The notes beneath the pieces were generated by a model. The model saw nothing but the letters and a program-made list of their open reading frames with translations. It did no database searches and was not told the origin of the DNA. Below are positions 1 through 64,000 of a DNA stretch of 64,000 nucleotides, one piece after another; within the stretch, counting starts at the first letter, position 1; each line of letters opens with the position of its first letter. The stretch lies in assembly GCF_003151135.1 (NCBI RefSeq), contig NZ_QEQK01000001.1, positions 230,829-294,828 of the forward strand, read 5' to 3'. The stretch is from Abyssibacter profundi. Its GTDB lineage: Bacteria; Pseudomonadota; Gammaproteobacteria; Nevskiales; OUC007. The position numbers and the translations under genes were made by a program.

Positions 1-3000
1 GACCGACTGGGCATCCGCTTCACCGACACCACCTTCGTATCCGACCGTGAAAACGGGGGCACCATCGTGGCCACTGTTGAACGCGTGGGTGCGGCCACCC
101 AAGCCGCGCAGGTCGATATCAGCACCGCGCAGCTGGACCCGGTGTCGGCTGAATCCGATGTCGATTACCAGGCCAAGACCGAAGTCGTGACCTGGGCCGC
201 CGGTGACGACACACCCAAGACGGTGACCTTCTCGGTGATTGGCGATTCCGAGCTGGAAGGTGACGAACAGTTCCAACTGGTCCTGGATAACGAGATCAAC
301 GCCATTCTGGTCGAGCCATCCACTGCCACGGCGGTTATCACCGATGACGACAGCGCCGTCGCACTGGATGCCGCAACCTACGCGGTCATCGAGAACGAAG
401 GTGTGGTCACGGTTTCGCTGACCCGCACCGGCGCCTTTGGTGAGATTTCGGTGGACTATGCGACTACCGACGGCAGCGCAGTCGCCGGCACGGACTACAC
501 CGCCACCAACGGCACGGTGACCTGGCTGGATGGCGAATCCGGCGCCAAGACCGTCACGGTGGCCGTACTGAATGACGATGCGCCCGAATCCGCCAAGGAC
601 TTCAGCCTCACGCTCAGCAACCCACAGCCGGCAGGCACGGTCACGCTGGTCGACCCGACCACAACCACCATCACCATTGCCGATGATGACTCCATCATCG
701 AAATGGACGCGCCGACGCTCTCGGTTGACGAGGATGGCGGCACGGTCACCGTCAGCGCCACGCGCAGCGGCGCTGCACTGGGTCCGGCTTCCGTGACGAT
801 CGCCACCAGCGATGGGACGGCCACCTCCGGCATCGACTATGACCAGACGATGGCCGGGCTGTCTTGGGTGGACGGTGAAACCGGCAGCAAGTCGGTCAGC
901 ATCGCGATCCTGGACAACGACGACGTTGACGGCGATCTGGCCTTCAGTGTGTCCCTGAGCGCCCCGACACCGTCGGACCGCACGCACCTCGGAACGCAGA
1001 CGCAAACCGACATCACCATCGTCGATAACGATTCCATCATCGAACTCGTCGCGGCCACGGCCACGGCACTGGAGTCCGACGGCTCGTTGGTGATCTCGGC
1101 GACCCGTACCGGCAGCTTCGGCGCCGCCACGGTGAACTACGCCACCGCAGACGGTTCGGCGCAGGCGGGGACGCATTACACCGCCGCCTCCGGCACCTTC
1201 GAGTGGGCCAATGGCGAAGACGGCACCAAGTCGGTCACCATCAGCCTGACGGATGACGCCGAGGTCAACGCGGATCGTGACTTCAGCCTGAGCATCGACA
1301 CGCCCAGCCCATCGGCGGATGTCCAGCTGGGCAGCACGACGACCACCGCCGTCACGCTCACCAACGACGATTCCACCGTCACGCTGACCACCGCGGCGGT
1401 CGCCGCGCCGGAAGGCGACGGCCAGATCGTGTTCTTGGCCGAGCGCACAGGTGACTTTGGAGCGGCCACTATCGACTTTGCTACGGCCGACGGCTCGGCC
1501 ACGGCACCGGATGACTACACCGCCAACAGCGGCAGCGTCAGCTGGAACGATGGCGAGGCAGGGCAGAAGATGATCACGGTGACCATTGCCGACAACGATG
1601 TCGTCGATGCCGACCGCGACTTCAGCCTGACGCTCAGCAACCCCGACCCGAATACCCGGGTCCGCCTGGGCGCCATCGAGACAGCCACGGCCACCATCCA
1701 GGATGACGACACCGTCATCACCCTGGATGCGGCGACCGCCTCGGCCATCGAAAGTGACGGCACGGTCACGCTGACTGCCACACGCTCCGGTACCCGCGGC
1801 ACGGCCACGGTCACCGTCCGCACTGCCGATGGCTCAGCCGCCGACGGCGTGCACTACACCGGCGTCGATTCCAGCCTCAGCTGGGCCGATGGCGAGGATG
1901 GCAGCAAGAGCATCACCGTCGAGATCGCCGATGACCTCGTCGTCAACGCTGATCGCGACTTCACCCTGAGCATCAGCAACCCGATGCCGTCGGGGCTAGT
2001 CCAGCTCGGTGCAGTCACCCAGTCAGCCATCACCGTGGTCAACAACGATTCGTCGATTGCCATGGAGGTGGCGAGCACGAGTGCCGTCGAAACTGATGGC
2101 ACCGTGACGTTGCGTGCGATCCGCACCGGCGGCTTCGGAGCCGCCAGCGTCGACTTCGCTACGGTGGACGGCTCGGCGCAGGCCGGCACGCACTACACCG
2201 CAGCCTCGGGCACGCTCAACTGGGCCGACGGGCAAACCGGCGCGATGGAGTTCGCGGTTACCTTGCAGGACGACAGCGACATCAATGCGGATCGTGATTT
2301 CAGCGTACAACTGAGCAACCCCACCCCGGGGACACGCGTCGTGTTGGCGGCTCAGGCCAGCACCACCGTCACCGTGCGCAATGATGATGCTGCGTTCTCC
2401 ATGATTGCACCGACCGTCAGCGTTGAAGAAGGTGACGCCACGGTCAGCATCGCGGTCCAGCGAGTGGGATCTGATGTCGGCGAGTTCTCGGTGCTGGTGA
2501 GCACGACAGATGGCACAGCCACCGCGCCGGCGAACTACACCGCATTCAGCGAACGTGTGGTCTGGAATGATGGAGACGCCGAAAGCAAGACCGTCAACAT
2601 CACCTTGCAGGATGACTCGGAGGTGAATGACGACCGCAACTTCTCGGTGCAGCTCAGCGCTCCGGAGCCGTCGGCCAGCACGACGATTACTGCTGACGAC
2701 ACCACCGTCGTGACGGTGGTCGACGACGAGACCACCGTGGCCTTTGCCACCGCAACGTATACGGTTGTTGAAGGCGGCTCGGTCGAGATCAGCGTCACCC
2801 GTGCGGGCTCCACCTCCGGTGCGGCCTCGGTCAACTACAGCACGGTGGATGGGACGGCCGTCGCGGGCAGCCATTACACGGCCGCAAGCGGCACCCTGAC
2901 CTGGGCGGATGGTGACGACTCGCCGCAGATGTTCACCGTCGATGTCGCCGATGACAGCACGCTGAATGCCGACCGCCAGTTCACCATTGAACTGTCGCAG

Positions 3001-3867
3001 CCCGACCCGGCTGTGCGCGTGCTGCTGGAGGATCCGGCCACCGCTACGGTGACCATCGAGGACAATGAAACCCAGGTCCGCTTCGAGTCCGATCGCTATA
3101 CCGCCGACGAAGGTGATGGCACGGCCACGTTGGTTGTTCAGCGCATCGGCATGGGTATGGGGACTGTCACCGTCGACTACGCGGTCAACGGCGGTACGGC
3201 TGACCGCAGTACCGACTACACCGTCGCCGACGGCACCCTCACCTGGAGCAATGGGGATACCGCCAACAAGACCATCCGGGTTTCGCTGATCGACGACGCA
3301 ACCGCCGAACGAACCGAAACCCTGGTGATGTCCTTGTCGAACGTGACCTTCACCGATGAGGCCACTCCGCTTGGTGATCCGGCGAGCGCCGTCTTGTCGA
3401 TTACGGACAACGATGACGCCGGCTTTGTCGTGGAATCCACGTCCGGCTCTCTGACCGTCACCGAAGGGGGCCCCGCCGCTGCAGCCACTGTCGCGCTGAC
3501 CTCACGCCCGTTGGCCGATGTCACTGTGAGCTTCGAGACGCCGTCTCGGGTGACGGTTCGCACCGCCAATTCGGCCGACAACACGCGGCTGGTCTTCACG
3601 CCATCCAACTGGAACATCAGCCAGACTGTCGAGCTGCTGGCCGTGGATGATGCCGAGGTCCAGGCCACCGTGACGCAGACGGTCACCGCGCGGACGCAAA
3701 GCCTCGACACCGCCTACGACAATCTGTCGGATACGCTGGATGTCACCATCGAGGACAACGATGGCCAGACCTCCGGTGGCGGCGGCGGTTCCGGCGCCTT
3801 CGGGGGCAGTTGGCTGCTGGCATTGATCGGCCTCGGTCTGCTGCGACGCCGCAGGCTGATGCACTAG
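1..3867 (+). CDS. Calx-beta repeat surface protein with GlyGly-CTERM tail (5' partial)
   Basis: The reading frame is open from base 1, so the start lies upstream of the window; the GTG at 67 is only an internal valine. About 1288 residues are visible. They form one partial and nine full Calx-beta repeats of roughly 110-118 residues. Each has a DYxxxxGTxxWxDGE-type core and ends in an acidic DDDS/DNDS turn. A divergent beta domain follows (about 3420-3760). The tail is a Gly-rich run, a hydrophobic stretch and RRRR (3775-3855), the GlyGly-CTERM signal that rhombosortase is known to cleave in other gammaproteobacteria. Calx-beta repeats bind calcium and stack into long fibres, so a secreted or surface adhesin or matrix role is inferred. 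A terminator follows at 3886. Confidence 0.9.
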   Translation, partial: DRLGIRFTDTTFVSDRENGGTIVATVERVGAATQAAQVDISTAQLDPVSAESDVDYQAKTEVVTWAAGDDTPKTVTFSVIGDSELEGDEQFQLVLDNEINAILVEPSTATAVITDDDSAVALDAATYAVIENEGVVTVSLTRTGAFGEISVDYATTDGSAVAGTDYTATNGTVTWLDGESGAKTVTVAVLNDDAPESAKDFSLTLSNPQPAGTVTLVDPTTTTITIADDDSIIEMDAPTLSVDEDGGTVTVSATRSGAALGPASVTIATSDGTATSGIDYDQTMAGLSWVDGETGSKSVSIAILDNDDVDGDLAFSVSLSAPTPSDRTHLGTQTQTDITIVDNDSIIELVAATATALESDGSLVISATRTGSFGAATVNYATADGSAQAGTHYTAASGTFEWANGEDGTKSVTISLTDDAEVNADRDFSLSIDTPSPSADVQLGSTTTTAVTLTNDDSTVTLTTAAVAAPEGDGQIVFLAERTGDFGAATIDFATADGSATAPDDYTANSGSVSWNDGEAGQKMITVTIADNDVVDADRDFSLTLSNPDPNTRVRLGAIETATATIQDDDTVITLDAATASAIESDGTVTLTATRSGTRGTATVTVRTADGSAADGVHYTGVDSSLSWADGEDGSKSITVEIADDLVVNADRDFTLSISNPMPSGLVQLGAVTQSAITVVNNDSSIAMEVASTSAVETDGTVTLRAIRTGGFGAASVDFATVDGSAQAGTHYTAASGTLNWADGQTGAMEFAVTLQDDSDINADRDFSVQLSNPTPGTRVVLAAQASTTVTVRNDDAAFSMIAPTVSVEEGDATVSIAVQRVGSDVGEFSVLVSTTDGTATAPANYTAFSERVVWNDGDAESKTVNITLQDDSEVNDDRNFSVQLSAPEPSASTTITADDTTVVTVVDDETTVAFATATYTVVEGGSVEISVTRAGSTSGAASVNYSTVDGTAVAGSHYTAASGTLTWADGDDSPQMFTVDVADDSTLNADRQFTIELSQPDPAVRVLLEDPATATVTIEDNETQVRFESDRYTADEGDGTATLVVQRIGMGMGTVTVDYAVNGGTADRSTDYTVADGTLTWSNGDTANKTIRVSLIDDATAERTETLVMSLSNVTFTDEATPLGDPASAVLSITDNDDAGFVVESTSGSLTVTEGGPAAAATVALTSRPLADVTVSFETPSRVTVRTANSADNTRLVFTPSNWNISQTVELLAVDDAEVQATVTQTVTARTQSLDTAYDNLSDTLDVTIEDNDGQTSGGGGGSGAFGGSWLLALIGLGLLRRRRLMH

Positions 3868-3885
3868 GCCACCCCGCCGCATCCA

Positions 3886-3917
3886 AGCCCCGCAGTGCAG
3901 ACTGCGGGGCTTTTTTT
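3886..3917 (+). terminator. Rho-independent terminator of the Calx-beta gene
   Basis: A perfect 10-bp stem (AGCCCCGCAG at 3886-3895, CTGCGGGGCT at 3902-3911) encloses a six-base loop and is followed by seven T. It lies 19 bp after the stop of the repeat protein. It also argues against any putA start upstream of about 3918. Confidence 0.93.
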
Positions 3918-4001
3918 GTCCAGACCGCTTCGGTCAAAGCACGGATTCCTCGCCAGGCCCGCACGGCGCTAAGATGCGGTTTTGACGACGGGACTGTTGC
4001 C

Positions 4002-7000
4002 GTGCCGCTAGCCCTAGACGCCTATTACCTCGCCGACGAAACCCGCGTGGTTGAGCAGTTGCTCGCCGTCAGCAACGTGTCTGCCGAGGAATCCGCTGCC
4101 ATTTGTGCGCAGGCCGAACAGCTCGTCGAGGGTGTTCGACGCCGTCGCGACGAGCAGTCACCGCTGGATGCCTTCATGCAGGAGTACGACCTGTCCTCCG
4201 AAGAGGGCGTCCTCCTCATGTGCCTGGCCGAAGCGCTGCTCAGAATTCCGGATGAAGACACCGCGGAACGGCTCATCGCCGACAAGCTGGGCGATGCCAA
4301 CTGGCAATCGCACCTGGGGCGTAGCGAGTCGCTGTTCGTCAATGCCTCCACCTGGGGGCTCATGCTCACCGGACGGATCGTCCGTGTGCCAACGCGGGAC
4401 GCCGGCGCCTGGCGCGGCATGCTGGACAAGCTAATCGCCGGCAGCTCCGAACCGGTCATCCGCACGGCGCTGCGGCAGGCCATGCGGATGATGGGTAGCC
4501 AGTTCGTCATGGGCCGGAGCATCGAAGACGCCCTGAAACGCGCAGGCAAGCAGCCGGACGGACGGATTCGGCATTCGTTCGACATGCTGGGCGAAGCCGC
4601 CCTGACCGCTGCCGATGCCGACCGCTACTTCGATGCCTATGTCCACGCCATCCAGACCATCGGCAATCGACTGGGTGCGGCCGGTGATGTCATCACCGGG
4701 CCCGGTATTTCGGTGAAATTGTCGGCCCTGCACCCCCGGTATGAGTACAGCCAACGAGACCGCGTGCTGAGCGAGCTACCGGAGAAACTGCTCGCGCTTT
4801 GTTCCGCAGCCCGCGACGCCAATATCGGCCTGACGGTCGATGCCGAAGAGGCCGACCGTCTGGAGTTGGCGCTAAGCGTGTTCGAAACCGCCTACCGCCA
4901 CCCGTCGAACCGGGGCTGGGATGGCCTGGGCCTGGCCTGTCAGGCGTATCAGAAGCGCGCCCTGCCCCAAATCGAATGGCTCACCGACCTGGCCCGCGAT
5001 ATGCGCCGCCGCATGCCTGTCCGACTGGTCAAGGGCGCCTACTGGGATACCGAAATCAAACGTGCCCAGGAGCAGGGTCTAAGCGGTTACCCGGTGTTCA
5101 CACGCAAGTGCAGCACCGATGTGTCCTACCTGGCCTGCGCCCGCGCGCTGCTCGGGGCACGCGATGTGTTCTACCCACAGTTCGCGACCCATAACGCCCA
5201 TACGGTTGCGGCCATCCATGCGTTTGCCGACGACGGTCGGGACCGCCCCCGCGACAGTTACGAATTCCAGCGCCTGCATGGCATGGGCGAAGCCCTCTAC
5301 CAGGAAGTGCGCGAGCGCTATCCAAATGCCGGTTGCCGCATCTACGCCCCGGTGGGTTCACATGAAGACCTGCTGCCCTATCTGGTCCGGCGACTACTGG
5401 AAAACGGCGCCAATACCTCGTTCGTGAATCGCATCCTCGATGCCTCCATCCCCGTGGAGGACGTGGTCGATGATCCGGTGAGTGAACTGCGCAGTGTGAC
5501 CCCCAAGCCGCATCCAGGCATCGCCCTGCCGACGGCCATTTATCCGGATCGCCGCAACTCCGGCGGGCTCAATCTCGCCGTGGCCACAGAGCGCAGCACC
5601 GTTGGTCAGGCAGTCGCCTCACTGGACCAGTCACCGGTCCACGTCCCGCCCAGCACCGCATCAAGCCCGGCCGTCGAGGTCGTCTGCCCGGCCAATCTGC
5701 TCCGCACCGTGGGTCGCTGGCATCCGGCAACCGCGGCAGATGTCGATCAGGCCGCAACAAAGGCCTCTCAAGCGTTTGACCGCTGGGCTGCCCGCCCGGT
5801 GGACGACCGGGCAGCCTGCCTGGAGCGAGCCGCTGACGGCATCGAGGCACAGCGCCACGCCCTCATGGCATTGCTGATCCGCGAGGCGGGCAAGACCCAC
5901 GCCGATGCGCAGGCCGAGGTCCGCGAAGCCGCCGATTTCTGCCGGTACTATGCCGCCCGCGCCCGCGAACTGATGCAGGCGCCGACGCCACTGCCTGGCT
6001 ATACCGGCGAGACCAACAGTCTGCGCCATGCACCCCGGGGGGTCATGGTCTGCATCAGTCCGTGGAATTTCCCGTTGGCGATCTTCGCCGGCCAGGTCGC
6101 CGCCGCTCTGGTCGCCGGAAACTGTGTGCTGGCCAAGCCGGCCGAACAGACGACACTGGTCGCCCATGCCATGTGTACGATTCTGCGCGACGCAGGCGTG
6201 CCGACGCAGGCCCTTCATCTGCTGCCAGGCACGGGGGAACACCTGGGTCCGGCACTGCTGGCCATCCCACAGCTCGCGGGCGTCCTGTTCACCGGTTCCA
6301 TGGACACCGCCCGCCTGATCAATCAGCAATTGGCCCAGCGCCCGGGCCCCATCGTGCCGCTAATCGCGGAAACCGGCGGGCTGAACGCAATGATTGTGGA
6401 TTCCTCCGCATTGCCCGAGCAGGTCGTCAAGGACAGTCTTCAATCCGCATTTGGCAGCGCGGGTCAGCGTTGCTCGGCCCTGCGTGTCCTGTGCCTGCAA
6501 GATGACATCGCCGAGCGAGTGCTCCCGATGCTCGCGGGGGCCATGCAGGAGCTCATCGTCGGGGATCCCGCGGAGATCGCAACCGATGTCGGACCGGTCA
6601 TCGACACCGAAGCCCTGGACCGGCTACGCCAGCATCGCGAACGCATGGATCGCGAAGCCCGGCGTATTGCCGCGGTCCCCAGCGCCAACGCCGCGGGCCA
6701 CTTCTTTCCACCGGTGGCCTACGAAGTGGACAGTCTTGAGCACATTGGCGGCGAAGTGTTCGGCCCGGTCCTCCATGTACTGCGCTATGACGACGAGCGG
6801 CTGGACGAGCTGGTCGATGCCATTAACCGTCTGGGATACGGCCTGACACTGGGCGTGCACAGCCGGATCGAATCGACCTGGCGCCGGGTGAGCGAACGGG
6901 CGCGGGTGGGCAACTGCTACATCAATCGAAACATGGTCGGCGCTGTGGTGGGTGTCCAACCCTTTGGTGGAGAAGGGCTTTCCGGCACCGGGCCGAAGGC

Positions 7001-7100
7001 GGGTGGCCCGGATTATCTGCGCCGCCTCACCACGGAACGCACGCTGACGATCAACACCGCTGCGGTCGGCGGCAACGCGCATTTGCTCACGCTGGAATAA
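4002..7100 (+). CDS. putA: Bifunctional proline dehydrogenase / P5C dehydrogenase PutA
   Basis: PutA oxidises proline to glutamate through pyrroline-5-carboxylate in two linked active sites. The product is about 1032 residues, the short PutA type without an N-terminal RHH DNA-binding domain, so it should not repress its own gene. The FAD-binding proline dehydrogenase barrel carries RLVKGAYWD (about residue 341), FATHNAHT and QRLHGMGEALY. The aldehyde dehydrogenase half carries SPWNFP (about 682), the catalytic Glu in ETGG (790) and the nucleophile Cys in GQRCS (824), and ends in a conserved C-terminal flap. GTG 4002 is chosen because the longer in-frame ORF (from 3810) would run through the preceding terminator. 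No strong Shine-Dalgarno is seen, so the exact start is uncertain. It stands alone as a transcription unit. Confidence 0.95.
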   Translation: MPLALDAYYLADETRVVEQLLAVSNVSAEESAAICAQAEQLVEGVRRRRDEQSPLDAFMQEYDLSSEEGVLLMCLAEALLRIPDEDTAERLIADKLGDANWQSHLGRSESLFVNASTWGLMLTGRIVRVPTRDAGAWRGMLDKLIAGSSEPVIRTALRQAMRMMGSQFVMGRSIEDALKRAGKQPDGRIRHSFDMLGEAALTAADADRYFDAYVHAIQTIGNRLGAAGDVITGPGISVKLSALHPRYEYSQRDRVLSELPEKLLALCSAARDANIGLTVDAEEADRLELALSVFETAYRHPSNRGWDGLGLACQAYQKRALPQIEWLTDLARDMRRRMPVRLVKGAYWDTEIKRAQEQGLSGYPVFTRKCSTDVSYLACARALLGARDVFYPQFATHNAHTVAAIHAFADDGRDRPRDSYEFQRLHGMGEALYQEVRERYPNAGCRIYAPVGSHEDLLPYLVRRLLENGANTSFVNRILDASIPVEDVVDDPVSELRSVTPKPHPGIALPTAIYPDRRNSGGLNLAVATERSTVGQAVASLDQSPVHVPPSTASSPAVEVVCPANLLRTVGRWHPATAADVDQAATKASQAFDRWAARPVDDRAACLERAADGIEAQRHALMALLIREAGKTHADAQAEVREAADFCRYYAARARELMQAPTPLPGYTGETNSLRHAPRGVMVCISPWNFPLAIFAGQVAAALVAGNCVLAKPAEQTTLVAHAMCTILRDAGVPTQALHLLPGTGEHLGPALLAIPQLAGVLFTGSMDTARLINQQLAQRPGPIVPLIAETGGLNAMIVDSSALPEQVVKDSLQSAFGSAGQRCSALRVLCLQDDIAERVLPMLAGAMQELIVGDPAEIATDVGPVIDTEALDRLRQHRERMDREARRIAAVPSANAAGHFFPPVAYEVDSLEHIGGEVFGPVLHVLRYDDERLDELVDAINRLGYGLTLGVHSRIESTWRRVSERARVGNCYINRNMVGAVVGVQPFGGEGLSGTGPKAGGPDYLRRLTTERTLTINTAAVGGNAHLLTLE

Positions 7101-7203
7101 ATCACCACGGGCCAATCAGCCCTGCCGGGGAACTTGTTGTCACTTTGATGCTCCCACCCTCCAGGGAGAGGGATGTCGCATCAGGGATGAATAGGACATC
7201 AAC

Positions 7204-8754
7204 ATGCCCACGGCTTGTCGACCCGTTTCGGGTGAGCGCCCCGGCCGCCTCATCGCGTTGCTGAGTGCCGGCTTGTGCTTGCTTGCACCATGGCCCATCC
7301 GCGCCAATGCAGTGACCGACTACCCCTCGTTGGTCGAGCACGCCAGAACCCTTGCCCAGCAGGCTTATGAACCCCGTCAGGTCACGCTGCCCCCGGCTCT
7401 CCAGGGCCTGGACTACGATGCCTACCGCGACATCCGGTTCCGCCCGGATCAGTCGATCTGGCGAGGACAGGACCTGCCCATCGAGGCGCAGTTCTTTCAC
7501 CTGGGCCTCTACTACGACACGCCCGTGCAGATCCACCTGCTCACCGCGGATGGCGTGCAGACCGTTGACTACACCACCAACCTCTTCGACTACGGCAGCA
7601 ACCCGACGCCCACGGATGTCGACCAGCACATGGGCTTCGCCGGTTTTCGCCTGCACTACCCGCTGAATCGCCCCGACTACAAAGATGAGCTGATCATCTT
7701 CCATGGCGCCAGCTACTTCCGCTCGCTAGGCGCGGGCCAATGGCTTGGTCTGTCCGCACGTGGGCTGGCCATCGACACGGGGGAGCGCTCCGGAGAGGAA
7801 TTCCCCGTCTTCACGCAGTTCTGGATCGAGTGGCCACGACGGGATGCGCGTCAGTTCCGCATTCTCGCGTTACTCGAGAGCCAGAGCGTCACCGGGGCCT
7901 ACGAGTTTCTCGTTACGCCCGGCACAACGACGACCACCGAGGTGCGCGCCACGCTGTTCCGGCGAGGCGAGTTCACGAAGATCGGCCTCGCGCCGCTCAC
8001 CAGCATGTTCCAGTACGGGGAAGAAGTGCCACGCCCGCCCCATGACTTCCGTCCCGAGGTCCATGATTCCGACGGCCTGCTCATTCACGCGGGAGACGAA
8101 TGGTTGTGGCGTGGCCTGGTCAACCCTGCGCGTCTGACCATCAACGCATTCCAAACCGATCAGTTGCACGGGTTCGGCCTCATGCAGCGGGATCGCGACT
8201 TTTCCAGCTACCAGGACCTGGAGGCGCACTACCATCAACGCCCCAGCGCGTGGATCACACCACAGGGTGACTGGGGTGAAGGGTCCGTCGAACTGGTGCA
8301 AATCCCCACTCAGAATGAGGTCAACGACAACATCGTGGCCTATTGGCGACCCAAGGCGCCTTGGCCGGCCGATGAACCTCTGGAGTTCCGATATAGGATC
8401 GCTTGGCAACACGCCGAACTGGCCGGCCCCGATGCCGGTCGAGTCATCGCGACCCGCATCGCGCGCGCCGCTGAACTGGATGGCCTGCACCGCTATGTCA
8501 TCGACTTCGCGGGTCCAGCCCTCTCTGAACTTCCTGAAGATGTGGAGCTCACACCCGACCTGGGTTTCCCCCCGCATTTCGTCGTGGCGGAGCAGATCGG
8601 CTTCCGCAATCCGGAAACCGGCGGATGGCGACTGGTCATCCGCGGCAAGCTCAAACCGGAATCCGGCCAGCCGGCCGAACTCAGGGCGAGTCTGCTGACG
8701 CCCGAGCGCCAACGCGTCACCGAAATCTGGACCTACACCGAGCCGGGCAACTAA
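7204..8754 (+). CDS. opgG: Periplasmic glucan biosynthesis protein OpgG
   Basis: This is a 516-residue secreted protein of the OpgG/OpgD family, close to the usual length of about 511. It acts in the periplasm on linear beta-1,2 glucan backbones to form osmoregulated periplasmic glucans. A signal peptide covers residues 1 to about 36 (hydrophobic core LIALLSAGLCLLAPWP, likely cleavage after ANA). The start of the mature part (YPSLVEHARTLAQQAY), the DYDAYRDIRF block and a PIFTQFWIEWP-like segment are family hallmarks. AGGA lies seven bases before the ATG. The stop codon overlaps the opgH start (TAATG), so the two are translationally coupled. OpgD is the alternative name, but the linkage to opgH supports OpgG. 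Confidence 0.93.
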   Translation: MPTACRPVSGERPGRLIALLSAGLCLLAPWPIRANAVTDYPSLVEHARTLAQQAYEPRQVTLPPALQGLDYDAYRDIRFRPDQSIWRGQDLPIEAQFFHLGLYYDTPVQIHLLTADGVQTVDYTTNLFDYGSNPTPTDVDQHMGFAGFRLHYPLNRPDYKDELIIFHGASYFRSLGAGQWLGLSARGLAIDTGERSGEEFPVFTQFWIEWPRRDARQFRILALLESQSVTGAYEFLVTPGTTTTTEVRATLFRRGEFTKIGLAPLTSMFQYGEEVPRPPHDFRPEVHDSDGLLIHAGDEWLWRGLVNPARLTINAFQTDQLHGFGLMQRDRDFSSYQDLEAHYHQRPSAWITPQGDWGEGSVELVQIPTQNEVNDNIVAYWRPKAPWPADEPLEFRYRIAWQHAELAGPDAGRVIATRIARAAELDGLHRYVIDFAGPALSELPEDVELTPDLGFPPHFVVAEQIGFRNPETGGWRLVIRGKLKPESGQPAELRASLLTPERQRVTEIWTYTEPGN

Positions 8755-11153
8755 TGGCCAGTGCCGGCAACAAGCTGCGAACGGCCCACCAACAAGCACT
8801 GGCCGGGCTCACCAGCCAGAACGGCCCACCGCGATACGCCGACATGGCCGCTTATGCGGCACGCCGTCTACGCGATTGGTTTCGACCTGGGCCGGCGCAA
8901 GACCCGACCGGCTGGCCCCGTCTCAAGCTGGTGTCGATGCCAGCGCTACGCCGCACACCCATGGCGCCCAGACGGCCAGACCAACCGCCGCGCAGCGGCC
9001 GGCCGCTTAGCGAGCGGGTGATCATGACCTGGCGCCGCCTGCTACTGGTCACGATGGCTGCCGCACAAACCATCTTTGCCAGTCTCTACTTCATCAACCT
9101 GCTACCCCATCAAGGCGAACGCGGCCTGGAGTGGGTCATCGGCCTGCTGTTCGGCGCGCTGTTCTTCTGGGTATCCATCGGGTTCTGGACGGCGATAGCC
9201 GGCTCGCTGATCTGCCTCACCGGAATCGACCGATTCCGTATCAGCCGACGCGTGCCAGACACCCTGCCGGACGGCGACAGCCGTATCGCCATGGTCATGC
9301 CCATCTACAACGAGCCGGTCGAACGCGTCTTCGCCGGTCTGCGTGCCACCATGCGGTCGGTGGCCGAGTCTGCTCTGCACGACCGGGTGCAGTACTTCAT
9401 TCTCAGTGACAGTACGGACCCACGCACGCAGTTGCAGGAAGAGGTCGCCTGGGCGGAACTGATCCGAGAGACCGGCCTGGCCGGCCGGGTCCACTACCGT
9501 CGCCGCCGACACCGCATCAACCGCAAGACGGGGAACATCGCGGACTTTTGCCGCCGCTGGGGTGGGCGCTATGACTACATGATGGTGCTGGACGCCGATA
9601 GCGTGCTGCAAGGCGCTTGCCTGGAGCAGCTGGTCGGCATCCTTGAAACCTCGCCGCAGGTCGGCATCGTGCAAACCGCCCCCGTGCCGGCCAATCGCCG
9701 CACGCTGTTCGCGCGCGTTCAGCAGTTTGCCTCTCGCGTTTACTCGCCTGTGTTCTCGGCGGGCCTGCACTACTGGCAGCTCAGCGAGGCCCAGTACTGG
9801 GGCCACAATGCGCTGATTCGTCTCGCGCCGTTCATCAAGTACTGCGGTCTGCCTCGTATGGGGCGTGGCCCACTAGGCGGTGCGATTCTCAGCCACGACT
9901 TTGTCGAGGCCGCCTATATGCGACGTGCCGGCTGGGAGGTGTGGATCGCCTACGACCTGCAGGGCAGCTACGAGGAACCACCCCCCAACCTCATCGAGGA
10001 GCTGATCCGCGACCGGCGCTGGTGCGAGGGCAACCTGCAACATCTACGGCTGTTCAACACCCCGGGACTCCACCCAGCCCACCGGGCGGGTTTTCTGGTG
10101 GGGGCGATGGCCTATTTATCGGCGCCGTTGTGGTTCCTGTTCTTGCTGGCGACGACCGTACAGCTATCCATCGAAACGCTCATCGAACCGGCGTACTTTC
10201 CGAACGAGCGCGTGCTGTTTCCCGATTGGCCGATCTGGCAGCCCGAGCAGGCGCTCAGCCTCTTTGCCTCGACGCTGGCCATCCTCATTGCGCCGAAGTT
10301 GCTGGCCGCAGGCCTGCTGGCGGTCCGCGGTGAAGCCCGCAGCTTTGGTGGCACGCTGGCCTTGTTCGGGTCGGTGGTGACGGAGGTGCTGGTCTCCAGC
10401 CTCTACGCGCCGCTGCGCATGGTGGCCCACACCGGCTTTGTCTGCTCGGCCCTGCTGGGATTGAAGTCGGGTTGGGGCGGGCAGTCGCGGGATGATGGCA
10501 GCCTACCCTGGAGTGGGGCGATTAGATTGTTCGCGCTGCCGAGCGCAATCGCCGCCGCGGCAGGGGGTTACCTCTGGTGGCTCAGCCCGGAGTATCTGTG
10601 GTGGGCTGTTCCGGTGCTGGGCCCCATCGTGCTCAGCATGCCCGTCGCCGCGCTATCCGGCAGCCGGCGCCTAGGCCGCTGGGCGCGATGCCTACGGCTC
10701 TACCTGACCCCTGAAGAAACGCGCGCGCCCGATGTTCTGAGCTGGACCAATGCGGAGGTCGCCCGCCAGCGCGAGCACAGTCTGGTGCATGGCCTTGAGC
10801 CGGCCGATGCCATCGCGGACCCCCGGGTTTGGGCGATCCATTGGGCGATGTCGCCAGATACCCGCTCACGGCACGCCCGCATCCGCGAGCAACTCAACCA
10901 AACCGCTCGACAGGCCCTGAAATCCGGGCCACACGCCCTGACGCCAGCACAATGGCAGACGCTCCTGCGCGACATGGCCGCGCTGCAAGCACTGACCTGG
11001 GCGGTTTGGATGCGCCCCGATACCGACCTCACGGGCGAGTGGGGACACCGAATCACGCAACGTCTGGCTGCCCGGCCCTCCACCGAGCAGGCCACTCCCG
11101 CTCAGTCGCTGCCCTGCTCCAGCGCCCGCATCGCCGAAGGGTGCCCGCTATAA
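8754..11153 (+). CDS. opgH: Glucan glucosyltransferase OpgH
   Basis: OpgH is an inner-membrane family 2 glycosyltransferase that polymerises UDP-glucose into the glucan backbone and exports it. The product is 799 residues, slightly shorter than E. coli OpgH (847) because of a shorter N-terminal cytoplasmic region. Visible motifs are DSTDP, the metal-binding LDADS, SHDFVEAAY and the processive RRWCEGN box, with two membrane segments before the catalytic domain (about residues 100-165) and several after it. ATG 8754 overlaps the opgG stop by one base. The last 52 bp overlap the 3' end of the convergent TetR gene. Confidence 0.94.
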   Translation: MASAGNKLRTAHQQALAGLTSQNGPPRYADMAAYAARRLRDWFRPGPAQDPTGWPRLKLVSMPALRRTPMAPRRPDQPPRSGRPLSERVIMTWRRLLLVTMAAAQTIFASLYFINLLPHQGERGLEWVIGLLFGALFFWVSIGFWTAIAGSLICLTGIDRFRISRRVPDTLPDGDSRIAMVMPIYNEPVERVFAGLRATMRSVAESALHDRVQYFILSDSTDPRTQLQEEVAWAELIRETGLAGRVHYRRRRHRINRKTGNIADFCRRWGGRYDYMMVLDADSVLQGACLEQLVGILETSPQVGIVQTAPVPANRRTLFARVQQFASRVYSPVFSAGLHYWQLSEAQYWGHNALIRLAPFIKYCGLPRMGRGPLGGAILSHDFVEAAYMRRAGWEVWIAYDLQGSYEEPPPNLIEELIRDRRWCEGNLQHLRLFNTPGLHPAHRAGFLVGAMAYLSAPLWFLFLLATTVQLSIETLIEPAYFPNERVLFPDWPIWQPEQALSLFASTLAILIAPKLLAAGLLAVRGEARSFGGTLALFGSVVTEVLVSSLYAPLRMVAHTGFVCSALLGLKSGWGGQSRDDGSLPWSGAIRLFALPSAIAAAAGGYLWWLSPEYLWWAVPVLGPIVLSMPVAALSGSRRLGRWARCLRLYLTPEETRAPDVLSWTNAEVARQREHSLVHGLEPADAIADPRVWAIHWAMSPDTRSRHARIREQLNQTARQALKSGPHALTPAQWQTLLRDMAALQALTWAVWMRPDTDLTGEWGHRITQRLAARPSTEQATPAQSLPCSSARIAEGCPL

Positions 11154-11857
11154 ACGGCCTCGATTAGAAACAAGGCGCGAGGCAAGAGGTCCAGCATGTC
11201 CTGTTCGAGTCCGCGACGCAGGTAGGTACACACCATCTCTTCCAATGCAGCGATTACCGCAAGAAAGATCTCCTGAGGCAGCTCCGGGAGTTCCGGCGCG
11301 TCCAGACGTCGATCGGCATAAAGCTTCCGGTGCAGCTCGGCAAACTGCTCGTGACCCCAGTCGCGCATGGACCAGGCCCGACTGCCGGCGGCATGAATTT
11401 CCAATAGAAAGGACTTGGCGCAAGCCGGGTTGGCGAAATTGAATGCCAGATAGACACGCAAAGACTCACGCATCCGTTCGCTCCAGCTCTCCTCCTTCGT
11501 GCGGTACCGCTTCACCTGCTTGACCAGTTCCTCATGCACCGCCTCGTACCCGGCAAGAAAGGCGGACTCCTTATCGGGGAACAGCTGATAGAAGGTGGTT
11601 TTGGACAGCTTCGCCAGCCCACAGATATCTGCGATTGTGCTCGCGGTGTAGCCCTTGCGGGCCACCGAATGCACCACGCCGTAGAAGATCCGCGCACGCT
11701 GAGAGGCCTCGACCTCTGCCGGCGACAGATTGTGGACACCCCGCGGCAACGTCCACCGGGTGGTGCCACCGTCGAGATCCGGGTGCTCGATGCGGCAACG
11801 CGCCGCCGCGATGACCTCTTGGGTGCGGTCGGTCGCGACTCGTTCTGGGTTGGCCAT
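11102..11857 (-). CDS. TetR/AcrR family transcriptional regulator
   Basis: This 251-residue protein has a TetR-type helix-turn-helix at about residues 60-110 (TIADICGLAKLSKTTFYQLF, followed by DKESAF) and a helical C-terminal ligand domain. There is an unusual N-terminal extension of about 50 residues before the HTH. The gene is convergent with opgH and overlaps its 3' end by 52 bp. Its target is not evident: the upstream neighbour (the DUF1513 gene) is on the same strand and ends 113 bp before it, so no divergent partner gene points to a regulon. Confidence 0.85.
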   Translation of the reverse strand: MANPERVATDRTQEVIAAARCRIEHPDLDGGTTRWTLPRGVHNLSPAEVEASQRARIFYGVVHSVARKGYTASTIADICGLAKLSKTTFYQLFPDKESAFLAGYEAVHEELVKQVKRYRTKEESWSERMRESLRVYLAFNFANPACAKSFLLEIHAAGSRAWSMRDWGHEQFAELHRKLYADRRLDAPELPELPQEIFLAVIAALEEMVCTYLRRGLEQDMLDLLPRALFLIEAVYSGHPSAMRALEQGSD

Positions 11858-11970
11858 ATCCGTACCTGGCGGAGAGCAGATCTGCCCTGCAAAACCGCAT
11901 TATGTACTGCTCGGACCATCAATCAAGTCGAGAGCCCATGTGAGGGCGACCCCGCGCGGGGCTACGAGGC

Positions 11971-13065
11971 TTAGATCACCGCCAGATGGTTGTCGAACGC
12001 GTAGTCCGTCCGCACCACCTCGGCGGCAGCGTTCATCACCACACCGAAGCCCGAACTGGCCACCCAGCCTTGCACATCAGCCGCCACACCGCAGACATCG
12101 GCCTGCCGCCGCAACCCTGCAAACGCCAGATTTCGACGATCCCAAATGCCCAGAACCCCGCCCTTGGGGCTCGTCGCGATCACCTGCAGACCGCTCGCAT
12201 CCAAAGCCACGCTGCCGACATAACCGTTAAACGCCGCCCACGTCGTCGCATCCGCCGCCATGGGCTGGAGCGACTGAGCAGGTGTCGCGTAGCCGAGCAG
12301 ACTCGCCCGCGCGGCCGGACCGTCATCATGCTGAAACCCGGCGAAGACAGCCTCGCCATCTGCCGCCAGGTGGCGAATGCTCAGTCCGGGGTCCGCCAGA
12401 ACATCCGCCCGGCGGAGCTGACCACTGCTTGCGTCCAACCAGGCCAGATTCGGTGGTCGCAGCGGATCCAGCTGCTTGGGTTTGGAGCGGTTCGGAAACT
12501 CGATGTAACCGCCATGGGCAATTACCAGCAGCCCACCGCACCAAAGGCATTGGTGCGGGTCCAGCCCGCCCGAAGCAAATCGGCGCGTGAGCGTGCCGGA
12601 CCGGACATCGTAAAAGGCGATTTCTCCGTGCGTCGTTTCTCCGAACACGGTTTCCGTCACCAGCAGGCTGCGACCGTCCGCCGAAAACACACCATGGCCG
12701 TTCATCTGCCGCCCAGGCCCTGCCTGTAGCGTTCGCAGCAGACGGCCATCTGTGCTGTCCAGCAACCAGATGGTCTGGCCCGGTCGACGCGGAAAGGCAG
12801 CCAGCAACTGACCGTCTGGAGACGGCACCACCGAATGACCGCGATGCGGCAACCCGAACTCCCAGATGAGGCGACCATCGGCAGCCAGCGCCACAACCGC
12901 GTATTGGCCGGTGGGCTTGCGCACTGCACTCACCCAACGCGGCGCTTGGTGACGGCTTCGCTGCCACAGCATGCCGCCCGTTGTGACCACACCCAGTGCG
13001 GCCATGGCGGCCAGTAGCCGACGGCGCGTCGGCTGCTGAGGCGCCGAGCCGGGTCTAGTCGCCAT
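11971..13065 (-). CDS. DUF1513 family periplasmic beta-propeller-like protein
   Basis: The product is 364 residues. The N-terminus RRRLLAAMAALGVV resembles a twin-arginine or ordinary signal sequence. The body shows the DUF1513 pattern: GHGVFSADGR, GEIAFYD, DPHQCLW, SIRHLA and GSVALDASG blocks, suggesting WD/propeller-like repeats. DUF1513 genes often sit with imelysin-type iron-uptake genes, but the biochemical role is unknown. ATG 13065 is preferred over an upstream in-frame codon at 13131 because it gives the signal sequence an ordinary N-terminus. It overlaps the stop of the upstream lipoprotein gene by 11 bp, so the two form an operon. Confidence 0.8.
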   Translation of the reverse strand: MATRPGSAPQQPTRRRLLAAMAALGVVTTGGMLWQRSRHQAPRWVSAVRKPTGQYAVVALAADGRLIWEFGLPHRGHSVVPSPDGQLLAAFPRRPGQTIWLLDSTDGRLLRTLQAGPGRQMNGHGVFSADGRSLLVTETVFGETTHGEIAFYDVRSGTLTRRFASGGLDPHQCLWCGGLLVIAHGGYIEFPNRSKPKQLDPLRPPNLAWLDASSGQLRRADVLADPGLSIRHLAADGEAVFAGFQHDDGPAARASLLGYATPAQSLQPMAADATTWAAFNGYVGSVALDASGLQVIATSPKGGVLGIWDRRNLAFAGLRRQADVCGVAADVQGWVASSGFGVVMNAAAEVVRTDYAFDNHLAVI

Positions 13066-13627
13066 CGCCCGAGTTGAAGCCAACACCGCTGCGCACGGCA
13101 CCCGCGTGTGCGGCCACCTCTGCCATCTCATGGCGAACCTGCTGTCGATCCACCTCCGGCTGGTTTAACAGCGCCAATGCCGTGGCCGGATGCACCACCA
13201 GATCTTTGGCGTGATAGCAATCCGCGCCCGGCGCCGGCTCGGGCAGCGCGGCATCCTGGTGGTAGTCGCGCTCGATGGTGTCCGGATCCAGCGCAGACCA
13301 CTGCTCGCGAATCTTCAGCGCCGCCGTCAGATGCGCGTCGCAGCCAGGATAGACCTCGACATACTCAGGGATAATCTGCGCAGACAAATCCAGCAAGGCC
13401 TGCGCCTGATGCGCCAGATCCGCGTTGTCCGCACCCTCATCCAGCGCCGCAACAAACGCCTGCGCCTGCTCGGCATACGCACCCAGCTGCTCACTGGCCT
13501 GCTCCGACAACCCGATCGTGCCCAGCGACACCGACTCTGCGGCCGGCTCGCTATCCTGCCCGCAGGCCGCCAGGGCCAGTACACCTGCCAATACCCATCC
13601 GGTTCGATACACGCTTCGCTCCTGCAT
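13055..13627 (-). CDS. Lipoprotein of unknown function upstream of DUF1513
   Basis: The product is 190 residues. It begins with a lipoprotein signal (hydrophobic WVLAGVLALAAC, Cys in the lipobox at about residue 23) followed by an acidic linker. The mature part looks helical and carries CDAHLTAALKIREQW and a pair of Cys (CDAH, DCYH). I do not recognise the family. Its pairing with DUF1513 suggests an iron or haem envelope function similar to imelysin loci, but the imelysin GxHxxE motif is not seen. The ATG at 13627 is chosen because it places the signal peptide at the N-terminus. A 14-bp palindrome resembling a Fur box lies 60 bp upstream. Confidence 0.75.
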   Translation of the reverse strand: MQERSVYRTGWVLAGVLALAACGQDSEPAAESVSLGTIGLSEQASEQLGAYAEQAQAFVAALDEGADNADLAHQAQALLDLSAQIIPEYVEVYPGCDAHLTAALKIREQWSALDPDTIERDYHQDAALPEPAPGADCYHAKDLVVHPATALALLNQPEVDRQQVRHEMAEVAAHAGAVRSGVGFNSGDGD

Positions 13628-13686
13628 TGTGTGGCTGCTCCTGTCCAGAACAGACAGTCCCTGAATGACGCGGTGTATCGTCCTTG

Positions 13687-13700
13687 TTCTCAATTGAGAA
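13687..13700. promoter_or_regulatory. Fur-box-like palindrome
   Basis: TTCTCAATTGAGAA is a perfect 14-bp inverted repeat, 60 bp upstream of the lipoprotein-DUF1513 operon. It resembles the core of gammaproteobacterial Fur sites (ATTCTCAATTGAGAAT-like) and lies where a promoter would be. The assignment rests on the pattern and on the iron association of DUF1513 loci. Confidence 0.4.
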
Positions 13701-13812
13701 TGCAACGCAATTGCGGAATAGGCGCTATGACCCGGTGCTCCTATGTGCACGTAAGCAACGCCCGCCTGATTGGGGCGGTAGGCGGCCACCGTAGGCCAAC
13801 CAGACCGTTCGC

Positions 13813-16800
13813 TCAGGCAGCCACTTGGTTGACGGCCTGCAAACAGCTGATCAGTGCGTCCACTTCGGCATCGGCAAAAACTCCTTCAACGCCGTCGTGG
13901 TGCAAACCACTAAACGGCGGCTCGTAGAGCTGACCAGGGTCCATCAGCCCGTTTCTGGTCAGATGCTCGATGATCATCTGTACAAAGCGAATCTGTGTAC
14001 TGCTGTACCTGGACTCATCCAAGTACTCCGAAAACGCCTGCATCGCAGCGCTACGATCAAGCCCAACCATGGACCGGATCAATGCGGCTAGCGAGCGATC
14101 TTCGCCAAATGCTTCAACAAACTGGTCGCGCCCGCCGACCACATCGGACTCGTAGACGAAGCGCTCCAACTCATTCAGGTCCTGCGGCGTCAATGCAATG
14201 TTCCGTTTCAACCGCTCGATCGCAATGTGCTGCTCATGGTCTCGGATAAACGCTTCCACCTTGCGGCGGTATCGAGCGAGGTTGATGCCTGTCGTCGCAT
14301 CCAACAACTCGACTTCAGTGGCCTCCCCGATTTCATCCTGCAAAGCGGTGTAGACGGGGTGGATTGCTTGCCGGTCGATGAACTGGATTAGACCGCGCAG
14401 CTTGCGGCGAACAGTTTCAATCATCGGCAGCGAGACATCCTTCCAGAATGCATCGGTCTGAACGTCCTGAATCAGTGACAGCTCAGCATTGACCGCCGGT
14501 ATCGTGTCCTTGGTCTCCAAGGCCTCTGCAAATCCGATGATCCGATCCCGGTACTGTGGGTACTCTGAGGTTTCGTTTACCAGCGCCAGTTGTAGATGCA
14601 GACAGGTCAGATCGAAGAGCTTGGCTGTCATGTCGTCGGGAGGCAGTTCACTTGGCAACCCGGCCACATGGTCTCGCAGATCAACGAAATTCTCGTCTCC
14701 GATGTGCTCCCACGCAGACCGCTCCCGATAGCGCAACACGAATTCACCCGCAGGGCGAACGATGAAGTTCTGCAGGTTCATCGCCGCGACCTCTCGCTGC
14801 AGATCATCCGCCAACTGCGCCCGCAGAGTACGAAGCCCGCCGTAGTCGCCAGGCTCGTCTCGAACTACAACCGCGTCATCTGATGCCCGCGCCGGCAAAG
14901 CGGTCAGCAGCTCCAGGCGGCGCTTAAACAAGCGCTTGCCGAGCGGCTCTGCGGCAGATGCTGCCGCGCCCTCGGGGTGCTCATTGAAATATTCGAAGTT
15001 TCCGCAGAAATCGAAGATCAGGAACGCCTCCTTGTCCTGCCCTGGGCCAAACAAGTCCGAGCACAACCGAGTTCCCCGCCCGATCATCTGCAGAAACTTC
15101 ACCTTTGACCGCACCGCCTTGAAGAAGACCAGATTGACGACCTCGGGTACGTCGATGCCGGTGTCCAGCATGTCCACGCTGATCGCGATCTGCGGCAGCT
15201 TGGCGGCATCGCTGAAGTCGTCGATCAGGCTTTGCGCGTAGCTGACGGAGTGCGTGATCACGCGCGCGAATGCGCCGTTGTACTGCGGGTAGTTGCGATC
15301 GAACCGCTCCGCAATGAAGTTTGCGTGCCGCTGGTTCACGGCGAAGATGATGGTCTTGCCGATGGTGTCACCGCCGTCCACGCGCAGGCCGTGCTCCATC
15401 AGGTGCTGCAGCATCAAGTCAACGGTGTGCTCGTTGTAGAGCTTCTTGTTGATGTCGGCGGCGTGGACGGCATCGGGCACGTCATCGTCGTCACGGTCGC
15501 CCCAGTCCAGCGATTCCCAGTGCTCCTTTTCCTGGTCTGACAACTCGTCGTACCGAATCCCCTCCCGGACGAACTTGATGGGCACCGACTGCGCACGGGG
15601 CGGCACCAGATACCCATCATCCACGGCCTCATCCAGGCTGTAGGCATCCGTCGGCACCCCGGTTTCCAGGCCGAACAGCCGGTAAGTGTCGAAGTCGACC
15701 TCGTCCCGCGGGGTTGCGGTCAGTCCCACCAGCAGGCTGTCGAAGTAGCGGAAGATGGCCCCGTACTTCTGGTAGACGCTGCGGTGGGCCTCGTCGATGA
15801 TGATCACGTCGAAGTGCCCGACACCGTAGGCGCGCCGCTCACCGTCGAGCTGGTCGATCAACCCCATCATGGTCGGGTAGGTGGACAGGTAGACGCGGCC
15901 CTGCCCGGCCTTGTCCGTCACCAGATTGACCGGGCTGGAATCCGGCAAATGGGTCTTGAACGCATTGGTGGCCTGTTTGACCAACGCCACGCGGTCGGCC
16001 AGAAACAACACCCGCTTGGCGAGGTTGGCCCGCATCAGCACATCGACCAAGGCGATGGCCGTGCGCGTCTTGCCCGTTCCGGTGGCCATGGTCAGCAATC
16101 CGGCCCGCTTGCCGCTGTCGAAGCTCTCGCTCATGGAACGGATTGCGCGGTGCTGATAGGGACGCTCGACGATGTCGCTGTTGATGGCCAGCGATCGCAG
16201 CGGTTGCACGATGTCGCGCCGCGTGATGGCCAGGGCCAGCTCGTCGCGGGTGTAGAAACCCTGCACCTGACGCGGCGGCGCACGCCGGTCGTCCCACAGC
16301 CAAGTCTGATGCCCGTTGGTGTAGAAGATCAGCGGCCGCTGGCCCTTCATCGCTTGGAGGCAATCGGCGTACAGCTTGGCCTGTTGCTGCCCGACTTCAG
16401 GATCTTTCATCGTGCGTTTGGCTTCGACGACAGCCAGAGGCTTGCCGTCGGTTCCCCATAGCACGTAATCGGCAAAGCCCTCGCCCTGGCTGTTCGGCAT
16501 ACCCTCCAGCGGCACCTCCTCGCCCGCCGTCTGCCCGACGACCCAACCGGCTTCGCGTAGCAGCACGTCAATGAGCAACCGACGCGTGTCGGCCTCGTTG
16601 TAGTCGTGCTCGTCCGGCACGGCGATGTTGGCGGCCTTGGCCTCGGCCAGCGCCGCGCGCGCCGCGGCCAACTCCGCGTTGAGCTCAGCCAGTTGTGCTT
16701 CGCGTTCCTCCAGCGTGGCGGCCGATTCGGCAATGGCCGCTTCCCGCTGCTCGATGGCCTCATGCTGCTCGCGAATCTGGGCCTGGAACCGTTCTTCGGC

Positions 16801-17301
16801 AGCTTGCAACTCGGCCTTGCTCAGAGCCCGTGCCTGTTCAGCCGCCTCGTCGGCGGACACCAGCTTGGGCACACGGCTATCGTCGAACCGCGCATCAATG
16901 GCCTTCGGATCGCTGGCGCGTGTATAAGTCCGCGCCAGCCAGAACATGACGTGAAACAGCTCACGCACCAGCTTGAGTGCGTCACCCGGATGCACAAAGC
17001 GATTCGAATGCACGGCCTGATTGCCGAACTTCTGGATCAGCCGCATCTTCTGGTGAATGCGATCTGGCACCAGCCGCTCGAACTGCTGATGGGTTAGCAG
17101 CGCGTTGAGCTGGTTGTCGTACGGCATCCGCAGGTCACGGTCGTGCTCGTAGAGCCAGTGCACGGCCTGCTCCAGTGCATGGCGGATGCGCATGCAGCAC
17201 GCCCGGGCGTCGGAATGCACCAGCGCCTCCGCCGCAATCGCGTGGGCGTGTAGTGGCTTGAACTCGGCGGCCAGGAACTGGAAGTTTGACGCTGAGTTCA
17301 T
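13813..17301 (-). CDS. hsdR: Type I restriction endonuclease subunit R with N-terminal DUF4145
   Basis: HsdR is the ATP-driven translocase and nuclease of a type I restriction-modification enzyme. The product is 1162 residues. Residues 1 to about 130 match DUF4145 (ALEQAVHWLYEHD, GNQAVHSN), followed by a coiled coil (about 165-225). The HSDR_N nuclease fold has ADYVLWGTDGKP and the VVEAKRT catalytic Glu-x-Lys. The helicase has GTGKT (about 408-412), IIDEAH (about 503), a LTATPRDE motif and the conserved QMIGRGTRLC. The C-terminal EcoEI-type domain completes it. Its start is 10 bp after the PIN gene stop, so it lies at the end of the island transcript. hsdM and hsdS are about 3 kb upstream, separated by three inserted genes. 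Confidence 0.93.
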   Translation of the reverse strand: MNSASNFQFLAAEFKPLHAHAIAAEALVHSDARACCMRIRHALEQAVHWLYEHDRDLRMPYDNQLNALLTHQQFERLVPDRIHQKMRLIQKFGNQAVHSNRFVHPGDALKLVRELFHVMFWLARTYTRASDPKAIDARFDDSRVPKLVSADEAAEQARALSKAELQAAEERFQAQIREQHEAIEQREAAIAESAATLEEREAQLAELNAELAAARAALAEAKAANIAVPDEHDYNEADTRRLLIDVLLREAGWVVGQTAGEEVPLEGMPNSQGEGFADYVLWGTDGKPLAVVEAKRTMKDPEVGQQQAKLYADCLQAMKGQRPLIFYTNGHQTWLWDDRRAPPRQVQGFYTRDELALAITRRDIVQPLRSLAINSDIVERPYQHRAIRSMSESFDSGKRAGLLTMATGTGKTRTAIALVDVLMRANLAKRVLFLADRVALVKQATNAFKTHLPDSSPVNLVTDKAGQGRVYLSTYPTMMGLIDQLDGERRAYGVGHFDVIIIDEAHRSVYQKYGAIFRYFDSLLVGLTATPRDEVDFDTYRLFGLETGVPTDAYSLDEAVDDGYLVPPRAQSVPIKFVREGIRYDELSDQEKEHWESLDWGDRDDDDVPDAVHAADINKKLYNEHTVDLMLQHLMEHGLRVDGGDTIGKTIIFAVNQRHANFIAERFDRNYPQYNGAFARVITHSVSYAQSLIDDFSDAAKLPQIAISVDMLDTGIDVPEVVNLVFFKAVRSKVKFLQMIGRGTRLCSDLFGPGQDKEAFLIFDFCGNFEYFNEHPEGAAASAAEPLGKRLFKRRLELLTALPARASDDAVVVRDEPGDYGGLRTLRAQLADDLQREVAAMNLQNFIVRPAGEFVLRYRERSAWEHIGDENFVDLRDHVAGLPSELPPDDMTAKLFDLTCLHLQLALVNETSEYPQYRDRIIGFAEALETKDTIPAVNAELSLIQDVQTDAFWKDVSLPMIETVRRKLRGLIQFIDRQAIHPVYTALQDEIGEATEVELLDATTGINLARYRRKVEAFIRDHEQHIAIERLKRNIALTPQDLNELERFVYESDVVGGRDQFVEAFGEDRSLAALIRSMVGLDRSAAMQAFSEYLDESRYSSTQIRFVQMIIEHLTRNGLMDPGQLYEPPFSGLHHDGVEGVFADAEVDALISCLQAVNQVAA

Positions 17302-17310
17302 TGCGGTTTG

Positions 17311-17880
17311 CTACAGCAATGCCAGCCAGTCAGCGTATCGATCCGCGGTACGCGGCAGGCCCGACTTGCGCAGGTGCGACACATACTCCTCCGGGGAATA
17401 CGGCGGGTTGGCCAAACGCGAGCGAACGCGCTTGGCCGATTCACAGGTGCGCGGTGCATCCAGATCAAACTGATACGTGACGAAGTCGTCGGGATGAATC
17501 GCCTCCAGACCGAGCGCATCCATGACCTCGCGCGGGAAATCCTTCAGGTTGAACGTGATAATTGCATCAGCCCGGCAATGAAGCGCAGCGGCCACCACGT
17601 GGCGGTCATCCGCGTCCGGCAGCTCGATGGTTGGAATCAGATACTGATAACCGTCGACCAGCGCGTCCTGGGAGTAGGCGTCCATGTGTCGGCGCGTGTT
17701 GGCAAGACGCTCCGCTGTCAGATCCGGGCGGTTGTCGAGCACGCTCCGAATCCATTCGTCATGGATTTCGTCCGACCAGTGCGACTTGTACAAGCCGGCG
17801 ACCGCAAGTTCCATCAACAGATCACGAACCGCGGCCGGATAGAGCACACATGCGTCGAACACGACCCGGAAGCGGTTCAT
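17311..17880 (-). CDS. PIN domain protein, VapC-like toxin
   Basis: The product is 189 residues with a PIN-type RNase fold. An N-terminal acidic residue sits in VVFDACVLYP (D9), a central acidic cluster in ELPDADDRHVVAAA, and the last strand in ADAIITFNLKDFP. PIN domains of this size usually cut RNA and act as toxins of type II toxin-antitoxin pairs. It starts seven bases after the HTH gene, the expected antitoxin-toxin order, and ends 10 bp before hsdR. The pairing with a DNA-binding HTH protein suggests an addiction module inside the R-M locus. A role in the R-M function itself is possible but unproven. Confidence 0.85.
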   Translation of the reverse strand: MNRFRVVFDACVLYPAAVRDLLMELAVAGLYKSHWSDEIHDEWIRSVLDNRPDLTAERLANTRRHMDAYSQDALVDGYQYLIPTIELPDADDRHVVAAALHCRADAIITFNLKDFPREVMDALGLEAIHPDDFVTYQFDLDAPRTCESAKRVRSRLANPPYSPEEYVSHLRKSGLPRTADRYADWLALL

Positions 17881-17887
17881 GCAAGCC

Positions 17888-18340
17888 TCAGTACCCCAGG
17901 CCCAGGCGTTGTGCCTCCGCGGTGAGTTCAGCCAACGCCTCCCGGCGTTTGGTCAACTGCGTCTCGCGATAGCGCAGGACGTCCTCGGCGCGCACGCGCC
18001 GATGGCTACCCACCTTGATGTAAGCAATGTCGCCCGACTCCAGCAATTTGATCAGATACGGGCGGGATACGTTCAGCAGGTCGGCTGCCTGTGAGGTGGT
18101 CAGCTCCGCGTGTACGGGCACCAGCGTGACTGCATTGCCTTCAGCCATTTCGGCGAAGATGCGGTTGAGCATGCGCACGACATACACCGGCAGTTCGAGC
18201 GCTTCATCACCGCCGTTGGCTTGCAACCGCACGTGGCACTGATCGGTCTCGACCATCTCGGCAAGCCGGCGTTGCAGTTGTTTCGCTTGCTCTTGCTCTT
18301 CTTGGGAGGGAAGAGACAGATTGCCGTCATCGTCTGCCAT
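17888..18340 (-). CDS. HTH excisionase-family protein, probable antitoxin of the PIN toxin
   Basis: The product is 150 residues. A MerR/excisionase-type helix-turn-helix spans about residues 76-125 (ELTTSQAADLLNVSRPYLIK, then HRRVRAEDVLRYRE). The N-terminal part is acidic and Gln-rich (coiled-coil-like), and the C-terminal tail is Ala/Glu-rich. A perfect GGAGGT ribosome binding site lies five bases before the ATG. It is followed seven bases later by the PIN gene. Antitoxins of this class bind their own operator, and a 9-bp tandem repeat overlaps the promoter just upstream. Confidence 0.82.
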   Translation of the reverse strand: MADDDGNLSLPSQEEQEQAKQLQRRLAEMVETDQCHVRLQANGGDEALELPVYVVRMLNRIFAEMAEGNAVTLVPVHAELTTSQAADLLNVSRPYLIKLLESGDIAYIKVGSHRRVRAEDVLRYRETQLTKRREALAELTAEAQRLGLGY

Positions 18341-18374
18341 GTCTGACCTCCAAATTCAGCTACGCCGGCCCTCA

Positions 18375-18403
18375 AGTATAGCTGCTAAACGAAATAAACG
18401 AAA
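18375..18403 (-). promoter_or_regulatory. Promoter and tandem operator-like repeat of the HTH-PIN pair
   Basis: On the minus strand a strong -10 (TATACT, 18380-18375) lies 35 bp before the HTH start codon. Directly upstream, covering the spacer and -35 area, is a perfect 9-bp tandem repeat: on the plus strand TAAACGAAA twice (18386-18403). A good -35 hexamer is not visible, which fits a regulated promoter. Autoregulation by the HTH protein is inferred. Confidence 0.5.
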
Positions 18404-18407
18404 CACG

Positions 18408-20300
18408 CTAGGCCGCTTGTCCACTGCCAGTCGCCTCAGCCTGGCTGCGCCGAGCAACTGCCTGAATGGAGTCCGCGACCCGCTGCGTGAATGCCGATTC
18501 GTCACGGCAGGTCATCACCAGGTGCTCCATGGCGCGGGTCATGGCCACGTACAGCAACCGCGCCTCATCGGATTCTGACTCGCCCTTCTTCGGCATCTGG
18601 CACAGGTCCGGGATGATCACGAGCCCGAACTCCAGCCCCTTGCTGGAGTGCATGCTCACCAGCTTGACCGTCTGCCCGTCGGCGTACAGGCCGGTCTTGC
18701 CGGATCGGCTGGCCGTGGATGTGACCGGCACACCGGCGCCCTTCAGCGCGCGCTCCAGCGCACTGGCTTGCTTGCCGGAGCGGTAGATCACCGCAATATC
18801 GTCGTAGTCCCGCCCCTGCCCATTGGCGTCGACAATCCGCTGGACCACGCAATCCATCTGCTGCCAGTGTCCCTCGCAGCGGATCAATTCCGGGAAGGGC
18901 CCGCTGCGGCCCGCCGTCTCCGGCGCAATCGTCGGCACCCCGTCGTCATCACCGGTGGTCTCGGACAGCAATTCGCTGGCGAACAGCTTGGCCACCGACA
19001 ACACCTCGGCGGTGTTGCGGTAGTTCACCTTCAGGATCGTCGTGCGCCCCCGCGCCTGAATGCCCACGCTGGCAAAGCTGAAGTCCAGCTCGCGCTTCTT
19101 GCGGTGGTAGATCGACTGGGCATCGTCGTAGAGCACGAGCAGTGAGTCGGTATCGGGGTCGATCATCTGCACGACCAGCCGGAACCAATCCGGCTCGAAG
19201 TCGTGGCCCTCGTCGATCAGCACGGCGCTGTACTGGGCGCGGGGAATCTGTCCGCGCTCGACACCTGCCATGGTGGTCTCGACCAGCGCCGCCACGTACT
19301 GGCCCGCATTGCCCTTGTTGGCGGGTTTGGGCACATGAAACGCCCGGAGCATATCGCCGCACCAGCCGTGGAAGTGCCGCACGACGACTTGCTCGCTCAG
19401 GCCGCGCTCGCCCATCACCTGCTGCAAGCGCGCGGCCAGCGCCTTGTTGTAGCAGAGCACCAGCACCGGCTTGCTGGACAGCTGCGACAGATACGCCGCC
19501 CGGTAGCCCAGGATCATGGTCTTGCCCGAACCCGCCGCGCCATGAATCACGCGGTGGCCCGCCCCCAGCGAGCGCGCCAGTTGCTCCTGCTGCAAGTCCA
19601 TGACCTTGACCAAATCGGGTACGGACTCGGGCGTGGTCTCCAGCGGCAAACCGAACTGCCCCAGTTGCGGGTTGACCCGCACCTCGGGAAACAAATGCCA
19701 GCGCACCCGGTCGATCTGCGGCAAGGTGAGCTGGCACGGGAACACATGGTGGAACATGCCCCATAGCCGTTCCTGAAACGCCTCGTCGTCCACCGACTCG
19801 GTCATCTCGTCCTTGCAGATCACACGCACCGGCTGCAGCACCTCGCCCAGGTCGGTGGACTCGAACTGCTGCCGCGTGATGTTTGATAACACCACACCCC
19901 AGGCAAACGGCATGATCAGCTTGCCCTGATACGCCGAGCCGCCTTCACGCACCAGCCGCGGGTCCTGCTCCAGCACCTTGGCCGTCTCCAGCGCATACAC
20001 GCTGGCCTGGAGCATCGGGTTCTTCACCTTCTTGATGCCGCCGTGGACGACAATCCGCGCCTCGCTCTTGTCGATGGTCGCGATGGTGTCCAGCTTCCAG
20101 TCCTTGACCTCCAGCACCAGCCAGCCACGCAGCGGATGCAGCACGATAAAGTCCGGCCGCAAGGCCTTGGGGCCGACCGGCACGTCGTACCAGCACAGGT
20201 AATCGTCCTCCAGCTTCTTCTCCAGCCGCTCGGCCAAGCGCCTCTCGCCGGAGGTCATCCGGTGCAGGCAGCTGGTGCGGGCGGGGAAGAACTGCGCCAT
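18408..20300 (-). CDS. NERD domain / UvrD-Rep family (SF1) helicase
   Basis: The product is 630 residues. The N-terminal NERD nuclease-related domain (about 1-130) includes LRPDFIVLHP and LVLEVKDWKLD, which supply the Asp and Glu-x-Lys expected of the fold. The SF1 helicase core follows: GAAGSGKT (about 247), LIDEGHDF in the Walker B position, VKLVSMHSSKGLEF and LLYVAMTRAMEHL in the second RecA domain. Such proteins are thought to nick or unwind nucleic acid. It begins six bases after the hsdS frame, so it is co-transcribed with the R-M genes, and an antiphage or DNA-processing accessory role is inferred. Confidence 0.87.
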   Translation of the reverse strand: MAQFFPARTSCLHRMTSGERRLAERLEKKLEDDYLCWYDVPVGPKALRPDFIVLHPLRGWLVLEVKDWKLDTIATIDKSEARIVVHGGIKKVKNPMLQASVYALETAKVLEQDPRLVREGGSAYQGKLIMPFAWGVVLSNITRQQFESTDLGEVLQPVRVICKDEMTESVDDEAFQERLWGMFHHVFPCQLTLPQIDRVRWHLFPEVRVNPQLGQFGLPLETTPESVPDLVKVMDLQQEQLARSLGAGHRVIHGAAGSGKTMILGYRAAYLSQLSSKPVLVLCYNKALAARLQQVMGERGLSEQVVVRHFHGWCGDMLRAFHVPKPANKGNAGQYVAALVETTMAGVERGQIPRAQYSAVLIDEGHDFEPDWFRLVVQMIDPDTDSLLVLYDDAQSIYHRKKRELDFSFASVGIQARGRTTILKVNYRNTAEVLSVAKLFASELLSETTGDDDGVPTIAPETAGRSGPFPELIRCEGHWQQMDCVVQRIVDANGQGRDYDDIAVIYRSGKQASALERALKGAGVPVTSTASRSGKTGLYADGQTVKLVSMHSSKGLEFGLVIIPDLCQMPKKGESESDEARLLYVAMTRAMEHLVMTCRDESAFTQRVADSIQAVARRSQAEATGSGQAA

Positions 20301-20306
20301 GTCAGG

Positions 20307-21518
20307 TCACGCGGCTTGGCTCAGTTGGCCGGAGAAGGCGCGTTGCTGGAGGGAGGCGAGCAATTCATCTTGCTTGCTACCGGAATACGCTAGTTCCATT
20401 CGACGATGTCGGATAACACCACACAGCTGCTCAAACCGTCGTTGCATGGGCAATGGCGGGAGCGGCAAAACAAGATCCCTGATGTTCTTCAGACTTATGT
20501 TCGCTCGAGCCGCATCAACCTTCCCGCCAAGCAACCTATTCTGACCGCTCGGGGTCAGAAGCATTGCCATAACGAAGTCGACCGAAATTCGCGTCCGGTC
20601 CAAAGTCACAGTCGCTACAGCCTGATTTATGTTTGCCGGCAATAAGTCGTCTTCCATGATGGAGAGACGACCGATTGACGCTCCCACAAGATTAATTAGC
20701 AAATCGCTACTCTTAAGGCGCGACCGGCAAATTTTATCGTCAAAATCGCTGGGAATGAATTTGTCTTTTCTAATCATCCTTCCCCGACCGACGTTCTCGC
20801 TGGTGATGAAGCGCACACCATCGTCGCAGTATTCGAAACCCTGCCATTTTGGACTTTCGCCTTTGGTTATACGTTCCGCCAAGGAACCTACTGGCACCTC
20901 CGCCCACCCCTTCGGATTCGTCACCGGATCGCCAAACATGTCCAGAAACACGGACTGCAGGAGTTGATCGAGCTTGGCGATGGCTTCGCGGCGCTTGGCG
21001 CGCAGCGCGTCGGCCTTGTCCAGAATCGCCGCGATGCGACGTTGTTCGGGGAGTGGGGGGAGTGGGATTTCTAGTTCGTTAAGGTGTTCGTTGCGCAAAT
21101 TGTTGATGTTTGCACCGGCCGCGAGACTGGAAACCTTCTGCCTGTATTTCTTGGTCTGGAATTATTGAGCAAAGTAGCCCGCGTCTACAGCATCGCTCGG
21201 CCTTAATACTTTGCAGAATGCACCAAAGCCGCCGTCGAAATCGGCCAACGACCGGGCAGCTTTTCCGACAACATCAAGGCTGCCGCTAGATGCAGCGATC
21301 ACGACGTCGTTCTTACGAACTTTTTGCTTTCCGGAAACTTTGCCTTCTGGAATGTAGACGAGGCCATCCGAAGTAAGCCCAAATTCCGTTATGTTATTGG
21401 CTCGGAGAACAGGCAGATATTGTTCGCGCGGGGTCGTGACGGCATCAGCTTTCGAGTAAGTCACGCCACGAATTTGTTCGCAGATATCACCGACTCTCAC
21501 TATAGGCACAGCAGTCAA
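20307..21518 (-). pseudogene. hsdS: Type I specificity subunit HsdS interrupted by an in-frame TAA
   Basis: HsdS sets the DNA target of a type I enzyme. The frame runs 404 codons from a TTG start at 21518, which overlaps the hsdM stop (TTGA). Codon 119 is TAA (21164-21162). Before it lies a first target-recognition domain (LPVLRANNITE). After it, in the same frame with no shift, come KYRQKVSS, NINNLRNEHL, the IPLPPLPEQRRIAAIL helix, FGDPVTNPKGW, a second recognition domain and LPPLPMQRR. The context GYFAQ-stop-FQTKKYRQ suggests a Tyr codon (TAT/TAC) changed to TAA. The whole would be about 403 residues, a normal HsdS size. Possible outcomes are a dead gene, a half-subunit from a downstream start such as TTG 21098, readthrough, or a sequencing error. 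Confidence 0.85.
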
Positions 21519-22999
21519 GACAACATCCCCTCCAACTCCTCCATCCCCTGCATGATCTCGGCTTCCAACGCCTTCAACTCGGCCAGAATCTGCTGCGGCG
21601 GGTCGTACTGCACTTCCTCGTAGACGACTTCCTTGTAGCGGTTGATCGACAAGTCGTAGTCGTTATCGGCGATCTCGGCCTTGGGCACGACGAAGCTCTG
21701 CTCGGTGCGGGCGCGGTCGGCCTCGGCGTCGCGGTGCTGCCAGCGCTGCAAGATGTCCGGCAGGTTGTTGGTGGCGTGCTGGGTCTGATCCAGCGCCGTG
21801 CGCTTGTCGTCCAGCGAGTAACCATCGGCCTGCATGTCGTAGAACCAGACGCCGTCGGTGCCGCCGGAGTCGGTCCGGGTGAACAGCAGGATGGCGGTGG
21901 ACACCCCGGCGTAGGGCTTGAACACGCCGGAGGGCATGGAGACGATGCCGTCCAGCTTGTGGTCCTCGACCAGAGCCTTGCGCAGGGTTTTGTGGGCCTT
22001 GGATGAGCCGAACAACACGCCGTCCGGCACGATGACGGCGGCGCGGCCACCGGGTTGCAGCAGGCGCAGGAACAGCGCGAGGAACAGCAGCTCGGTCTTC
22101 TTGGTCTTGACGACCTTCTGCAAGTCCTTGGCCGTGCTCTCGTAATCCAGCGACCCGGCGAACGGCGGGTTGGCGAGGATCAGGCTGAACTGCCCTTCCA
22201 CGCTGGCGTGGCCTTCGCTGAGCGAATCACGATTCTCGATGGCCGGGTTCTCCACGCCATGCAGCAGCATGTTCATGGAGCCGACGCGCAGCATGGTGCT
22301 GTCGAAGTCGAAGCCGTGGAAGGTGTCGCGGTTGAAGCGCGCCGTGGACTGTTTGCTGGCGTAGATCTCGGCCTGGTGGTGGTCGTACAGGTACTCGCTG
22401 GCGGCCACCAGGAAGCCGGCCGTGCCGCAGGCCGGGTCGCAGATGGTGTCCGCCGGCTTGGGCGCCATCATCTCGACCATGAGCTTGATGATGTGCCGCG
22501 GCGTGCGGAACTGGCCGTTCTGGCCGGCGCTGGCGATCTTGCCCAGCATGTATTCGTAGAGATCGCCCTTGGTGTCGCGATCGTCCATGGGGATGGCGTC
22601 CAGCATGTCCACCACCTTGGCCAGCAGCGCCGGCGTCGGGATGGTGAAGCGGGCATCCTTCATGTGCGCGGAGTACGTGGAATCCGCCTCCCCGCCGCCC
22701 AGTCGCTTGATAAAGGGGAACACCTCATCGGCAATGGTGTTGTAGAGCGTTTGCGGGTCTCCCAATTCGCGAAAGCGGGACCAGCGCAGCCGCTGCTCAC
22801 CTGGCCCGAAGATCGGGCGCTCGATGGGCCGACCGAGCCGGGTGGCCTTTTTCTCTCGCAGGGTGTGCAGTTCGTCCAATCGCTTGATGAACAACAGATA
22901 GGTCATCTGCTCAATGACCTCCAGCGGGTTGCTGATACCGCCGCTCCAGAAGGCATCCCAGATGCGGTCAACCTGATGCTTGATATCGCCTGTGATCAT
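21515..22999 (-). CDS. hsdM: Type I R-M DNA methyltransferase subunit HsdM
   Basis: HsdM is the N6-adenine methyltransferase subunit that works with HsdS to modify host DNA. The product is 494 residues, a normal size. The N-terminal HsdM helical domain (IKHQVDRIWDAFWSG, IEQMTYLLFIKRLD) precedes the SAM-binding motif CDPACGTAGF (about residue 186) and the catalytic NPPF motif (about 275). It starts 18 bp after the zorD stop with no room for a promoter, so it is probably read through from the Zorya genes. Its stop overlaps the hsdS start by four bases. Confidence 0.95.
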   Translation of the reverse strand: MITGDIKHQVDRIWDAFWSGGISNPLEVIEQMTYLLFIKRLDELHTLREKKATRLGRPIERPIFGPGEQRLRWSRFRELGDPQTLYNTIADEVFPFIKRLGGGEADSTYSAHMKDARFTIPTPALLAKVVDMLDAIPMDDRDTKGDLYEYMLGKIASAGQNGQFRTPRHIIKLMVEMMAPKPADTICDPACGTAGFLVAASEYLYDHHQAEIYASKQSTARFNRDTFHGFDFDSTMLRVGSMNMLLHGVENPAIENRDSLSEGHASVEGQFSLILANPPFAGSLDYESTAKDLQKVVKTKKTELLFLALFLRLLQPGGRAAVIVPDGVLFGSSKAHKTLRKALVEDHKLDGIVSMPSGVFKPYAGVSTAILLFTRTDSGGTDGVWFYDMQADGYSLDDKRTALDQTQHATNNLPDILQRWQHRDAEADRARTEQSFVVPKAEIADNDYDLSINRYKEVVYEEVQYDPPQQILAELKALEAEIMQGMEELEGMLS

Positions 23000-23017
23000 G
23001 TGTGAACGGGTCTCGTC

Positions 23018-25966
23018 TTACAGGGTGCTCAGAACCGCGGATTCATCCAGGGCCGGAGAGATCACGGCGTCCTTGATCGATTCCTTGGACTTGAGCAGTT
23101 GGTCCAGCTTGTCGTCGAAGCTGGTGAATTGTGGGTGCGCTGATGCCGGTAGGTACACCTGCACGGGCCGCTGCTGGCCGATGCGGTACACACGGTCGGT
23201 GGCCTGGGCCTCCTTGGCCGGGTTCCAATGCCGCTCGAGATGAATGACATGGTTGGCCTCAGTCACCGTGAGCCCCACGCCGGCCGCAACCGGCGACATG
23301 ATGAGGATGGCAAAGCCCGGCGTCTGCTGAAAACGGTCGATGATCTGCAAACGGCTGGGTGAGTGACCCGATGCCCGAGTTTTGGTCTCGCCATTGACGA
23401 TGCTGACAGGCACTCCAAACTCAGCCTCTAACCAAACCTTGAGGTGGCGCTGCAGCGTCTTGTAGATCGCAAAGATCAACACCTTCTCATTGGCCGCGCG
23501 AATCTGCTCCAAGATAGGCCGAATGGCCATGACCTTGCCGGATTCAGCGGCCCACTGCTGGGGCGACTGCGTGTCGGTGGCCTTGTCCAGCAGTGCCGGG
23601 TGCAGCGAGACCTGACGCAGGCGATGCAGCGCCTTGAGGGCACCGGCGTTGCCCTGATTGGCCTCTTTGAGGGCGTGGAGGTCGGACAGGGCCTGGTCGT
23701 AATGCCGAATTTGCACATCGGTCATCGGTGCCCGAAGAAACTGACGAAATGAGGCATCTTCATCATCGGTAGGCATGCGAGCCCCGCGTAGGATGGTCTT
23801 GGGCGGCAGGCCATCGAGCACATCCTCCTTCACACGGCGCAGCATGAATCGGCCGACATCACTGTGAAGCTGTCGTCCCACACCCACCGGGTCGGACTCC
23901 GCCGGGCTGACGTAGCTGTCTTTGAACTCGCTCCAGGTGCCTAGCAGGCCAGGCTGGGCAATATCCATGATGCACCAGAACTCGCTGAGGCGATTCTCAA
24001 CCGGCGTGCCCGTCGCCAGTAACTTGAACTGGGCGCGTAGCGCGGCCGCGGCCCTTGTTTGGAGCGTGTTGGGGTTCTTGACGTTCTGCGCCTCATCGAA
24101 AATCACCCAACTCCAGTCGATCCGACCCAGCGAAAATTGATAGTTGCGCAACGTGTCGTAGCTGGTGAGCACCAGGCGGCGCGGACGATCCAGCCGCACC
24201 GAATCAGGGTAGGTCTTTCCGACCCGCAAGGCGTAACGCACGCTGCTTTCGTCCAGCAGCTGGCCATCCTCCAGGTCCTGGTGCGTCTCGCGCGCCTGGC
24301 CTTCGAGCCGGAAGCGATTCAGGTCGCGATCAGCCTGAAGGATGACGACGTCATCAAATGGCGACTGGGCAACCGTTTTCTCAACCTCGTCCGCCCAGTT
24401 TTGCAGCAGCGATAACGGGGCTACGACCAGCACGGGCTTTTCGGTCTCTCCGACCTCGCGCATGCGTTGTAGATACTGATCGACAGCCACGATGGCCATA
24501 TACGTTTTGCCGAGGCCCATGTCATCGGCCAACAAGCCGCCCTGCGGGCCCTGCTCTCGAGTCTCCGGCCTGAGCGAAGCCGCCGACAGGCGCAGCATCC
24601 ATTCGATCCCCTCTCGCTGGTGGGTGAACGGCGTGCGCTTGTACGCGCTGTAGTCAATATCGATTGGGCCGGCCGTATCAGCAGGCTTGCCATCAACGCC
24701 TTCGAGGGCTTCCTTCAGCTCGAAGGTCGCGCGCTCCTTCTTGGGCTTATCGCCACCCGCACCAGAAGGCTCGCTCACCAGGCGATCTCGAACTTTGTCA
24801 AGCGCTTGATCAACGGCCTCGGGCTCGGAGATATCGATGGACTGCTCGCGACACCGAGCATAGGCTGCGCCAGACTGCCGGGCCTCTTGCAGGTTGCACT
24901 CGAACTCGCTGAGCTCCTCGAAGGAACTGATCAAGTTGACAATGACCTCCGGCGAGCAGGCGTTGGCAGCGGCCTCGAACCAATCCGTCCCGGAGCCACC
25001 AAACTCGGCACTCGGGATATGCTGGAAGACGGTGACCCCCTCAACCCGCACGGCAAAACCCGTTTCTAGGTCGATCAGGCCCGGATCGAGAAATGCGCTC
25101 GGTGTCTCCAGAAACTGTTTGGCCTCGGCTGCTGGGATGTGGTGCCGCTGCATGACCTCCTTGACCGCAGCCCGGCGCTCACCATCGAGCAGGACAATCT
25201 TGTCGCGCACCCGGAGGCTGTTCCCGTCCTCTCCTTCCAATTGGCCAAGCCGCAAATCGACGTCATCGACTGCAATGCCTTCACCGAAATTTGGTGACAC
25301 GCGCAGCGAACCATCGCGCATCTTGGTGACGGCTACACTAGGTTTGTCGGGTACGACGACTTCCAGTTCTCGGAAGTGCCGAAGGTCGATCGGCAAACCA
25401 TTGCGCTCCGCGCTCTGCAAACTGGCAACCAACGCCAGATTACGAGGCTCTGTGCGCTGCGCGGACTCAAGCCTGGCGTGATCGTCCAGCGCACGTGCCG
25501 CGTCATACCATGGACCGCGCAGCAGCCGGTCGCCCAGACCGGGGATATGAATCACGACACCGTATGGCGGCGGCAATGGCAGACGATCACCGTCAGGCAA
25601 ACACAGCTGCCCCTTCACCTGGAATGCATGCTGCGTCGTCCGGCCGGTGACCGATAACTCAAGCTTGCCCTCAAGCGGCACAGGCAGGGCCAGCAAGCGC
25701 GCCTCATCATCGCCCAACCTCGAGAGCTCAGGGGCCGCGACGAAATACCCCGCGGGGATGGCTTCGGCGAGGCCTTCTTCCTCCATCTGCTCCAAAAGCG
25801 CCCGCTGGTAGGAGAGCAGGTCAGAGCTGGCGTTGGCATGCGGAGCCGCGAACTCTGCGCCCTCACCCGTAAGCTCCAGCGCGAACCGAGCATCCTCTTT
25901 GCGACTCTGCCCAAGAATGCGTTGAATCCAGGATCGCTTTGGTTTGTGCACGGGAGCCGGACTCAT
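23018..25966 (-). CDS. zorD: Zorya defence protein ZorD, SNF2-family helicase
   Basis: ZorD is the effector helicase (and reported nuclease) of type I Zorya. The product is about 982 residues. Residues 1 to about 430 form a long N-terminal region without motifs I recognise. The SNF2 core has GGLLADDMGLGKT (Lys about 487), the DEAQ box in IFDEAQNVKNP, ATGTPVENRL, and the C-terminal ERHWNPAKEAQATDRVYRIG. The ATG at 25966 is preferred over the one at 25978: it has GGAG six bases upstream and overlaps the zorC stop as ATGA. Fourth gene of the Zorya set. Confidence 0.9.
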   Translation of the reverse strand: MSPAPVHKPKRSWIQRILGQSRKEDARFALELTGEGAEFAAPHANASSDLLSYQRALLEQMEEEGLAEAIPAGYFVAAPELSRLGDDEARLLALPVPLEGKLELSVTGRTTQHAFQVKGQLCLPDGDRLPLPPPYGVVIHIPGLGDRLLRGPWYDAARALDDHARLESAQRTEPRNLALVASLQSAERNGLPIDLRHFRELEVVVPDKPSVAVTKMRDGSLRVSPNFGEGIAVDDVDLRLGQLEGEDGNSLRVRDKIVLLDGERRAAVKEVMQRHHIPAAEAKQFLETPSAFLDPGLIDLETGFAVRVEGVTVFQHIPSAEFGGSGTDWFEAAANACSPEVIVNLISSFEELSEFECNLQEARQSGAAYARCREQSIDISEPEAVDQALDKVRDRLVSEPSGAGGDKPKKERATFELKEALEGVDGKPADTAGPIDIDYSAYKRTPFTHQREGIEWMLRLSAASLRPETREQGPQGGLLADDMGLGKTYMAIVAVDQYLQRMREVGETEKPVLVVAPLSLLQNWADEVEKTVAQSPFDDVVILQADRDLNRFRLEGQARETHQDLEDGQLLDESSVRYALRVGKTYPDSVRLDRPRRLVLTSYDTLRNYQFSLGRIDWSWVIFDEAQNVKNPNTLQTRAAAALRAQFKLLATGTPVENRLSEFWCIMDIAQPGLLGTWSEFKDSYVSPAESDPVGVGRQLHSDVGRFMLRRVKEDVLDGLPPKTILRGARMPTDDEDASFRQFLRAPMTDVQIRHYDQALSDLHALKEANQGNAGALKALHRLRQVSLHPALLDKATDTQSPQQWAAESGKVMAIRPILEQIRAANEKVLIFAIYKTLQRHLKVWLEAEFGVPVSIVNGETKTRASGHSPSRLQIIDRFQQTPGFAILIMSPVAAGVGLTVTEANHVIHLERHWNPAKEAQATDRVYRIGQQRPVQVYLPASAHPQFTSFDDKLDQLLKSKESIKDAVISPALDESAVLSTL

Positions 25967-27687
25967 TTGAGTCTCCATTTATTCGCGAGATTCCGCTTGA
26001 ATAGATCCGGGCGCGAGAACATTGCGCGTTCGACTTTCACGATTCGGATCCCCGTCTTCTCGGAAATCTCCGTTGCATAGAGCGGCGACGCAGCCGCCTC
26101 CAAGGTTTGGCGGATACTGACGATCGTGTTGCCGTCGTCTCGAAATGGCGCCTTCGGTGTTTGCATACGTCTTTTAGGCTGCGCGGAGGGTGCTGTGGTT
26201 TCTCGCCGGAACCGGGCGAGCTGAGAAGCAGAAAGCACTTGTGTCTCATCGACCCGCACACCTGCATTGCGAAGCACTCGAATAGCCTCATACACCCATT
26301 TCAGATTGGTGTAGTGCGTGGAGGCAAAATGCCGATACTGAGACTTGGGAGTACCAGGATCGTAGAGGGAGCGTTCTAGATCTGGGCCTAGATCGAGAGG
26401 GTTAATCGGGTGTTTATCATGCTGAAACACGATGCAATCTGCCGGCAGCGACGGATAAATGTAAATACGGAAGCTATGCGTACCCTCAACCAGATGCACC
26501 GACCCGACCTGCATGTAGATCACGGATTTGGACGCGTCAGATAGCCTTCCAAAAACATTCAGCTGACGCTCCGGGTACTGTCTCTTCACGTAGGAAAGTG
26601 CTTCTCTTGAGAGGAAGAGGCGCGAGTTAACAACCGCCCCGGTCTCAAGAATTGCTGTCAAGAGCTGCTTCCTCGCAGGGAACATACGCTGCAGCTCAGC
26701 GTTGCTGCTCTGCTTTCCAACCTCTTCCAGCACTTCGAGAAACAGGCCGATATCCAGTTGCGACATCCAGCCCTGCATGCGCCGAACGCGCTCTGGGCCA
26801 ACTGGATCCCACCAACGCTGATAGCTGGGTGCTGACGGAGGCAACCGCGGATCGCCGGCGATCTCCAGGATGGCCTCACGCCAGGCGTCTGAAAGCTGGC
26901 TGTCTGCACTGCGGTCGATCAGCACCTCCAGGACTTTGACACCAATTGTTTTCCCTTCGCCATAGGGCAGGCGTGCCACCGACTTTTGGGTAACCTCAGC
27001 GAACACAGCTGTGTCGGCACCGACGTCGATTTGTTCGAGATGCTCGATATAGAAAATGGCCTGGCATCGCTGAGCAAACCGGCCTGCGCGATACGCACGC
27101 AGACCCCAAGCGCGCCATGCTTCTTCGAGATCGGAGTAACGTTGGCGCGTGCTTGAGACCGTTGCCTGGATTGCCGATTCGGAGAATAGCCAGTCCTGAG
27201 CGCTTCGGACTTTGTCGAGATCGCTGCCCGATTGCCCTGCCCGTCGGGCGTTCAGGTGACGACGAAGAAATGTCTGACCGTGCTTCAACATATCGCCTTG
27301 GAACAAGCGATCGAAATGGTCGAAGTAGGCTCGCAGGAGCGCCGCCAATGTGAGCGAAGACAGCGGCAGACCCACTGTCTCGAACTGATCGAGCAACTCC
27401 TGCGTTGGAGGACAATTTTGTCGGAAGTTGGGTGAATCGACGTCCGCCCACAGATTTGCGCAGACCCTAATCGCGAGCCGGTCCGTCAGCAGGGGCATCA
27501 CGGCTGCCACACCGCCGCGTTGAGCCGCTCGTTGCAACTCAATCGATTTTAAATTGAAGCGGGAGCTCGGCTTCTCTGCCCGACTCGCCACTGCGCCTAA
27601 AGACGCATGCCGAGCCCGGATCCAACTAAGCTCAGCCGGCCGCCAATCCGGAAGTGAGAACTCGCCAAGTTGCAGAGACAGCGCCAT
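25963..27687 (-). CDS. zorC: Zorya defence protein ZorC (EH signature family)
   Basis: The product is 574 residues, mostly soluble, without a recognisable enzyme motif. Size, position between zorB and zorD, and segments such as VIYMQVGSVHLVEGTHSFRI and a basic linker near residue 500 followed by a winged-helix-like C-terminus fit ZorC, the EH-signature protein that in type I Zorya is thought to bind DNA and link the motor to the ZorD effector. Its ATG overlaps the zorB stop by one base (TAATG). The identification depends strongly on context. Confidence 0.85.
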   Translation of the reverse strand: MALSLQLGEFSLPDWRPAELSWIRARHASLGAVASRAEKPSSRFNLKSIELQRAAQRGGVAAVMPLLTDRLAIRVCANLWADVDSPNFRQNCPPTQELLDQFETVGLPLSSLTLAALLRAYFDHFDRLFQGDMLKHGQTFLRRHLNARRAGQSGSDLDKVRSAQDWLFSESAIQATVSSTRQRYSDLEEAWRAWGLRAYRAGRFAQRCQAIFYIEHLEQIDVGADTAVFAEVTQKSVARLPYGEGKTIGVKVLEVLIDRSADSQLSDAWREAILEIAGDPRLPPSAPSYQRWWDPVGPERVRRMQGWMSQLDIGLFLEVLEEVGKQSSNAELQRMFPARKQLLTAILETGAVVNSRLFLSREALSYVKRQYPERQLNVFGRLSDASKSVIYMQVGSVHLVEGTHSFRIYIYPSLPADCIVFQHDKHPINPLDLGPDLERSLYDPGTPKSQYRHFASTHYTNLKWVYEAIRVLRNAGVRVDETQVLSASQLARFRRETTAPSAQPKRRMQTPKAPFRDDGNTIVSIRQTLEAAASPLYATEISEKTGIRIVKVERAMFSRPDLFKRNLANKWRLK

Positions 27688-28427
27688 TACTGAAGCATCT
27701 CTCTGAGCGCCTCAAAATCCTTCACCGCGGGTTTTTTCACGGTGATTCGCAGATCAATTCTACGGTTTTGCTTTCTCTCCTCGCGTGTGCCCTGCGACGC
27801 AGTGATCGGCCGCGTTTCGCCATAGCCACTGACAGAGAACAACGGCTCACCGGCGTGGTTCCTGATTGTGGCTAGCTGCTCATCCTCGGTCTGCGACTCT
27901 GCCCAAAAGTTCCAGACTGAAATCGCCCGGAACGTGGACAAGCCCCAATTACCCATCTCGAGCGGCGACGGTAGTATGTCCGTGTGCCCTTCTACGAAGA
28001 TCGTGTCGAGATACGACCAGCGCTGCTCTTTTTCAATCGTGTTGTATAGAACCTCACCGATATAGGCCACGCTTTCCTGCGTAGACGGCTGTGAGGGGAT
28101 GTCGTGGCGGTTACTGTCAAACGCCAACGTCGTTTCTGGAATACGAATAACGGTGTGGTTATCACTGACCTCAACATCGATACCTCGGGTGGCCAACTCA
28201 TCTTTCACTTCCAGCACGATTTGGCGACGCACCTCTTCCGCTTTGGCCAATTCAAGGATTGCTTCGTTGACCTGCACTTTGGTCTTGGTGAGTTCGTAGA
28301 TCAGCACCAATGACGCGAGCACAAAAATGATGAGTAGCCCGGCCATGATGTCGGAGAAAGATATCCAATAGGGATTCTCCTCATCAGGCTTCGAGATGTG
28401 CTGGACAGTGCGGGTACCGAGGCTCAT
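27687..28427 (-). CDS. zorB: Zorya defence protein ZorB (MotB/OmpA-like)
   Basis: ZorB is the stator partner that anchors the ZorA channel to peptidoglycan. The product is 246 residues. A single membrane helix at about residues 26-46 begins with Asp26 (SFSDIMAGLL), matching the proton-carrying Asp of known ZorB and MotB proteins. The C-terminal OmpA/MotB domain has VEGHTDILPS, GYGETRPI and NRRIDLRI. The start overlaps the zorA stop by four bases (ATGA), and the stop overlaps the zorC start. Confidence 0.94.
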   Translation of the reverse strand: MSLGTRTVQHISKPDEENPYWISFSDIMAGLLIIFVLASLVLIYELTKTKVQVNEAILELAKAEEVRRQIVLEVKDELATRGIDVEVSDNHTVIRIPETTLAFDSNRHDIPSQPSTQESVAYIGEVLYNTIEKEQRWSYLDTIFVEGHTDILPSPLEMGNWGLSTFRAISVWNFWAESQTEDEQLATIRNHAGEPLFSVSGYGETRPITASQGTREERKQNRRIDLRITVKKPAVKDFEALREMLQ

Positions 28428-30355
28428 CGGTACGCGTTCGCCGCGGGCCGCCCCTTGGCTTCCATCTCGTCAATCACGTCTTGAATCAGCTTGACTGAAT
28501 CCACCATAGAGCGCGTGAACTGCTCGGTTTGCTCGTTCCAGGTGCTCAGTCGCTCGACCGTCTGACTCTTGACCCGATCTGCGTACTCATCCAGGAGGCT
28601 CTGAACGGATTCCTTCAGTTCGGCGACATGTTCCTTCAGGTGCTCTTGAGATTGACGCAGGTATTGCTCGACGGTCTCGAGCCCGCCATTGGAGTACTTG
28701 GAAATCTCGCGAACTTCTGTGATGACTTCATTGAGCCGTGAACTCAGTTGCCCGCCCTGCTCCAGCAATTGTTGCGCTTGAAGCACGGTTTGCTGGGCTG
28801 CATTCGAGACCTGGCCGGCGGACTCAAGCGCACCGTCGACACCCGACGCCAGCTTTGTTGTGGCTTGATCAATATTTTTTGCAAACGCATCGAACTGGCG
28901 TGTTGTTTCCGCCATCGCGACCGTGTTCTTTCGGTTCGCGTCGATTGTCGCCCGATGTGCATCGACCAGCTCGCCAAAGCTGGTCTTGAGATCAGCAAGG
29001 CGCTCTGACACGCCACCCAGCGCTTCCAGTTGTTCGGTGAGCTTCTGCGTTCGCTGCGCATCTGCAGCGCCAATTGCCTCAGCCTGTTGGCCAAAAGTAC
29101 TGACGACATTCTGAAGCAGGCCTGTCACCTCACTGGACATCCGTGCCTCGTGCTGTTGGCGCGCTTCTTCTGAAGCCTTTAGCTGCTCCTGCATGCGGCG
29201 GGCCCGGTCTGCCTCCACGGTGCCCATGCTACCGACCTGTCGCTCGAATTCGCCGACCACGCGACCCAACAGTTCGTCCATCTTGCCCGACATCCTCTCT
29301 TCGCGTTCCTGCTGTGCCTGACCGGATGTCTTCAAGTTGTCTGCGAGAGATTCGATCGCCTGATTGATACTGTTCGACGCGCCAGCCAATGCATCGCGCT
29401 GCGCATCAGCCTGCGAGCCCACCCGATCAAGAAATGTGTCGGTAAGCCGCTCCAGCATCGCACGAGAATTATCCTCCGCATTTTCGGCAAGCTTGGCTAA
29501 GGCCGGTGCGAGAATCCTCTCGAGCGATTCCTCAAGCCCACTGCGGATCGCCTGACTGGACTGCACCAGCGCCTCTTGCATCTTGTCCCCAATCCGCTCT
29601 GCCAGACCCTGCAGCGCCTCCGTGCTTTGAGCTGACTGCTCTTGGATCTCACGAAGCGAGTGCTCGGCGGTAATCCGCGGAAATAGATAATCCAGCCGAT
29701 TCTGTAGATCTGCGATCCGTGAGCGGACCTGGCGCTCAGCGGACTTCTCCATCGCGTTGAAAAGCACGCTCGCCAGCACACCCCACAACGAGGAGATGAA
29801 TGCGACCGACGCACCCTGAATCATGCCCTTGATTCCATCAATCAGAACCTGGACATCTCCAGATGAAAGGTCGAGACCGGACAACCCCATCTGCAAACCC
29901 GCAAACGTGCCGATCACGCCGATTGCCGTCAGGAAGCCGGGGACTGCTGCGAGCTGGCGGTTATCTGTGAGACCTCGCGCCAAGGAGTACGGGTTAAAAA
30001 AATGTCCCGCGTCTAACGTGTTGTAGACACGGTCGTCTCGCTCGGAGTAGACAAGCGATTCATGAAATTCATTCCAGAGATCACCTACGGTCTCAGAACG
30101 TTCGCGGGCACGTGCTCGTAGCTCTCGGTACACGGTTGGGAGCTGGGCCTTGTCCACACCTTCTACCAGCGCCGCAACGTGCGCAGTGCGCCGCTTGGCG
30201 ATATGGAACTCCCGCAACAGCTTAATGAGGAAGTAGAGCAGCAAACCGGCAATGACGACGAACGTGATCGCAGTGAGCTGTTTCGGGTCCCCGGACGAGA
30301 AGAGCAGGGAGACGTCCGGTACGAAGCTGGTCAAACTAAAGTGCTGTTCTTGCAT
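28424..30355 (-). CDS. zorA: Zorya defence protein ZorA (MotA-like motor with coiled-coil tail)
   Basis: ZorA forms the proton-driven inner-membrane motor of Zorya. The product is 643 residues. Membrane helices occur at about 28-47 (FVVIAGLLLYFLIKLL), then in the AVPGFLTAIGVIGTFAGLQ and ASVAFISSLWGVLASVLF segments typical of MotA/TolQ/ExbB. From about residue 220 to the end the sequence is a long Gln/Glu/Ala-rich coiled coil, the intracellular tail known to be required for signalling. It starts 18 bp after the ASCH gene stop. Confidence 0.93.
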   Translation of the reverse strand: MQEQHFSLTSFVPDVSLLFSSGDPKQLTAITFVVIAGLLLYFLIKLLREFHIAKRRTAHVAALVEGVDKAQLPTVYRELRARARERSETVGDLWNEFHESLVYSERDDRVYNTLDAGHFFNPYSLARGLTDNRQLAAVPGFLTAIGVIGTFAGLQMGLSGLDLSSGDVQVLIDGIKGMIQGASVAFISSLWGVLASVLFNAMEKSAERQVRSRIADLQNRLDYLFPRITAEHSLREIQEQSAQSTEALQGLAERIGDKMQEALVQSSQAIRSGLEESLERILAPALAKLAENAEDNSRAMLERLTDTFLDRVGSQADAQRDALAGASNSINQAIESLADNLKTSGQAQQEREERMSGKMDELLGRVVGEFERQVGSMGTVEADRARRMQEQLKASEEARQQHEARMSSEVTGLLQNVVSTFGQQAEAIGAADAQRTQKLTEQLEALGGVSERLADLKTSFGELVDAHRATIDANRKNTVAMAETTRQFDAFAKNIDQATTKLASGVDGALESAGQVSNAAQQTVLQAQQLLEQGGQLSSRLNEVITEVREISKYSNGGLETVEQYLRQSQEHLKEHVAELKESVQSLLDEYADRVKSQTVERLSTWNEQTEQFTRSMVDSVKLIQDVIDEMEAKGRPAANAYR

Positions 30356-30373
30356 AGTGCTATACGGCTGCGG

Positions 30374-31195
30374 TCAGGCAGGGACGAGCATGGCGTCAAG
30401 CGCGGCTCGGAGAGAGGAAAGGTTTTCCACGCGAATCTTGTGTCCGTGCGGGATCGGGTTAGCTCCCCTGTGCATTCGCTTGGGGAACTCCCTCATGTTG
30501 CTGCTGTGATAGAAGGTTCCCGGCACAGGGATTTCGACACCGGCCATGCCATACAGTGATGAAAGCGGCGTATCCGGGTGTGTGATAACCGAAATTCGAT
30601 CGCGTCCGGCATCCACCTTGTCAATGAACACCCCGGCATCAAGCAGCTTGTGTACCCAGAAGGATTTCTTCTTGGTTTCACGCACCTTGAAGTAGTTCGC
30701 GCTCGACAAGACAGATTCGATCGAGTTCAGCAAGGGAACTTGGTCCGCCAGCGGCTCGACGGAACGCGTAGAAATTTGCGCGGGTAACAAATGCGCCGGG
30801 GAAACCGAAGGCGATGCCTCCTCTCCTCCACCCAATTGCACCCAGGTGACGGCCCCTTTGGGATGCGAGTAAGAGACTGGTTGGTGGAACGCTTGCGCGT
30901 CCCTGAGAACCCAAGCGTGGCGCCATTTTCGCTTCGAAGGGTCTTCGATGGATTCGTCCGTCATCCGATGGAATGACTGACTGCCCCGCATGTCGGAATC
31001 TGACAGAGGTCCGATCGAGTCGACCAGTCGCGCTGTCCCCACGACGAGCCCGGATCCCTGTCGAATCAGGGCAATCTCTCCCCGAACACGGGTATGCGAA
31101 CTGCGCATCTCCCATGTCTTTTCCCCACTCAGGATCCAGCTAACGTACGGCTCTTTTATAACAAGGCCGCGTACAGGCAATTTTTTTGTAACCAA
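30374..31195 (-). CDS. ASCH domain protein leading the Zorya operon
   Basis: The product is about 273 residues. The N-terminal ASCH (PUA-like) domain includes VIKEPYVSWILSGEKTWEMR and GEIALI..GTARLVD. A linker and a C-terminal region (about 150-273) that I do not recognise follow. ASCH domains bind or process RNA, and some are ribonucleases. No ATG precedes the domain. TTG 31195 is chosen because GGAG lies six bases upstream; TTG 31207 is an alternative that adds four residues. It ends 18 bp before zorA on the same strand, so it belongs to the same transcript. It is not a standard Zorya component, and a regulatory or accessory role is inferred. Confidence 0.8.
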   Translation of the reverse strand: MVTKKLPVRGLVIKEPYVSWILSGEKTWEMRSSHTRVRGEIALIRQGSGLVVGTARLVDSIGPLSDSDMRGSQSFHRMTDESIEDPSKRKWRHAWVLRDAQAFHQPVSYSHPKGAVTWVQLGGGEEASPSVSPAHLLPAQISTRSVEPLADQVPLLNSIESVLSSANYFKVRETKKKSFWVHKLLDAGVFIDKVDAGRDRISVITHPDTPLSSLYGMAGVEIPVPGTFYHSSNMREFPKRMHRGANPIPHGHKIRVENLSSLRAALDAMLVPA

Positions 31196-31207
31196 TTTTT
31201 GCTCCAA

Positions 31208-31546
31208 GCAAACGAAAACTTGGAGGGCATGTCTAGTTGTTATCTCGGCCGCAGAACGGCCTGATCTCTTCCATGTCGAGCAACAACAGCACTCCCCCTA
31301 GTACTGGTAACGAGATCCACCCCAAAAACCGGACATCGTCTCGCGGATAGTACATGACCTGTTCAACCTGACAGACGGTTGCCTCGCCAGCTGCGACCGA
31401 CGCGTTCGGGGCAGCACCGCAATGGGAATGGCGACGCCGCCAGACCAAACCGGTAGGCTGAGCGGCATTTGCTGCTGCTGACCGGAGAGGATTACCCACC
31501 GACCCTGCCACAGCAGACGCTGAGCGTTACGAAGGACTACAAAGCC
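31208..31546. other. Intergenic region before the ASCH-Zorya block
   Basis: The region holds the probable start of the defence transcript. A minus-strand promoter candidate is CTGTCA (31374-31369), a 16-bp spacer and TACTAT (31352-31347). The possible 40-residue peptide overlaps it. On the plus strand it contains the upstream region of the small gene at 31547. No repeats or terminators were seen. Confidence 0.35.
31233..31355 (-). CDS. Possible 40-residue single-pass membrane peptide
   Basis: A short ATG-started frame directly upstream of the ASCH gene encodes a peptide with one hydrophobic segment (WISLPVLGGVLLLL) between charged ends. It ends 37 bp before the ASCH start. A promoter candidate (-10 at 31347-31352) overlaps its start, in which case it would not be translated. 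Support is weak. Confidence 0.2.
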   Translation of the reverse strand: MYYPRDDVRFLGWISLPVLGGVLLLLDMEEIRPFCGRDNN

Positions 31547-31825
31547 ATGAACGACGCAGAATTCGAGCTCATCACCTCCCCGCTGTCGCAATCCATCGAG
31601 GTCGCAGGTCACACATTCGACGTGCAGATCTATAACAGCGAAAAACCTGGCCTGTGGATTCTGGAAGTCGTCAACCCGAATGGCTCATCCTTCGTCTGGG
31701 ATGAGCATTTCCCCAGCGAGCAGCACGCCCTGGATGCATTTTGGGCCTGCATGCGGGAAGAAGGCGTCGGGGAGTTGCTGGACGATACGACCACGACACC
31801 ACCCGCCAACTTGGCGAGGCACTGA
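31547..31825 (+). CDS. Small conserved-type hypothetical protein
   Basis: The product is 92 residues, soluble, acidic at the C-terminus, with VAGHTFDVQIYNSEKPGLWI and a DAFWACMREEG helix. No family is recognised. ATG 31547 is preferred to an in-frame upstream codon (31469) because GAAGGA lies about 10 bases upstream. It is the first plus-strand gene outside the island and stops just before the tRNA-side repeats. Confidence 0.6.
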   Translation: MNDAEFELITSPLSQSIEVAGHTFDVQIYNSEKPGLWILEVVNPNGSSFVWDEHFPSEQHALDAFWACMREEGVGELLDDTTTTPPANLARH

Positions 31826-31835
31826 GATACGAGAG

Positions 31836-31935
31836 GCGCCAGCGTCCCAATTCGCTCCCGGCGAATGGGTCGAACCGGGGGTTCTCGGCCTTGCCGCCGC
31901 GACCGATCCATCAAAAAGGCCCGCTGATGCGGGCC
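31836..31935. repeat. 100-bp direct repeat, copy A
   Basis: This copy matches 32013-32112 at an offset of 177 bp with few mismatches and no gaps. It carries an imperfect CCAATTCGC hairpin and ends in the hairpin GGCCCGC-TGAT-GCGGGCC (31918-31935). It is followed by GATGGACTGG and then GGGACCAGGATT (to about 31967), which resembles the 3' end of the tRNA-Gln gene beside copy B. Confidence 0.85.
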
Positions 31936-32012
31936 CTTATGCCCGATGGACTGGAGGGACCAGGATTGCTCGGCCCATCCATGGGCCTCGGCCTTCGGCC
32001 CGCCGGCGCGCT

Positions 32013-32112
32013 GCGCCAGCGTCCCAATTCGCTCCCGGCGAATTGGTCGAACCGGGGGTTCTCGGCCTTGCCGCCACGACTGATCCATCAAAAAAGCCCG
32101 CTGATGCGGGCC
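32013..32112. repeat. 100-bp direct repeat, copy B, next to tRNA-Gln
   Basis: This is the second copy of the repeat at 31836. It contains a perfect 9-bp stem with a five-base loop (CCAATTCGC at 32024-32032, GCGAATTGG at 32038-32046). It runs into the tRNA-Gln terminator hairpin. Confidence 0.85.
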
Positions 32113-32124
32113 TTTTTGATGGAT
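32083..32124 (-). terminator. Terminator of tRNA-Gln
   Basis: A long inverted repeat has outer arms ATCCATCAAAAA and TTTTTGATGGAT and a CCCGC-TGAT-GCGGG core. Read on the minus strand it is a GC stem followed by a T run, directly after the tRNA 3' end. Its symmetry means it could also stop plus-strand transcription. Confidence 0.8.
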
Positions 32125-32198
32125 TGGCTGGGGGACCAGGATTCGAACCTGGATTGACGGAGTCAGAGTCCGTAGTCCTACCGTTAGACGATCCCCCA
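32125..32198 (-). tRNA. tRNA-Gln (anticodon CTG)
   Basis: The gene is 74 nt including an encoded CCA. The acceptor stem TGGGGGA pairs perfectly with TCCCCCA. The anticodon stem ACGGA/TCCGT holds the loop CTCTGAC, giving anticodon CTG for CAG codons. The T arm is CCAGG-TTCGAAT-CCTGG. The 3' end faces the defence island. Confidence 0.96.
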
Positions 32199-32219
32199 AG
32201 GTGAATCGTTGAGGCGGCT

Positions 32220-32248
32220 AGTGTAGCGCCGCCTCTTTCCCGCCCCAA
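32220..32248 (-). promoter_or_regulatory. Candidate tRNA-Gln promoter
   Basis: On the minus strand a -35-like TTGGGG (32248-32243), a 17-bp spacer and a -10-like TACACT (32225-32220) place the start of transcription about 15 nt before the tRNA. The -10 lies in the loop of a GAGGCGGC/GCCGCCTC hairpin (32211-32235). Confidence 0.4.
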
Positions 32249-32371
32249 ACCCGGCGGACCGGATGGAGCGAGAGGGCACTTGTCAGGCCGGCCTGGTTGC
32301 TTGGGGTTGAAGCCTGCAGATGCAGGACGACAACCCGGACCCGCGCCGTCTGACGAGGTGCCTGACTCGGA

Positions 32372-32764
32372 TTAGCGCTTGGAGAACTGCGGGCGCTTGC
32401 GAGCTTTGTGCAGGCCAACCTTCTTACGCTCAACCTGGCGATCGTCACGGGTGACGAGGCCGGCGACACGCAGCGGCTTGCGGTTTTCTTCGTCGTAGTC
32501 GATCAGGGCGCGGGTGATGCCGTGACGCACGGCGCCAGCCTGGCCACCCGGACCACCACCTGCAACGGTGACCTTGATGTCGAAACGATCGGTGGATTCG
32601 GTGACCTCAAGCGGCTGGCGCACGACCATCTGCGAGGTTTCGCGACCGAAGTAGTCTTCGACGGCCTTGCCGTTGATCGTGATCTGACCGGAGCCCGGCT
32701 TGATGAAGACACGTGCGGTCGCGGTCTTGCGACGGCCGGTGCCGTAGTTCTGCGTTTCTGCCAT
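32372..32764 (-). CDS. rpsI: 30S ribosomal protein S9
   Basis: The product is 130 residues, full length. It has the N-terminal [13 protein letters not shown], the central [15 protein letters not shown] and the C-terminal [11 protein letters not shown], the tail that reaches the ribosomal P site. It follows rplM by three bases, the standard L13-S9 operon. Confidence 0.98.
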
Positions 32765-32767
32765 GAC

Positions 32768-33196
32768 TTATAACTCGAGGGCGGTCGGTTGCTGAGCGGT
32801 GTGAGGATGCTCGGCACCCGCGTACACCTTGAGCTTCTTGAACATCGCACGGCCCAGCGGGTTCTTCGGCATCATGCCGCGCACTGCCGATTCCAGAACG
32901 CGCTCAGGGTGCGTTTCCAGCATCTTCTGCAGCGTCGTGGCCTTGATGCCACCCGGGTAGCCCGTGTGACGGTAGTAGGTCTTGCCGAGCAGCTTATTGC
33001 CGGTCGTCCGGACCTTGTCCGCATTGACCACGACCACATAGTCGCCGGTGTCCACGTGCGGGGTGTAAATGGCCTTGTGCTTGCCGCGCAACCGATTAGC
33101 GATTTCGCTGGCAAGGCGTCCCAGGGTCTTGTCGGTGGCGTCGACGATCAACCACTCGCGCTTGACCTCGGCCGGCTTGGCGGAAAAGGTTTTCAT
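32768..33196 (-). CDS. rplM: 50S ribosomal protein L13
   Basis: The product is 142 residues, exactly the E. coli length. It has [16 protein letters not shown]-like, [11 protein letters not shown] and [14 protein letters not shown] motifs. It is the first gene of the rplM-rpsI operon; the ferredoxin gene ends 137 bp further upstream on the same strand. Confidence 0.98.
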
Positions 33197-33332
33197 GCTG
33201 CAAATCCGGAAATAAATAGGGTTTCAACCGAACACGCCGGCTGAAAGGGCGCGAAATATTAGCCGAGCCCGGCGGGTAGCGCAACCGTCTGTGGACGGAA
33301 GTTTCCACGCACCGCCGGAACGGCCGCCCTGG

Positions 33333-33647
33333 CTAGATTTTCAGCCGCTCCACAGGCTGCCCGTTCTTCAGGTGCGACTCGATGATCTCATCGAGATCGG
33401 ACTCGTCGATGTACGTGTACCAGGTCTCGTCCGGGTAGACGACAGCCACCGGCCCCAGCTCGCAGCGATCCAGGCAGCCTGCCTTGTTGACGCGAATCTC
33501 GCCTGCGCCGGCCAGGCCCTCCTCCTTGATCCGCCGCTTCACGTAGTCACGAAAGTGATCGGCATCGTGCTCCTGGCAGGAGGGGCGATCGGCGCCGGCA
33601 TCCCGCTGGTTGCAGCAAAAGAAGATGTGGTGCTTGTAGTAGCTCAT
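33333..33647 (-). CDS. Thioredoxin-like [2Fe-2S] ferredoxin
   Basis: The product is 104 residues. The cluster ligands are visible as CC...C (C12 and C24 in CCNQRDAGADRPSC) and C-x3-C (GCLDRC), with an adjacent GPVAVVYPDETWY strand typical of this small ferredoxin family. The partner enzyme is unknown. The start overlaps the stop of the DUF481 gene by four bases. Confidence 0.88.
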   Translation of the reverse strand: MSYYKHHIFFCCNQRDAGADRPSCQEHDADHFRDYVKRRIKEEGLAGAGEIRVNKAGCLDRCELGPVAVVYPDETWYTYIDESDLDEIIESHLKNGQPVERLKI

Positions 33648-34366
33648 TCGTTGTCGCCAAATTCATAGGACAGCGAGACCGACAGATAGGTGTCTGTCTC
33701 TTCGCGCTCGGCCGGCACGTCGCTATTGTTCTTGACGGTGTAGGTAATCGCCGCAAAGGTCGGGCCGAGGATGGTCAGCTTCAGGCCGGTCACGGATTCG
33801 GTGTAGGTGTTCTCCTCACCGGACTCGGTCAGCAGCTTCTGCTCGAACTTGGCCGTTTCGCTCAACTCGAAGGTGTAGAAAACGGCCCCGCGGAAGATCG
33901 CATCACTCTCTCGCAGCGACTCCGGCTTCTGGGACTCTTGTTGCCGCGCACCGGCGCCCAGTTCCAGGTTCATCGTATGACGGTCGGTCTTGAGCAAACG
34001 GCGCCCGTAACCCAGCGTCTGAGTCGTGCGTTCACGCACGCCGCCGAACAGGTCTTTTTCATAGGACAGGTTGGCGAAGATGTAATTGAACTCGGTGAAG
34101 TCGAAGCTGGTCTTGAACGTCGACGCGTACCGCTCGGCATTTTGCTCGTCGTCTTCCTCCGCGGTGAACAACGTGGCGGTGAACTGGTTCTCCCAGCGAC
34201 CCAGTTCATGCTGTAGCGCAAACGACGCGTTGATGCTCTGCGAGTCGGAGTTGCCGCTGGTTTGCAGCACACCCAGTTCCGCCTTACCACCAACGGCAGC
34301 CTGGGCGGTTCCAACAAAGACGAACGAAGCGAGGGCGGAGGTCAGCAGACCGGCGCGATAGAGCAT
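33644..34366 (-). CDS. DUF481 outer-membrane beta-barrel protein
   Basis: The product is 240 residues with a signal peptide at 1 to about 23 (cleavage after AQA). Amphipathic strands with GKAELGVLQTSGNSDSQS, typical of the YdiY/DUF481 family, end in an aromatic-poor SLSYEFGDNE. These proteins are predicted outer-membrane porins linked to salt response; the function is not proven. ATG 34366 is chosen because it starts the signal peptide; the frame is open to 34444. Confidence 0.83.
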   Translation of the reverse strand: MLYRAGLLTSALASFVFVGTAQAAVGGKAELGVLQTSGNSDSQSINASFALQHELGRWENQFTATLFTAEEDDEQNAERYASTFKTSFDFTEFNYIFANLSYEKDLFGGVRERTTQTLGYGRRLLKTDRHTMNLELGAGARQQESQKPESLRESDAIFRGAVFYTFELSETAKFEQKLLTESGEENTYTESVTGLKLTILGPTFAAITYTVKNNSDVPAEREETDTYLSVSLSYEFGDNE

Positions 34367-34547
34367 AGTGGTGGTCTCGGGGGAGGATGAGTTGGTCATC
34401 GCAGCATGACGACGACTCAACACCGATGCAGCGCAACACGCCAACCGATGGAGCTGCCGCCAGACGAGCCGGCAGCGAACACCGGCTCAATGTAGCGAAG
34501 CGAGCCTGTATTATACGAACGCTCCCCGCACTGCCCCAAACACATCC

Positions 34548-35765
34548 ATGTCCAACCGCCTGCTCGACGACACCGACCTCTGCGTCAAGTGTGGTCTATG
34601 CCTGCCCCACTGCCCGACCTACGGCGTCACCGCTGAGGAGGGCGACTCGCCCCGCGGCCGGATCAGCCTGATGCGCGGGTTGATGGATGGCACGCTGCAG
34701 GTCTCCGATTCGTTAGAGGACCACCTGGACGGCTGCCTGAGCTGCCGCGCCTGCGAATCGGTGTGCCCGGCTGAAGTGCCCTACGGCCGGATGATCGACG
34801 CCGCCCGCGGCGAAATGGCCGAGCGCAAACCCGAGCGCACCCGCCTGGACAAGGCCATGGCCAGCGTGCTGACCAACATGGGCCGACTGCAGCTGGCGAG
34901 CTGGTTCGTCTGGCTGGGCCAGCGCCTGGGCCTCGTCCAGCTCACGCGTTGGTTGTTCGGCAACAAGGGCCTAGGCCGGCTGGCCTCATTGCTACCGCCG
35001 CTGCAACGTCCTCGCGGCTGGGTGGGTCACTACCCCGCCGTGGGCGAACGCCGTGGTCGCGTTGCGCTATTTCTTGGTTGCGTATCCCGGATGGTCGATG
35101 GCCGCACGCTGGGCGATTCGATCAAGCTGCTGACACATTTGGGTTACGAGGTCGATGTCCCGCGCGGCCAGACCTGCTGCGGGGCGCTGGCCAGCCACAA
35201 CGGCCTGATGGACCGGGCGCAAACCCTGGTCAACCGCAACCTCGAAGCCTTTGCCGGCGATTACGACGCCATTGTCGGAACGGCCAGTGGCTGCACCTGC
35301 ACCTTGGCCGAGTACGACCACCTGACCGACGCGCCGGCTGCCGCCCAGTTCGCCAGCAAGGTGCAAAACGTCGACAGCTTCCTCAGCCAGGCCGAATGGT
35401 CCGACACCGCCTTCCGGGATACGGCGCCGGTCGAGGTGCAGGTGCACACGCCCTGCACGCTGCGCAATGTCCTGCAGGATTCGGACGCTGCCATCCGCCT
35501 GCTGGAGCGGGTACCGGGCGTCCATGTCAGCGCCCTGCCCGAGAACAACCGCTGCTGCGGCGCTGCAGGCAGCTATTTCGTGACCCAACCCGAGATGGCC
35601 GACACCCTGGTGAGCAAGAAAGTCGCCGGCGTCAGCGAGAGCAGCCACTGCGTGGCCACGTCCAACGTCGGCTGCGCCATGCATATCGGCGGCGCACTAC
35701 GCCGGGCCGATCGTGATCAGGCGGTGATCAATGCGGTGTCGGTCGCGGCATCTCGACTGAAGTAG
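34548..35765 (+). CDS. GlcF/LldE-type (Fe-S)-binding oxidoreductase subunit
   Basis: The product is 405 residues. Two ferredoxin-like 4Fe-4S motifs lie near the N-terminus (CVKCGLCLPHCPTYG and CLSCRACESVCPAEVPYG), then two CCG domains (GQTCCGALASHNG and NRCCGAAGSY). The layout matches the glycolate oxidase iron-sulfur subunit GlcF, which passes electrons from a flavin subunit. No glcD or glcE is next to it, so the partner and substrate stay open. The last 38 bp overlap the convergent lptE gene. Confidence 0.88.
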   Translation: MSNRLLDDTDLCVKCGLCLPHCPTYGVTAEEGDSPRGRISLMRGLMDGTLQVSDSLEDHLDGCLSCRACESVCPAEVPYGRMIDAARGEMAERKPERTRLDKAMASVLTNMGRLQLASWFVWLGQRLGLVQLTRWLFGNKGLGRLASLLPPLQRPRGWVGHYPAVGERRGRVALFLGCVSRMVDGRTLGDSIKLLTHLGYEVDVPRGQTCCGALASHNGLMDRAQTLVNRNLEAFAGDYDAIVGTASGCTCTLAEYDHLTDAPAAAQFASKVQNVDSFLSQAEWSDTAFRDTAPVEVQVHTPCTLRNVLQDSDAAIRLLERVPGVHVSALPENNRCCGAAGSYFVTQPEMADTLVSKKVAGVSESSHCVATSNVGCAMHIGGALRRADRDQAVINAVSVAASRLK

Positions 35766-36267
35766 GCATCATCAGCGAGGCCTCTAGCCGCAGCATCATC
35801 AGCTCGGCGAGTTCGGCCTGCATGGCCTCGCGCAGCTTCAGCTCCTCGGCCTCTTTGGCCAACACGGCGTCGGCGTTGAAGCTGTAATCGCGTGATAGCG
35901 ACAAGGACTGATGCGGCAGCACGGTCCGGCCATCGGCCTTGACCGTGTATTGGATGGTCGTGGTCAGCTCGTATTCGATGGCCTTGCCGTCAGACCCCAC
36001 GGAAATCACCTGACGGTGCTCATCCAGTCGCTCGATGACCAGGCGGGCCTCGGCATCCCGCGCCTTGCGCTGAACCTCGGCACCGCGCGCGCGCAGCGCC
36101 GAACGCAATGACGCCACAATGGGCGGCTCCAGCGTCCGGTACTCCTGATTCACCTCAATGAAGACGCTGCGCAGCACGTCCGGCAGCGGACGACCGCCCC
36201 GCAACTGAAAGCCGCAGGCACTCAGGCCCGCGGCGACGAGTAGCAGCAGCGCGCCCCTAGACAACAA
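35728..36267 (-). CDS. lptE: LPS-assembly lipoprotein LptE
   Basis: LptE plugs the LptD barrel in the outer membrane for LPS insertion. The product is about 179 residues, close to the E. coli size (193). The lipoprotein signal [18 protein letters not shown] has the lipobox Cys. The [15 protein letters not shown] and [19 protein letters not shown] blocks are family features. No ATG is available. TTG 36267 or 36264, inside the last codons of leuS, is the best start. leuS-lptE coupling is standard. Confidence 0.9.
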
Positions 36268-38824
36268 TATTGACCAGCTTGCCCGGCACCACGATAAAGC
36301 GGCGCAGGGGCTTGCCATCAACAAAGCGAGCGACATTCTCGTCGGCCAGCGCGATGGACTGTAGCTGCGCCTCGTCGGCATCAGCCGGTGCGTCGATACG
36401 CGCACGCATCTTGCCGTTCACCTGTACGGACAAGGTCACCGAATCCGCCACCAGCAGGCGCTCGTCGCACTCGGGCCAGGCGGCGTCCTCGATCGGCGTG
36501 GGCTCGCCCAGCATCTGCCAGCACACGTGGGTGATATGCGGCGCAAAGGGGTTGAGCATCTGCGTCAGTGCCAGTGCCGCCTCGCGCAACACAGCCGCCC
36601 CCTCGCCGCGCGCGTCCACCTTGTAGAGCAGATTCGTCAGCTCCATCATCGCGGCGATGGCGGTATTAAAGGACTGTCGGCGGTCCATGTCGTCGGTGAC
36701 CTTGCCGATGGTCTCGTGCAACTTGCGACGCGCTTCGTCAGCCGCCACCTGGCCTTGGCCGGGCGCCTGCCCCTCCACCACGGCCTGCACCAGCCGCCAG
36801 TAACGCCCGAGGAACCGGCTTGCGCCCTCCAGGCCCGCATCCGACCAGACCAGAGTCTGATCCGGGGGCGCAGCAAACATCATGAACAGCCGCACGGCGT
36901 CAGCCCCGGCCTGCTGGATGGCAGACTGTGGATCCACACCGTTGCGCTTGGACTTGGACATTTTCTCCAGCGCACCGACCGAGACCGCAGCACCATCTGC
37001 GGTGGCCACGGCCCGGATCACCCGCCCCTTGTCGTCGCGTTCGATCTCGACTTCATCCGGCGCGAAATAGGTTTTCTTGCCGTCGGCTGACTCCCGATAA
37101 AAACACTCGGCCAGCACCATGCCCTGCGGCAGGTAGCGCTTGAACGGCTCATCGCTGTCCACCAGGCCCACATCGCGCATCACCTTGTGGAAGAAGCGCG
37201 AGTAGATCAGATGCATGGTCGCGTGCTCGACGCCGCCGATGTACTGATCCACCGGCAGCCAGTGGTTGGCGCGCTCATCCAGCATCGCCGTGTCCAGCCC
37301 GGGACAGCAGAACCGGGCGTAGTACCAGGACGATTCGAAAAAGGTGTCGAAGGTGTCCGTCTCGCGCTGGGCGGGCTGCCCGGTTTTGGGCGAGATCACA
37401 TCGGTAAACGGTGCATGCCCCTTGAGCGGAGAGCCGCTGCCATCCGGCGCCAAGTCTTCCGGCAAAACCACGGGCAGGTCTTCCGCGGGGACCGGCGTCA
37501 GCGAGCCATCGGCCTCACGGATGACCGGAATGGGACAGCCCCAGTAGCGCTGCCGGGACACGCCCCAGTCGCGCAGACGGAAGTTGATGCGGCGACGCCC
37601 CTTGCCGTCCTTCTCCAACGCGTCGGCAATACGCTCGAAGGCCGCCGCCGAGGTCAGCCCGGTATACGGACCGGAATCGATCAGCGTGCCCTTGTCGGTG
37701 ATCGCTCCGGCGTCCAGATCAGACTCGCCATGATCCGGATCGATCACGGGCTTGATCGGCAGGCCGTAGGCACGCGCGAACTCCCAGTCGCGCTGATCAT
37801 GTGCCGGCACACTCATCACCGCGCCGGTGCCGTAACTCATCAATACGAAGTTGGCGACCCACACCGGGACGCGCTCGCCGGTAATCGGGTGGATGGCATC
37901 GATCCCCAGCGCATGACCGGCCTTCTCCTGCGCCTCGATGACGGCCTCCGAGACGGTGGAGCTGCGACAGCTCTGGACGAATTCGCGCAAGGCTTCATCG
38001 CCTTGGGCCATGGCCTGATCCACCAGCGGATGCTCGGGCGCCACCGCCAGGTAGGTCACCCCCATCAGGGTATCCGGCCGTGTGGTGAACACGGTCAGCG
38101 GCTGTTCCGCCGCATCCACCGTGAACTGGACTTCCACACCCACGCTGCGGCCGATCCAGTTGCGCTGCATGGTCTTAACGGCATCCGGCCAGCCGGGCAG
38201 CTGCTCCAGGCCGTCCAGCAGCTCATCGGCATAATCGGTGATGCGAATAAACCACTGCTCGATCTCGCGGCGTTCGACCAGCGCACCCGAACGCCAGCCC
38301 CGACCATCAACCACCTGCTCGTTGGCCAGCACGGTTTGATCCACCGGATCCCAATTGACCACGGCGGTTTTTCGATACGCCAGACCGCGCTCGATCATCT
38401 GCGTGAACAGCCATTGCTCCCAGCGGTAGTAATCCGGCTTGCAGGTCGCCAGCTCACGTTGCCAGTCGTAGGCCAGGCCCAGGCCCTGCAGCTGCTGGCG
38501 CATGTGGTCAATGTTGGCGTAGGTCCAATCGGCGGGCGGCACCTTGTTCTGGATCGCCGCGTTCTCGGCCGGCAACCCAAAGGCATCCCACCCCATGGGC
38601 TGCAGCACATTAAAGCCGCGCTTGCGCTTGAAGCGGCTGATCACGTCGCCCAGCGTGTAGTTGCGCACGTGGCCCATGTGGAGATGCCCGCTGGGATACG
38701 GGAACATGGACAGGCAATAGAATTTCTCGCGCGTGTCGTCTTCCTGCACGGAAAACGTGGCCTGCTCCTGCCAATAGGATTGGGCGGCGGACTCGACGGC
38801 AGCGGGATCGTACGACTGGCTCAT
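36257..38824 (-). CDS. leuS: Leucyl-tRNA synthetase
   Basis: The product is 855 residues, within the usual class I LeuRS length (860 in E. coli). The HIGH motif appears as GHLHMGH near residue 46 and KMSKSKRNG at about residue 618. The editing domain includes [20 protein letters not shown]. The end overlaps the lptE start region. Confidence 0.98.
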
Positions 38825-38878
38825 GTGCTACAACGCGCGGCTAGCGCCGGGATAGGGAAAGGCGCGCAAGGATACCGA

Positions 38879-39907
38879 ATGACGCAACCCCCGCCCATGC
38901 ACTCATTGCTGGATGCCAACGGCCGCCCTGCCCTGGGCGTGTTCGAGCAGACACCCGACCGCGTTGACTGGCGCGACGCCGACTACTGCAGCCCGCTTGG
39001 CCGACGCCACGGCCGGCTGAGACGGCGACTGGCCTATAAGCAGTTCGAGTACTTCGGCATCGTGGCCCCAGACCTGTTCGCCGGCTGTGCCCTGGCCGAC
39101 CTGGGCTGGGTGGGCGCGGCGTTCATGTATGTCTATGTACCATCGACCGGCGCCATGGAGTCCATCAGCATCCGCCGCCCGCTGGGGCGCGGCCTGCATC
39201 TAACCCACCAGCCTGTCACCGGCCACAGCCATTTGCACTGCCGCCGCGCAACAGCCCATTTGCGATATTCCGCCGCCGGTCGCGCGTTACAGGTGGAGAC
39301 GCGGTCCGGGCTGGAGATCGATGCCAGCTTTGCCGAGGGCCCGGACCATTGCCAGCCGATGTCGCTTTGCACGCAGACGGCGCGCAACGGCTGGGTGTAT
39401 GCCCGCAAGATTGCGGGCACGCGGGTCTACGGCCAGGTCACGGGCGCCGGTGTCACGCGTGACCTGGGGGAAATCGGGGCCTTTGCCCACCATGATTACT
39501 CCGCCGGCTTTATGCGACGGGAAACCTTTTGGAACTGGGCCTGTTTTTCCGCCCAGGTGGGCGAACGCCGCCTGGGCCTCAACGTCTCCTGCGGGGTCAA
39601 CGAAACCAGTTTTTCGGAAAACTGCCTGTGGCTCGACGGGGCACGCATTGCCGTCGGCCCGACGCATTTCGACTTCCGCCGCGACGACCTCACCGCTGCG
39701 TGGACGGTCCGCAGTGCTTGCGGCACCCTGGATCTGCAGTTTGTCCCCTGCGGTCGCCACACCGAACGGCTGAACGCGGGACTCATCGCCAGTGATTTTC
39801 GCCAGGACTTCGGCTTTTTCTCCGGCCGCCTGCAGCCGCCCGGCCACGACGCCATCGAGATCACGCAGGTCCCGGGATTCTGCGAAGACCAGTTCGCTCG
39901 CTGGTAG
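38879..39907 (+). CDS. DUF2804 family protein
   Basis: The product is 342 residues, soluble, rich in Arg and aromatic residues. PLGRRHGRLRRRLAYKQFEYFG and the C-terminal FGFFSGRLQPPG with GFCEDQFARW fit DUF2804, a family of unknown function with a lipocalin-like beta fold. The long reading frame extends upstream to 37187, but that part is antisense to leuS. ATG 38879, 55 bp from the leuS start on the other strand, is the natural start. It ends two bases from the convergent lnt stop. Confidence 0.85.
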   Translation: MTQPPPMHSLLDANGRPALGVFEQTPDRVDWRDADYCSPLGRRHGRLRRRLAYKQFEYFGIVAPDLFAGCALADLGWVGAAFMYVYVPSTGAMESISIRRPLGRGLHLTHQPVTGHSHLHCRRATAHLRYSAAGRALQVETRSGLEIDASFAEGPDHCQPMSLCTQTARNGWVYARKIAGTRVYGQVTGAGVTRDLGEIGAFAHHDYSAGFMRRETFWNWACFSAQVGERRLGLNVSCGVNETSFSENCLWLDGARIAVGPTHFDFRRDDLTAAWTVRSACGTLDLQFVPCGRHTERLNAGLIASDFRQDFGFFSGRLQPPGHDAIEITQVPGFCEDQFARW

Positions 39908-39909
39908 CG

Positions 39910-41394
39910 CTAGGAACCGGCCCGCTGCCCGTAACGCCGCCAGCCCAGCAGTAGCAACGCGCCCAACAGGCAGCCCCACCACAGCGGCCGATCATCCCAG
40001 CGCATGTACGGCGTGTGTCCGGCCACCGGCTGCACTGATCCGCGCAGCGTCGCCAGTTCAAACCACGGCAGCTGACGCTGCACCTCGCCATCCGGACCGA
40101 TCATCGCCGTCAACCCGGTTTGTGCCACCTTGAGCAGCGGCCGGCCGGTTTCGGCCGCACGCATGCGGGCAATCTGCAGGTGCTGCGGCGCGGCGGTCGA
40201 GCGATGGAACCAGGCATCGTTGGTCACATTGATTAGCAGCCCCGAGCCCCGGCCCTCGCGCGCAATCTCGTCGCCAAAGACATCCTCGAAACAAATCGAG
40301 ATCGAAGCCTGGGTATGCCCGACCGGAAAATGCGCCTGTCCGGCCGGGCCCGTGTCCAGGTTGGCAAACTTCAAATCCACCACATCGAGGAGCGGGCGCA
40401 TGAAATCCGGCAGCGGGAACACCTCGCCGAACGGTACGAGGTGGCGTTTGAGGTAGGTGCCCTGCGTGGCGCCAATACCGACCACGCTGTTGAGCATCTG
40501 CGTGCGATCGTCGTTGGGAATCAACGTGCCCACGACCACCGCCGAGCCGGCGGCCGCCGCGCGCTCACCAATCCGCGCCAGATAGCCGTCGCGGATCTGT
40601 GGATAGGTGTACGGCACCGCGACTTCGGGCCAGACAATCAAATCGGCACCCAGCACCGCATCGGTTTGTTGCTCGTAGCGGCGGGCAATGATGGGGGCCT
40701 GCCCGGGCCGCCACTTATCGGCCTGAGCCACGTTGCCCTGAATCAGTGCCACATCCAGCGGCGGGCCGTCGTCCTGGGTCCAGCTGGAGGGCCGGGGCCA
40801 CGCCACTGCGATCACAAGCGCTGCAAGCCCGATCACCGCGTGACCGCGCCAATGCGGTGGCTGCAGCAGCGCAACCAGGCTCGCACAACCCAGCCACAGC
40901 ACGGCACTGATGCCATGCACCCCGGCCACGGCCGCCAAGCCGCGTAACGGCGTGTCGATAAACGCGTACCCCGTGGACAGCCAGGGAAAGCCTTCCAATA
41001 CCGTGCCGCGAATCAGCTCAGAGGCCAGCCAGCCCAACGCAACAGCCACCGGCCACAACCGCGAGGCCGTGGGCACCAGCCACCGCGCCAGCGCAAGCAG
41101 CACCGTCGGAAACAGCGCCAGTACGCCGGCCAGCAGCACCACCAGCATCGCGCCCATCCAAGGCGCCGCGTTGCCGTAATAGACGGTGGAGTAAAAGACC
41201 CAATAGATTCCCGAGACGAAGTGCCCCAAACCAAAGGCAAAGGCCAGCAGCGCAACCCGCGCTGTGGACCGATCGCGCAGCAACAGCAGCCACGCCACCA
41301 CGGCCAGGACCGTCAGCGGCCACCAGCCGAACGGGGCAAATCCCAACGTTGCCCCGCCGCCGAGGGCCAGGGCAGCCAGCAGTCGCCAGATCAT
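39910..41394 (-). CDS. lnt: Apolipoprotein N-acyltransferase
   Basis: Lnt adds the third acyl chain to lipoproteins at the inner membrane. The product is 494 residues with about seven membrane segments and a periplasmic nitrilase domain. The catalytic triad is visible as Glu257 (WPEVAVP), Lys316 (YLKRHLVPFGE) and Cys368 (ICFEDVFGDE). ATG 41394 is chosen because the longer frame overlaps the corC coding region. It is the last gene of the miaB-phoH-ybeY-corC-lnt operon. Confidence 0.96.
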   Translation of the reverse strand: MIWRLLAALALGGGATLGFAPFGWWPLTVLAVVAWLLLLRDRSTARVALLAFAFGLGHFVSGIYWVFYSTVYYGNAAPWMGAMLVVLLAGVLALFPTVLLALARWLVPTASRLWPVAVALGWLASELIRGTVLEGFPWLSTGYAFIDTPLRGLAAVAGVHGISAVLWLGCASLVALLQPPHWRGHAVIGLAALVIAVAWPRPSSWTQDDGPPLDVALIQGNVAQADKWRPGQAPIIARRYEQQTDAVLGADLIVWPEVAVPYTYPQIRDGYLARIGERAAAAGSAVVVGTLIPNDDRTQMLNSVVGIGATQGTYLKRHLVPFGEVFPLPDFMRPLLDVVDLKFANLDTGPAGQAHFPVGHTQASISICFEDVFGDEIAREGRGSGLLINVTNDAWFHRSTAAPQHLQIARMRAAETGRPLLKVAQTGLTAMIGPDGEVQRQLPWFELATLRGSVQPVAGHTPYMRWDDRPLWWGCLLGALLLLGWRRYGQRAGS

Positions 41395-41428
41395 GCGCAG
41401 CGCATCCGGCGGGCCTGAGTCCCTGGGT

Positions 41429-42307
41429 TCAGTCTTCGCTCTCCGCCGTGTCGACCAGCACCACTTGCAGGGTTTGCACCCGACGCGAGTCGGCGCGCTG
41501 CACCGTGAAGTTGAACGGGTCGATGGACACCGATTCCCCACGCGACGGCAGCCGCCCGAACGCATGGGTGACCAGACCACCCACCGTATCGAACTCCTCG
41601 TCAGAGAACTCCGAACCGAAGTAGCGGTTGAACTCCTCCACCGGTGTCAGCGCCCGCACCAGGTAACGCTCATCGTCCTGGCGCAGAATGTAGGCACCCT
41701 CGGCTTCGTCGTACTCGTCGTCGATCTCTCCGACGATCTGCTCGAGCACATCCTCGATGGTGACCAGTCCGGCGACGCCGCCGTACTCGTCCACCACCAC
41801 CGCCATGTGATTGCGGCTGGATCGGAATTCCTTCAGCAAGACATTGAGTCGCTTGGACTCGGGCACGAACACCGCCGGATGCATGCCACTGCGCACGTCG
41901 AACCCGGCCTCGCTGTCCAAACCAGCGGCCCGGATGTAACGCAGCAAATCCTTGGCGAGCAGGGTTCCGATCACCTCGTCCCGGCTCTCGCCGATCACGG
42001 GGAAACGCGAATGCCCCGATTCCACCACGGTGTTAACCACCGCATGGAGATCGGCGTCGGCCTCGATCACGACCATCTGCCCGCGCGGAATCATGATGTC
42101 GCGGACCTGCGTCTCCGCGACTTCGAGCACGCCCTCAATCATCCAGCGGGCGTCGCGATCAATCAGTTCATCGCTTTCTGCCTGGCGAAGCGTGGCGAGC
42201 AGGTCTTCCCGGTTGCGCGGGGCGCCACCGAGGCTGCGGCCAAGCCGGCGCAGCCAGTTGTCTGAAGAATCCTGCTCGGTCGAACTGGGAGGTTCCGAAT
42301 CGTTCAT
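41429..42307 (-). CDS. ybeX: CorC/HlyC family CBS-domain protein (YbeX)
   Basis: The product is 292 residues. Two CBS domains lie at about 70-190 (VRDIMIPRGQMVVIEADA, MAVVVDEYGGVAGLVTIEDV), followed by a CorC_HlyC domain at about 205-285. The family is linked to magnesium/cobalt efflux and ribosome-associated functions. The start overlaps the ybeY stop by four bases. Confidence 0.94.
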   Translation of the reverse strand: MNDSEPPSSTEQDSSDNWLRRLGRSLGGAPRNREDLLATLRQAESDELIDRDARWMIEGVLEVAETQVRDIMIPRGQMVVIEADADLHAVVNTVVESGHSRFPVIGESRDEVIGTLLAKDLLRYIRAAGLDSEAGFDVRSGMHPAVFVPESKRLNVLLKEFRSSRNHMAVVVDEYGGVAGLVTIEDVLEQIVGEIDDEYDEAEGAYILRQDDERYLVRALTPVEEFNRYFGSEFSDEEFDTVGGLVTHAFGRLPSRGESVSIDPFNFTVQRADSRRVQTLQVVLVDTAESED

Positions 42308-42765
42308 GCGGCGTGTGGTGTCTCGTAGGGGTTGGATATGTTCAGCGTCGCCAGAATGGCGATTTCCTGAGCCTCCATGATCTCTGCCTCGGATGACAAC
42401 TCGTGGTCATAGCCGGACAGATGCAGTAGGCCGTGGATGGTCAGATGGGCCCAGTGGTCTAGGCAGGGCTTGGCTTGCGCCTGGGCCTCGTCGGCCACCA
42501 GCGGCACGCAGAAGACCAGGTCGCCCAGCAGCTCGGGCATGTCGCCATAGCCAAAGGACAGCACGTTGGTGGGGCGTGGCTTACCACGCCACTGGTGATT
42601 CAGTGTCTGGCTTTCCTCGCTGTCGACCAGGCGTAGCGTCAGCTCTCCGGACAGCGGCACGGCAGCATCCACGGCCGCCAGCCAGCGCGCAAAATCCTCA
42701 TCGCTGGGCGTCAGCGCGTCGTCGCACAGCCGCTGCACGGCCCAGTCGACCTGGTCCAGACTCAT
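42304..42765 (-). CDS. ybeY: rRNA maturation endonuclease YbeY
   Basis: The product is 153 residues. The zinc-binding motif HGLLHLSGYDH (three His) is intact. YbeY helps 16S rRNA 3' processing and ribosome quality control. Four-base overlaps join it to phoH upstream and ybeX downstream. Confidence 0.96.
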   Translation of the reverse strand: MSLDQVDWAVQRLCDDALTPSDEDFARWLAAVDAAVPLSGELTLRLVDSEESQTLNHQWRGKPRPTNVLSFGYGDMPELLGDLVFCVPLVADEAQAQAKPCLDHWAHLTIHGLLHLSGYDHELSSEAEIMEAQEIAILATLNISNPYETPHAA

Positions 42766-43748
42766 GCGTCCTCCCGATCGTAGGCGTCGACGATGCGCTG
42801 GACCAACGGATGGCGCACAACGTCCTTGGCCTGGAATCGCGCAAAGCTGATGCCGTCCACGTCCTTGAGCAGCTCGGCAGCATGCCGCAGACCGGACCGC
42901 TGGCCCCGGGGCAGATCGACCTGCGAGGTATCGCCTGTCACCACGGCCGTGGAGCCGAAGCCGATGCGGGTCAGGAACATCTTCATCTGCTCGACGGTGG
43001 TGTTCTGCGCCTCATCGAGGATGATGAACGACTCGTTGAGCGTGCGGCCACGCATATACGCCAGCGGCGCCATTTCGATGACGCCGCGCTCTGACAGTCG
43101 CGCCACACGGTCATGGCCGAGCATTTCGTACAGTGCGTCGTACAGGGGCCGCAGGTAAGGGTCGATCTTCTGGGCGAGGTCGCCCGGCAGAAAACCCAGC
43201 CGCTCGCCGGCTTCGACCGCCGGTCGCACCAGCACCAGCCGGCGCACCCGCTCGGTTTCCAGCGCCTCGACCGCGGTCGCCACGGCCAGGTAGGTCTTGC
43301 CGGTGCCGGCAGGTCCGATCCCGAAATTCAGATCGTTCTTGCGGATGTTCTCGATGTACCGCCGCTGGTTCGGCGTCCGGCCCTTGATGCTCACGCGCCG
43401 CGCCCGTACCGGGCGTCCTTCGCCGGCAGACGTCGCCGCACCGGTTGCGCGCTCGGAGAATTCGGCGCGCACCGTCGCCAGGGCCATATGCACATCTTCC
43501 GTGCCCAAATCGCCCGTGGCGCGCTTGTGCAGCTCACGGAGCACCGTTTCGGCCATGTCGCAGGCCTCGTCTTCGCCCACCAGCTGAAAACGGTTGCCGC
43601 GATTGCGCACCTCAACGCCCAGGCGCTGTTCGATTTCACGCAGATGCGCGTCGACCGGCCCGCAAAGACGGGCCAGCCGGGCATTGTCGGCCGGCAGCAG
43701 CACCACATCGCGAGGGCGCAACGTCGGGGCAGTCACAGAGGGATCCAT
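42762..43748 (-). CDS. ybeZ: PhoH-like ATPase (YbeZ)
   Basis: The product is 328 residues. A PhoH NTPase core contains GPAGTGKTYLAVA (Walker A) and FIILDEAQNTT (Walker B), preceded by a KH-like N-terminal domain. It is an RNA-associated ATPase that partners YbeY. It starts 11 bp after the miaB stop. Confidence 0.95.
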   Translation of the reverse strand: MDPSVTAPTLRPRDVVLLPADNARLARLCGPVDAHLREIEQRLGVEVRNRGNRFQLVGEDEACDMAETVLRELHKRATGDLGTEDVHMALATVRAEFSERATGAATSAGEGRPVRARRVSIKGRTPNQRRYIENIRKNDLNFGIGPAGTGKTYLAVATAVEALETERVRRLVLVRPAVEAGERLGFLPGDLAQKIDPYLRPLYDALYEMLGHDRVARLSERGVIEMAPLAYMRGRTLNESFIILDEAQNTTVEQMKMFLTRIGFGSTAVVTGDTSQVDLPRGQRSGLRHAAELLKDVDGISFARFQAKDVVRHPLVQRIVDAYDREDA

Positions 43749-43759
43749 AAAACAGGTAA

Positions 43760-45103
43760 TCAGGCGGCGACGGAATGACTGACCATGCGACCACGCAATG
43801 AGTTCGGCAGCGCCTCGGTAATCACGACATCCACCATCCGGCCGATCAGAGCCGCATCGCCATCGAAGTTCACCCAGCGATTGTTGCCGGCACGTCCCGC
43901 CATCTGGTTCGGCGATTTCACCGACGCACGCTCGACCAGCACCTGCTGGGTGGTCCCGACCAACGCCTCGGCATAGGCCATGCCCTGCTGGCGCACCCGG
44001 TTCTGCAGAATCTGCAGGCGCTTGGACTTCTCGTCAGCCGGCACCGTATCGGCCAGATTGGCCGCCGGCGTGCCAGGGCGCGGGCTGTAGTTGAACGAGA
44101 AGGCGTGGTCGAAGCCCGCCTCGTGGATCACGTTCATGGTCGCGGCGAAATCCGAGTCCGATTCGGTCGGAAAGCCCACGATAATGTCCGTGGACAGTGC
44201 GATATCCGGTCGCGCTTCGCGTAGGCGGCGCACCTTGTCCAGGTATTCGGCGGCGGTATGACCGCGCTTCATCATCGCCAAGATGCGATCCGAGCCGGCC
44301 TGCACCGGCAAGTGCAGGTAGCCGGCCAGCTTGGGCACCTCCGCATAGGCGGCAATCAGATCATCCGTGAACTCGGCTGGATGCGACGTCGTAAACCGAA
44401 TCCGTTGGATGCCGGGCATCTCAGCCGTGTAGTGGATGAGCAATGCCAGGTCGGCGGTTGCGCCATCGGCCATCGCCCCGCGATAGGCATTGACGTTCTG
44501 GCCCAGGAAGGTAATTTCCCGCACGCCCTGCTCGGCCAGCTGGGCCACCTCGGTGAGCACGTCGTCCAGCGGACGACTGATCTCCTCGCCGCGGGTGTAG
44601 GGCACGACGCAGAAGGTGCAGTACTTGCTGCAGCCTTCCATCACCGACACGAAGGCCGTCGGCCCTTCCGCACGCGGCTCGGGCAGGTTGTCGAATTTTT
44701 CGATCTCGGGGAAGGAGATGTCCACCACCGTGCGGCGCTTGGCACGCGCCTGGTCGACCATCTCGGGCAGGCGGTGCACCGTCTGCGGGCCGAACACCAG
44801 ATCCACATAAGGCGCACGGTCCGCGATGGCGTCGCCTTCCTGGGACGCCACACAGCCACCCACGCCGATCAGCAACCCCGGATTGCGATCCTTGAGCGGC
44901 CGCAGGCGGCCCAACTCGGAGAACACTTTCTCCTGGGCCTTCTCACGCACCGAACAGGTGTTGAGCAGCAACACATCGGCCTCGTCGGGATTGTGAGTGC
45001 GGTCCAGCTGATGTGAACGGGCCAGGACATCGGCCATTTTGTCCGAGTCATAGCTGTTCATCTGACAGCCAAAGGTCTTGATGTATAGCTTGCCGCGCGG
45101 CAT
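43760..45103 (-). CDS. miaB: tRNA-2-methylthio-N6-isopentenyladenosine synthase MiaB
   Basis: MiaB methylthiolates A37 of certain tRNAs using two 4Fe-4S clusters. The product is 447 residues. The N-terminal cluster Cys are in [18 protein letters not shown] and GVGGCVAS. The radical SAM motif is CSKYCTFC, and a C-terminal TRAM domain follows. It is the first gene of the operon. Confidence 0.97.
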
Positions 45104-45186
45104 GACGATTCAGGGCTCGAAAGAACCCGGCAGTATAAGGGATGAAGAGCAGGCGTTGTGCCGTGAGCCGCCCGGCGGCGCTAGCC

Positions 45187-45624
45187 TTAGACCTTGGTCA
45201 ACCAGTCATCGACCGCGGCGGCGGTATCGCGCCAGGCCTGCTCAAAGGCCGCGCGGGGCCGGCGATACGGATCGGCCACCTCGGCATTGTCGCGCCAGCG
45301 GCCGATCAGATGCACACGGCCGCGGGACATCGGAAAATTCTGATGAATCCACTTCATATGCCCCTTGTCCATCACCAGAATCAGATCCGAACCGGCAATC
45401 ATGTCCTGATTAATCTGGCGCGCGCGGTGGCCGCTGGCATCCAGACCGTTCTCCTGCATGATCTCCAGGGCCAGCGGATCGGCCGGATGTCCGACCAGCG
45501 CGCCGACGCCCGCCGACTCCACAACGGCATTGGGCCGATCGGCCAGCCGCTCTTTGAGCAGGTATTCACCCATGGGGCTCCGGCAGATATTGCCGGTGCA
45601 GACGACAAGAAATCGATTGAACAT
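45187..45624 (-). CDS. Low molecular weight protein-tyrosine phosphatase
   Basis: The product is 145 residues. The P-loop VCTGNICRSP is near the N-terminus, and the general acid Asp lies in ADPYRRP near the C-terminus. Such enzymes dephosphorylate tyrosine kinases of polysaccharide export (Wzb/Etp type) or other targets. No kinase or polysaccharide gene lies nearby, so the substrate is unknown. Confidence 0.93.
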   Translation of the reverse strand: MFNRFLVVCTGNICRSPMGEYLLKERLADRPNAVVESAGVGALVGHPADPLALEIMQENGLDASGHRARQINQDMIAGSDLILVMDKGHMKWIHQNFPMSRGRVHLIGRWRDNAEVADPYRRPRAAFEQAWRDTAAAVDDWLTKV

Positions 45625-45737
45625 GGCTCGGCTTCACCGCTGTTTGAGCTGGCGGGTTGCGACCAGCCGCGATCGCCCCGCCATGACCTGCCAGAGCGCG
45701 GGGCTCGCCCCGTCGCAACCGGCCCCCGATTAACGCT

Positions 45738-46253
45738 TTAGAACGGAATGTCGTCGTCGCCGAAGTCATCGACCGGCGCAGGCTGCGGGGCATTGCCACC
45801 ACCCGAACGGTTGCCACCGCCATAGCCGCCGCCACCGCCGCCCTGGCCACCGCCATAGCCGCCACCGGATCCGCCGCCATAGTTGCCTCCACCACCGCCG
45901 CCGCCCGAGCCGCCGCGACCGCCGAGCATTTGCATCTCGTTGGCGACAATTTCCGTGGTGTAGCGATCCTGACCGTCGTTGCCCTGCCACTTACGTGTGC
46001 GCAGCGAGCCCTCGACATACACCTGCGAACCCTTGCGCAGATATTCGGCAGCAATCTCCGCCAGACGCCCGAAAAAGACCACGGCATGCCACTCGGTGCG
46101 CTCTTTCTGCTCGCCCGACTGCTTATCGCGCCAGGTTTCCGAGGTCGCAATTCGGATGTTGGTGACCTGGGCTCCGCTGCTCGGAATGCGCCGTGTTTCC
46201 GGGTCGGCTCCGAGATTGCCGACGAGAATGACCTTGTTGACTCCGCGCGCCAT
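45738..46253 (-). CDS. ssb: Single-stranded DNA-binding protein
   Basis: The product is 171 residues. The OB fold spans about 1-108 ([40 protein letters not shown]). A very Gly-rich linker (about 118-155) leads to the acidic partner-binding tip DDDIPF. ATG 46253 is the conventional start; the frame is open further upstream into the MFS gene. The ssb-MFS-uvrA neighbourhood is common in gammaproteobacteria. Confidence 0.97.
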
Positions 46254-46317
46254 GCGAGAACCCCTGCGATGAAATCGGTGATGGAAAGCCGGATAGCGTA
46301 CCCGGAGCAGCGCAGTC

Positions 46318-47496
46318 CTAGCCAGTGCGTCCGGAGGCAGCGGCCGGAATCCGCCACGGCGTTCGGGGGGCAAACACCAGCCAGGCCGCGAGCAACCCGC
46401 CAGCGACGATGAGCACCGCGTCCAGCCCCCAGCCGCCCATGATCCAGCCGCCCAGCGCGCCGCCGGCGAATGCCCCCAGAAACTGCGACGTGGAATACAT
46501 GCCCAGCGCCGCACCCCGGGCGTCTGCCTGCGCCGCCTGCGAGACCAGCGATGGCATCGACGCTTCCAGCAAGTTGAAACCGGAGAAGTACAGACAAAGT
46601 GCCAGCAGCATGGCGCCCGTGCTCCCGACCTGGGTCATTCCAACCAGCGCCACGGCGGCCAGCACGATGCAGCCCAGTACCACGCTGGCCTGATGGCCTT
46701 TGCGCTCGGCCAGCCAGATCAACACGGGCAACGGCAGGATGGATAACAGCATGGCCGGGGCAAACACCGACCACTGATCTGCCGCATCCACGCCCAGCCG
46801 TCGGCTGAGCAGCACCGGTACGGCCACAAAGACGGCGGTCATGGCCGCGTGCAGCACGAAAATTCCGCCGTAAAGCGGATGCAGCCGGCGATCGGCAAAC
46901 GCCGCACGCAACCCTGTGAGCAAACCGGTGGGCTCACGCCGCTGCGGGCGCGGGACCATCAGCCACAGCACCAGCATCGAGACCAGGGCAAACCCAGCCG
47001 CCAGATGAAACACCCCGGCCAGCCCGAGCCAGGCGGTGAAGACGGGCCCGATCATCAGTGCAATCAAAAAGGCCATGCCAATGGAAATGCCCAGAATCGC
47101 CATGGCCGTGGTGCGCACGGCGGGCCGTGTCAGGTCAGCCAGCAGGGCGTTAATGGCCGCAGCCACCGCACCGGCCCCCTGCAGGGCTCGACCGGCGATC
47201 AGCATTTCGATGGAGTCCGCCGAGGCCGCCAGCAAGCTGCCGAGCAGAAAGACCCCAAGCCCCACGATGATGACCGGCAGGCGCCCCAGGCGATCCGAGG
47301 CCAGCCCGAACGGCAACTGCAGCAAGGCCTGAGTTAGTCCGTAAATCCCCACTGCCAGACCGACCAGCATCGGGGTGGCCCCGGCGTAGTCGTCGGCATA
47401 GGCCGCCAGCACCGGCAAGACCATGAACAGGCCCAGCATGCGTAGCCAGTAGACCAGCGCCAGACCGCCGACAGCGCGGCGTTCAAGTGCATTCAT
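46318..47496 (-). CDS. MFS transporter, YajR-like drug/proton antiporter
   Basis: The product is 392 residues with 12 predicted membrane helices. MFS motif A appears as [11 protein letters not shown] between helices 2 and 3, and an alternate-access motif lies in helix 5. The substrate is unknown. It is transcribed divergently from uvrA, with 104 bp between the starts. Confidence 0.92.
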
Positions 47497-47600
47497 TCAG
47501 GGGATTTCTCAGGCGATATGGCCTGTGCATGGTATCACCCGGCAGACTGCTAAACTTGTGGATTACTCCCCGTTTCACCTGCCACAGGGCCCTTGTCCTC

Positions 47601-50438
47601 ATGGACACCATCGAGATTCGCGGTGCGCGCACGCACAACCTGCGTAACGTCGACCTGACCCTGCCGCGCGACCGGCTCATCGTCATCACCGGGCTGTCCG
47701 GCTCCGGCAAGTCATCCCTGGCCTTCGACACGATTTATGCCGAAGGCCAGCGACGCTATGTCGAAAGCCTGTCGGCCTATGCGCGGCAGTTTTTGTCGAT
47801 GATGGAAAAGCCCGACATCGATTCCATCGAGGGGCTATCGCCCGCCATCTCCATCGAGCAGAAATCCACGTCGCATAACCCGCGCTCGACCGTGGGCACC
47901 GTGACGGAGATCTACGACTACCTGCGCCTGCTGTTCGCGCGAACGGGGATTCCGTCCTGCCCAGACCACGGCGGCGAGCTGATCGCGCAGACGGTCAGTC
48001 AGATGGTCGACAAGACGCTGGAGCAGGACGAAGGCTCGGCCTGGATGCTGCTGGCGCCGGTGGTTGATGGCCGCAAGGGCGAGCACAAGCAAATCATCGA
48101 GCAGCTGCGCAGCCAGGGGTTCATCCGTGCCCGCATCGACGGCACCGTGGTCGAACTGGACGAGGCACCGGAACTCAACAAGAAGACCAAACACACGATC
48201 GAGGCCGTGGTCGACCGCTTCAAGATTCGCGCCGACCTCAAACAACGCCTGGCCGAATCGTTCGAGACGGCCCTGAATCTGGCCGATGGCGTCGCGACGC
48301 TGGCCCCGTACAACCGCGAGGGCGAGTCGCTCACGTTCTCATCGCGCTATGCCTGCAAGGTCTGCGGCTGGGCCATTGGCGAGCTGGAGCCCCGGCTGTT
48401 CTCGTTCAACAACCCCACCGGGTCCTGCCCGACCTGCGACGGCCTGGGCCAGTTGCAGGTCTTCGACCGCGACCGTGTGGTGGCCCACCCGGATGTCCCG
48501 CTCGGCGACGGCGCGATTCGTGGCTGGGACAAGCGCAATGCTTATTTCTACTCGTTGATCGAATCGCTGGCCGCCCACTACGACTTTGATCTGGACACCC
48601 CGTTCGACGAACTGCCCGACGACATCCAGCAGGTGGTGCTCTACGGCAGCGGACGCGATGCCATCGAGTTCACCTACCCCGGCCAGGGTGGCCGCACCCG
48701 CACGCGGCGACACCGCTTCGAGGGGATCATCCCCAACATGGAGCGCCGCTATCGCGAAACCGATTCCGTCGCGGTGCGCGAGGAGCTGGCCAAATACCTC
48801 GCCAACAAGGCCTGTCCGGATTGCGACGGCGAACGCCTGAACCGGGCGGCGCGGCATGTAAAGGTTGACGGGCGTCGCCTGCCCGAGCTGGTCCGCACCT
48901 CGGTGCGCGAAGCCCAGCAGGAAATGACCGCGCTGGACCTGCGCGGCCGCCATGCGGAGATCGCCCGCCCCATCCTCAAGGAAATCGGCGAGCGCCTGCG
49001 TTTTCTGGTCGATGTCGGGTTGGATTACCTGACCCTCTCCCGCAGCGCCGACACGCTGTCCGGCGGCGAGGCTCAGCGCATTCGCCTAGCCAGCCAGATC
49101 GGTGCCGGCTTGGTCGGCGTGATGTACGTACTGGATGAACCGTCCATCGGCCTGCACCAGCGCGACAACCGCCGCCTGCTGGACACGCTGTTCCGCCTGC
49201 GCGATCTCGGCAACACCGTGTTGGTGGTCGAGCATGATGAAGACGCCATTCGGCTGGCCGACCATGTCATCGACATCGGCCCCGGCGCCGGGGTGCATGG
49301 CGGCCAGGTCGTTGCGCAGGGCGCCCCGCAAGATGTGGAAGCCGCGCCCGAATCACTGACCGGCGACTACCTCAGCGGGCGCAAAGCCATTGCCGTGCCC
49401 GAGCAGCGTCATCGCCCTAACACCAAACAGTCGCTGATTATCGAGGGCGCCACGGGCAACAACCTGCAAAACGTGACGGTCAAGATTCCGGTGGGGCTAA
49501 TGGTCTGCATCACCGGTGTGTCGGGCTCGGGCAAGTCCACACTCATCAACGAAACGCTCTACAAGCACGCTGCTCGCGAGCTCAACCGCGCGCATCTGCA
49601 TGCCGCGCCGGCCCGGGCCATTCACGGCATGGAGCACTTCGACAAGGTCATCGACATCGACCAAAGCCCCATCGGCCGCACACCGCGCTCTAACCCGGCC
49701 ACCTATACCGGCCTGTTCACGCCCATTCGCGACCTGTTCGCCGGCGTCCCCGAGGCACGCGCTCGCGGCTACAAGCCCGGTCGCTTCTCGTTCAACGTAA
49801 AGGGTGGTCGCTGTGAGGCTTGTCAGGGCGATGGCGTCATCAAGGTGGAGATGCATTTTCTCCCCGATGTCTACGTGCCCTGCGATGTCTGCAAGGGCGC
49901 GCGCTACAACCGCGAGACGCTGGACATCCAGTACAAGGGCCGCAGCATTGCCGATGTGCTCGACATGACCGTCGAGGAGGCCACCGCTTTCTTCCAGCCT
50001 GTGCCCGTGCTGCGCCGCAAGCTGGAAATGCTGATGGAGGTGGGGCTGTCGTACGTCAAGCTGGGGCAGAACGCGACCACGCTATCCGGCGGCGAGGCCC
50101 AGCGTGTGAAGCTGGCGCGGGAATTATCCAAGCGCGACACCGGCAAAACGCTGTACATCCTCGACGAACCCACCACCGGCCTGCATTTTCACGATATTGC
50201 CCAGCTACTCACGGTACTCTCCCGACTTCGAGATGCCGGGAACACCGTGGTCGTGATCGAGCACAATCTAGATGTCATCAAAACCGCCGACTGGATCATT
50301 GACATGGGTCCTGAGGGCGGCGACGGCGGCGGCACCGTCGTGGCCACGGGCACGCCCGAGGATGTCGCAGCCATCGAGGCCTCCCATACCGGGCGCTTTC
50401 TTGCGCCGCTGCTCCAGCGCGAGGCCGAACCGGCATGA
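47601..50438 (+). CDS. uvrA: Excinuclease ABC subunit UvrA
   Basis: UvrA recognises DNA damage in nucleotide excision repair. The product is 945 residues. Two ABC modules carry [12 protein letters not shown] (about residue 31) and [12 protein letters not shown] (about 640), each with an LSGGEAQR signature. Zinc modules include CKVCGW...CPTCDG and CEACQG...CDVCKG. ATG 47601 gives the standard [14 protein letters not shown] start. No LexA box is seen upstream. Confidence 0.98.
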
Positions 50439-50641
50439 CGCAGTACTCACGCACCGAACTCAAAGCCCGCGTGCGTGATCTTCGCGCCGAGCACCGCCAG
50501 CTCGACCACGCCATCATGGAGATGGAGCTGCAGCTCTACTGCAACCAGCTCGAACTGCGACGGCTGAAAATGCGCAAACTTCAGCTCAAGGACACCATTG
50601 CTCGGCTGGAATCCATGCTCATCCCCAACCTGGACGCCTGA
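50435..50641 (+). CDS. DUF465 (YdcH-like) coiled-coil protein
   Basis: The product is 68 residues, almost entirely helical with charged heptads ([33 protein letters not shown]), typical of DUF465. The function is unknown. The start overlaps the uvrA stop by four bases, so it is coupled to uvrA. Confidence 0.88.
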
Positions 50642-50653
50642 CCAGCCGTCCTA

Positions 50654-51151
50654 ATGGCCCGCCGTACCGTCCTACTACGGCAACACGCCCGGTCTCCGCG
50701 CTGGCTCTGCGCCCTGCTGGGCCTGACCCTGAGTGCCGGCATTGCGGCAATCATCCACCCCATCGCACCGCTCTGGATCCACCTGGCTTTGCCCCTCGCT
50801 ACCTACCTGCTACTACGGCACCGCTGGACGTTGGAAACACGCGTTGAAGAAGGCCCAGAGGGCCGTGTCCTACGCCTACGACGCCCCCGCGACAGCTTCG
50901 CCACCCAGGTCGCGCAACGCGATATTCAGTCCATCGAAATCCACAGCCCAGATCCGAGCAGCGCCCACCCACGCATAGACCCCACCGACCCCTACGCACA
51001 CCACTTCAGCCAGTGGGGCTACCAAGGACCCAGCCTGACCGTGCGATTCCAGATGCCTACGGGCAGTGGAGGAGAACAGCAACTTCGGACTTGGCATTTT
51101 CCGGCACCGGAAGCAGCACGGATGTGTGCGCTGTTGCGCGAGGCGGGCTGA
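50654..51151 (+). CDS. Hypothetical membrane protein
   Basis: The product is 165 residues. Two adjacent hydrophobic segments lie at about 17-56 (LLGLTLSAGIAAII, WIHLALPLATYLLL), followed by a soluble, basic then mixed C-terminal domain. No family is recognised. It follows the DUF465 gene by 12 bp in the uvrA direction and may be co-transcribed. Confidence 0.6.
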   Translation: MARRTVLLRQHARSPRWLCALLGLTLSAGIAAIIHPIAPLWIHLALPLATYLLLRHRWTLETRVEEGPEGRVLRLRRPRDSFATQVAQRDIQSIEIHSPDPSSAHPRIDPTDPYAHHFSQWGYQGPSLTVRFQMPTGSGGEQQLRTWHFPAPEAARMCALLREAG

Positions 51152-51284
51152 AGTATCAATCAGCGACATCGCAACGCTCTTTTCGGATAATGTTGCACTT
51201 GTCTCTTAAGACTGCGCTTCCCCTTTAACTTGATACGAAATCTTTATTATCGGCGGAGCTGTACTCCGCAGGGATTGATTGATC

Positions 51285-52199
51285 ATGCGTCGTGAGTCTA
51301 GTCGTTATTCGGTGATGGGCCTGCTGGTGATTGGCTTAGTGGCCGGCTGTGCCACCGGGGGATCCGTTCGACCCGCGCCTCCGGCAGGCATACAGGTGTC
51401 CGACGCCCTGTCCTTGGCACTGCGAAGCGGACTGACGCGTTATGACGGGGCATTGAAGGATCAGGCCATTGATGAAGCCAATGTCGGCCGTGCGCCTGGA
51501 ACCCACGGGGTCCGGACGGCAGGGAAAGTTATTGACGGTTCGCTGGCTGCGACGCTCTTTAGCACAGGTTCAGACGTCTTGGGCGGGCTGATGCTCGGCA
51601 ACTTCCTCTTCGCACCCTCCGGCCGAGATCATCCGGCAACGATGACGCACATCATTGCCTGGATGCCCCAAACGATGGCGCCGAAGCGCCGAGACGCGAA
51701 AGCTGCGATGAAAACCGTTCTACGAGATGCGGTCGTCTCCGGCTTGCCGCCGGAGTATTCCATTGCCCGCCGAACACTGATGAAGCGAGGCAAGCCGGTG
51801 CAACGTGATTTGCTGGAGGGACCGGGCTGCGAGGCACCCACGCTCTGCCAGATGTTCTTCGTAGTCAACAACCCCCAAAAGGTTGAGAGCGGATTCGAAT
51901 CGTCCGCTGGGGTGGCTTCGTGGGAATGGCGCAATCATGACATCGGTTCAGATTCGTCGGATCGCCGAATGGGCATTGGTGTTTACGCCCGCAAGATCGA
52001 CCCGAATCAATCCCTGCTACCCATCCAGGGCAAAGCCGGAGAGACTCCACTAAGTGCTCGGGATTTTGCTCTCGCGGCCTCGATCGGTGGTCCGTCCTGG
52101 CTCTACAGCTATCTAGCGCCGACTGAGACCCAGCCCGAACCCTTGGTTGTCCACCAGGGACAGGTCAGACGGTTCATCAAGCCGGGTGCTGGCAGCTAG
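51285..52199 (+). CDS. Hypothetical lipoprotein
   Basis: The product is 304 residues. The lipoprotein signal GLLVIGLVAGCATGG has its lipobox Cys at about residue 20. The mature part is soluble with no membrane helix and one candidate disulfide (GCEAPTLC). No family is recognised. ATG 51285 is preferred; an in-frame TTG at 51279 is possible. A GCGGAG-CTGTA-CTCCGC hairpin (51253-51269) lies in the leader. Confidence 0.7.
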   Translation: MRRESSRYSVMGLLVIGLVAGCATGGSVRPAPPAGIQVSDALSLALRSGLTRYDGALKDQAIDEANVGRAPGTHGVRTAGKVIDGSLAATLFSTGSDVLGGLMLGNFLFAPSGRDHPATMTHIIAWMPQTMAPKRRDAKAAMKTVLRDAVVSGLPPEYSIARRTLMKRGKPVQRDLLEGPGCEAPTLCQMFFVVNNPQKVESGFESSAGVASWEWRNHDIGSDSSDRRMGIGVYARKIDPNQSLLPIQGKAGETPLSARDFALAASIGGPSWLYSYLAPTETQPEPLVVHQGQVRRFIKPGAGS

Positions 52200-52250
52200 T
52201 CTCATGCAGTCCGGTCCGATTCGCCAACTCATACCCGATTCCGATCGCGA

Positions 52251-52302
52251 AATAGGGGACAGACCACGGTTTAAGCGCTTCCGGAAAACGCTGCCCCCTA
52301 TT
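52251..52302. repeat. REP-like imperfect palindrome
   Basis: The left arm AATAGGGGACAGACCACG and right arm CGCTGCCCCCTATT form an imperfect inverted repeat in the 162-bp gap before the convergent protease gene. The left arm matches a motif I associate with REP elements mobilised by RAYT/IS200-like transposases. No transposase gene is in the window. It might also serve as a transcription stop. Confidence 0.5.
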
Positions 52303-52361
52303 GCTGTTCTCATCGGTCTCTACATGCCGAGAGGCTTCGACCCCCTCAATCCCGCCGCCGA

Positions 52362-54653
52362 CTAACGCCGCCGGATTTGGCGCCGGCGACCCCCGGCAAC
52401 CAGCAAGATGATCAGCGAGATCAGGCTGATGGGGCCGGCGCCTTCTCCACCTTCGGATTCGTTTACGGGAGGCGCTGACTGCGCGGGATCGAGCGGCGCA
52501 TAGTCATGCTCATCGGCAACGCCATCGTTGTCGTCGTCATTGTCTGCCTGGTCACCGACGCCATCGCCATCGGCATCCGAGTGCTCGGTGGCGTCAAGCG
52601 GAAAGGCGTCGTCGTCATCAGGCACACCGTCTCCGTCATCATCTGAATCGGCGCGATCTCCAATGCCGTCGCTGTCCGTGTCCGACTGCTCGGTTGCATC
52701 ATCGGGGAAGGCATCGGTCTCATTGGGCGTTCCGTCACCATCGCGGTCCGGGTCGGCGTTGTCGCCAACACCGTCACCGTCCAGGTCGCTGTCCTCGGCC
52801 GGGTCGTCTGGAAAGGCATCGGCCTCATTGGGCATTCCGTCACCATCGCGGTCCGGATCGGCGTTATCGCCAACGCCATCACCGTCCAGATCGGACTGTT
52901 CTGACGGGTCATTCGGGAACGCGTCGGCGTCGTTGTCGGTGCCATCGTTGTCGAAATCGGTGTCCTGCGAATCGGGGATTCCATCGCCGTCGTCGTCCAG
53001 GTCGGCGAAATCATCGCCAAGCCCGTCACCATCGGTATCCCGAGACTCCGACGGATCGGCTGGGAATGCATCATCTCCATCGGCAACGCCGTCGCCGTCG
53101 TCGTCGACATCATCGCGGTCGACGACACCATCGTTGTCGATGTCGCGTGTGGTTTCGTCGCCCTGACCGAAGTCGCGTGCTGCGTGGACCATCCGGGTCG
53201 CGTCCAACACGCCATAGCCGGTGTCTTCATCGAATCCCGCCGGCCCCGTGTCACGGGTTGCTGTACCCGCGTGGATGATTTGCTCGATCTGCTGCGGCGT
53301 CAGATCCGGACGTAAGCTGAAGGCGAGCGCGATTGCGGCTGTGACCTGCGGAGCGGCCACGGAGGTGCCTTCGCCGTTGACATTAATATAGTGAACAATC
53401 TGGCCGTCTCGCTCATACGCCGAAGCAAGGTGAGCGCCGGAGCGCAACTGGCCGTCGTAGCGGCCTGGCGCAACGAGGTCGAGGTCTGGTGAGGTGTTCG
53501 AGAATCGTGCGCGTGTCAGGTCGCTTTTGACTGCACCGACCAAAATGACGCCCGGCACCTTGTCCTGCGCGAGATTGCGGCGCAGCGACGAGTTCCCGAC
53601 CGAGAACACCAGGTTGGCACCCTCGGCGATGATTTCCTCGTATGCTTCGGCGGCGTACTCAAAGCTTGTCTTGTCCTCGTAGGACACGTTGATGACGGAC
53701 ACGGGTTGCGACGCAGTAATCCCCGCGTCTGTCGGCAAGCCGAGTGCAAATCGCATGGCTTCAATCATTACGTTTGTAGCCGTTCCGCCATCGCTATCCT
53801 CGGCCCCGATCTGGATCGGAGTGATCGGGCTGCCGTAGGCCAGTCCCATGATCTCGCTGTGTGCGGCCAAGGCCGTCGCGACCATCGACGCTGTTCCAGA
53901 GCCATGGTTTTGTAGGACACCCGAGCGCTCGTAAAGCGCGAGTGCGCTCACGTCGCGGTTGTCCTCGGTGTTGGGCTTCGCGTCGAATCTATCAGCCAAG
54001 TTGAACACGCCTTCGAAGGCTGGATGTTCCAGCCAGAACGTCGTGTCGAGCACCGCCACCCGCGCGCCGCCGGTCGTGTAGTGCCAAGCGCCGGTGGGCC
54101 GGACTGTCTGCAACATCCACTGGTTCTCATAGGCTGCCGGCATCACGATCGAATTGAACTCAACGTATCGATACTGGCCGGACGCGCGCATGCGCTGAGC
54201 CTCGAGGATCGTTGCGTCGCGACCCAGGCCCGCCAGCTCGATCAGTCGCCCGCGCGAGCCGGGCCGGTCGCGGCGAACCAAGAGCTGGCCGGGAATGATT
54301 CGCTCGACATTGAGCGCGGTCGTTGGCCGAGTTTCTGAGACAGGCAAGCGCTGGTATTGCAGATCCACCTTGAGGGGGTTGGCCAGTTGAATCTGGATGT
54401 CCCGAGAGTGGACCGGCAGTGTCATGACTTCGCTGTTCGCGGTGTATCGAATCAACCGACCCGATTCGTCACGGACAAGCACGTCGGGAGCGGACGGCTG
54501 GCCAGTGAGTGAGAGCGCTTGGCCGGCCGGCACATCGTAGGCCGGCAGGGTCGCCTTGTGGTGATCACTTGGCAGTGTGCCCTGATCGGGGACGGGTCCG
54601 GCGAAGACGGATGTGAACAGAATTGAGCCCAGCAGGGCGACGGACAGGCGCAT
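52362..54653 (-). CDS. S8 (subtilisin-like) serine protease with TSP3 repeats and sorting tail
   Basis: The product is 763 residues with a signal peptide at 1 to about 19. The catalytic triad is Asp203 (VAVLDTTFW), His250 (QNHGSGTAS) and Ser431 (GEGTSVAAPQ). After the protease domain, about 215 residues (505-720) are Asp-rich thrombospondin type 3 calcium-binding repeats (DxDxDGxxD units, each about 36 residues). The end is GGEGAG, a hydrophobic run and RRR, a GlyGly-CTERM-like signal. A secreted or surface-anchored protease whose stability depends on calcium is inferred. Confidence 0.93.
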   Translation of the reverse strand: MRLSVALLGSILFTSVFAGPVPDQGTLPSDHHKATLPAYDVPAGQALSLTGQPSAPDVLVRDESGRLIRYTANSEVMTLPVHSRDIQIQLANPLKVDLQYQRLPVSETRPTTALNVERIIPGQLLVRRDRPGSRGRLIELAGLGRDATILEAQRMRASGQYRYVEFNSIVMPAAYENQWMLQTVRPTGAWHYTTGGARVAVLDTTFWLEHPAFEGVFNLADRFDAKPNTEDNRDVSALALYERSGVLQNHGSGTASMVATALAAHSEIMGLAYGSPITPIQIGAEDSDGGTATNVMIEAMRFALGLPTDAGITASQPVSVINVSYEDKTSFEYAAEAYEEIIAEGANLVFSVGNSSLRRNLAQDKVPGVILVGAVKSDLTRARFSNTSPDLDLVAPGRYDGQLRSGAHLASAYERDGQIVHYINVNGEGTSVAAPQVTAAIALAFSLRPDLTPQQIEQIIHAGTATRDTGPAGFDEDTGYGVLDATRMVHAARDFGQGDETTRDIDNDGVVDRDDVDDDGDGVADGDDAFPADPSESRDTDGDGLGDDFADLDDDGDGIPDSQDTDFDNDGTDNDADAFPNDPSEQSDLDGDGVGDNADPDRDGDGMPNEADAFPDDPAEDSDLDGDGVGDNADPDRDGDGTPNETDAFPDDATEQSDTDSDGIGDRADSDDDGDGVPDDDDAFPLDATEHSDADGDGVGDQADNDDDNDGVADEHDYAPLDPAQSAPPVNESEGGEGAGPISLISLIILLVAGGRRRQIRRR

Positions 54654-54718
54654 GATTTCAATTTCCGCAGTGTTCGAGGTGTTGGCAGGCGCGAGCCTAA
54701 CTAAGCTTCGTCGCTTGG

Positions 54719-56857
54719 CTAGGCCTTCGCTCCGTCGCTGAGTCGCGCCGCGCCACGTAGTCGGATCGCTGCGATCAGGCCGAGCACCAGGCTCAGGAGT
54801 GGGAGGCTGCCGGAGCCGCCACCACTCGGAGCGGCCTCACCTGAAGTGACCGACCACTGCAGGACCACGCCACTAATCGAGACATCGACGAGTTTCTGTG
54901 TGTCCGCAGTACGGGCGGCATTCGTAAAGAGCCGAATGACGTCGCCCTCATCCAGATTCGCCACGCCGCTTGAAAAACGGGTGCCATTGACCACGACACC
55001 CCCGTCCGTGACGGTAATCGTGGCCGTGGCGTTGATGCCGGTAATCGTTTGGGTGTTGGAGAAGACCTCCTGTCCACCCGTAACCCCCGTGACGGCATCG
55101 AAGCTGATCGGGTCAATCTCGGTATCAATCGCCGTTGTCGTCGAGGTGAAGGGAAACTCGTCTGCATTGGCAAGCCCCGCACCACCTTGATAGTTGGCAT
55201 GTTGGACGAAACGAAAGCCCCTTGTCTGTTTTCCGGTAGCCCGGATGGGGGTGCCGCCGATACGAAGGAAGGTGGTCTTGTCCGTTGTCGGCGATGGAGA
55301 CGCAACATGTCGAACCCGGATGCTATCCCCGTTGGAGACGAGCTGGGGCTCGGACACGAACTCACCGCCGTTCACTGAAACCTCCCCGGAATCCATTTGG
55401 GCGAAGGCAGCCACACCATCCTGTAGACCGCTAACGGTCACCGCTGTCGACTCGGCTTGCGTCCCCGGGTCGACGGTCGGCTGATCAAACGAGACAGGAT
55501 CGGCCGACAAATCCACCAATGGCCCGGTGCGAACAAACCAATCAGCGTGAGTCCCGCCATTGGCGTCATCCGTCTTGTGGCCCGTGACCAGCGCTCCGCC
55601 ACTTGATCCAATGGATGCGATCTGAGCCCCGTAATGCTGTTCATTGGGCTGATCATTGGTCAGCACGAACGTGAGCTGGCCAGAATTGCCTACGCTCGTG
55701 TCGACAGAGCCGTCGCCCGAGTAAGCGGTGACGACATATTGCCTGCCACCATTGGTCCTGAAATGATGAGGCACAAGCATGCGCCCCTCACCAAAGAACA
55801 ACAGGGCCGCATTGCGTGCCATTGGCGCCACAAGCACGCCTTGGCTTGCCCATCCGGTGTCGAGTTCGCCGTTCGCGGCATAACGCGTGATGTGCCCGGG
55901 AGTGAAGTTTTCTGTGCCGCCTTGCGGATTGCCACTGCGCACAACATACAGGCGGCCCTGAAGATCCGCAGCGATATACTCGACGTCGAACGTGTCTCCC
56001 GAGTGTTCGATCGGCATGGCATCAATGACACCGTTATTCCCGTAACGCGTGTCAATCCGGTTATCGGGGCCAACAACGTAGGCCAGCGTCTCAAATGTGT
56101 CATCAGAGGCGAGGTCATCGAGTTCACTTACCAAAACTGCAAAACGATCATCGCCTAAGCCGACGGCACCGAAGATCTCGTACCAACTCTGCCCGCGTGT
56201 ATCAATGGTCTCTCTTTCGAGAGCGGTGGAGCCATAATTCGCGCGATACACGTCGATAAAGATATCGAAGTTCGGATCAGAGCGATGAATTCCGCCGTTT
56301 GCGAGCAGGGCCACACCATTACCCGTGCCTGCAATCGCCAGGATGGTGCCTAAATCCTCCGCGCTTGCGTTTGTCGACAGCTCAATGGCGCCGTCAGCAC
56401 CGATAATCCCCAGGTAGCCAGCCGGCCCGTTGTCCTGCGTCCTCAGGGCGGCATAGCGCTTGTTGTCGCGCCCCATAACGATGCCGAGCAGTTCGAATTC
56501 CCGATCACGCCCATCCTGAATGAGCAGCTCGCCGAACCCGTTGCGAGGAGCCTCTGTGTCGACCGTTCCGTTGGGCAGCAGCCCAGAAAGGGAGAGGCTC
56601 TGATTGTGCGGGTAGAAGATTCCCTCTCTGTCCAGACCTTGTGCGTAATCGATACCGCGCATGGACTCCACAAGCGCCTGCGGATTTCGAAAGGCGGGCT
56701 CGGAATGCACTCTTTCCTGGTATCCAGACTGACCGAATCCTGGGTCCACATCACCCGACACGGTCGCTGCGTTGCTGGTGAGAGGTGCCAACGTACCCAC
56801 CGCCGCAAACACCAGCAGTCGACTCTTTTTTTTCAGTGATTGGAAGTGCCTACTCAT
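54719..56857 (-). CDS. Secreted GlyGly-CTERM protein, propeller-like, function unknown
   Basis: The product is 712 residues with a Lys-rich n-region and a signal peptide ending near SNAA. The body has repeats of the type GVGL-ddrfAVL and DGSVDTSVGNSGQLTF, resembling delta-60 or beta-propeller repeats, followed by beta domains from about residue 460. The C-terminus is SGGGSGS, a hydrophobic segment and basic residues, a good GlyGly-CTERM. ATG 56857 has GGGGAG just upstream; the frame is open to 56908. It ends 65 bp before the S8 protease gene on the same strand. Confidence 0.8.
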   Translation of the reverse strand: MSRHFQSLKKKSRLLVFAAVGTLAPLTSNAATVSGDVDPGFGQSGYQERVHSEPAFRNPQALVESMRGIDYAQGLDREGIFYPHNQSLSLSGLLPNGTVDTEAPRNGFGELLIQDGRDREFELLGIVMGRDNKRYAALRTQDNGPAGYLGIIGADGAIELSTNASAEDLGTILAIAGTGNGVALLANGGIHRSDPNFDIFIDVYRANYGSTALERETIDTRGQSWYEIFGAVGLGDDRFAVLVSELDDLASDDTFETLAYVVGPDNRIDTRYGNNGVIDAMPIEHSGDTFDVEYIAADLQGRLYVVRSGNPQGGTENFTPGHITRYAANGELDTGWASQGVLVAPMARNAALLFFGEGRMLVPHHFRTNGGRQYVVTAYSGDGSVDTSVGNSGQLTFVLTNDQPNEQHYGAQIASIGSSGGALVTGHKTDDANGGTHADWFVRTGPLVDLSADPVSFDQPTVDPGTQAESTAVTVSGLQDGVAAFAQMDSGEVSVNGGEFVSEPQLVSNGDSIRVRHVASPSPTTDKTTFLRIGGTPIRATGKQTRGFRFVQHANYQGGAGLANADEFPFTSTTTAIDTEIDPISFDAVTGVTGGQEVFSNTQTITGINATATITVTDGGVVVNGTRFSSGVANLDEGDVIRLFTNAARTADTQKLVDVSISGVVLQWSVTSGEAAPSGGGSGSLPLLSLVLGLIAAIRLRGAARLSDGAKA

Positions 56858-57376
56858 GGCTCCCCTTTCTAAATTGATCGCTATTCTATGGAAAATGTTG
56901 AATGTCATTTGTCTGATTTACCGCGCGAAGATGGGCTCGCGAGGAGCCCTGGGCCGGATTGGGTTCAGGAGTCAAGCGCAACATTGTTGAGCCAATTTGC
57001 CATTGCCTAGTCGAAGCTCCCACAAGGATTGAACGTCTAGAATTTCACGGCCTGACAACAAAAAATGGCCAACAAGGTCCCAAGAGGCCTGCGCACCCGC
57101 CCCTTCTACGTACTGAACGAGAAAGACGGTGAAATCCGGACACTTCGGATTCCCAAGAGAGCGGGCTTCATTCTTCTCACGTCGTCGAGCAAGCCTAGCT
57201 GGCATTGAATGACCCACTCGACACGACCGTCATGCAGTTGTCAGAAAATCCCTACAAGTCGCCCCGGACTTTGTTCATTGAGGCTGCAGCAGGGGCTCCG
57301 TAGGCTCGAATGGTCGAAATTTCCCTTACTGACCAGCTGATTTCGCGCTGGCAAACGACCATTGAGAGTACGTTTT
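56858..57376. other. 519-bp intergenic region between divergent secretion genes
   Basis: It contains the upstream regions of the GlyGly-CTERM gene (minus) and the second S8 protease (plus). A 47-codon plus-strand frame (57065-57208) and an 81-codon minus frame overlap each other and have no supporting features. No repeat, tRNA or terminator was seen. Confidence 0.5.
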
Positions 57377-58753
57377 ATGACCACACGATCCATGACGACC
57401 CTCGCAACGGCGAGTGGCCTGGCTTTGGGCCTTTTATGCACGTCTGCCGCCCAGGCCGGGTTGTTGAACGCGCTCACCGGCACGACGGATATTGTCGATG
57501 CCGAGGTCGCGCAGGCCACCGGCCCGGTGACAGCGATCGTCCATCCCAAGCAGATCGGGCTGATCGACACCGTTGTCTCCGCCGCCGATGTGGCGGGCCT
57601 GGATGTGACTGGCGTGTTCGAGCAGATCGGGGTGTTTGGTGCGACCGGCACGCCGGCGCTGTTCGAGGCCCTGGCTGCGACCGGGCTGGTGTCCCGCATC
57701 GAGTACAACCAGCCGCTGGAGTACTTCCTGGACACCTCGAACCAGGCGACGGGTGGCAGCGATGTGCTGGCGGGCGCCGTGGGCGGTGTTAGCTATGACG
57801 GCAGCGGTGTTGGCGTCGCGGTGGTCGATAGCGGCGTGGATGGCACGCACCCGGACCTGACCGGCCAGATGGGCGGCAACGTGAAGTTGGTGCCGCTGAC
57901 AGGCATTGCCCTGCCCTTCGAGGACACGGACACGATTAGCGCGGGCGGCCACGGCACGCATGTGGCAGGCACGGTCGCCGGCACCGGCGCGGCCTCGAAC
58001 GGGCTGAACCACGGCGCGGCGCCGGGTGCGACGCTTTATGGCATCTCCGGCGGCACCGCCATCAGCATGCACGACGCGCTGGCCGGCCTGGAATGGGTGT
58101 TGGATAACCATGACCAGGTGAGCCCGGCGATCCGCGTGGTGAACAATTCCTGGGGCAGCGCGGCGGCAGCCTACGACCCGAGCAGCGCGACGTCGCTGGC
58201 CAACAAGGCGCTGGTCACTGCCGGCATCGTGGTGGTCTACGCTGCGGGCAACGATGGCGGCGACGGCTCGGTGCAGCGCACCAGCCCGACCTGCATCGAC
58301 CCGACACCGGGCGTGATCTGCGTGGCGGCCTACGATGACCAGGGCGCAGGGATTACCAACGGGCCGATGGCGGACTTCTCGTCCCGTGGCCTGGATGGCG
58401 CGGTGAACACCTATCCGGACATTTCCGCACCGGGTGCGAACATCCTGGCTCCTTGCCGGCCCACCCTGCCGATCTGCGCCACGGGTGGCATTGGCAGCTT
58501 TGACTATTTCACGCTGTCGGGCACGTCGATGGCCGCACCGCATATTGCCGGCATTGTCGCGCAGTTGCTGCAAGCCAACCCCGGGCTGACGCCGGCCGAG
58601 GTGGAAGACATTCTTGAAGACACGGCCCGGCCAATCACCTTCGGCGCCGCCTATGAGGAGGACCCCAGCAACCCCACCACGGGCACGTCCTTCGACAAGG
58701 GCCACGGCCTGGTCGATGTGGTGGCCGCGGTCACGGAAGCGCTGAGCCGATAG
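57377..58753 (+). CDS. S8 family serine protease
   Basis: The product is 458 residues with a signal peptide (about 1-28, cleavage after AQA) and a pro-region of about 100 residues. The triad is Asp151 (VVDSGVDGTHPD), His192 (GHGTHVAGT) and Ser384 (SGTSMAAPH). Cys pairs suggest disulfides and therefore periplasmic or extracellular folding. There is no GlyGly-CTERM tail, unlike the nearby S8 protein. ATG 57377 is chosen over TTG 57362. Confidence 0.93.
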   Translation: MTTRSMTTLATASGLALGLLCTSAAQAGLLNALTGTTDIVDAEVAQATGPVTAIVHPKQIGLIDTVVSAADVAGLDVTGVFEQIGVFGATGTPALFEALAATGLVSRIEYNQPLEYFLDTSNQATGGSDVLAGAVGGVSYDGSGVGVAVVDSGVDGTHPDLTGQMGGNVKLVPLTGIALPFEDTDTISAGGHGTHVAGTVAGTGAASNGLNHGAAPGATLYGISGGTAISMHDALAGLEWVLDNHDQVSPAIRVVNNSWGSAAAAYDPSSATSLANKALVTAGIVVVYAAGNDGGDGSVQRTSPTCIDPTPGVICVAAYDDQGAGITNGPMADFSSRGLDGAVNTYPDISAPGANILAPCRPTLPICATGGIGSFDYFTLSGTSMAAPHIAGIVAQLLQANPGLTPAEVEDILEDTARPITFGAAYEEDPSNPTTGTSFDKGHGLVDVVAAVTEALSR

Positions 58754-58780
58754 CCCGGCCCAGCCAAGACCTTGTATCGG

Positions 58781-58803
58781 ACGGCCTGCCTTGTGCAGGC
58801 CGT
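58781..58803. terminator. Hairpin between convergent S8 protease and purC genes
   Basis: A nine-base-pair stem ACGGCCTGC/GCAGGCCGT with a five-base loop sits between the two stop codons. There is no T run on either strand, so it may only protect the 3' ends or support Rho-dependent stops. Confidence 0.4.
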
Positions 58804-58820
58804 TCCGCATCTGGGGGCGA

Positions 58821-59687
58821 CTAACCCATCAGACGCCGATAGGCCTCGCGATACTTGTCCACCGTGTTGTTGATCACTGTTGTGGGCAGGGTTGGACCCG
58901 GTGCGGTCTTGTTCCAGTCCAGCGTGTCCAGGTAGTCGCGGACATACTGTTTGTCGAAGCTCGGCGGGCTGATACCGACCCGGTACTGATCAACCGGCCA
59001 GAATCGCGACGAATCCGGCGTCAGCAGCTCGTCGATCAGGTAAAGCTCACCGTCGGCATCCAGCCCGAATTCCATTTTGGTGTCAGCGATGATGATGCCC
59101 CGCGCGCGCGCGAACTCGGCCGCGCGGGCGTAGATGTCCAGGGCGATATCCCGCACCCGATCCGCCAGTGGCTGGCCGATGGCCGACACCACGGCGTGGA
59201 AACTGACGTTCTCGTCGTGGTCGCCCACCTGGGCCTTGGTGCTGGGCGTGAAGATCGGCTCGGGCAGTTGCTGAGCCTGTTGCAAGCCATCGGGCAGGTC
59301 GATGCCGCAGATCTGGCCGGTGCGCTGGTAGTCCCGCCAGCCAGAACCGATGATGTAGCCGCGCACGATGGCCTCGACCGGCAATGGCTTGAGCCGGCGC
59401 GCCAGCACACTACGGCCATGAAAACCCTGCGGTAGCCCCTCGGGCAGCGGTTCGTCCAGAACGTGGTGCCGGATGTCCGCGGCCACGGTCTTGAACCAGA
59501 AGTTGGAGATCCCGGTCAGCATCTCGCCCTTGCCCGGGATGGGGTCGGGCAGGATCACGTCGTAGGCCGACAGCCGGTCGGTGGCCACGATCAGCAGGCG
59601 CTGGTCGTCCACTGCGTAAACGTCGCGAACCTTGCCGCGGTGAACCAGCTCGAACTGATCGAGTTCAGGCGTGTGCAAGCCTTCCAT
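58821..59687 (-). CDS. purC: SAICAR synthetase PurC
   Basis: PurC condenses CAIR with aspartate in purine synthesis. The product is 288 residues, the longer PurC type (E. coli has 237). Motifs [25 protein letters not shown] and [12 protein letters not shown] are present. ATG 59687 is chosen over the in-frame codon at 59735. Confidence 0.96.
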
Positions 59688-59803
59688 GCGTGAGCGTATC
59701 CGTTGGTGGTCAAGCCGGGCGCCGTGACTGGGCACCGAAACCCGGAACTTTATGCAGCCGCCGCGAGCCGGTAAAGTTCGCGCCCGCTTCAGGTGTCTGT
59801 CCC

Positions 59804-60481
59804 ATGAGCCAAACTCCGCTGATCGCGCCGTCGATTCTCTCCGCCGACCTCGCCCGTCTGGGTGAGGATGTTCAGGCCGTGCTCGATGCCGGCGCCGATG
59901 TCGTGCACTTCGATGTCATGGACAATCACTACGTGCCGAACCTGACCTTCGGCGCGCCGATTTGCCAGGCCCTGCGCGACTACGGCATCACCGCACCCAT
60001 TGACGTGCATCTGATGTGCACGCCGGTTGATGCGTTGATTGGCGACTTTGCCAAGGCAGGCGCCAGCTGGATCAGCTTTCATCCGGAAGCCAGCCAGCAT
60101 GTCGACCGCAGCCTGCAACTCATTCGTAGTCACGGCTGCAAGGCCGGCTTGGTGCTCAACCCGGCCACACCGACGCACATCCTCGACTATGTGATGGATC
60201 GGCTGGACTTCGTGCTGATCATGTCGGTTAACCCGGGCTTTGGCGGCCAGAGCTTCATCGACTCGGCCTTGGACAAGCTGCGCGACGTGCGCGCGCGCAT
60301 CGACGCCTCCGGGCGCGACATCCGACTGGAGATCGACGGCGGCGTCAAAGTGAATAACATCCGGCAGATCGCCGAAGCCGGGGCCGATACTTTTGTGGCC
60401 GGTTCGGCAATTTTCGGCGCCGATGACTATGCCAGAACCATCGCTGCCATGCGCGACGAACTGGCGGCTGCCGGCCAATGA
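59804..60481 (+). CDS. rpe: Ribulose-phosphate 3-epimerase
   Basis: The product is 225 residues. Catalytic and metal motifs [45 protein letters not shown] and EIDGGVK are complete. It serves the pentose phosphate pathway. ATG 59804 gives the standard start. It overlaps trpE by four bases. Confidence 0.97.
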
Positions 60482-61941
60482 ACAACGCCTCGCTGGCCAT
60501 CCGCCAGCGCACGCCAGTGGTCCGCGAGATTCTGGCGGATCTGGATACGCCGCTATCGGCTTATCTCAAGCTGGCGAATGCGCCCTGGACCTTTCTGCTG
60601 GAGTCCGTGCAGGGCGGTGAGCGCTGGGGCCGGTATTCGATTATCGGCCTGGCCTGCGAGGAAACCCTGGAAATTCGCGGTCACACAATCGTCCGCCGCA
60701 TGGGCGAGCGCGAACTCGAGCGCTTCGAATCGGAAGACCCGCTGGCCTGGGTGCAGGCCTTCGCCGATGCCTATCAGGTGCCCGACCTGCCCGGCCTGCC
60801 GCGCCTGACCAGCGGCCTGGTCGGCTACTTCGGCTATGACATCGTTCGGCTCATCGAGCCACGGCTGGCGAACGTCGACAAGCCAGACCCCATCGACAAT
60901 CCCGACATTCTGCTGATGGTGGCCGAACGCCTGGCGGTGTTCGACAACCTGGCCGGCAAGCTTTTCCTGATTGATCACTACGACCCGGCCGATACCGAGG
61001 GCGAAGCCGCCGCCCGCGCCCGCCTGGACACGCTGGTTCAGACCCTGCGCCAGCCGCTGGCCATGCCGGAGATGGATGCGCCCAGCGGCGAGGCCATCAG
61101 TGAGGCCTCTTTTGTCTCGGGACTGACCCAGGCCGGCTACGAAGCGGCCGTCGAACGCATCAAAGATTACACCCGGGCTGGCGATGTGATGCAGGTGGTG
61201 CCCAGCCAGCGCCTGTCCACGGCCTTTGCTGCCGAGCCCCTGGATGTCTACCGCGCACTACGCAGCCTGAACCCATCGCCTTATCTCTATTTCATGCGAT
61301 TTGGCGATCACCACGTCGTGGGCTCGTCACCCGAGATTCTGGTCCGGGTCGAGGATGGCCAGGTTGCGGTGCGACCCATCGCCGGCACCCGCCCACGCGG
61401 CGCCACTGCAGAGGCCGATCTGGCGCTGGAGCAGGACCTGTTGCAAGACCCCAAGGAGATCGCCGAGCACCTGATGCTCATCGACCTGGGCCGCAACGAT
61501 GTCGGCCGCGTGGCCGAAACCGGCAGCGTGCAACTGGACGACAAAATGGTGATCGAGCGGTATTCGCACGTCATGCACATCGTCTCCAACGTGACGGCGA
61601 CCTTGCGTGAGGGTCTGACGGCCATGGACGCGCTGAAGGCCACCTTTCCGGCGGGGACATTGTCCGGTGCACCCAAGGTGCGGGCCATGGAAATCATCGA
61701 CGAGCTGGAGCCGGTCAAGCGCGGTGTGTACGGCGGTGCCGTCGGCTATCTCGCCTTCTCGGGCGATATGGACCTGGCCATTGCCATTCGCACGGCGGTC
61801 ATCAAGAACGGCCAGATGCACGTCCAGGCCGGCGGCGGCATCGTCGCCGACTCGGTCCCCGAAACCGAGTGGGAAGAAACGATGAACAAGGCCCGGGCCG
61901 TGCTCCGCGCCGCGCAGCAGGCCAGCCGAGGGCACCACTAA
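60478..61941 (+). CDS. trpE: Anthranilate synthase component I
   Basis: TrpE makes anthranilate from chorismate with glutamine-derived ammonia from TrpG. The product is 487 residues, full length, with [20 protein letters not shown], the [10 protein letters not shown] block and [11 protein letters not shown]. The start overlaps the rpe stop (ATGA). trpG is not the next gene, so the rest of the tryptophan genes lie elsewhere. Confidence 0.96.
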
Positions 61942-61959
61942 CCTCGCTCGGTTTTTTTG

Positions 61960-62832
61960 ATGCGCCCGCTGTTTCGCCTGCTCTCGCACCTGCCCCTGCC
62001 GCTGTTGCATGCGCTTGCGGCGGCCCTGGGCTGGCTGCTGTGGTGGATTCCCAATCGTCGGCGCGAAGTGGTGCTCACCAATCTGCGTCACTGCTTCCCC
62101 GAGCTACCCAAGCCCGCGCTGCATCGCCGCGCCCGACGGTCGCTGGGCCATGAGCTGAAAACCCTGTTCGAGTCGCCGGTGATCTGGATGGGCAGCGAAC
62201 GCCGCCTGCAGCGCCTGATGCGTGAAATGCGGGGTCTGGAGCATCTCGACGCCGCACTGGCAGCTGGTCGGGGTGTTCTGTTGCTCACACCTCATCTCGG
62301 CAGCTTTGAGGTGCCGGCGCTCATGCTGTCGCGCCAGCACAGCATGGTTGGCCTCTACAAGCCCCAGCCCGGCAGCCTCAATCGCCTCTCTATCGAGGGC
62401 CGCACCCGCTTCGGCGCGCGCATGGTGCCAACGGAAGGCAGCGTGACGGTCCGGGCCCTGCTGCCGCAGCTACGCGACAACGGAATTGCCTACTTTTTGC
62501 CAGACCAAGACCCGCCTGCCGGCCGCGGCGTGTACGCACCGCTCTTCGGCATTCCCGCTCATACACCCAAGCTCGTCGCCAGACTGGTGCAGTCGACCGG
62601 CGCACGGGTGGTGTTTTATGTCGGCGAGCGCCTGCCGTGGGGCCGTGGCTATGTGACGCACTTCTGTCCGGCACCCGAGGGCATCGACGACCGGGATATT
62701 CAGCGCGCGACGCAAGCCCTCAATGCTGGAGTCGAAGCCTGTATCCGCCGCTGCCCGGACCAGTACTGGTGGGGCTACAAGCGGTTTCGGCGCCGGCCGC
62801 CAGGCGCAGCGGCGTTTTATCGCACCCCCTGA
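61960..62832 (+). CDS. LpxL/HtrB-like lysophospholipid (lipid A) acyltransferase
   Basis: The product is 290 residues. An N-terminal membrane anchor precedes the catalytic HxxxxE motif (HLGSFE) and a DQDPPAGRGVYAPLFG segment typical of late lipid A acyltransferases. Other bacteria use relatives for ornithine lipids, so the exact acceptor is not certain. It follows trpE by 18 bp and may be in the same transcript. Confidence 0.88.
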   Translation: MRPLFRLLSHLPLPLLHALAAALGWLLWWIPNRRREVVLTNLRHCFPELPKPALHRRARRSLGHELKTLFESPVIWMGSERRLQRLMREMRGLEHLDAALAAGRGVLLLTPHLGSFEVPALMLSRQHSMVGLYKPQPGSLNRLSIEGRTRFGARMVPTEGSVTVRALLPQLRDNGIAYFLPDQDPPAGRGVYAPLFGIPAHTPKLVARLVQSTGARVVFYVGERLPWGRGYVTHFCPAPEGIDDRDIQRATQALNAGVEACIRRCPDQYWWGYKRFRRRPPGAAAFYRTP

Positions 62833-62846
62833 CTCCGCCGGCCGGG

Positions 62847-63194
62847 TTAATCGGCAGAGTCGCCCCAGCGTAGCGCAAGCGCGTGCGGCACGGTCACGGG
62901 CAACAGCAGGGTATCTGCAAGCGCGCTAGGCACGAGGTCCAGCAGGGCCTGCTCCCGGTCGCCGGCGTGTATCACCGGCATCAACGGGAACGGATAGTGG
63001 GGCGGCATCACACCCGACTCTGCCAGCCGATCCAGTGTTGGGCCGTCTGCGCTCAGAACCGCCGCATTCAGCCGGGTACCCGAGTAGACCTTGGGGGCGG
63101 CTGGCGGCCCATAGCGCAGCGTGTTGTGGGTCGCGCAGCCGGACAGGCTCAGCAGGCAACTCGCCGCCAACAAGACGAGCAGCCCGGCCCTCAT
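62847..63194 (-). CDS. YceK/YidQ-type lipoprotein
   Basis: The product is 115 residues. The lipoprotein signal LLAASCLLSLSGCATHN is followed by YSGTRLNA and an ending LLLPVTVPHAL that resembles YceK/YidQ (DUF1375). The function is unknown. ATG 63194 is chosen because it starts the signal; it overlaps the stop of the SRPBCC gene by four bases. Confidence 0.8.
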   Translation of the reverse strand: MRAGLLVLLAASCLLSLSGCATHNTLRYGPPAAPKVYSGTRLNAAVLSADGPTLDRLAESGVMPPHYPFPLMPVIHAGDREQALLDLVPSALADTLLLPVTVPHALALRWGDSAD

Positions 63195-63640
63195 GGGCGA
63201 ACCGCCTCGCCGGTTTCCGCGTAGCGCTTGAAATCGAGTAAATAGGAGCGCGTCTGCTTGCGAAACGCCCAGGGCATGAGCCACCCCATGCAGCGCATGG
63301 GCAGGCTTGAGAATCGAAACTCGCAGTCAGACTCCCAGCGCGTCTGTCCGGCCTGCTCGATCAATCGATTGACCTGCCTGTTCCAGACGCCATCGGCCTC
63401 ATAGGTTGCGATCCACCCCGCCGGCCAGTCGGTTGATTCCATCGTCTCCAGCATGCTGAGCTCTCGCTTGCCCATCTGGTAGGCGAGCATGGCTGTCGAA
63501 CCTGGCGCGCCGGGCTCCCCCTGCTGCGGCGTAATGGACACAAAGCCCTTCTGCCAATGCGGCAGCGCATCTGGGTCCTGCAATAGCTGTGCGACCCGGT
63601 CACGCGGCTGATCGATCACGACAGAAACGCTGTAATGCAT
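63191..63640 (-). CDS. SRPBCC family protein
   Basis: The product is 149 residues. The START/Bet v1-like fold is suggested by VSVVIDQPRDRVAQLLQDPD, LPHWQKGF and a C-terminal amphipathic helix (LLDFKRYAETG). It may bind a hydrophobic ligand. It is transcribed ahead of the YceK-type lipoprotein. Confidence 0.83.
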   Translation of the reverse strand: MHYSVSVVIDQPRDRVAQLLQDPDALPHWQKGFVSITPQQGEPGAPGSTAMLAYQMGKRELSMLETMESTDWPAGWIATYEADGVWNRQVNRLIEQAGQTRWESDCEFRFSSLPMRCMGWLMPWAFRKQTRSYLLDFKRYAETGEAVRP

Positions 63641-63773
63641 GGCAGGCTCCCCGGCGCATTAGGGTTGATTCCCACCACCAAGCTAGCGCCGGAAATTCAG
63701 CCAGGCAAGGCGGCATCGAATGCCTGGGGATTTCTTGGGGCCTCGCCAGTTCACGTCGGCATGTGATTCCGGC

Positions 63774-64000
63774 ATGCTCGTGGCCATGCCCTCCGCGACG
63801 CCCCGCTGGCCGCTCTGCGCACTTGTTCTCGGCACGCTCTGCATCGGCCTGGCTCCTATTTTCGTCCGGCTCACCGATGTTGGCCCGACGGCCGCCGCAT
63901 TCTGGCGGTTGGCGCTGGCCAGTCCGCTCCTGCTGCTGGCCTGGTCATTCCGGCGCGAGCGCCCAAGCTGGCGCCTGCTGTGGCCGGGCCTGCTCTTTGC
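63774..64000 (+). CDS. EamA/DMT family transporter (3' partial)
   Basis: An ATG at 63774 (or 63786 in the same frame) starts a hydrophobic protein that runs off the window. The visible 75 residues include LCIGLAPIFVRLTD and GPTAAAFWRLAL, typical of the first two helices of EamA permeases. The substrate is unknown. Confidence 0.8.
   Translation, partial: MLVAMPSATPRWPLCALVLGTLCIGLAPIFVRLTDVGPTAAAFWRLALASPLLLLAWSFRRERPSWRLLWPGLLF

Follow-up and report, generated by a model that had tools for sequence, protein, structure and literature searches.

Within a type I restriction-modification (R-M) locus of Abyssibacter profundi, a gene for an excisionase-type helix-turn-helix (HTH) protein and a gene for a PIN-domain protein stand immediately before hsdR, which raises the question of how this pair is controlled and whether its control extends to restriction. 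We analysed the locus within a 64,000-nucleotide stretch of genomic DNA (the window). All genes of the locus lie on the minus strand and read in one direction with small gaps, in the order zorABCD, hsdM, hsdS, NERD+UvrD, HTH, PIN and hsdR. The hsdM gene (21515-22999; PADLOC MTase_I, 651 bits) is followed by hsdS (20307-21518; Pfam and sequence), a NERD+UvrD helicase gene (18408-20300; PADLOC C3a187, 612 bits) that is the upstream neighbour of the pair in the hsdS-hsdR interval, the HTH gene (17888-18340), the PIN gene (17311-17880) and hsdR itself (13813-17301), which encodes an EcoAI/EcoEI-like R subunit of 1162 residues (Pfam ResIII, EcoEI_R_C and HSDR_N; PADLOC REase_I, 563.6 bits). The initial annotation had placed the end of the PIN gene 10 bp before hsdR; the PIN gene does directly abut hsdR, but the gap is 9 bp (17310-17302). 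The gap of 67 bp between NERD/UvrD and HTH is the longest from zorD through hsdR, and contains GTTTCGTTTATTTCGTTTAGCAGCTATACT, then GGAGGT and then the ATG of the HTH gene. Upstream, zorABCD (30355-23018), which PADLOC assigns to Zorya type I, is a complete-looking system on the same strand that ends 18 bp before hsdM. The hsdS gene has an in-frame TAA (21164-21162) at codon 119 of 404, with the remainder still in frame. By sequence this is either a nonsense change that would inactivate the system or a division into two half-subunits, so the R-M system may be unable to restrict unless half-subunits work.

The PIN protein (189 residues) is ribonuclease-like, matching Pfam PIN_3 with 35.2 bits (cut-off 27) and an NCBIfam PIN family, RSP_2648, with 138 bits, which is below its cut-off of 170. 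Five acidic residues, D9, E42, D89, D92 and D114, were invariant in an alignment of 19 rows, and Foldseek returned VapC4 (5h4h, E 1e-3), pointing to a VapC-like fold. The HTH protein (150 residues) matched Pfam HTH_17 with 47.3 bits (cut-off 27) and TIGR01764 with 52.9 bits (cut-off 28.8). Its AF2 model (pLDDT 91.4) consists of a helix (13-29), two strands (34-41 and 44-51) and a further helix (52-66), followed by a winged HTH (wHTH) at about 79-117 and a C-terminal helix (118-145). When this model was compared with solved structures using Foldseek, DNA-bound BldC chains (6ama and 6amk) came first, along with RdfS, Pukovnik Xis and MerR-type regulators, with probabilities near 1 and E values of 0.09 or worse. 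VIA-align gave Z 7.4 with BldC. As Z scores of about 7 were common to Xis, BldC and classical MerR proteins and Foldseek E values were at least 0.09, the fold does not set BldC apart from the others. Sequence searches of solved structures with the HTH protein, an HTH profile and a PIN profile found no relative.

Relatives of the PIN protein were gathered from 8 of 41 relatives, 21 of 274 genomes of the class, 80 loci of a species-genome collection and 311 plasmid records; viral contigs, searched with the PIN query, which detects close relatives only, gave no match. Twenty stretches were taken from the genomes with PIN matches, leaving out short or partial matches in G001, G197, G260, G128, G099 and G107 and the second match in G198. 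An HTH homologue was present directly upstream of the PIN gene at every one of the 101 loci compared (the window and L030-L129) and at all 8 plasmid loci opened, in agreement with the antitoxin-toxin order first proposed, and the gap between the two genes was usually less than about 15 bp. In the nearest relative of the pair (L030, 9700-10225; HTH 63 percent identical) the PIN gene is split over two overlapping frames. Four of the 8 plasmid copies lie beside other toxin-antitoxin (TA) genes. On a Vibrio alginolyticus plasmid the pair is found among DUF3265 ORFs, as in integron cassettes.

This constant pairing corresponds to a class predicted by Makarova et al. in 2009, MerR-PIN (or PIN-MerR), characterised by a truncated MerR-like HTH protein with a small extra N-terminal domain, an adjoining PIN gene and enrichment on plasmids (PMC2701414). 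In the window a MerR-related HTH gene adjoins a PIN gene, and a small N-terminal domain precedes the wHTH in the AF2 model. We conclude from sequence and predicted structure that the pair is a member of this predicted type II TA class, and we infer the toxicity of the PIN protein and its neutralisation by the HTH protein. The same combination, Excise TIGR01764 with PIN_3 pfam13470, has been listed as TA 11 in Acidithiobacillus ferrooxidans (PMC4226512), and a MerR-PIN pair has been noted in Rhodococcus equi (PMC10669575). The accessible text of a Synechocystis TA list contains no HTH-PIN pair of the present type, and PIN_3 modules described in Tn3 elements have an RHH-type antitoxin partner. 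The present pair shares with VapBC the PIN fold, the acidic residues of the toxin and the position of the toxin gene as the second gene, but differs in its antitoxin, which is a MerR/BldC-like wHTH protein rather than an AbrB, RHH or Phd protein (only HTH_17 and TIGR01764 were found). As far as the accessible open-licence literature goes, MerR-PIN is treated as a predicted class and no operator is described for such a pair; the two reports that list the class (PMC2701414, PMC4226512) give neither an operator nor an experiment on the pair in their accessible parts, whereas here an operator is described and the pair stands before hsdR.

The candidate operator lies in the 67-bp gap upstream of the HTH gene. 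TTTCGTTTATTTCGTTTA (18403-18386, minus strand) is a perfect tandem duplication of the 9-bp unit TTTCGTTTA. The 64 kb contain just one other perfect tandem duplication of 9 bp, which is G-rich. The degenerate 18-mer of the repeat matched the window once without mismatch and three times in total with up to three mismatches (shuffle mean 0.20), and in the whole genome the exact 18-mer occurred once, together with one site with three mismatches. A perfect ribosome-binding site, GGAGGT (18351-18346), is present as first noted, 5 bp before the ATG. The promoter had also been credited with a strong -10 element. TATACT (18375-18380), 5 bp past the second repeat, does agree with the consensus -10 at 5 of 6 positions, but there is no good -35, the position 17 bp upstream being TTTCGT inside the repeat, and a scan of the minus strand listed neither a sigma-70 consensus site nor a terminator-like site in or just after the HTH-PIN module.

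The initial annotation had proposed that the repeat controls this promoter and that the same repeat should be sought before homologous pairs, where a general lack of any upstream repeat would speak against the proposal. For this search, three of the 101 pairs with less than 150 bp of upstream sequence and 16 that were more than 80 percent alike (PIN identity) were set aside, leaving 82 non-redundant loci. The motif TTKCGWWTR, first noticed in the early loci, was then counted within 260 bp upstream. At least one match was found at 70 of the 82 loci and at least two at 44, with 133 matches in the orientation of the gene and 2 against it. In 20 sets of dinucleotide shuffles the motif was found at 0 to 5 of the 82 loci (about 2 of 82), and in flanking DNA it was found in 118 of 9656 windows. 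Loci L050-L129, which were not used in forming the motif, gave 54 of 63, and the plasmid loci 6 of 8. Perfect-pattern 18-mers occurred upstream of 39 of the 82 loci versus 2 in 2.56 million strand-bases of flanks, and one of these two precedes another HTH copy. In L050 (9576-10117) such an additional HTH copy, accompanied by a double repeat, lies about 9 kb away from the first, and at L095 one flanking double site has no HTH homologue behind it. A perfect match to TTKCGWWTR was absent at 12 of the 82 loci, some of which have no obvious degenerate form either. Motif-bearing loci come from six phyla by record names and tree labels (Pseudomonadota, Cyanobacteriota, Planctomycetota, Chlamydiota, Myxococcota and Acidobacteriota), of which single labels may be wrong because many loci are metagenome bins; a Bacteroidota plasmid also carries the motif. 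From these comparisons we conclude that the tandem repeat of the window is not a product of chance. Since most of the relatives sampled have the same 9-base repeat in front of the pair, the antitoxin probably uses this repeat as the switch for its own operon, and in this respect the proposal of a repeat-controlled promoter gained support.

The arrangement of the repeats was regular in period and variable in number. Neighbouring matches were most commonly spaced by 9 bp (44 pairs), followed by 18 and 25 bp (10 each) and 16 bp (7). When runs were seeded by a perfect-pattern site and two mismatches were allowed, runs of 2, 3, 4 and 5 repeats were found at 38, 7, 23 and 1 of the 82 loci, respectively. 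Seven loci (L032, L033, L037, L100, L108, L113 and L128) have 9-7-9 operators with 16- and 25-bp spacings instead of a strict 9-bp tandem, as if one repeat copy had been trimmed to 7 bp. The distance from the last repeat to a -10-like hexamer varied, the first -10-like start lying most often 7 or 14 bp past the start of the last repeat; a fixed operator-promoter geometry was considered and dropped, as the -10-like starts scatter across loci.

The annotation of the HTH protein as excisionase-type and the swapping of cassettes at this place, described below, suggest another role for the repeats, namely that they form a recombination or integration site for the protein rather than an operator. 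A cassette moved in this way might be expected to carry the site at both edges, but the only exact copy in the window is at the left edge of the cassette, and the PIN-hsdR junction has no second copy. The copies moreover follow the orientation of the gene and are located in the promoter, and the same upstream repeats accompany the pair in unrelated contexts. We consider this reading highly improbable and rejected it.

Returning to the repeats as an operator, a precedent for binding to such an array is BldC of Streptomyces, a MerR-like wHTH protein whose protomers line up head to tail on the DNA, each on a 9-bp direct repeat, at sites of variable length and repeat number (PMC5859096). The promoter regions of the pairs likewise contain 9-bp direct repeats in variable number, and a period of 9 bp, a bias in orientation and runs of varying length together form the pattern that we would expect of a BldC-like binder. 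The repeat thus fits head-to-tail binding by a BldC-like wHTH, with one protomer per 9 bp. The HTH protein does not belong to the BldC family proper; BldC is a free-standing developmental regulator of 68 residues without a toxin partner and its consensus is AATTXXXX(C) rather than TTKCGWWTR (PMC5859096), whereas the present protein has 150 residues, with an N-terminal domain and the helix at 118-145. For a comparison of residues, 79 of the 82 HTH ORFs were placed automatically and 65 sequences were aligned. When the two proteins were matched by hand at the GxHRR motif, V110 was assigned to the place of BldC Leu43, where a hydrophobic residue is needed for the head-to-tail contact; it is V, I or A in 59 of 65 rows and T in 6. 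The place of BldC Arg30 has Lys in 34 of the 65 rows and a mixture of residues in the others.

The hsdS-hsdR interval has received cargo elsewhere. In E. coli, DarTG2 lies between hsdS and hsdR at what its authors regard as a potential recombination hotspot (PMC12255303), and in V. cholerae a type I locus harbours TgvAB (PMC11411939). The E. coli island resembles the present locus further in that its regulator, RptR, represses through several 9-bp direct repeats (PMC12255303). RptR differs in being a separate 79-residue dimer that heads the whole island and recognises a TAGCTA palindrome (PMC12255303), whereas the regulator here is the candidate antitoxin, a protein of 150 residues encoded inside the locus, and 18341-18407 contains no TAGCTA.

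To place the window among such loci, 51 hsdR rows (L130-L180) were compiled; 6 with less than 400 bp upstream were left out and 45, given as having at least 1,000 bp upstream, were counted. An HTH-PIN pair preceded hsdR in 4 of these 45 (the window, L132, L133 and L135), all from the order to which the window belongs. Two loci with related hsdR genes (L131 and L134; 70 and 62 percent) have hsdM-hsdS-hsdR without cargo. We then looked further into 20 hsdR loci, chosen by hand (L148, L151 and L153 as well as the distant loci with hsdM downstream were among those left out), and found the slot empty in 7 and filled in 13. The fillings were HTH-PIN with NERD/UvrD (L185), Fic with NERD/UvrD (L186), AbiEi/AbiEii, AAA_14-DUF4143 (twice), Fic (two more), RhuM (twice, once with a Fic match), UPF0175, an AAA ATPase (twice, once with HNH) and one unassigned pair. 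The same NERD/UvrD gene is found ahead of HTH-PIN-hsdR at L033 and L185, and ahead of Fic-hsdR at L186. Because L185 and L186 belong to one genus and their hsdR genes are both about 76 percent identical to that of the window, with HTH-PIN in one and Fic in the other, the module has been exchanged at one fixed place. We conclude that the interval is an already known cargo slot, and that this locus is, by its gene order, a clear case of cargo exchange.

The hsdM genes of L033 and L185 share 84-86 percent identity with that of the window, but HTH and PIN share only 45-50 percent. In a PIN tree the window groups with L030, which has no hsd gene within the stretch examined, and the other three hsdR-linked pairs cluster together. 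A single clade of hsdR-linked PIN proteins was rejected by the AU test (p 0.0152); the bootstrap was unsettled (0.988), and L030 entered the tree with just the longer of its two out-of-frame pieces. The tree indicates that HTH-PIN arrived in front of hsdR in at least two separate events. An hsd gene was near the pair at 11 of the 101 loci, a plain count that we do not claim as enrichment.

The initial annotation had further suggested that the HTH protein governs hsdR and thereby links toxin control to restriction control. Read-through from HTH-PIN into hsdR is plausible, because the cassette brings its own promoter, the gap is 9 bp and a scan of the minus strand between PIN and hsdR found no terminator-like site. 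The module therefore probably affects hsdR by position. The locus L032 (genome G016; 1484-8552) strengthens this case, as its HTH-PIN-hsdR unit follows an 819-residue ORF on the other strand that has no Pfam match. No hsdM was found in that genome, which is 93 percent complete, though the same tool found hsdR; perhaps this hsdR is an orphan kept with the TA pair. The hsdR gene of the window could also have a weak internal promoter.

Two accounts of how the pair came to stand before hsdR have to be weighed. The antitoxin may have been kept there by selection to set the level of restriction, such that loss of the antitoxin during phage infection would derepress toxin and restriction together. 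Such a circuit would explain why the order NERD/UvrD-HTH-PIN-hsdR recurs in the window, L033 and L185, why HTH-PIN-hsdR stands in L032 with no hsdM found there, and why the pair reached this place at least twice; and RptR, a small repressor acting on three 9-bp direct repeats, governs a type I R-M island in which a TA system is embedded (PMC12255303). However, the pair is present at only 4 of the 45 counted hsdR loci, all from a single order, and hsdR genes just as closely related are found without cargo (L131, 70 percent) or behind Fic (L186/L136, 76 percent). The hsdS of the window, moreover, has the in-frame stop. We regard a selected circuit of this kind as unlikely: the slot holds other cargo or none in relatives, the hsdR-linked pairs do not form one clade and few pairs lie near hsd genes, so that of the suggested governance of hsdR the read-through stands as plausible and a dedicated circuit is not favoured.

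Alternatively, the pair could be neutral cargo, an addiction module in a hotspot, with hsdR transcribed by read-through that starts upstream (zor/hsdM), just as at loci without cargo. This would account for the 7 empty slots and the 12 with other cargo among the 20 inspected, and for pairs that are widespread on plasmids and mostly have no hsd genes nearby. Against it, a promoter of its own and 9 bp to hsdR without a terminator make an effect on hsdR hard to avoid, and the L032 unit stands behind an ORF of opposite orientation. Neutral cargo is a real possibility, if somewhat short of an even chance.

The reading that we favour, and hold with reasonable confidence, is that of a MerR-PIN TA system that represses itself through the 9-bp repeats, forms a mobile cassette in the hsdS-hsdR slot and is co-transcribed with hsdR. 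According to this model the PIN ribonuclease would be the toxin and the 150-residue HTH protein the antitoxin, with its BldC/Xis-like wHTH in the middle and its N-terminal domain, its long C-terminal helix or both probably holding the toxin. By itself or together with the toxin, the antitoxin would assemble head to tail on the direct repeats, one protomer per repeat, occupy its own promoter from -35 to -10 and so repress it. The cassette would have entered the slot together with its operator and promoter, behind the NERD/UvrD gene, and hsdR, as part of the same transcript, would respond to the antitoxin by position. The comparisons show the gene content, the constant pairing, the conservation of the operator and the swapping of cargo, and from there binding, repression, toxicity, neutralisation and co-transcription are inferred.

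In sum, the pair belongs to an already predicted TA class and occupies a type of cargo slot that was known before; its very regular operator is newly described. A TA class that the accessible literature presents only as a prediction now has a concrete control element, conserved among the loci compared across six phyla and on a Bacteroidota plasmid. If binding is indeed head to tail, this antitoxin would be autoregulated in a way unlike the binding of a palindrome by a dimer. More tentatively, as a reading that is less likely than not, we suggest that MerR-PIN antitoxins in general polymerise head to tail on 9-bp repeats, that the number of repeats (2-5) sets the threshold of derepression, and that a downstream gene, here hsdR, becomes wired to loss of the antitoxin. 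Each cassette that enters the hsdS-hsdR slot may place hsdR under a new promoter and, if this wider reading is true, phage-induced loss of the antitoxin would raise toxin and restriction together.

Follow-up and report, generated by a model that had tools for sequence, protein, structure and literature searches.

The window analysed here, a stretch of 64,000 nucleotides from Abyssibacter profundi, contains a type I Zorya operon that begins with a gene for an ASCH-domain protein. All four subunits of the described type I system (ZorABCD) are present and in order, but an ASCH gene is not part of that system as described (PMC11890865, PMC12904381). The question is therefore what this protein does, and whether it serves Zorya at all. 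We consider it about evenly probable (roughly 0.5) that the protein serves DNA-targeting defence as an optional accessory and reads DNA, probably base modifications, to help tell phage from self.

The Zorya operon and its first gene

The features of the window that are relevant here are the following:

30374..31195, (-): ASCH-domain protein gene, 273 aa, TTG start, first gene of the Zorya operon (ORF, GGAG, Pfam ASCH, homologs)
30833..31174, (-): ASCH domain, residues ~8-121 (alignment, predicted model, 2dp9 match)
30377..30733, (-): C-terminal module (FHNSN module), residues ~155-273, FYHSSNMREFPKR...PIPHG (tblastn, phmmer)
28424..30355, (-): zorA (PADLOC ZorA1 3.5e-161)
27687..28427, (-): zorB (PADLOC ZorB1 7.5e-97)
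25963..27687, (-): zorC, EH_Signature (PADLOC ZorC1 2.4e-109; Pfam PF15611)
23018..25978, (-): zorD, SNF2 helicase (PADLOC ZorD1 E 0)
21515..22999, (-): hsdM, from the neighbouring type I restriction-modification (RM) system (PADLOC MTase_I 3e-196)
20307..21518, (-): hsdS, with one in-frame stop (translation; Pfam Methylase_S on the downstream part)
13813..17301, (-): hsdR (Pfam HSDR_N, ResIII, EcoEI_R_C)

The ASCH reading frame starts with a TTG at 31195 and stays open for 273 codons, preceded at a few bases by a GGAG that resembles a ribosome-binding site; an alternative in-frame TTG at 31207 would lengthen the protein by four codons. Its stop is separated by 18 bp from the zorA ATG at 30355. 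Residues 13-58 match the Pfam ASCH family above the cut-off (E 1.3e-4; 23 vs 21.2 bits). Relatives of the ASCH part are numerous in genomes, plasmids and Vibrio phages, with 39-55% identity, and nearly all match residues 9-121 only; given such relatives in other genomes, the frame is not a chance ORF. The original prediction was correct in the coordinates and strand of the gene, its spacing to zorA and its ASCH domain, as confirmed by the ORF, Pfam and PADLOC. No PADLOC model matches the ASCH protein itself, and the ASCH genes of two Hma operons are likewise without a model in the library searched.

The genes zorA, zorB, zorC and zorD lie in one operon according to PADLOC and Pfam, and are followed on the same strand by hsdM, hsdS, a gene for a NERD-UvrD helicase (18408-20300), a helix-turn-helix/PIN pair and hsdR. 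This toxin-antitoxin-like pair (17311-18340, (-)) is embedded in the hsd operon, immediately ahead of hsdR. The in-frame stop in hsdS falls in the first target-recognition half, so that the RM system of the window may be inactive or work with a half-size subunit. The G+C content of the island is ~57-60% in places, against 64-65% around it. Near the island end (31830-32198) a tRNA-Gln gene is present (32125-32198, (-)), alongside a ~180-bp imperfect direct repeat; a second copy of the tRNA-Gln end was not found, and insertion at tRNA-Gln is a candidate only. Elsewhere in the same genome a second MotB/ZorB-like ORF is observed (G000:C1:160830-161558, E 8e-16), which probably encodes a stator protein, flagellar or generic.

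The ASCH fold and the C-terminal module

The predicted structure of the ASCH domain has pLDDT values of ~90 or more across most of residues 11-110. Both by profile and by fold, the closest solved ASCH domain is that of TTHA0113 from Thermus thermophilus (PDB entries 2dp9 and 1wk2): a profile of the window ASCH relatives matches it with E 5e-23, and the predicted fold of residues 2-118 superimposes on 2dp9 with Z 14.8 and an rmsd of 2.8 over 114 aligned residues. TTHA0113 itself is a single-domain protein not known from a defence context, whereas the window protein consists of two parts. The model further resembles ZmASCH (Z 11.8) and the ASCH domain of TRIP4, which was solved with dsDNA (Z ~11), and, more weakly, YqfB (Z 8.6), YTH and EVE domains (~7) and the EVE-HNH endonuclease VcaM4I (6yex, Z 6.9). 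The match to 2dp9, which lies far above those to the YTH and EVE domains, identifies the fold as a PUA-like beta-barrel. The motif given for ASCH domains, GxKxxxxR (PMC5615036), is found as G24-E-K26-T-W-E29-M-R31 and is invariant across 11 aligned relatives. In this alignment of 11 rows the invariant residues include Lys26, Trp28, Glu29, Arg31, His76, Trp95, P106, Tyr109 and His111.

Such a set of conserved residues would suit a catalytic effector, either releasing bases, like the 5hmC DNA glycosylase BapA, or cutting RNA, like ZmASCH. BapA is an anti-phage glycosylase with an ASCH-like fold (PMC13160076), ssRNA is cut by ZmASCH (PMC5615036), and K26, E29, R31, H76, Y109 and H111 are among the residues without exchange in the aligned relatives. 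Nevertheless we regard a catalytic role as unlikely. The systems that receive the ASCH protein already have nucleases, and the YqfB comparison argues against catalysis as well. YqfB and ZmASCH, both single-domain proteins, have the ASCH fold and the GxKxxxxR motif in common with the window protein. The catalytic triad of YqfB is formed by Lys21, Thr24 and Glu74, with the nucleophilic Thr three residues past the catalytic Lys (PMC6972931). At that position the window protein has the invariant Glu29, so that the Thr-Lys-Glu triad is absent and YqfB chemistry is not expected; a YqfB-type ac4C amidohydrolase was rejected on these grounds. The hallmark of the ZmASCH-type ribonuclease is a set of cleft residues, Tyr47, Lys53 and Ser128. 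A modification-dependent endonuclease of the EVE-HNH or SRA-HNH kind was also discarded, as the family searches, Pfam and PADLOC among them, give no nuclease family in the 273-aa protein. In this respect it differs from the EVE-HNH endonucleases such as VcaM4I, with which it shares a related barrel fold; a fusion to HNH_2 is seen only in relatives of its second module.

The C-terminal half, described in the original prediction as unrecognised, indeed gave no family in Pfam, NCBIfam, PADLOC or PHROGs, and searched alone it gave no phage, plasmid or viral relative of note; it can now be described as an HNH_2-associated module. The identification came from a single genome of the same order, G1122 (tblastn E 1.8e-5), and phmmer gave relatives with 3e-7 and 3e-5 (against 1738 ORFs). 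It also forms the N-terminus of HNH_2 endonucleases encoded in type I RM operons, and therefore has DNA-restriction relatives. The relative in G1122 is a 272-aa protein in which a window-type module precedes an HNH_2 domain (Pfam). A protein with a window-type module is also encoded inside an hsd-zor island on the P. aeruginosa plasmid pPAG5 (L066); since the match covers the C-terminal module only, this protein is not counted among the ASCH relatives. In both cases the module gene lies between hsdR and hsdM (L167:7316-13791 in G1122, L066:4012-10844 on pPAG5), with HNH_2 fused to the module in G1122 and encoded by a separate next, overlapping ORF on pPAG5. The module-bearing gene appears to be an additional part of certain type I RM operons. 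Modelled within the full-length protein, the C-terminal half of the window protein has pLDDT values mostly <55, and accordingly no fold is claimed for it.

Comparison of the ASCH relatives that carry a C-terminal extension reveals three kinds of module behind one common type of ASCH domain: one in L002, G653, a Marinobacter plasmid and the viral contig L149, a second in L003, L004 and G538, and a third in the window protein. The C-terminal halves have been swapped among these relatives. The C-terminal part of the L003 protein is predicted to adopt a B3-like DNA-binding fold, as known from plants (NGA1 with Z 9.3 across 102 residues and RAV1 with 8.9, among many more), so that two of the three kinds have a DNA-related second module. 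Seven of the eight extended relatives are located in defence loci, the exception being L149. Most close relatives of the window ASCH domain are single-domain phage and plasmid proteins of ~110-130 aa, with neighbours that are mostly unannotated phage or plasmid genes, and a search of BFVD retrieved giant-virus and phage ASCH domains only. Homologs scattered without any link to defence, the case set against the original prediction, are thus what is seen for most of the single-domain relatives, but not for the extended ones.

ASCH genes beside Zorya and other defence systems

Four further, unrelated genomes encode relatives of the ASCH protein next to type I Zorya or close to it, and the placement of the gene varies from locus to locus. 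In L002 (Thalassotalea) the zorD stop abuts the ASCH start (0 bp), and a 216-aa gene, hsdM and a probable hsdS follow. In L003 (Amaricoccus) the ASCH gene is convergent to zorDCBA, with 24 bp to zorD. In G653 it precedes zorA by 36 bp, with no type I RM match in the stretches read, and in G538 it lies 3.1 kb before zorA, behind a GmrSD gene. L002 to L005 are four relatives found via ASCH when one genome of each species was scanned; G653 and G538 were found via ZorB, from Zorya loci detected by ZorB or ZorC alone and read with their flanks. Because of this bait effect, a screen of one class and a scan of 41 genomes served as tests of their own. The genomes of L002, L003 and L005 (3/4 of the one-genome-per-species relatives) encode ZorC; it was not found in those of L004 (a MAG), G145 and G337.

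The class screen covered 385 genomes drawn evenly from one class other than that of the window. The ASCH subfamily occurs in 2/385 and ZorC in 13/385 of these, with both ASCH genomes among the 13 (Fisher p 0.001). An ASCH profile run over 41 whole Zorya genomes gave four matches, in the window, G653, G538 and G1058. In three of the 41, the window included (~7%), the ASCH gene lies within 6 kb of Zorya; in G1058 it is 34.5 kb away, between hmaA and hmaB. The flanks of 24 further ZorC loci contain no ASCH gene. In these scans ORFs in unannotated genomes were called mechanically, and the ASCH profile is blind to distant ASCH or EVE stand-ins. The subfamily is rare and its nearness to Zorya is far above chance, while most Zorya loci are without it. 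With ASCH within 6 kb in only 3/41 Zorya genomes, the protein is to be seen as an optional accessory, and the status of a core Zorya subunit was rejected. For the co-occurrence that the original prediction proposed to test, the class screen and the four loci, where the gene lies near zorA or zorD, give a positive result, but the gene is infrequent among Zorya genomes at large.

The genes directly before zorA in other Zorya loci encode HNH_2, RmuC or unrelated proteins, with no EVE, ASCH or SRA domain by Pfam. The HNH_2 gene is found in this position in another type I Zorya locus, that of G637 (L046:11931-12725), so the slot ahead of zorA may hold different accessories. In two Zorya loci from unrelated genomes a 216-219-aa gene adjoins the ASCH gene (L061:4564-5223 and L002:3881-4531, E 3e-73 between the pair); it has only a sub-threshold HEPN-like match and may be a third component.

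The ASCH subfamily is not specific to Zorya, because it also occurs with Druantia III, Hma, type ISP RM and GmrSD systems. On a Marinobacter plasmid an ASCH gene with a G653-type C-terminus stands behind DruE of Druantia III, in a region interrupted by insertion sequences, and on a Bradyrhizobium plasmid the ASCH gene is located directly behind hmaA. The latter arrangement is observed in two Hma operons (L138:2162-12347 and L068:6498-18527). In L005 (Rhodanobacter) the gene follows a type ISP restriction enzyme, and in L004, at a contig end, a GmrSD gene. In a tree of 41 ASCH domains the Zorya-linked ones do not form one group. Well-supported branches require at least 3 switches from Zorya to another system or back; for example, L062 (Zorya) pairs with L138 (Hma), and the Zorya-linked L003 groups with L004 (GmrSD) and L068 (Hma). 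Such partner changes indicate repeated recruitment rather than a single inherited linkage; the ASCH gene has been placed repeatedly and independently beside Zorya and other DNA helicase/nuclease systems. Of the original prediction's unnoticed Zorya partner, what holds is a recurrent optional accessory, not one confined to Zorya.

The variable placement also bears on the idea of an operon regulator, i.e., a DNA-binding first gene product that would control expression of zorABCD. The position of the window gene ahead of zorA and the B3-like fold of the L003 relative would suit such a role, but the gene follows zorD in L002, is convergent to it in L003 and sits between hmaA and hmaB in Hma, which makes a regulator improbable. 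A promoter scan gave no promoter or operator before the ASCH gene, and none anywhere nearby either.

A further explanation is that the ASCH protein is a neighbour of Zorya and not its partner, serving a restriction system present alongside (type I RM, type ISP or GmrSD) or being a free-standing island gene that came to lie beside Zorya through defence-gene clustering. Type I RM genes are near 4/5 of the Zorya loci with ASCH, against 2/~42 of those without (the flanks searched were unequal), and on this count Zorya and RM are not separable as the true partner. Standalone EVE and ASCH proteins occur with type I RM, and EVE with a COG1743-DUF499-SNF2 system (Bell et al. 2020, PMC7641849). The ASCH gene of L005 abuts type ISP, and the C-terminal module of the window protein is found again in HNH genes that belong to type I RM operons. 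However, the G653 locus combines ASCH and Zorya with no type I RM match in the stretches read, the ASCH gene of L002 and L003 lies directly against zorD, and in the window it is at the far end from hsdM, and hsdS is broken by a stop. We therefore hold the neighbour explanation to be possible but doubtful.

A putative reader of DNA chemistry

The preferred reading, an optional accessory that reads DNA, draws on the partners and on the modules. All recurrent partner systems are DNA-targeting (ZorD, DruE3, HmaA/B/C, type ISP, GmrSD). These DNA-acting partners, together with the B3-like fold in L003 and the module shared with HNH_2 nucleases, disfavour the RNA-targeting effector put forward in the original prediction. 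We infer that the ASCH protein binds DNA rather than RNA, reads a modification and touches ZorC/ZorD. For ASCH and PUA domains of defence proteins the literature describes a role in reading modified bases (PMC7641849, PMC12839542, PMC10853773), with a thin experimental basis in the case of ASCH (PMC11037411). Like the EVE/ASCH readers of Bell et al., the window protein has the same superfamily fold, is found beside DNA helicase, methylase and nuclease systems and is exchanged between systems. Zorya is not mentioned there (PMC7641849), and the proteins considered here differ in belonging to a GEKTWEMR subfamily with swappable C-terminal modules and in their association with type I Zorya, Druantia III and Hma. 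No tie between ASCH and Zorya was found in the literature covered, i.e., open-licence PMC papers.

In the proposed mechanism, the PUA-like pocket of the ASCH domain would take up a nucleobase of DNA that is flipped or modified, while the exchangeable C-terminal module (FHNSN in the window protein, B3-like or a third domain elsewhere) would supply further DNA contacts or information on the surrounding sequence. By sensing the chemistry of the DNA that enters the cell, the protein could assist ZorC/ZorD, after their recruitment by the ZorAB motor, in engaging phage DNA or in leaving self-marked DNA alone. As Hma, type ISP and type I RM systems carry or adjoin an adenine methylase, a reader of an m6A self-mark would suit, but the G653 locus is without a type I RM match. 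Tentatively, the portable ASCH cassette with its swappable second DNA-binding modules may be a common reader subunit of the otherwise unrelated, DNA-targeting Zorya I, Druantia III, Hma, type ISP and GmrSD systems, and would let Zorya check DNA chemistry as well.

Zorya is presumed to respond to perturbation of the membrane during phage injection, and the sparing of host DNA by its nucleases is a standing question. If the proposed role is true, a reader-like accessory recruited repeatedly beside ZorD and other helicases would give a direct handle on self-sparing, and the recurring ASCH cassette would serve as a search key linking defence systems with a common recognition subunit.
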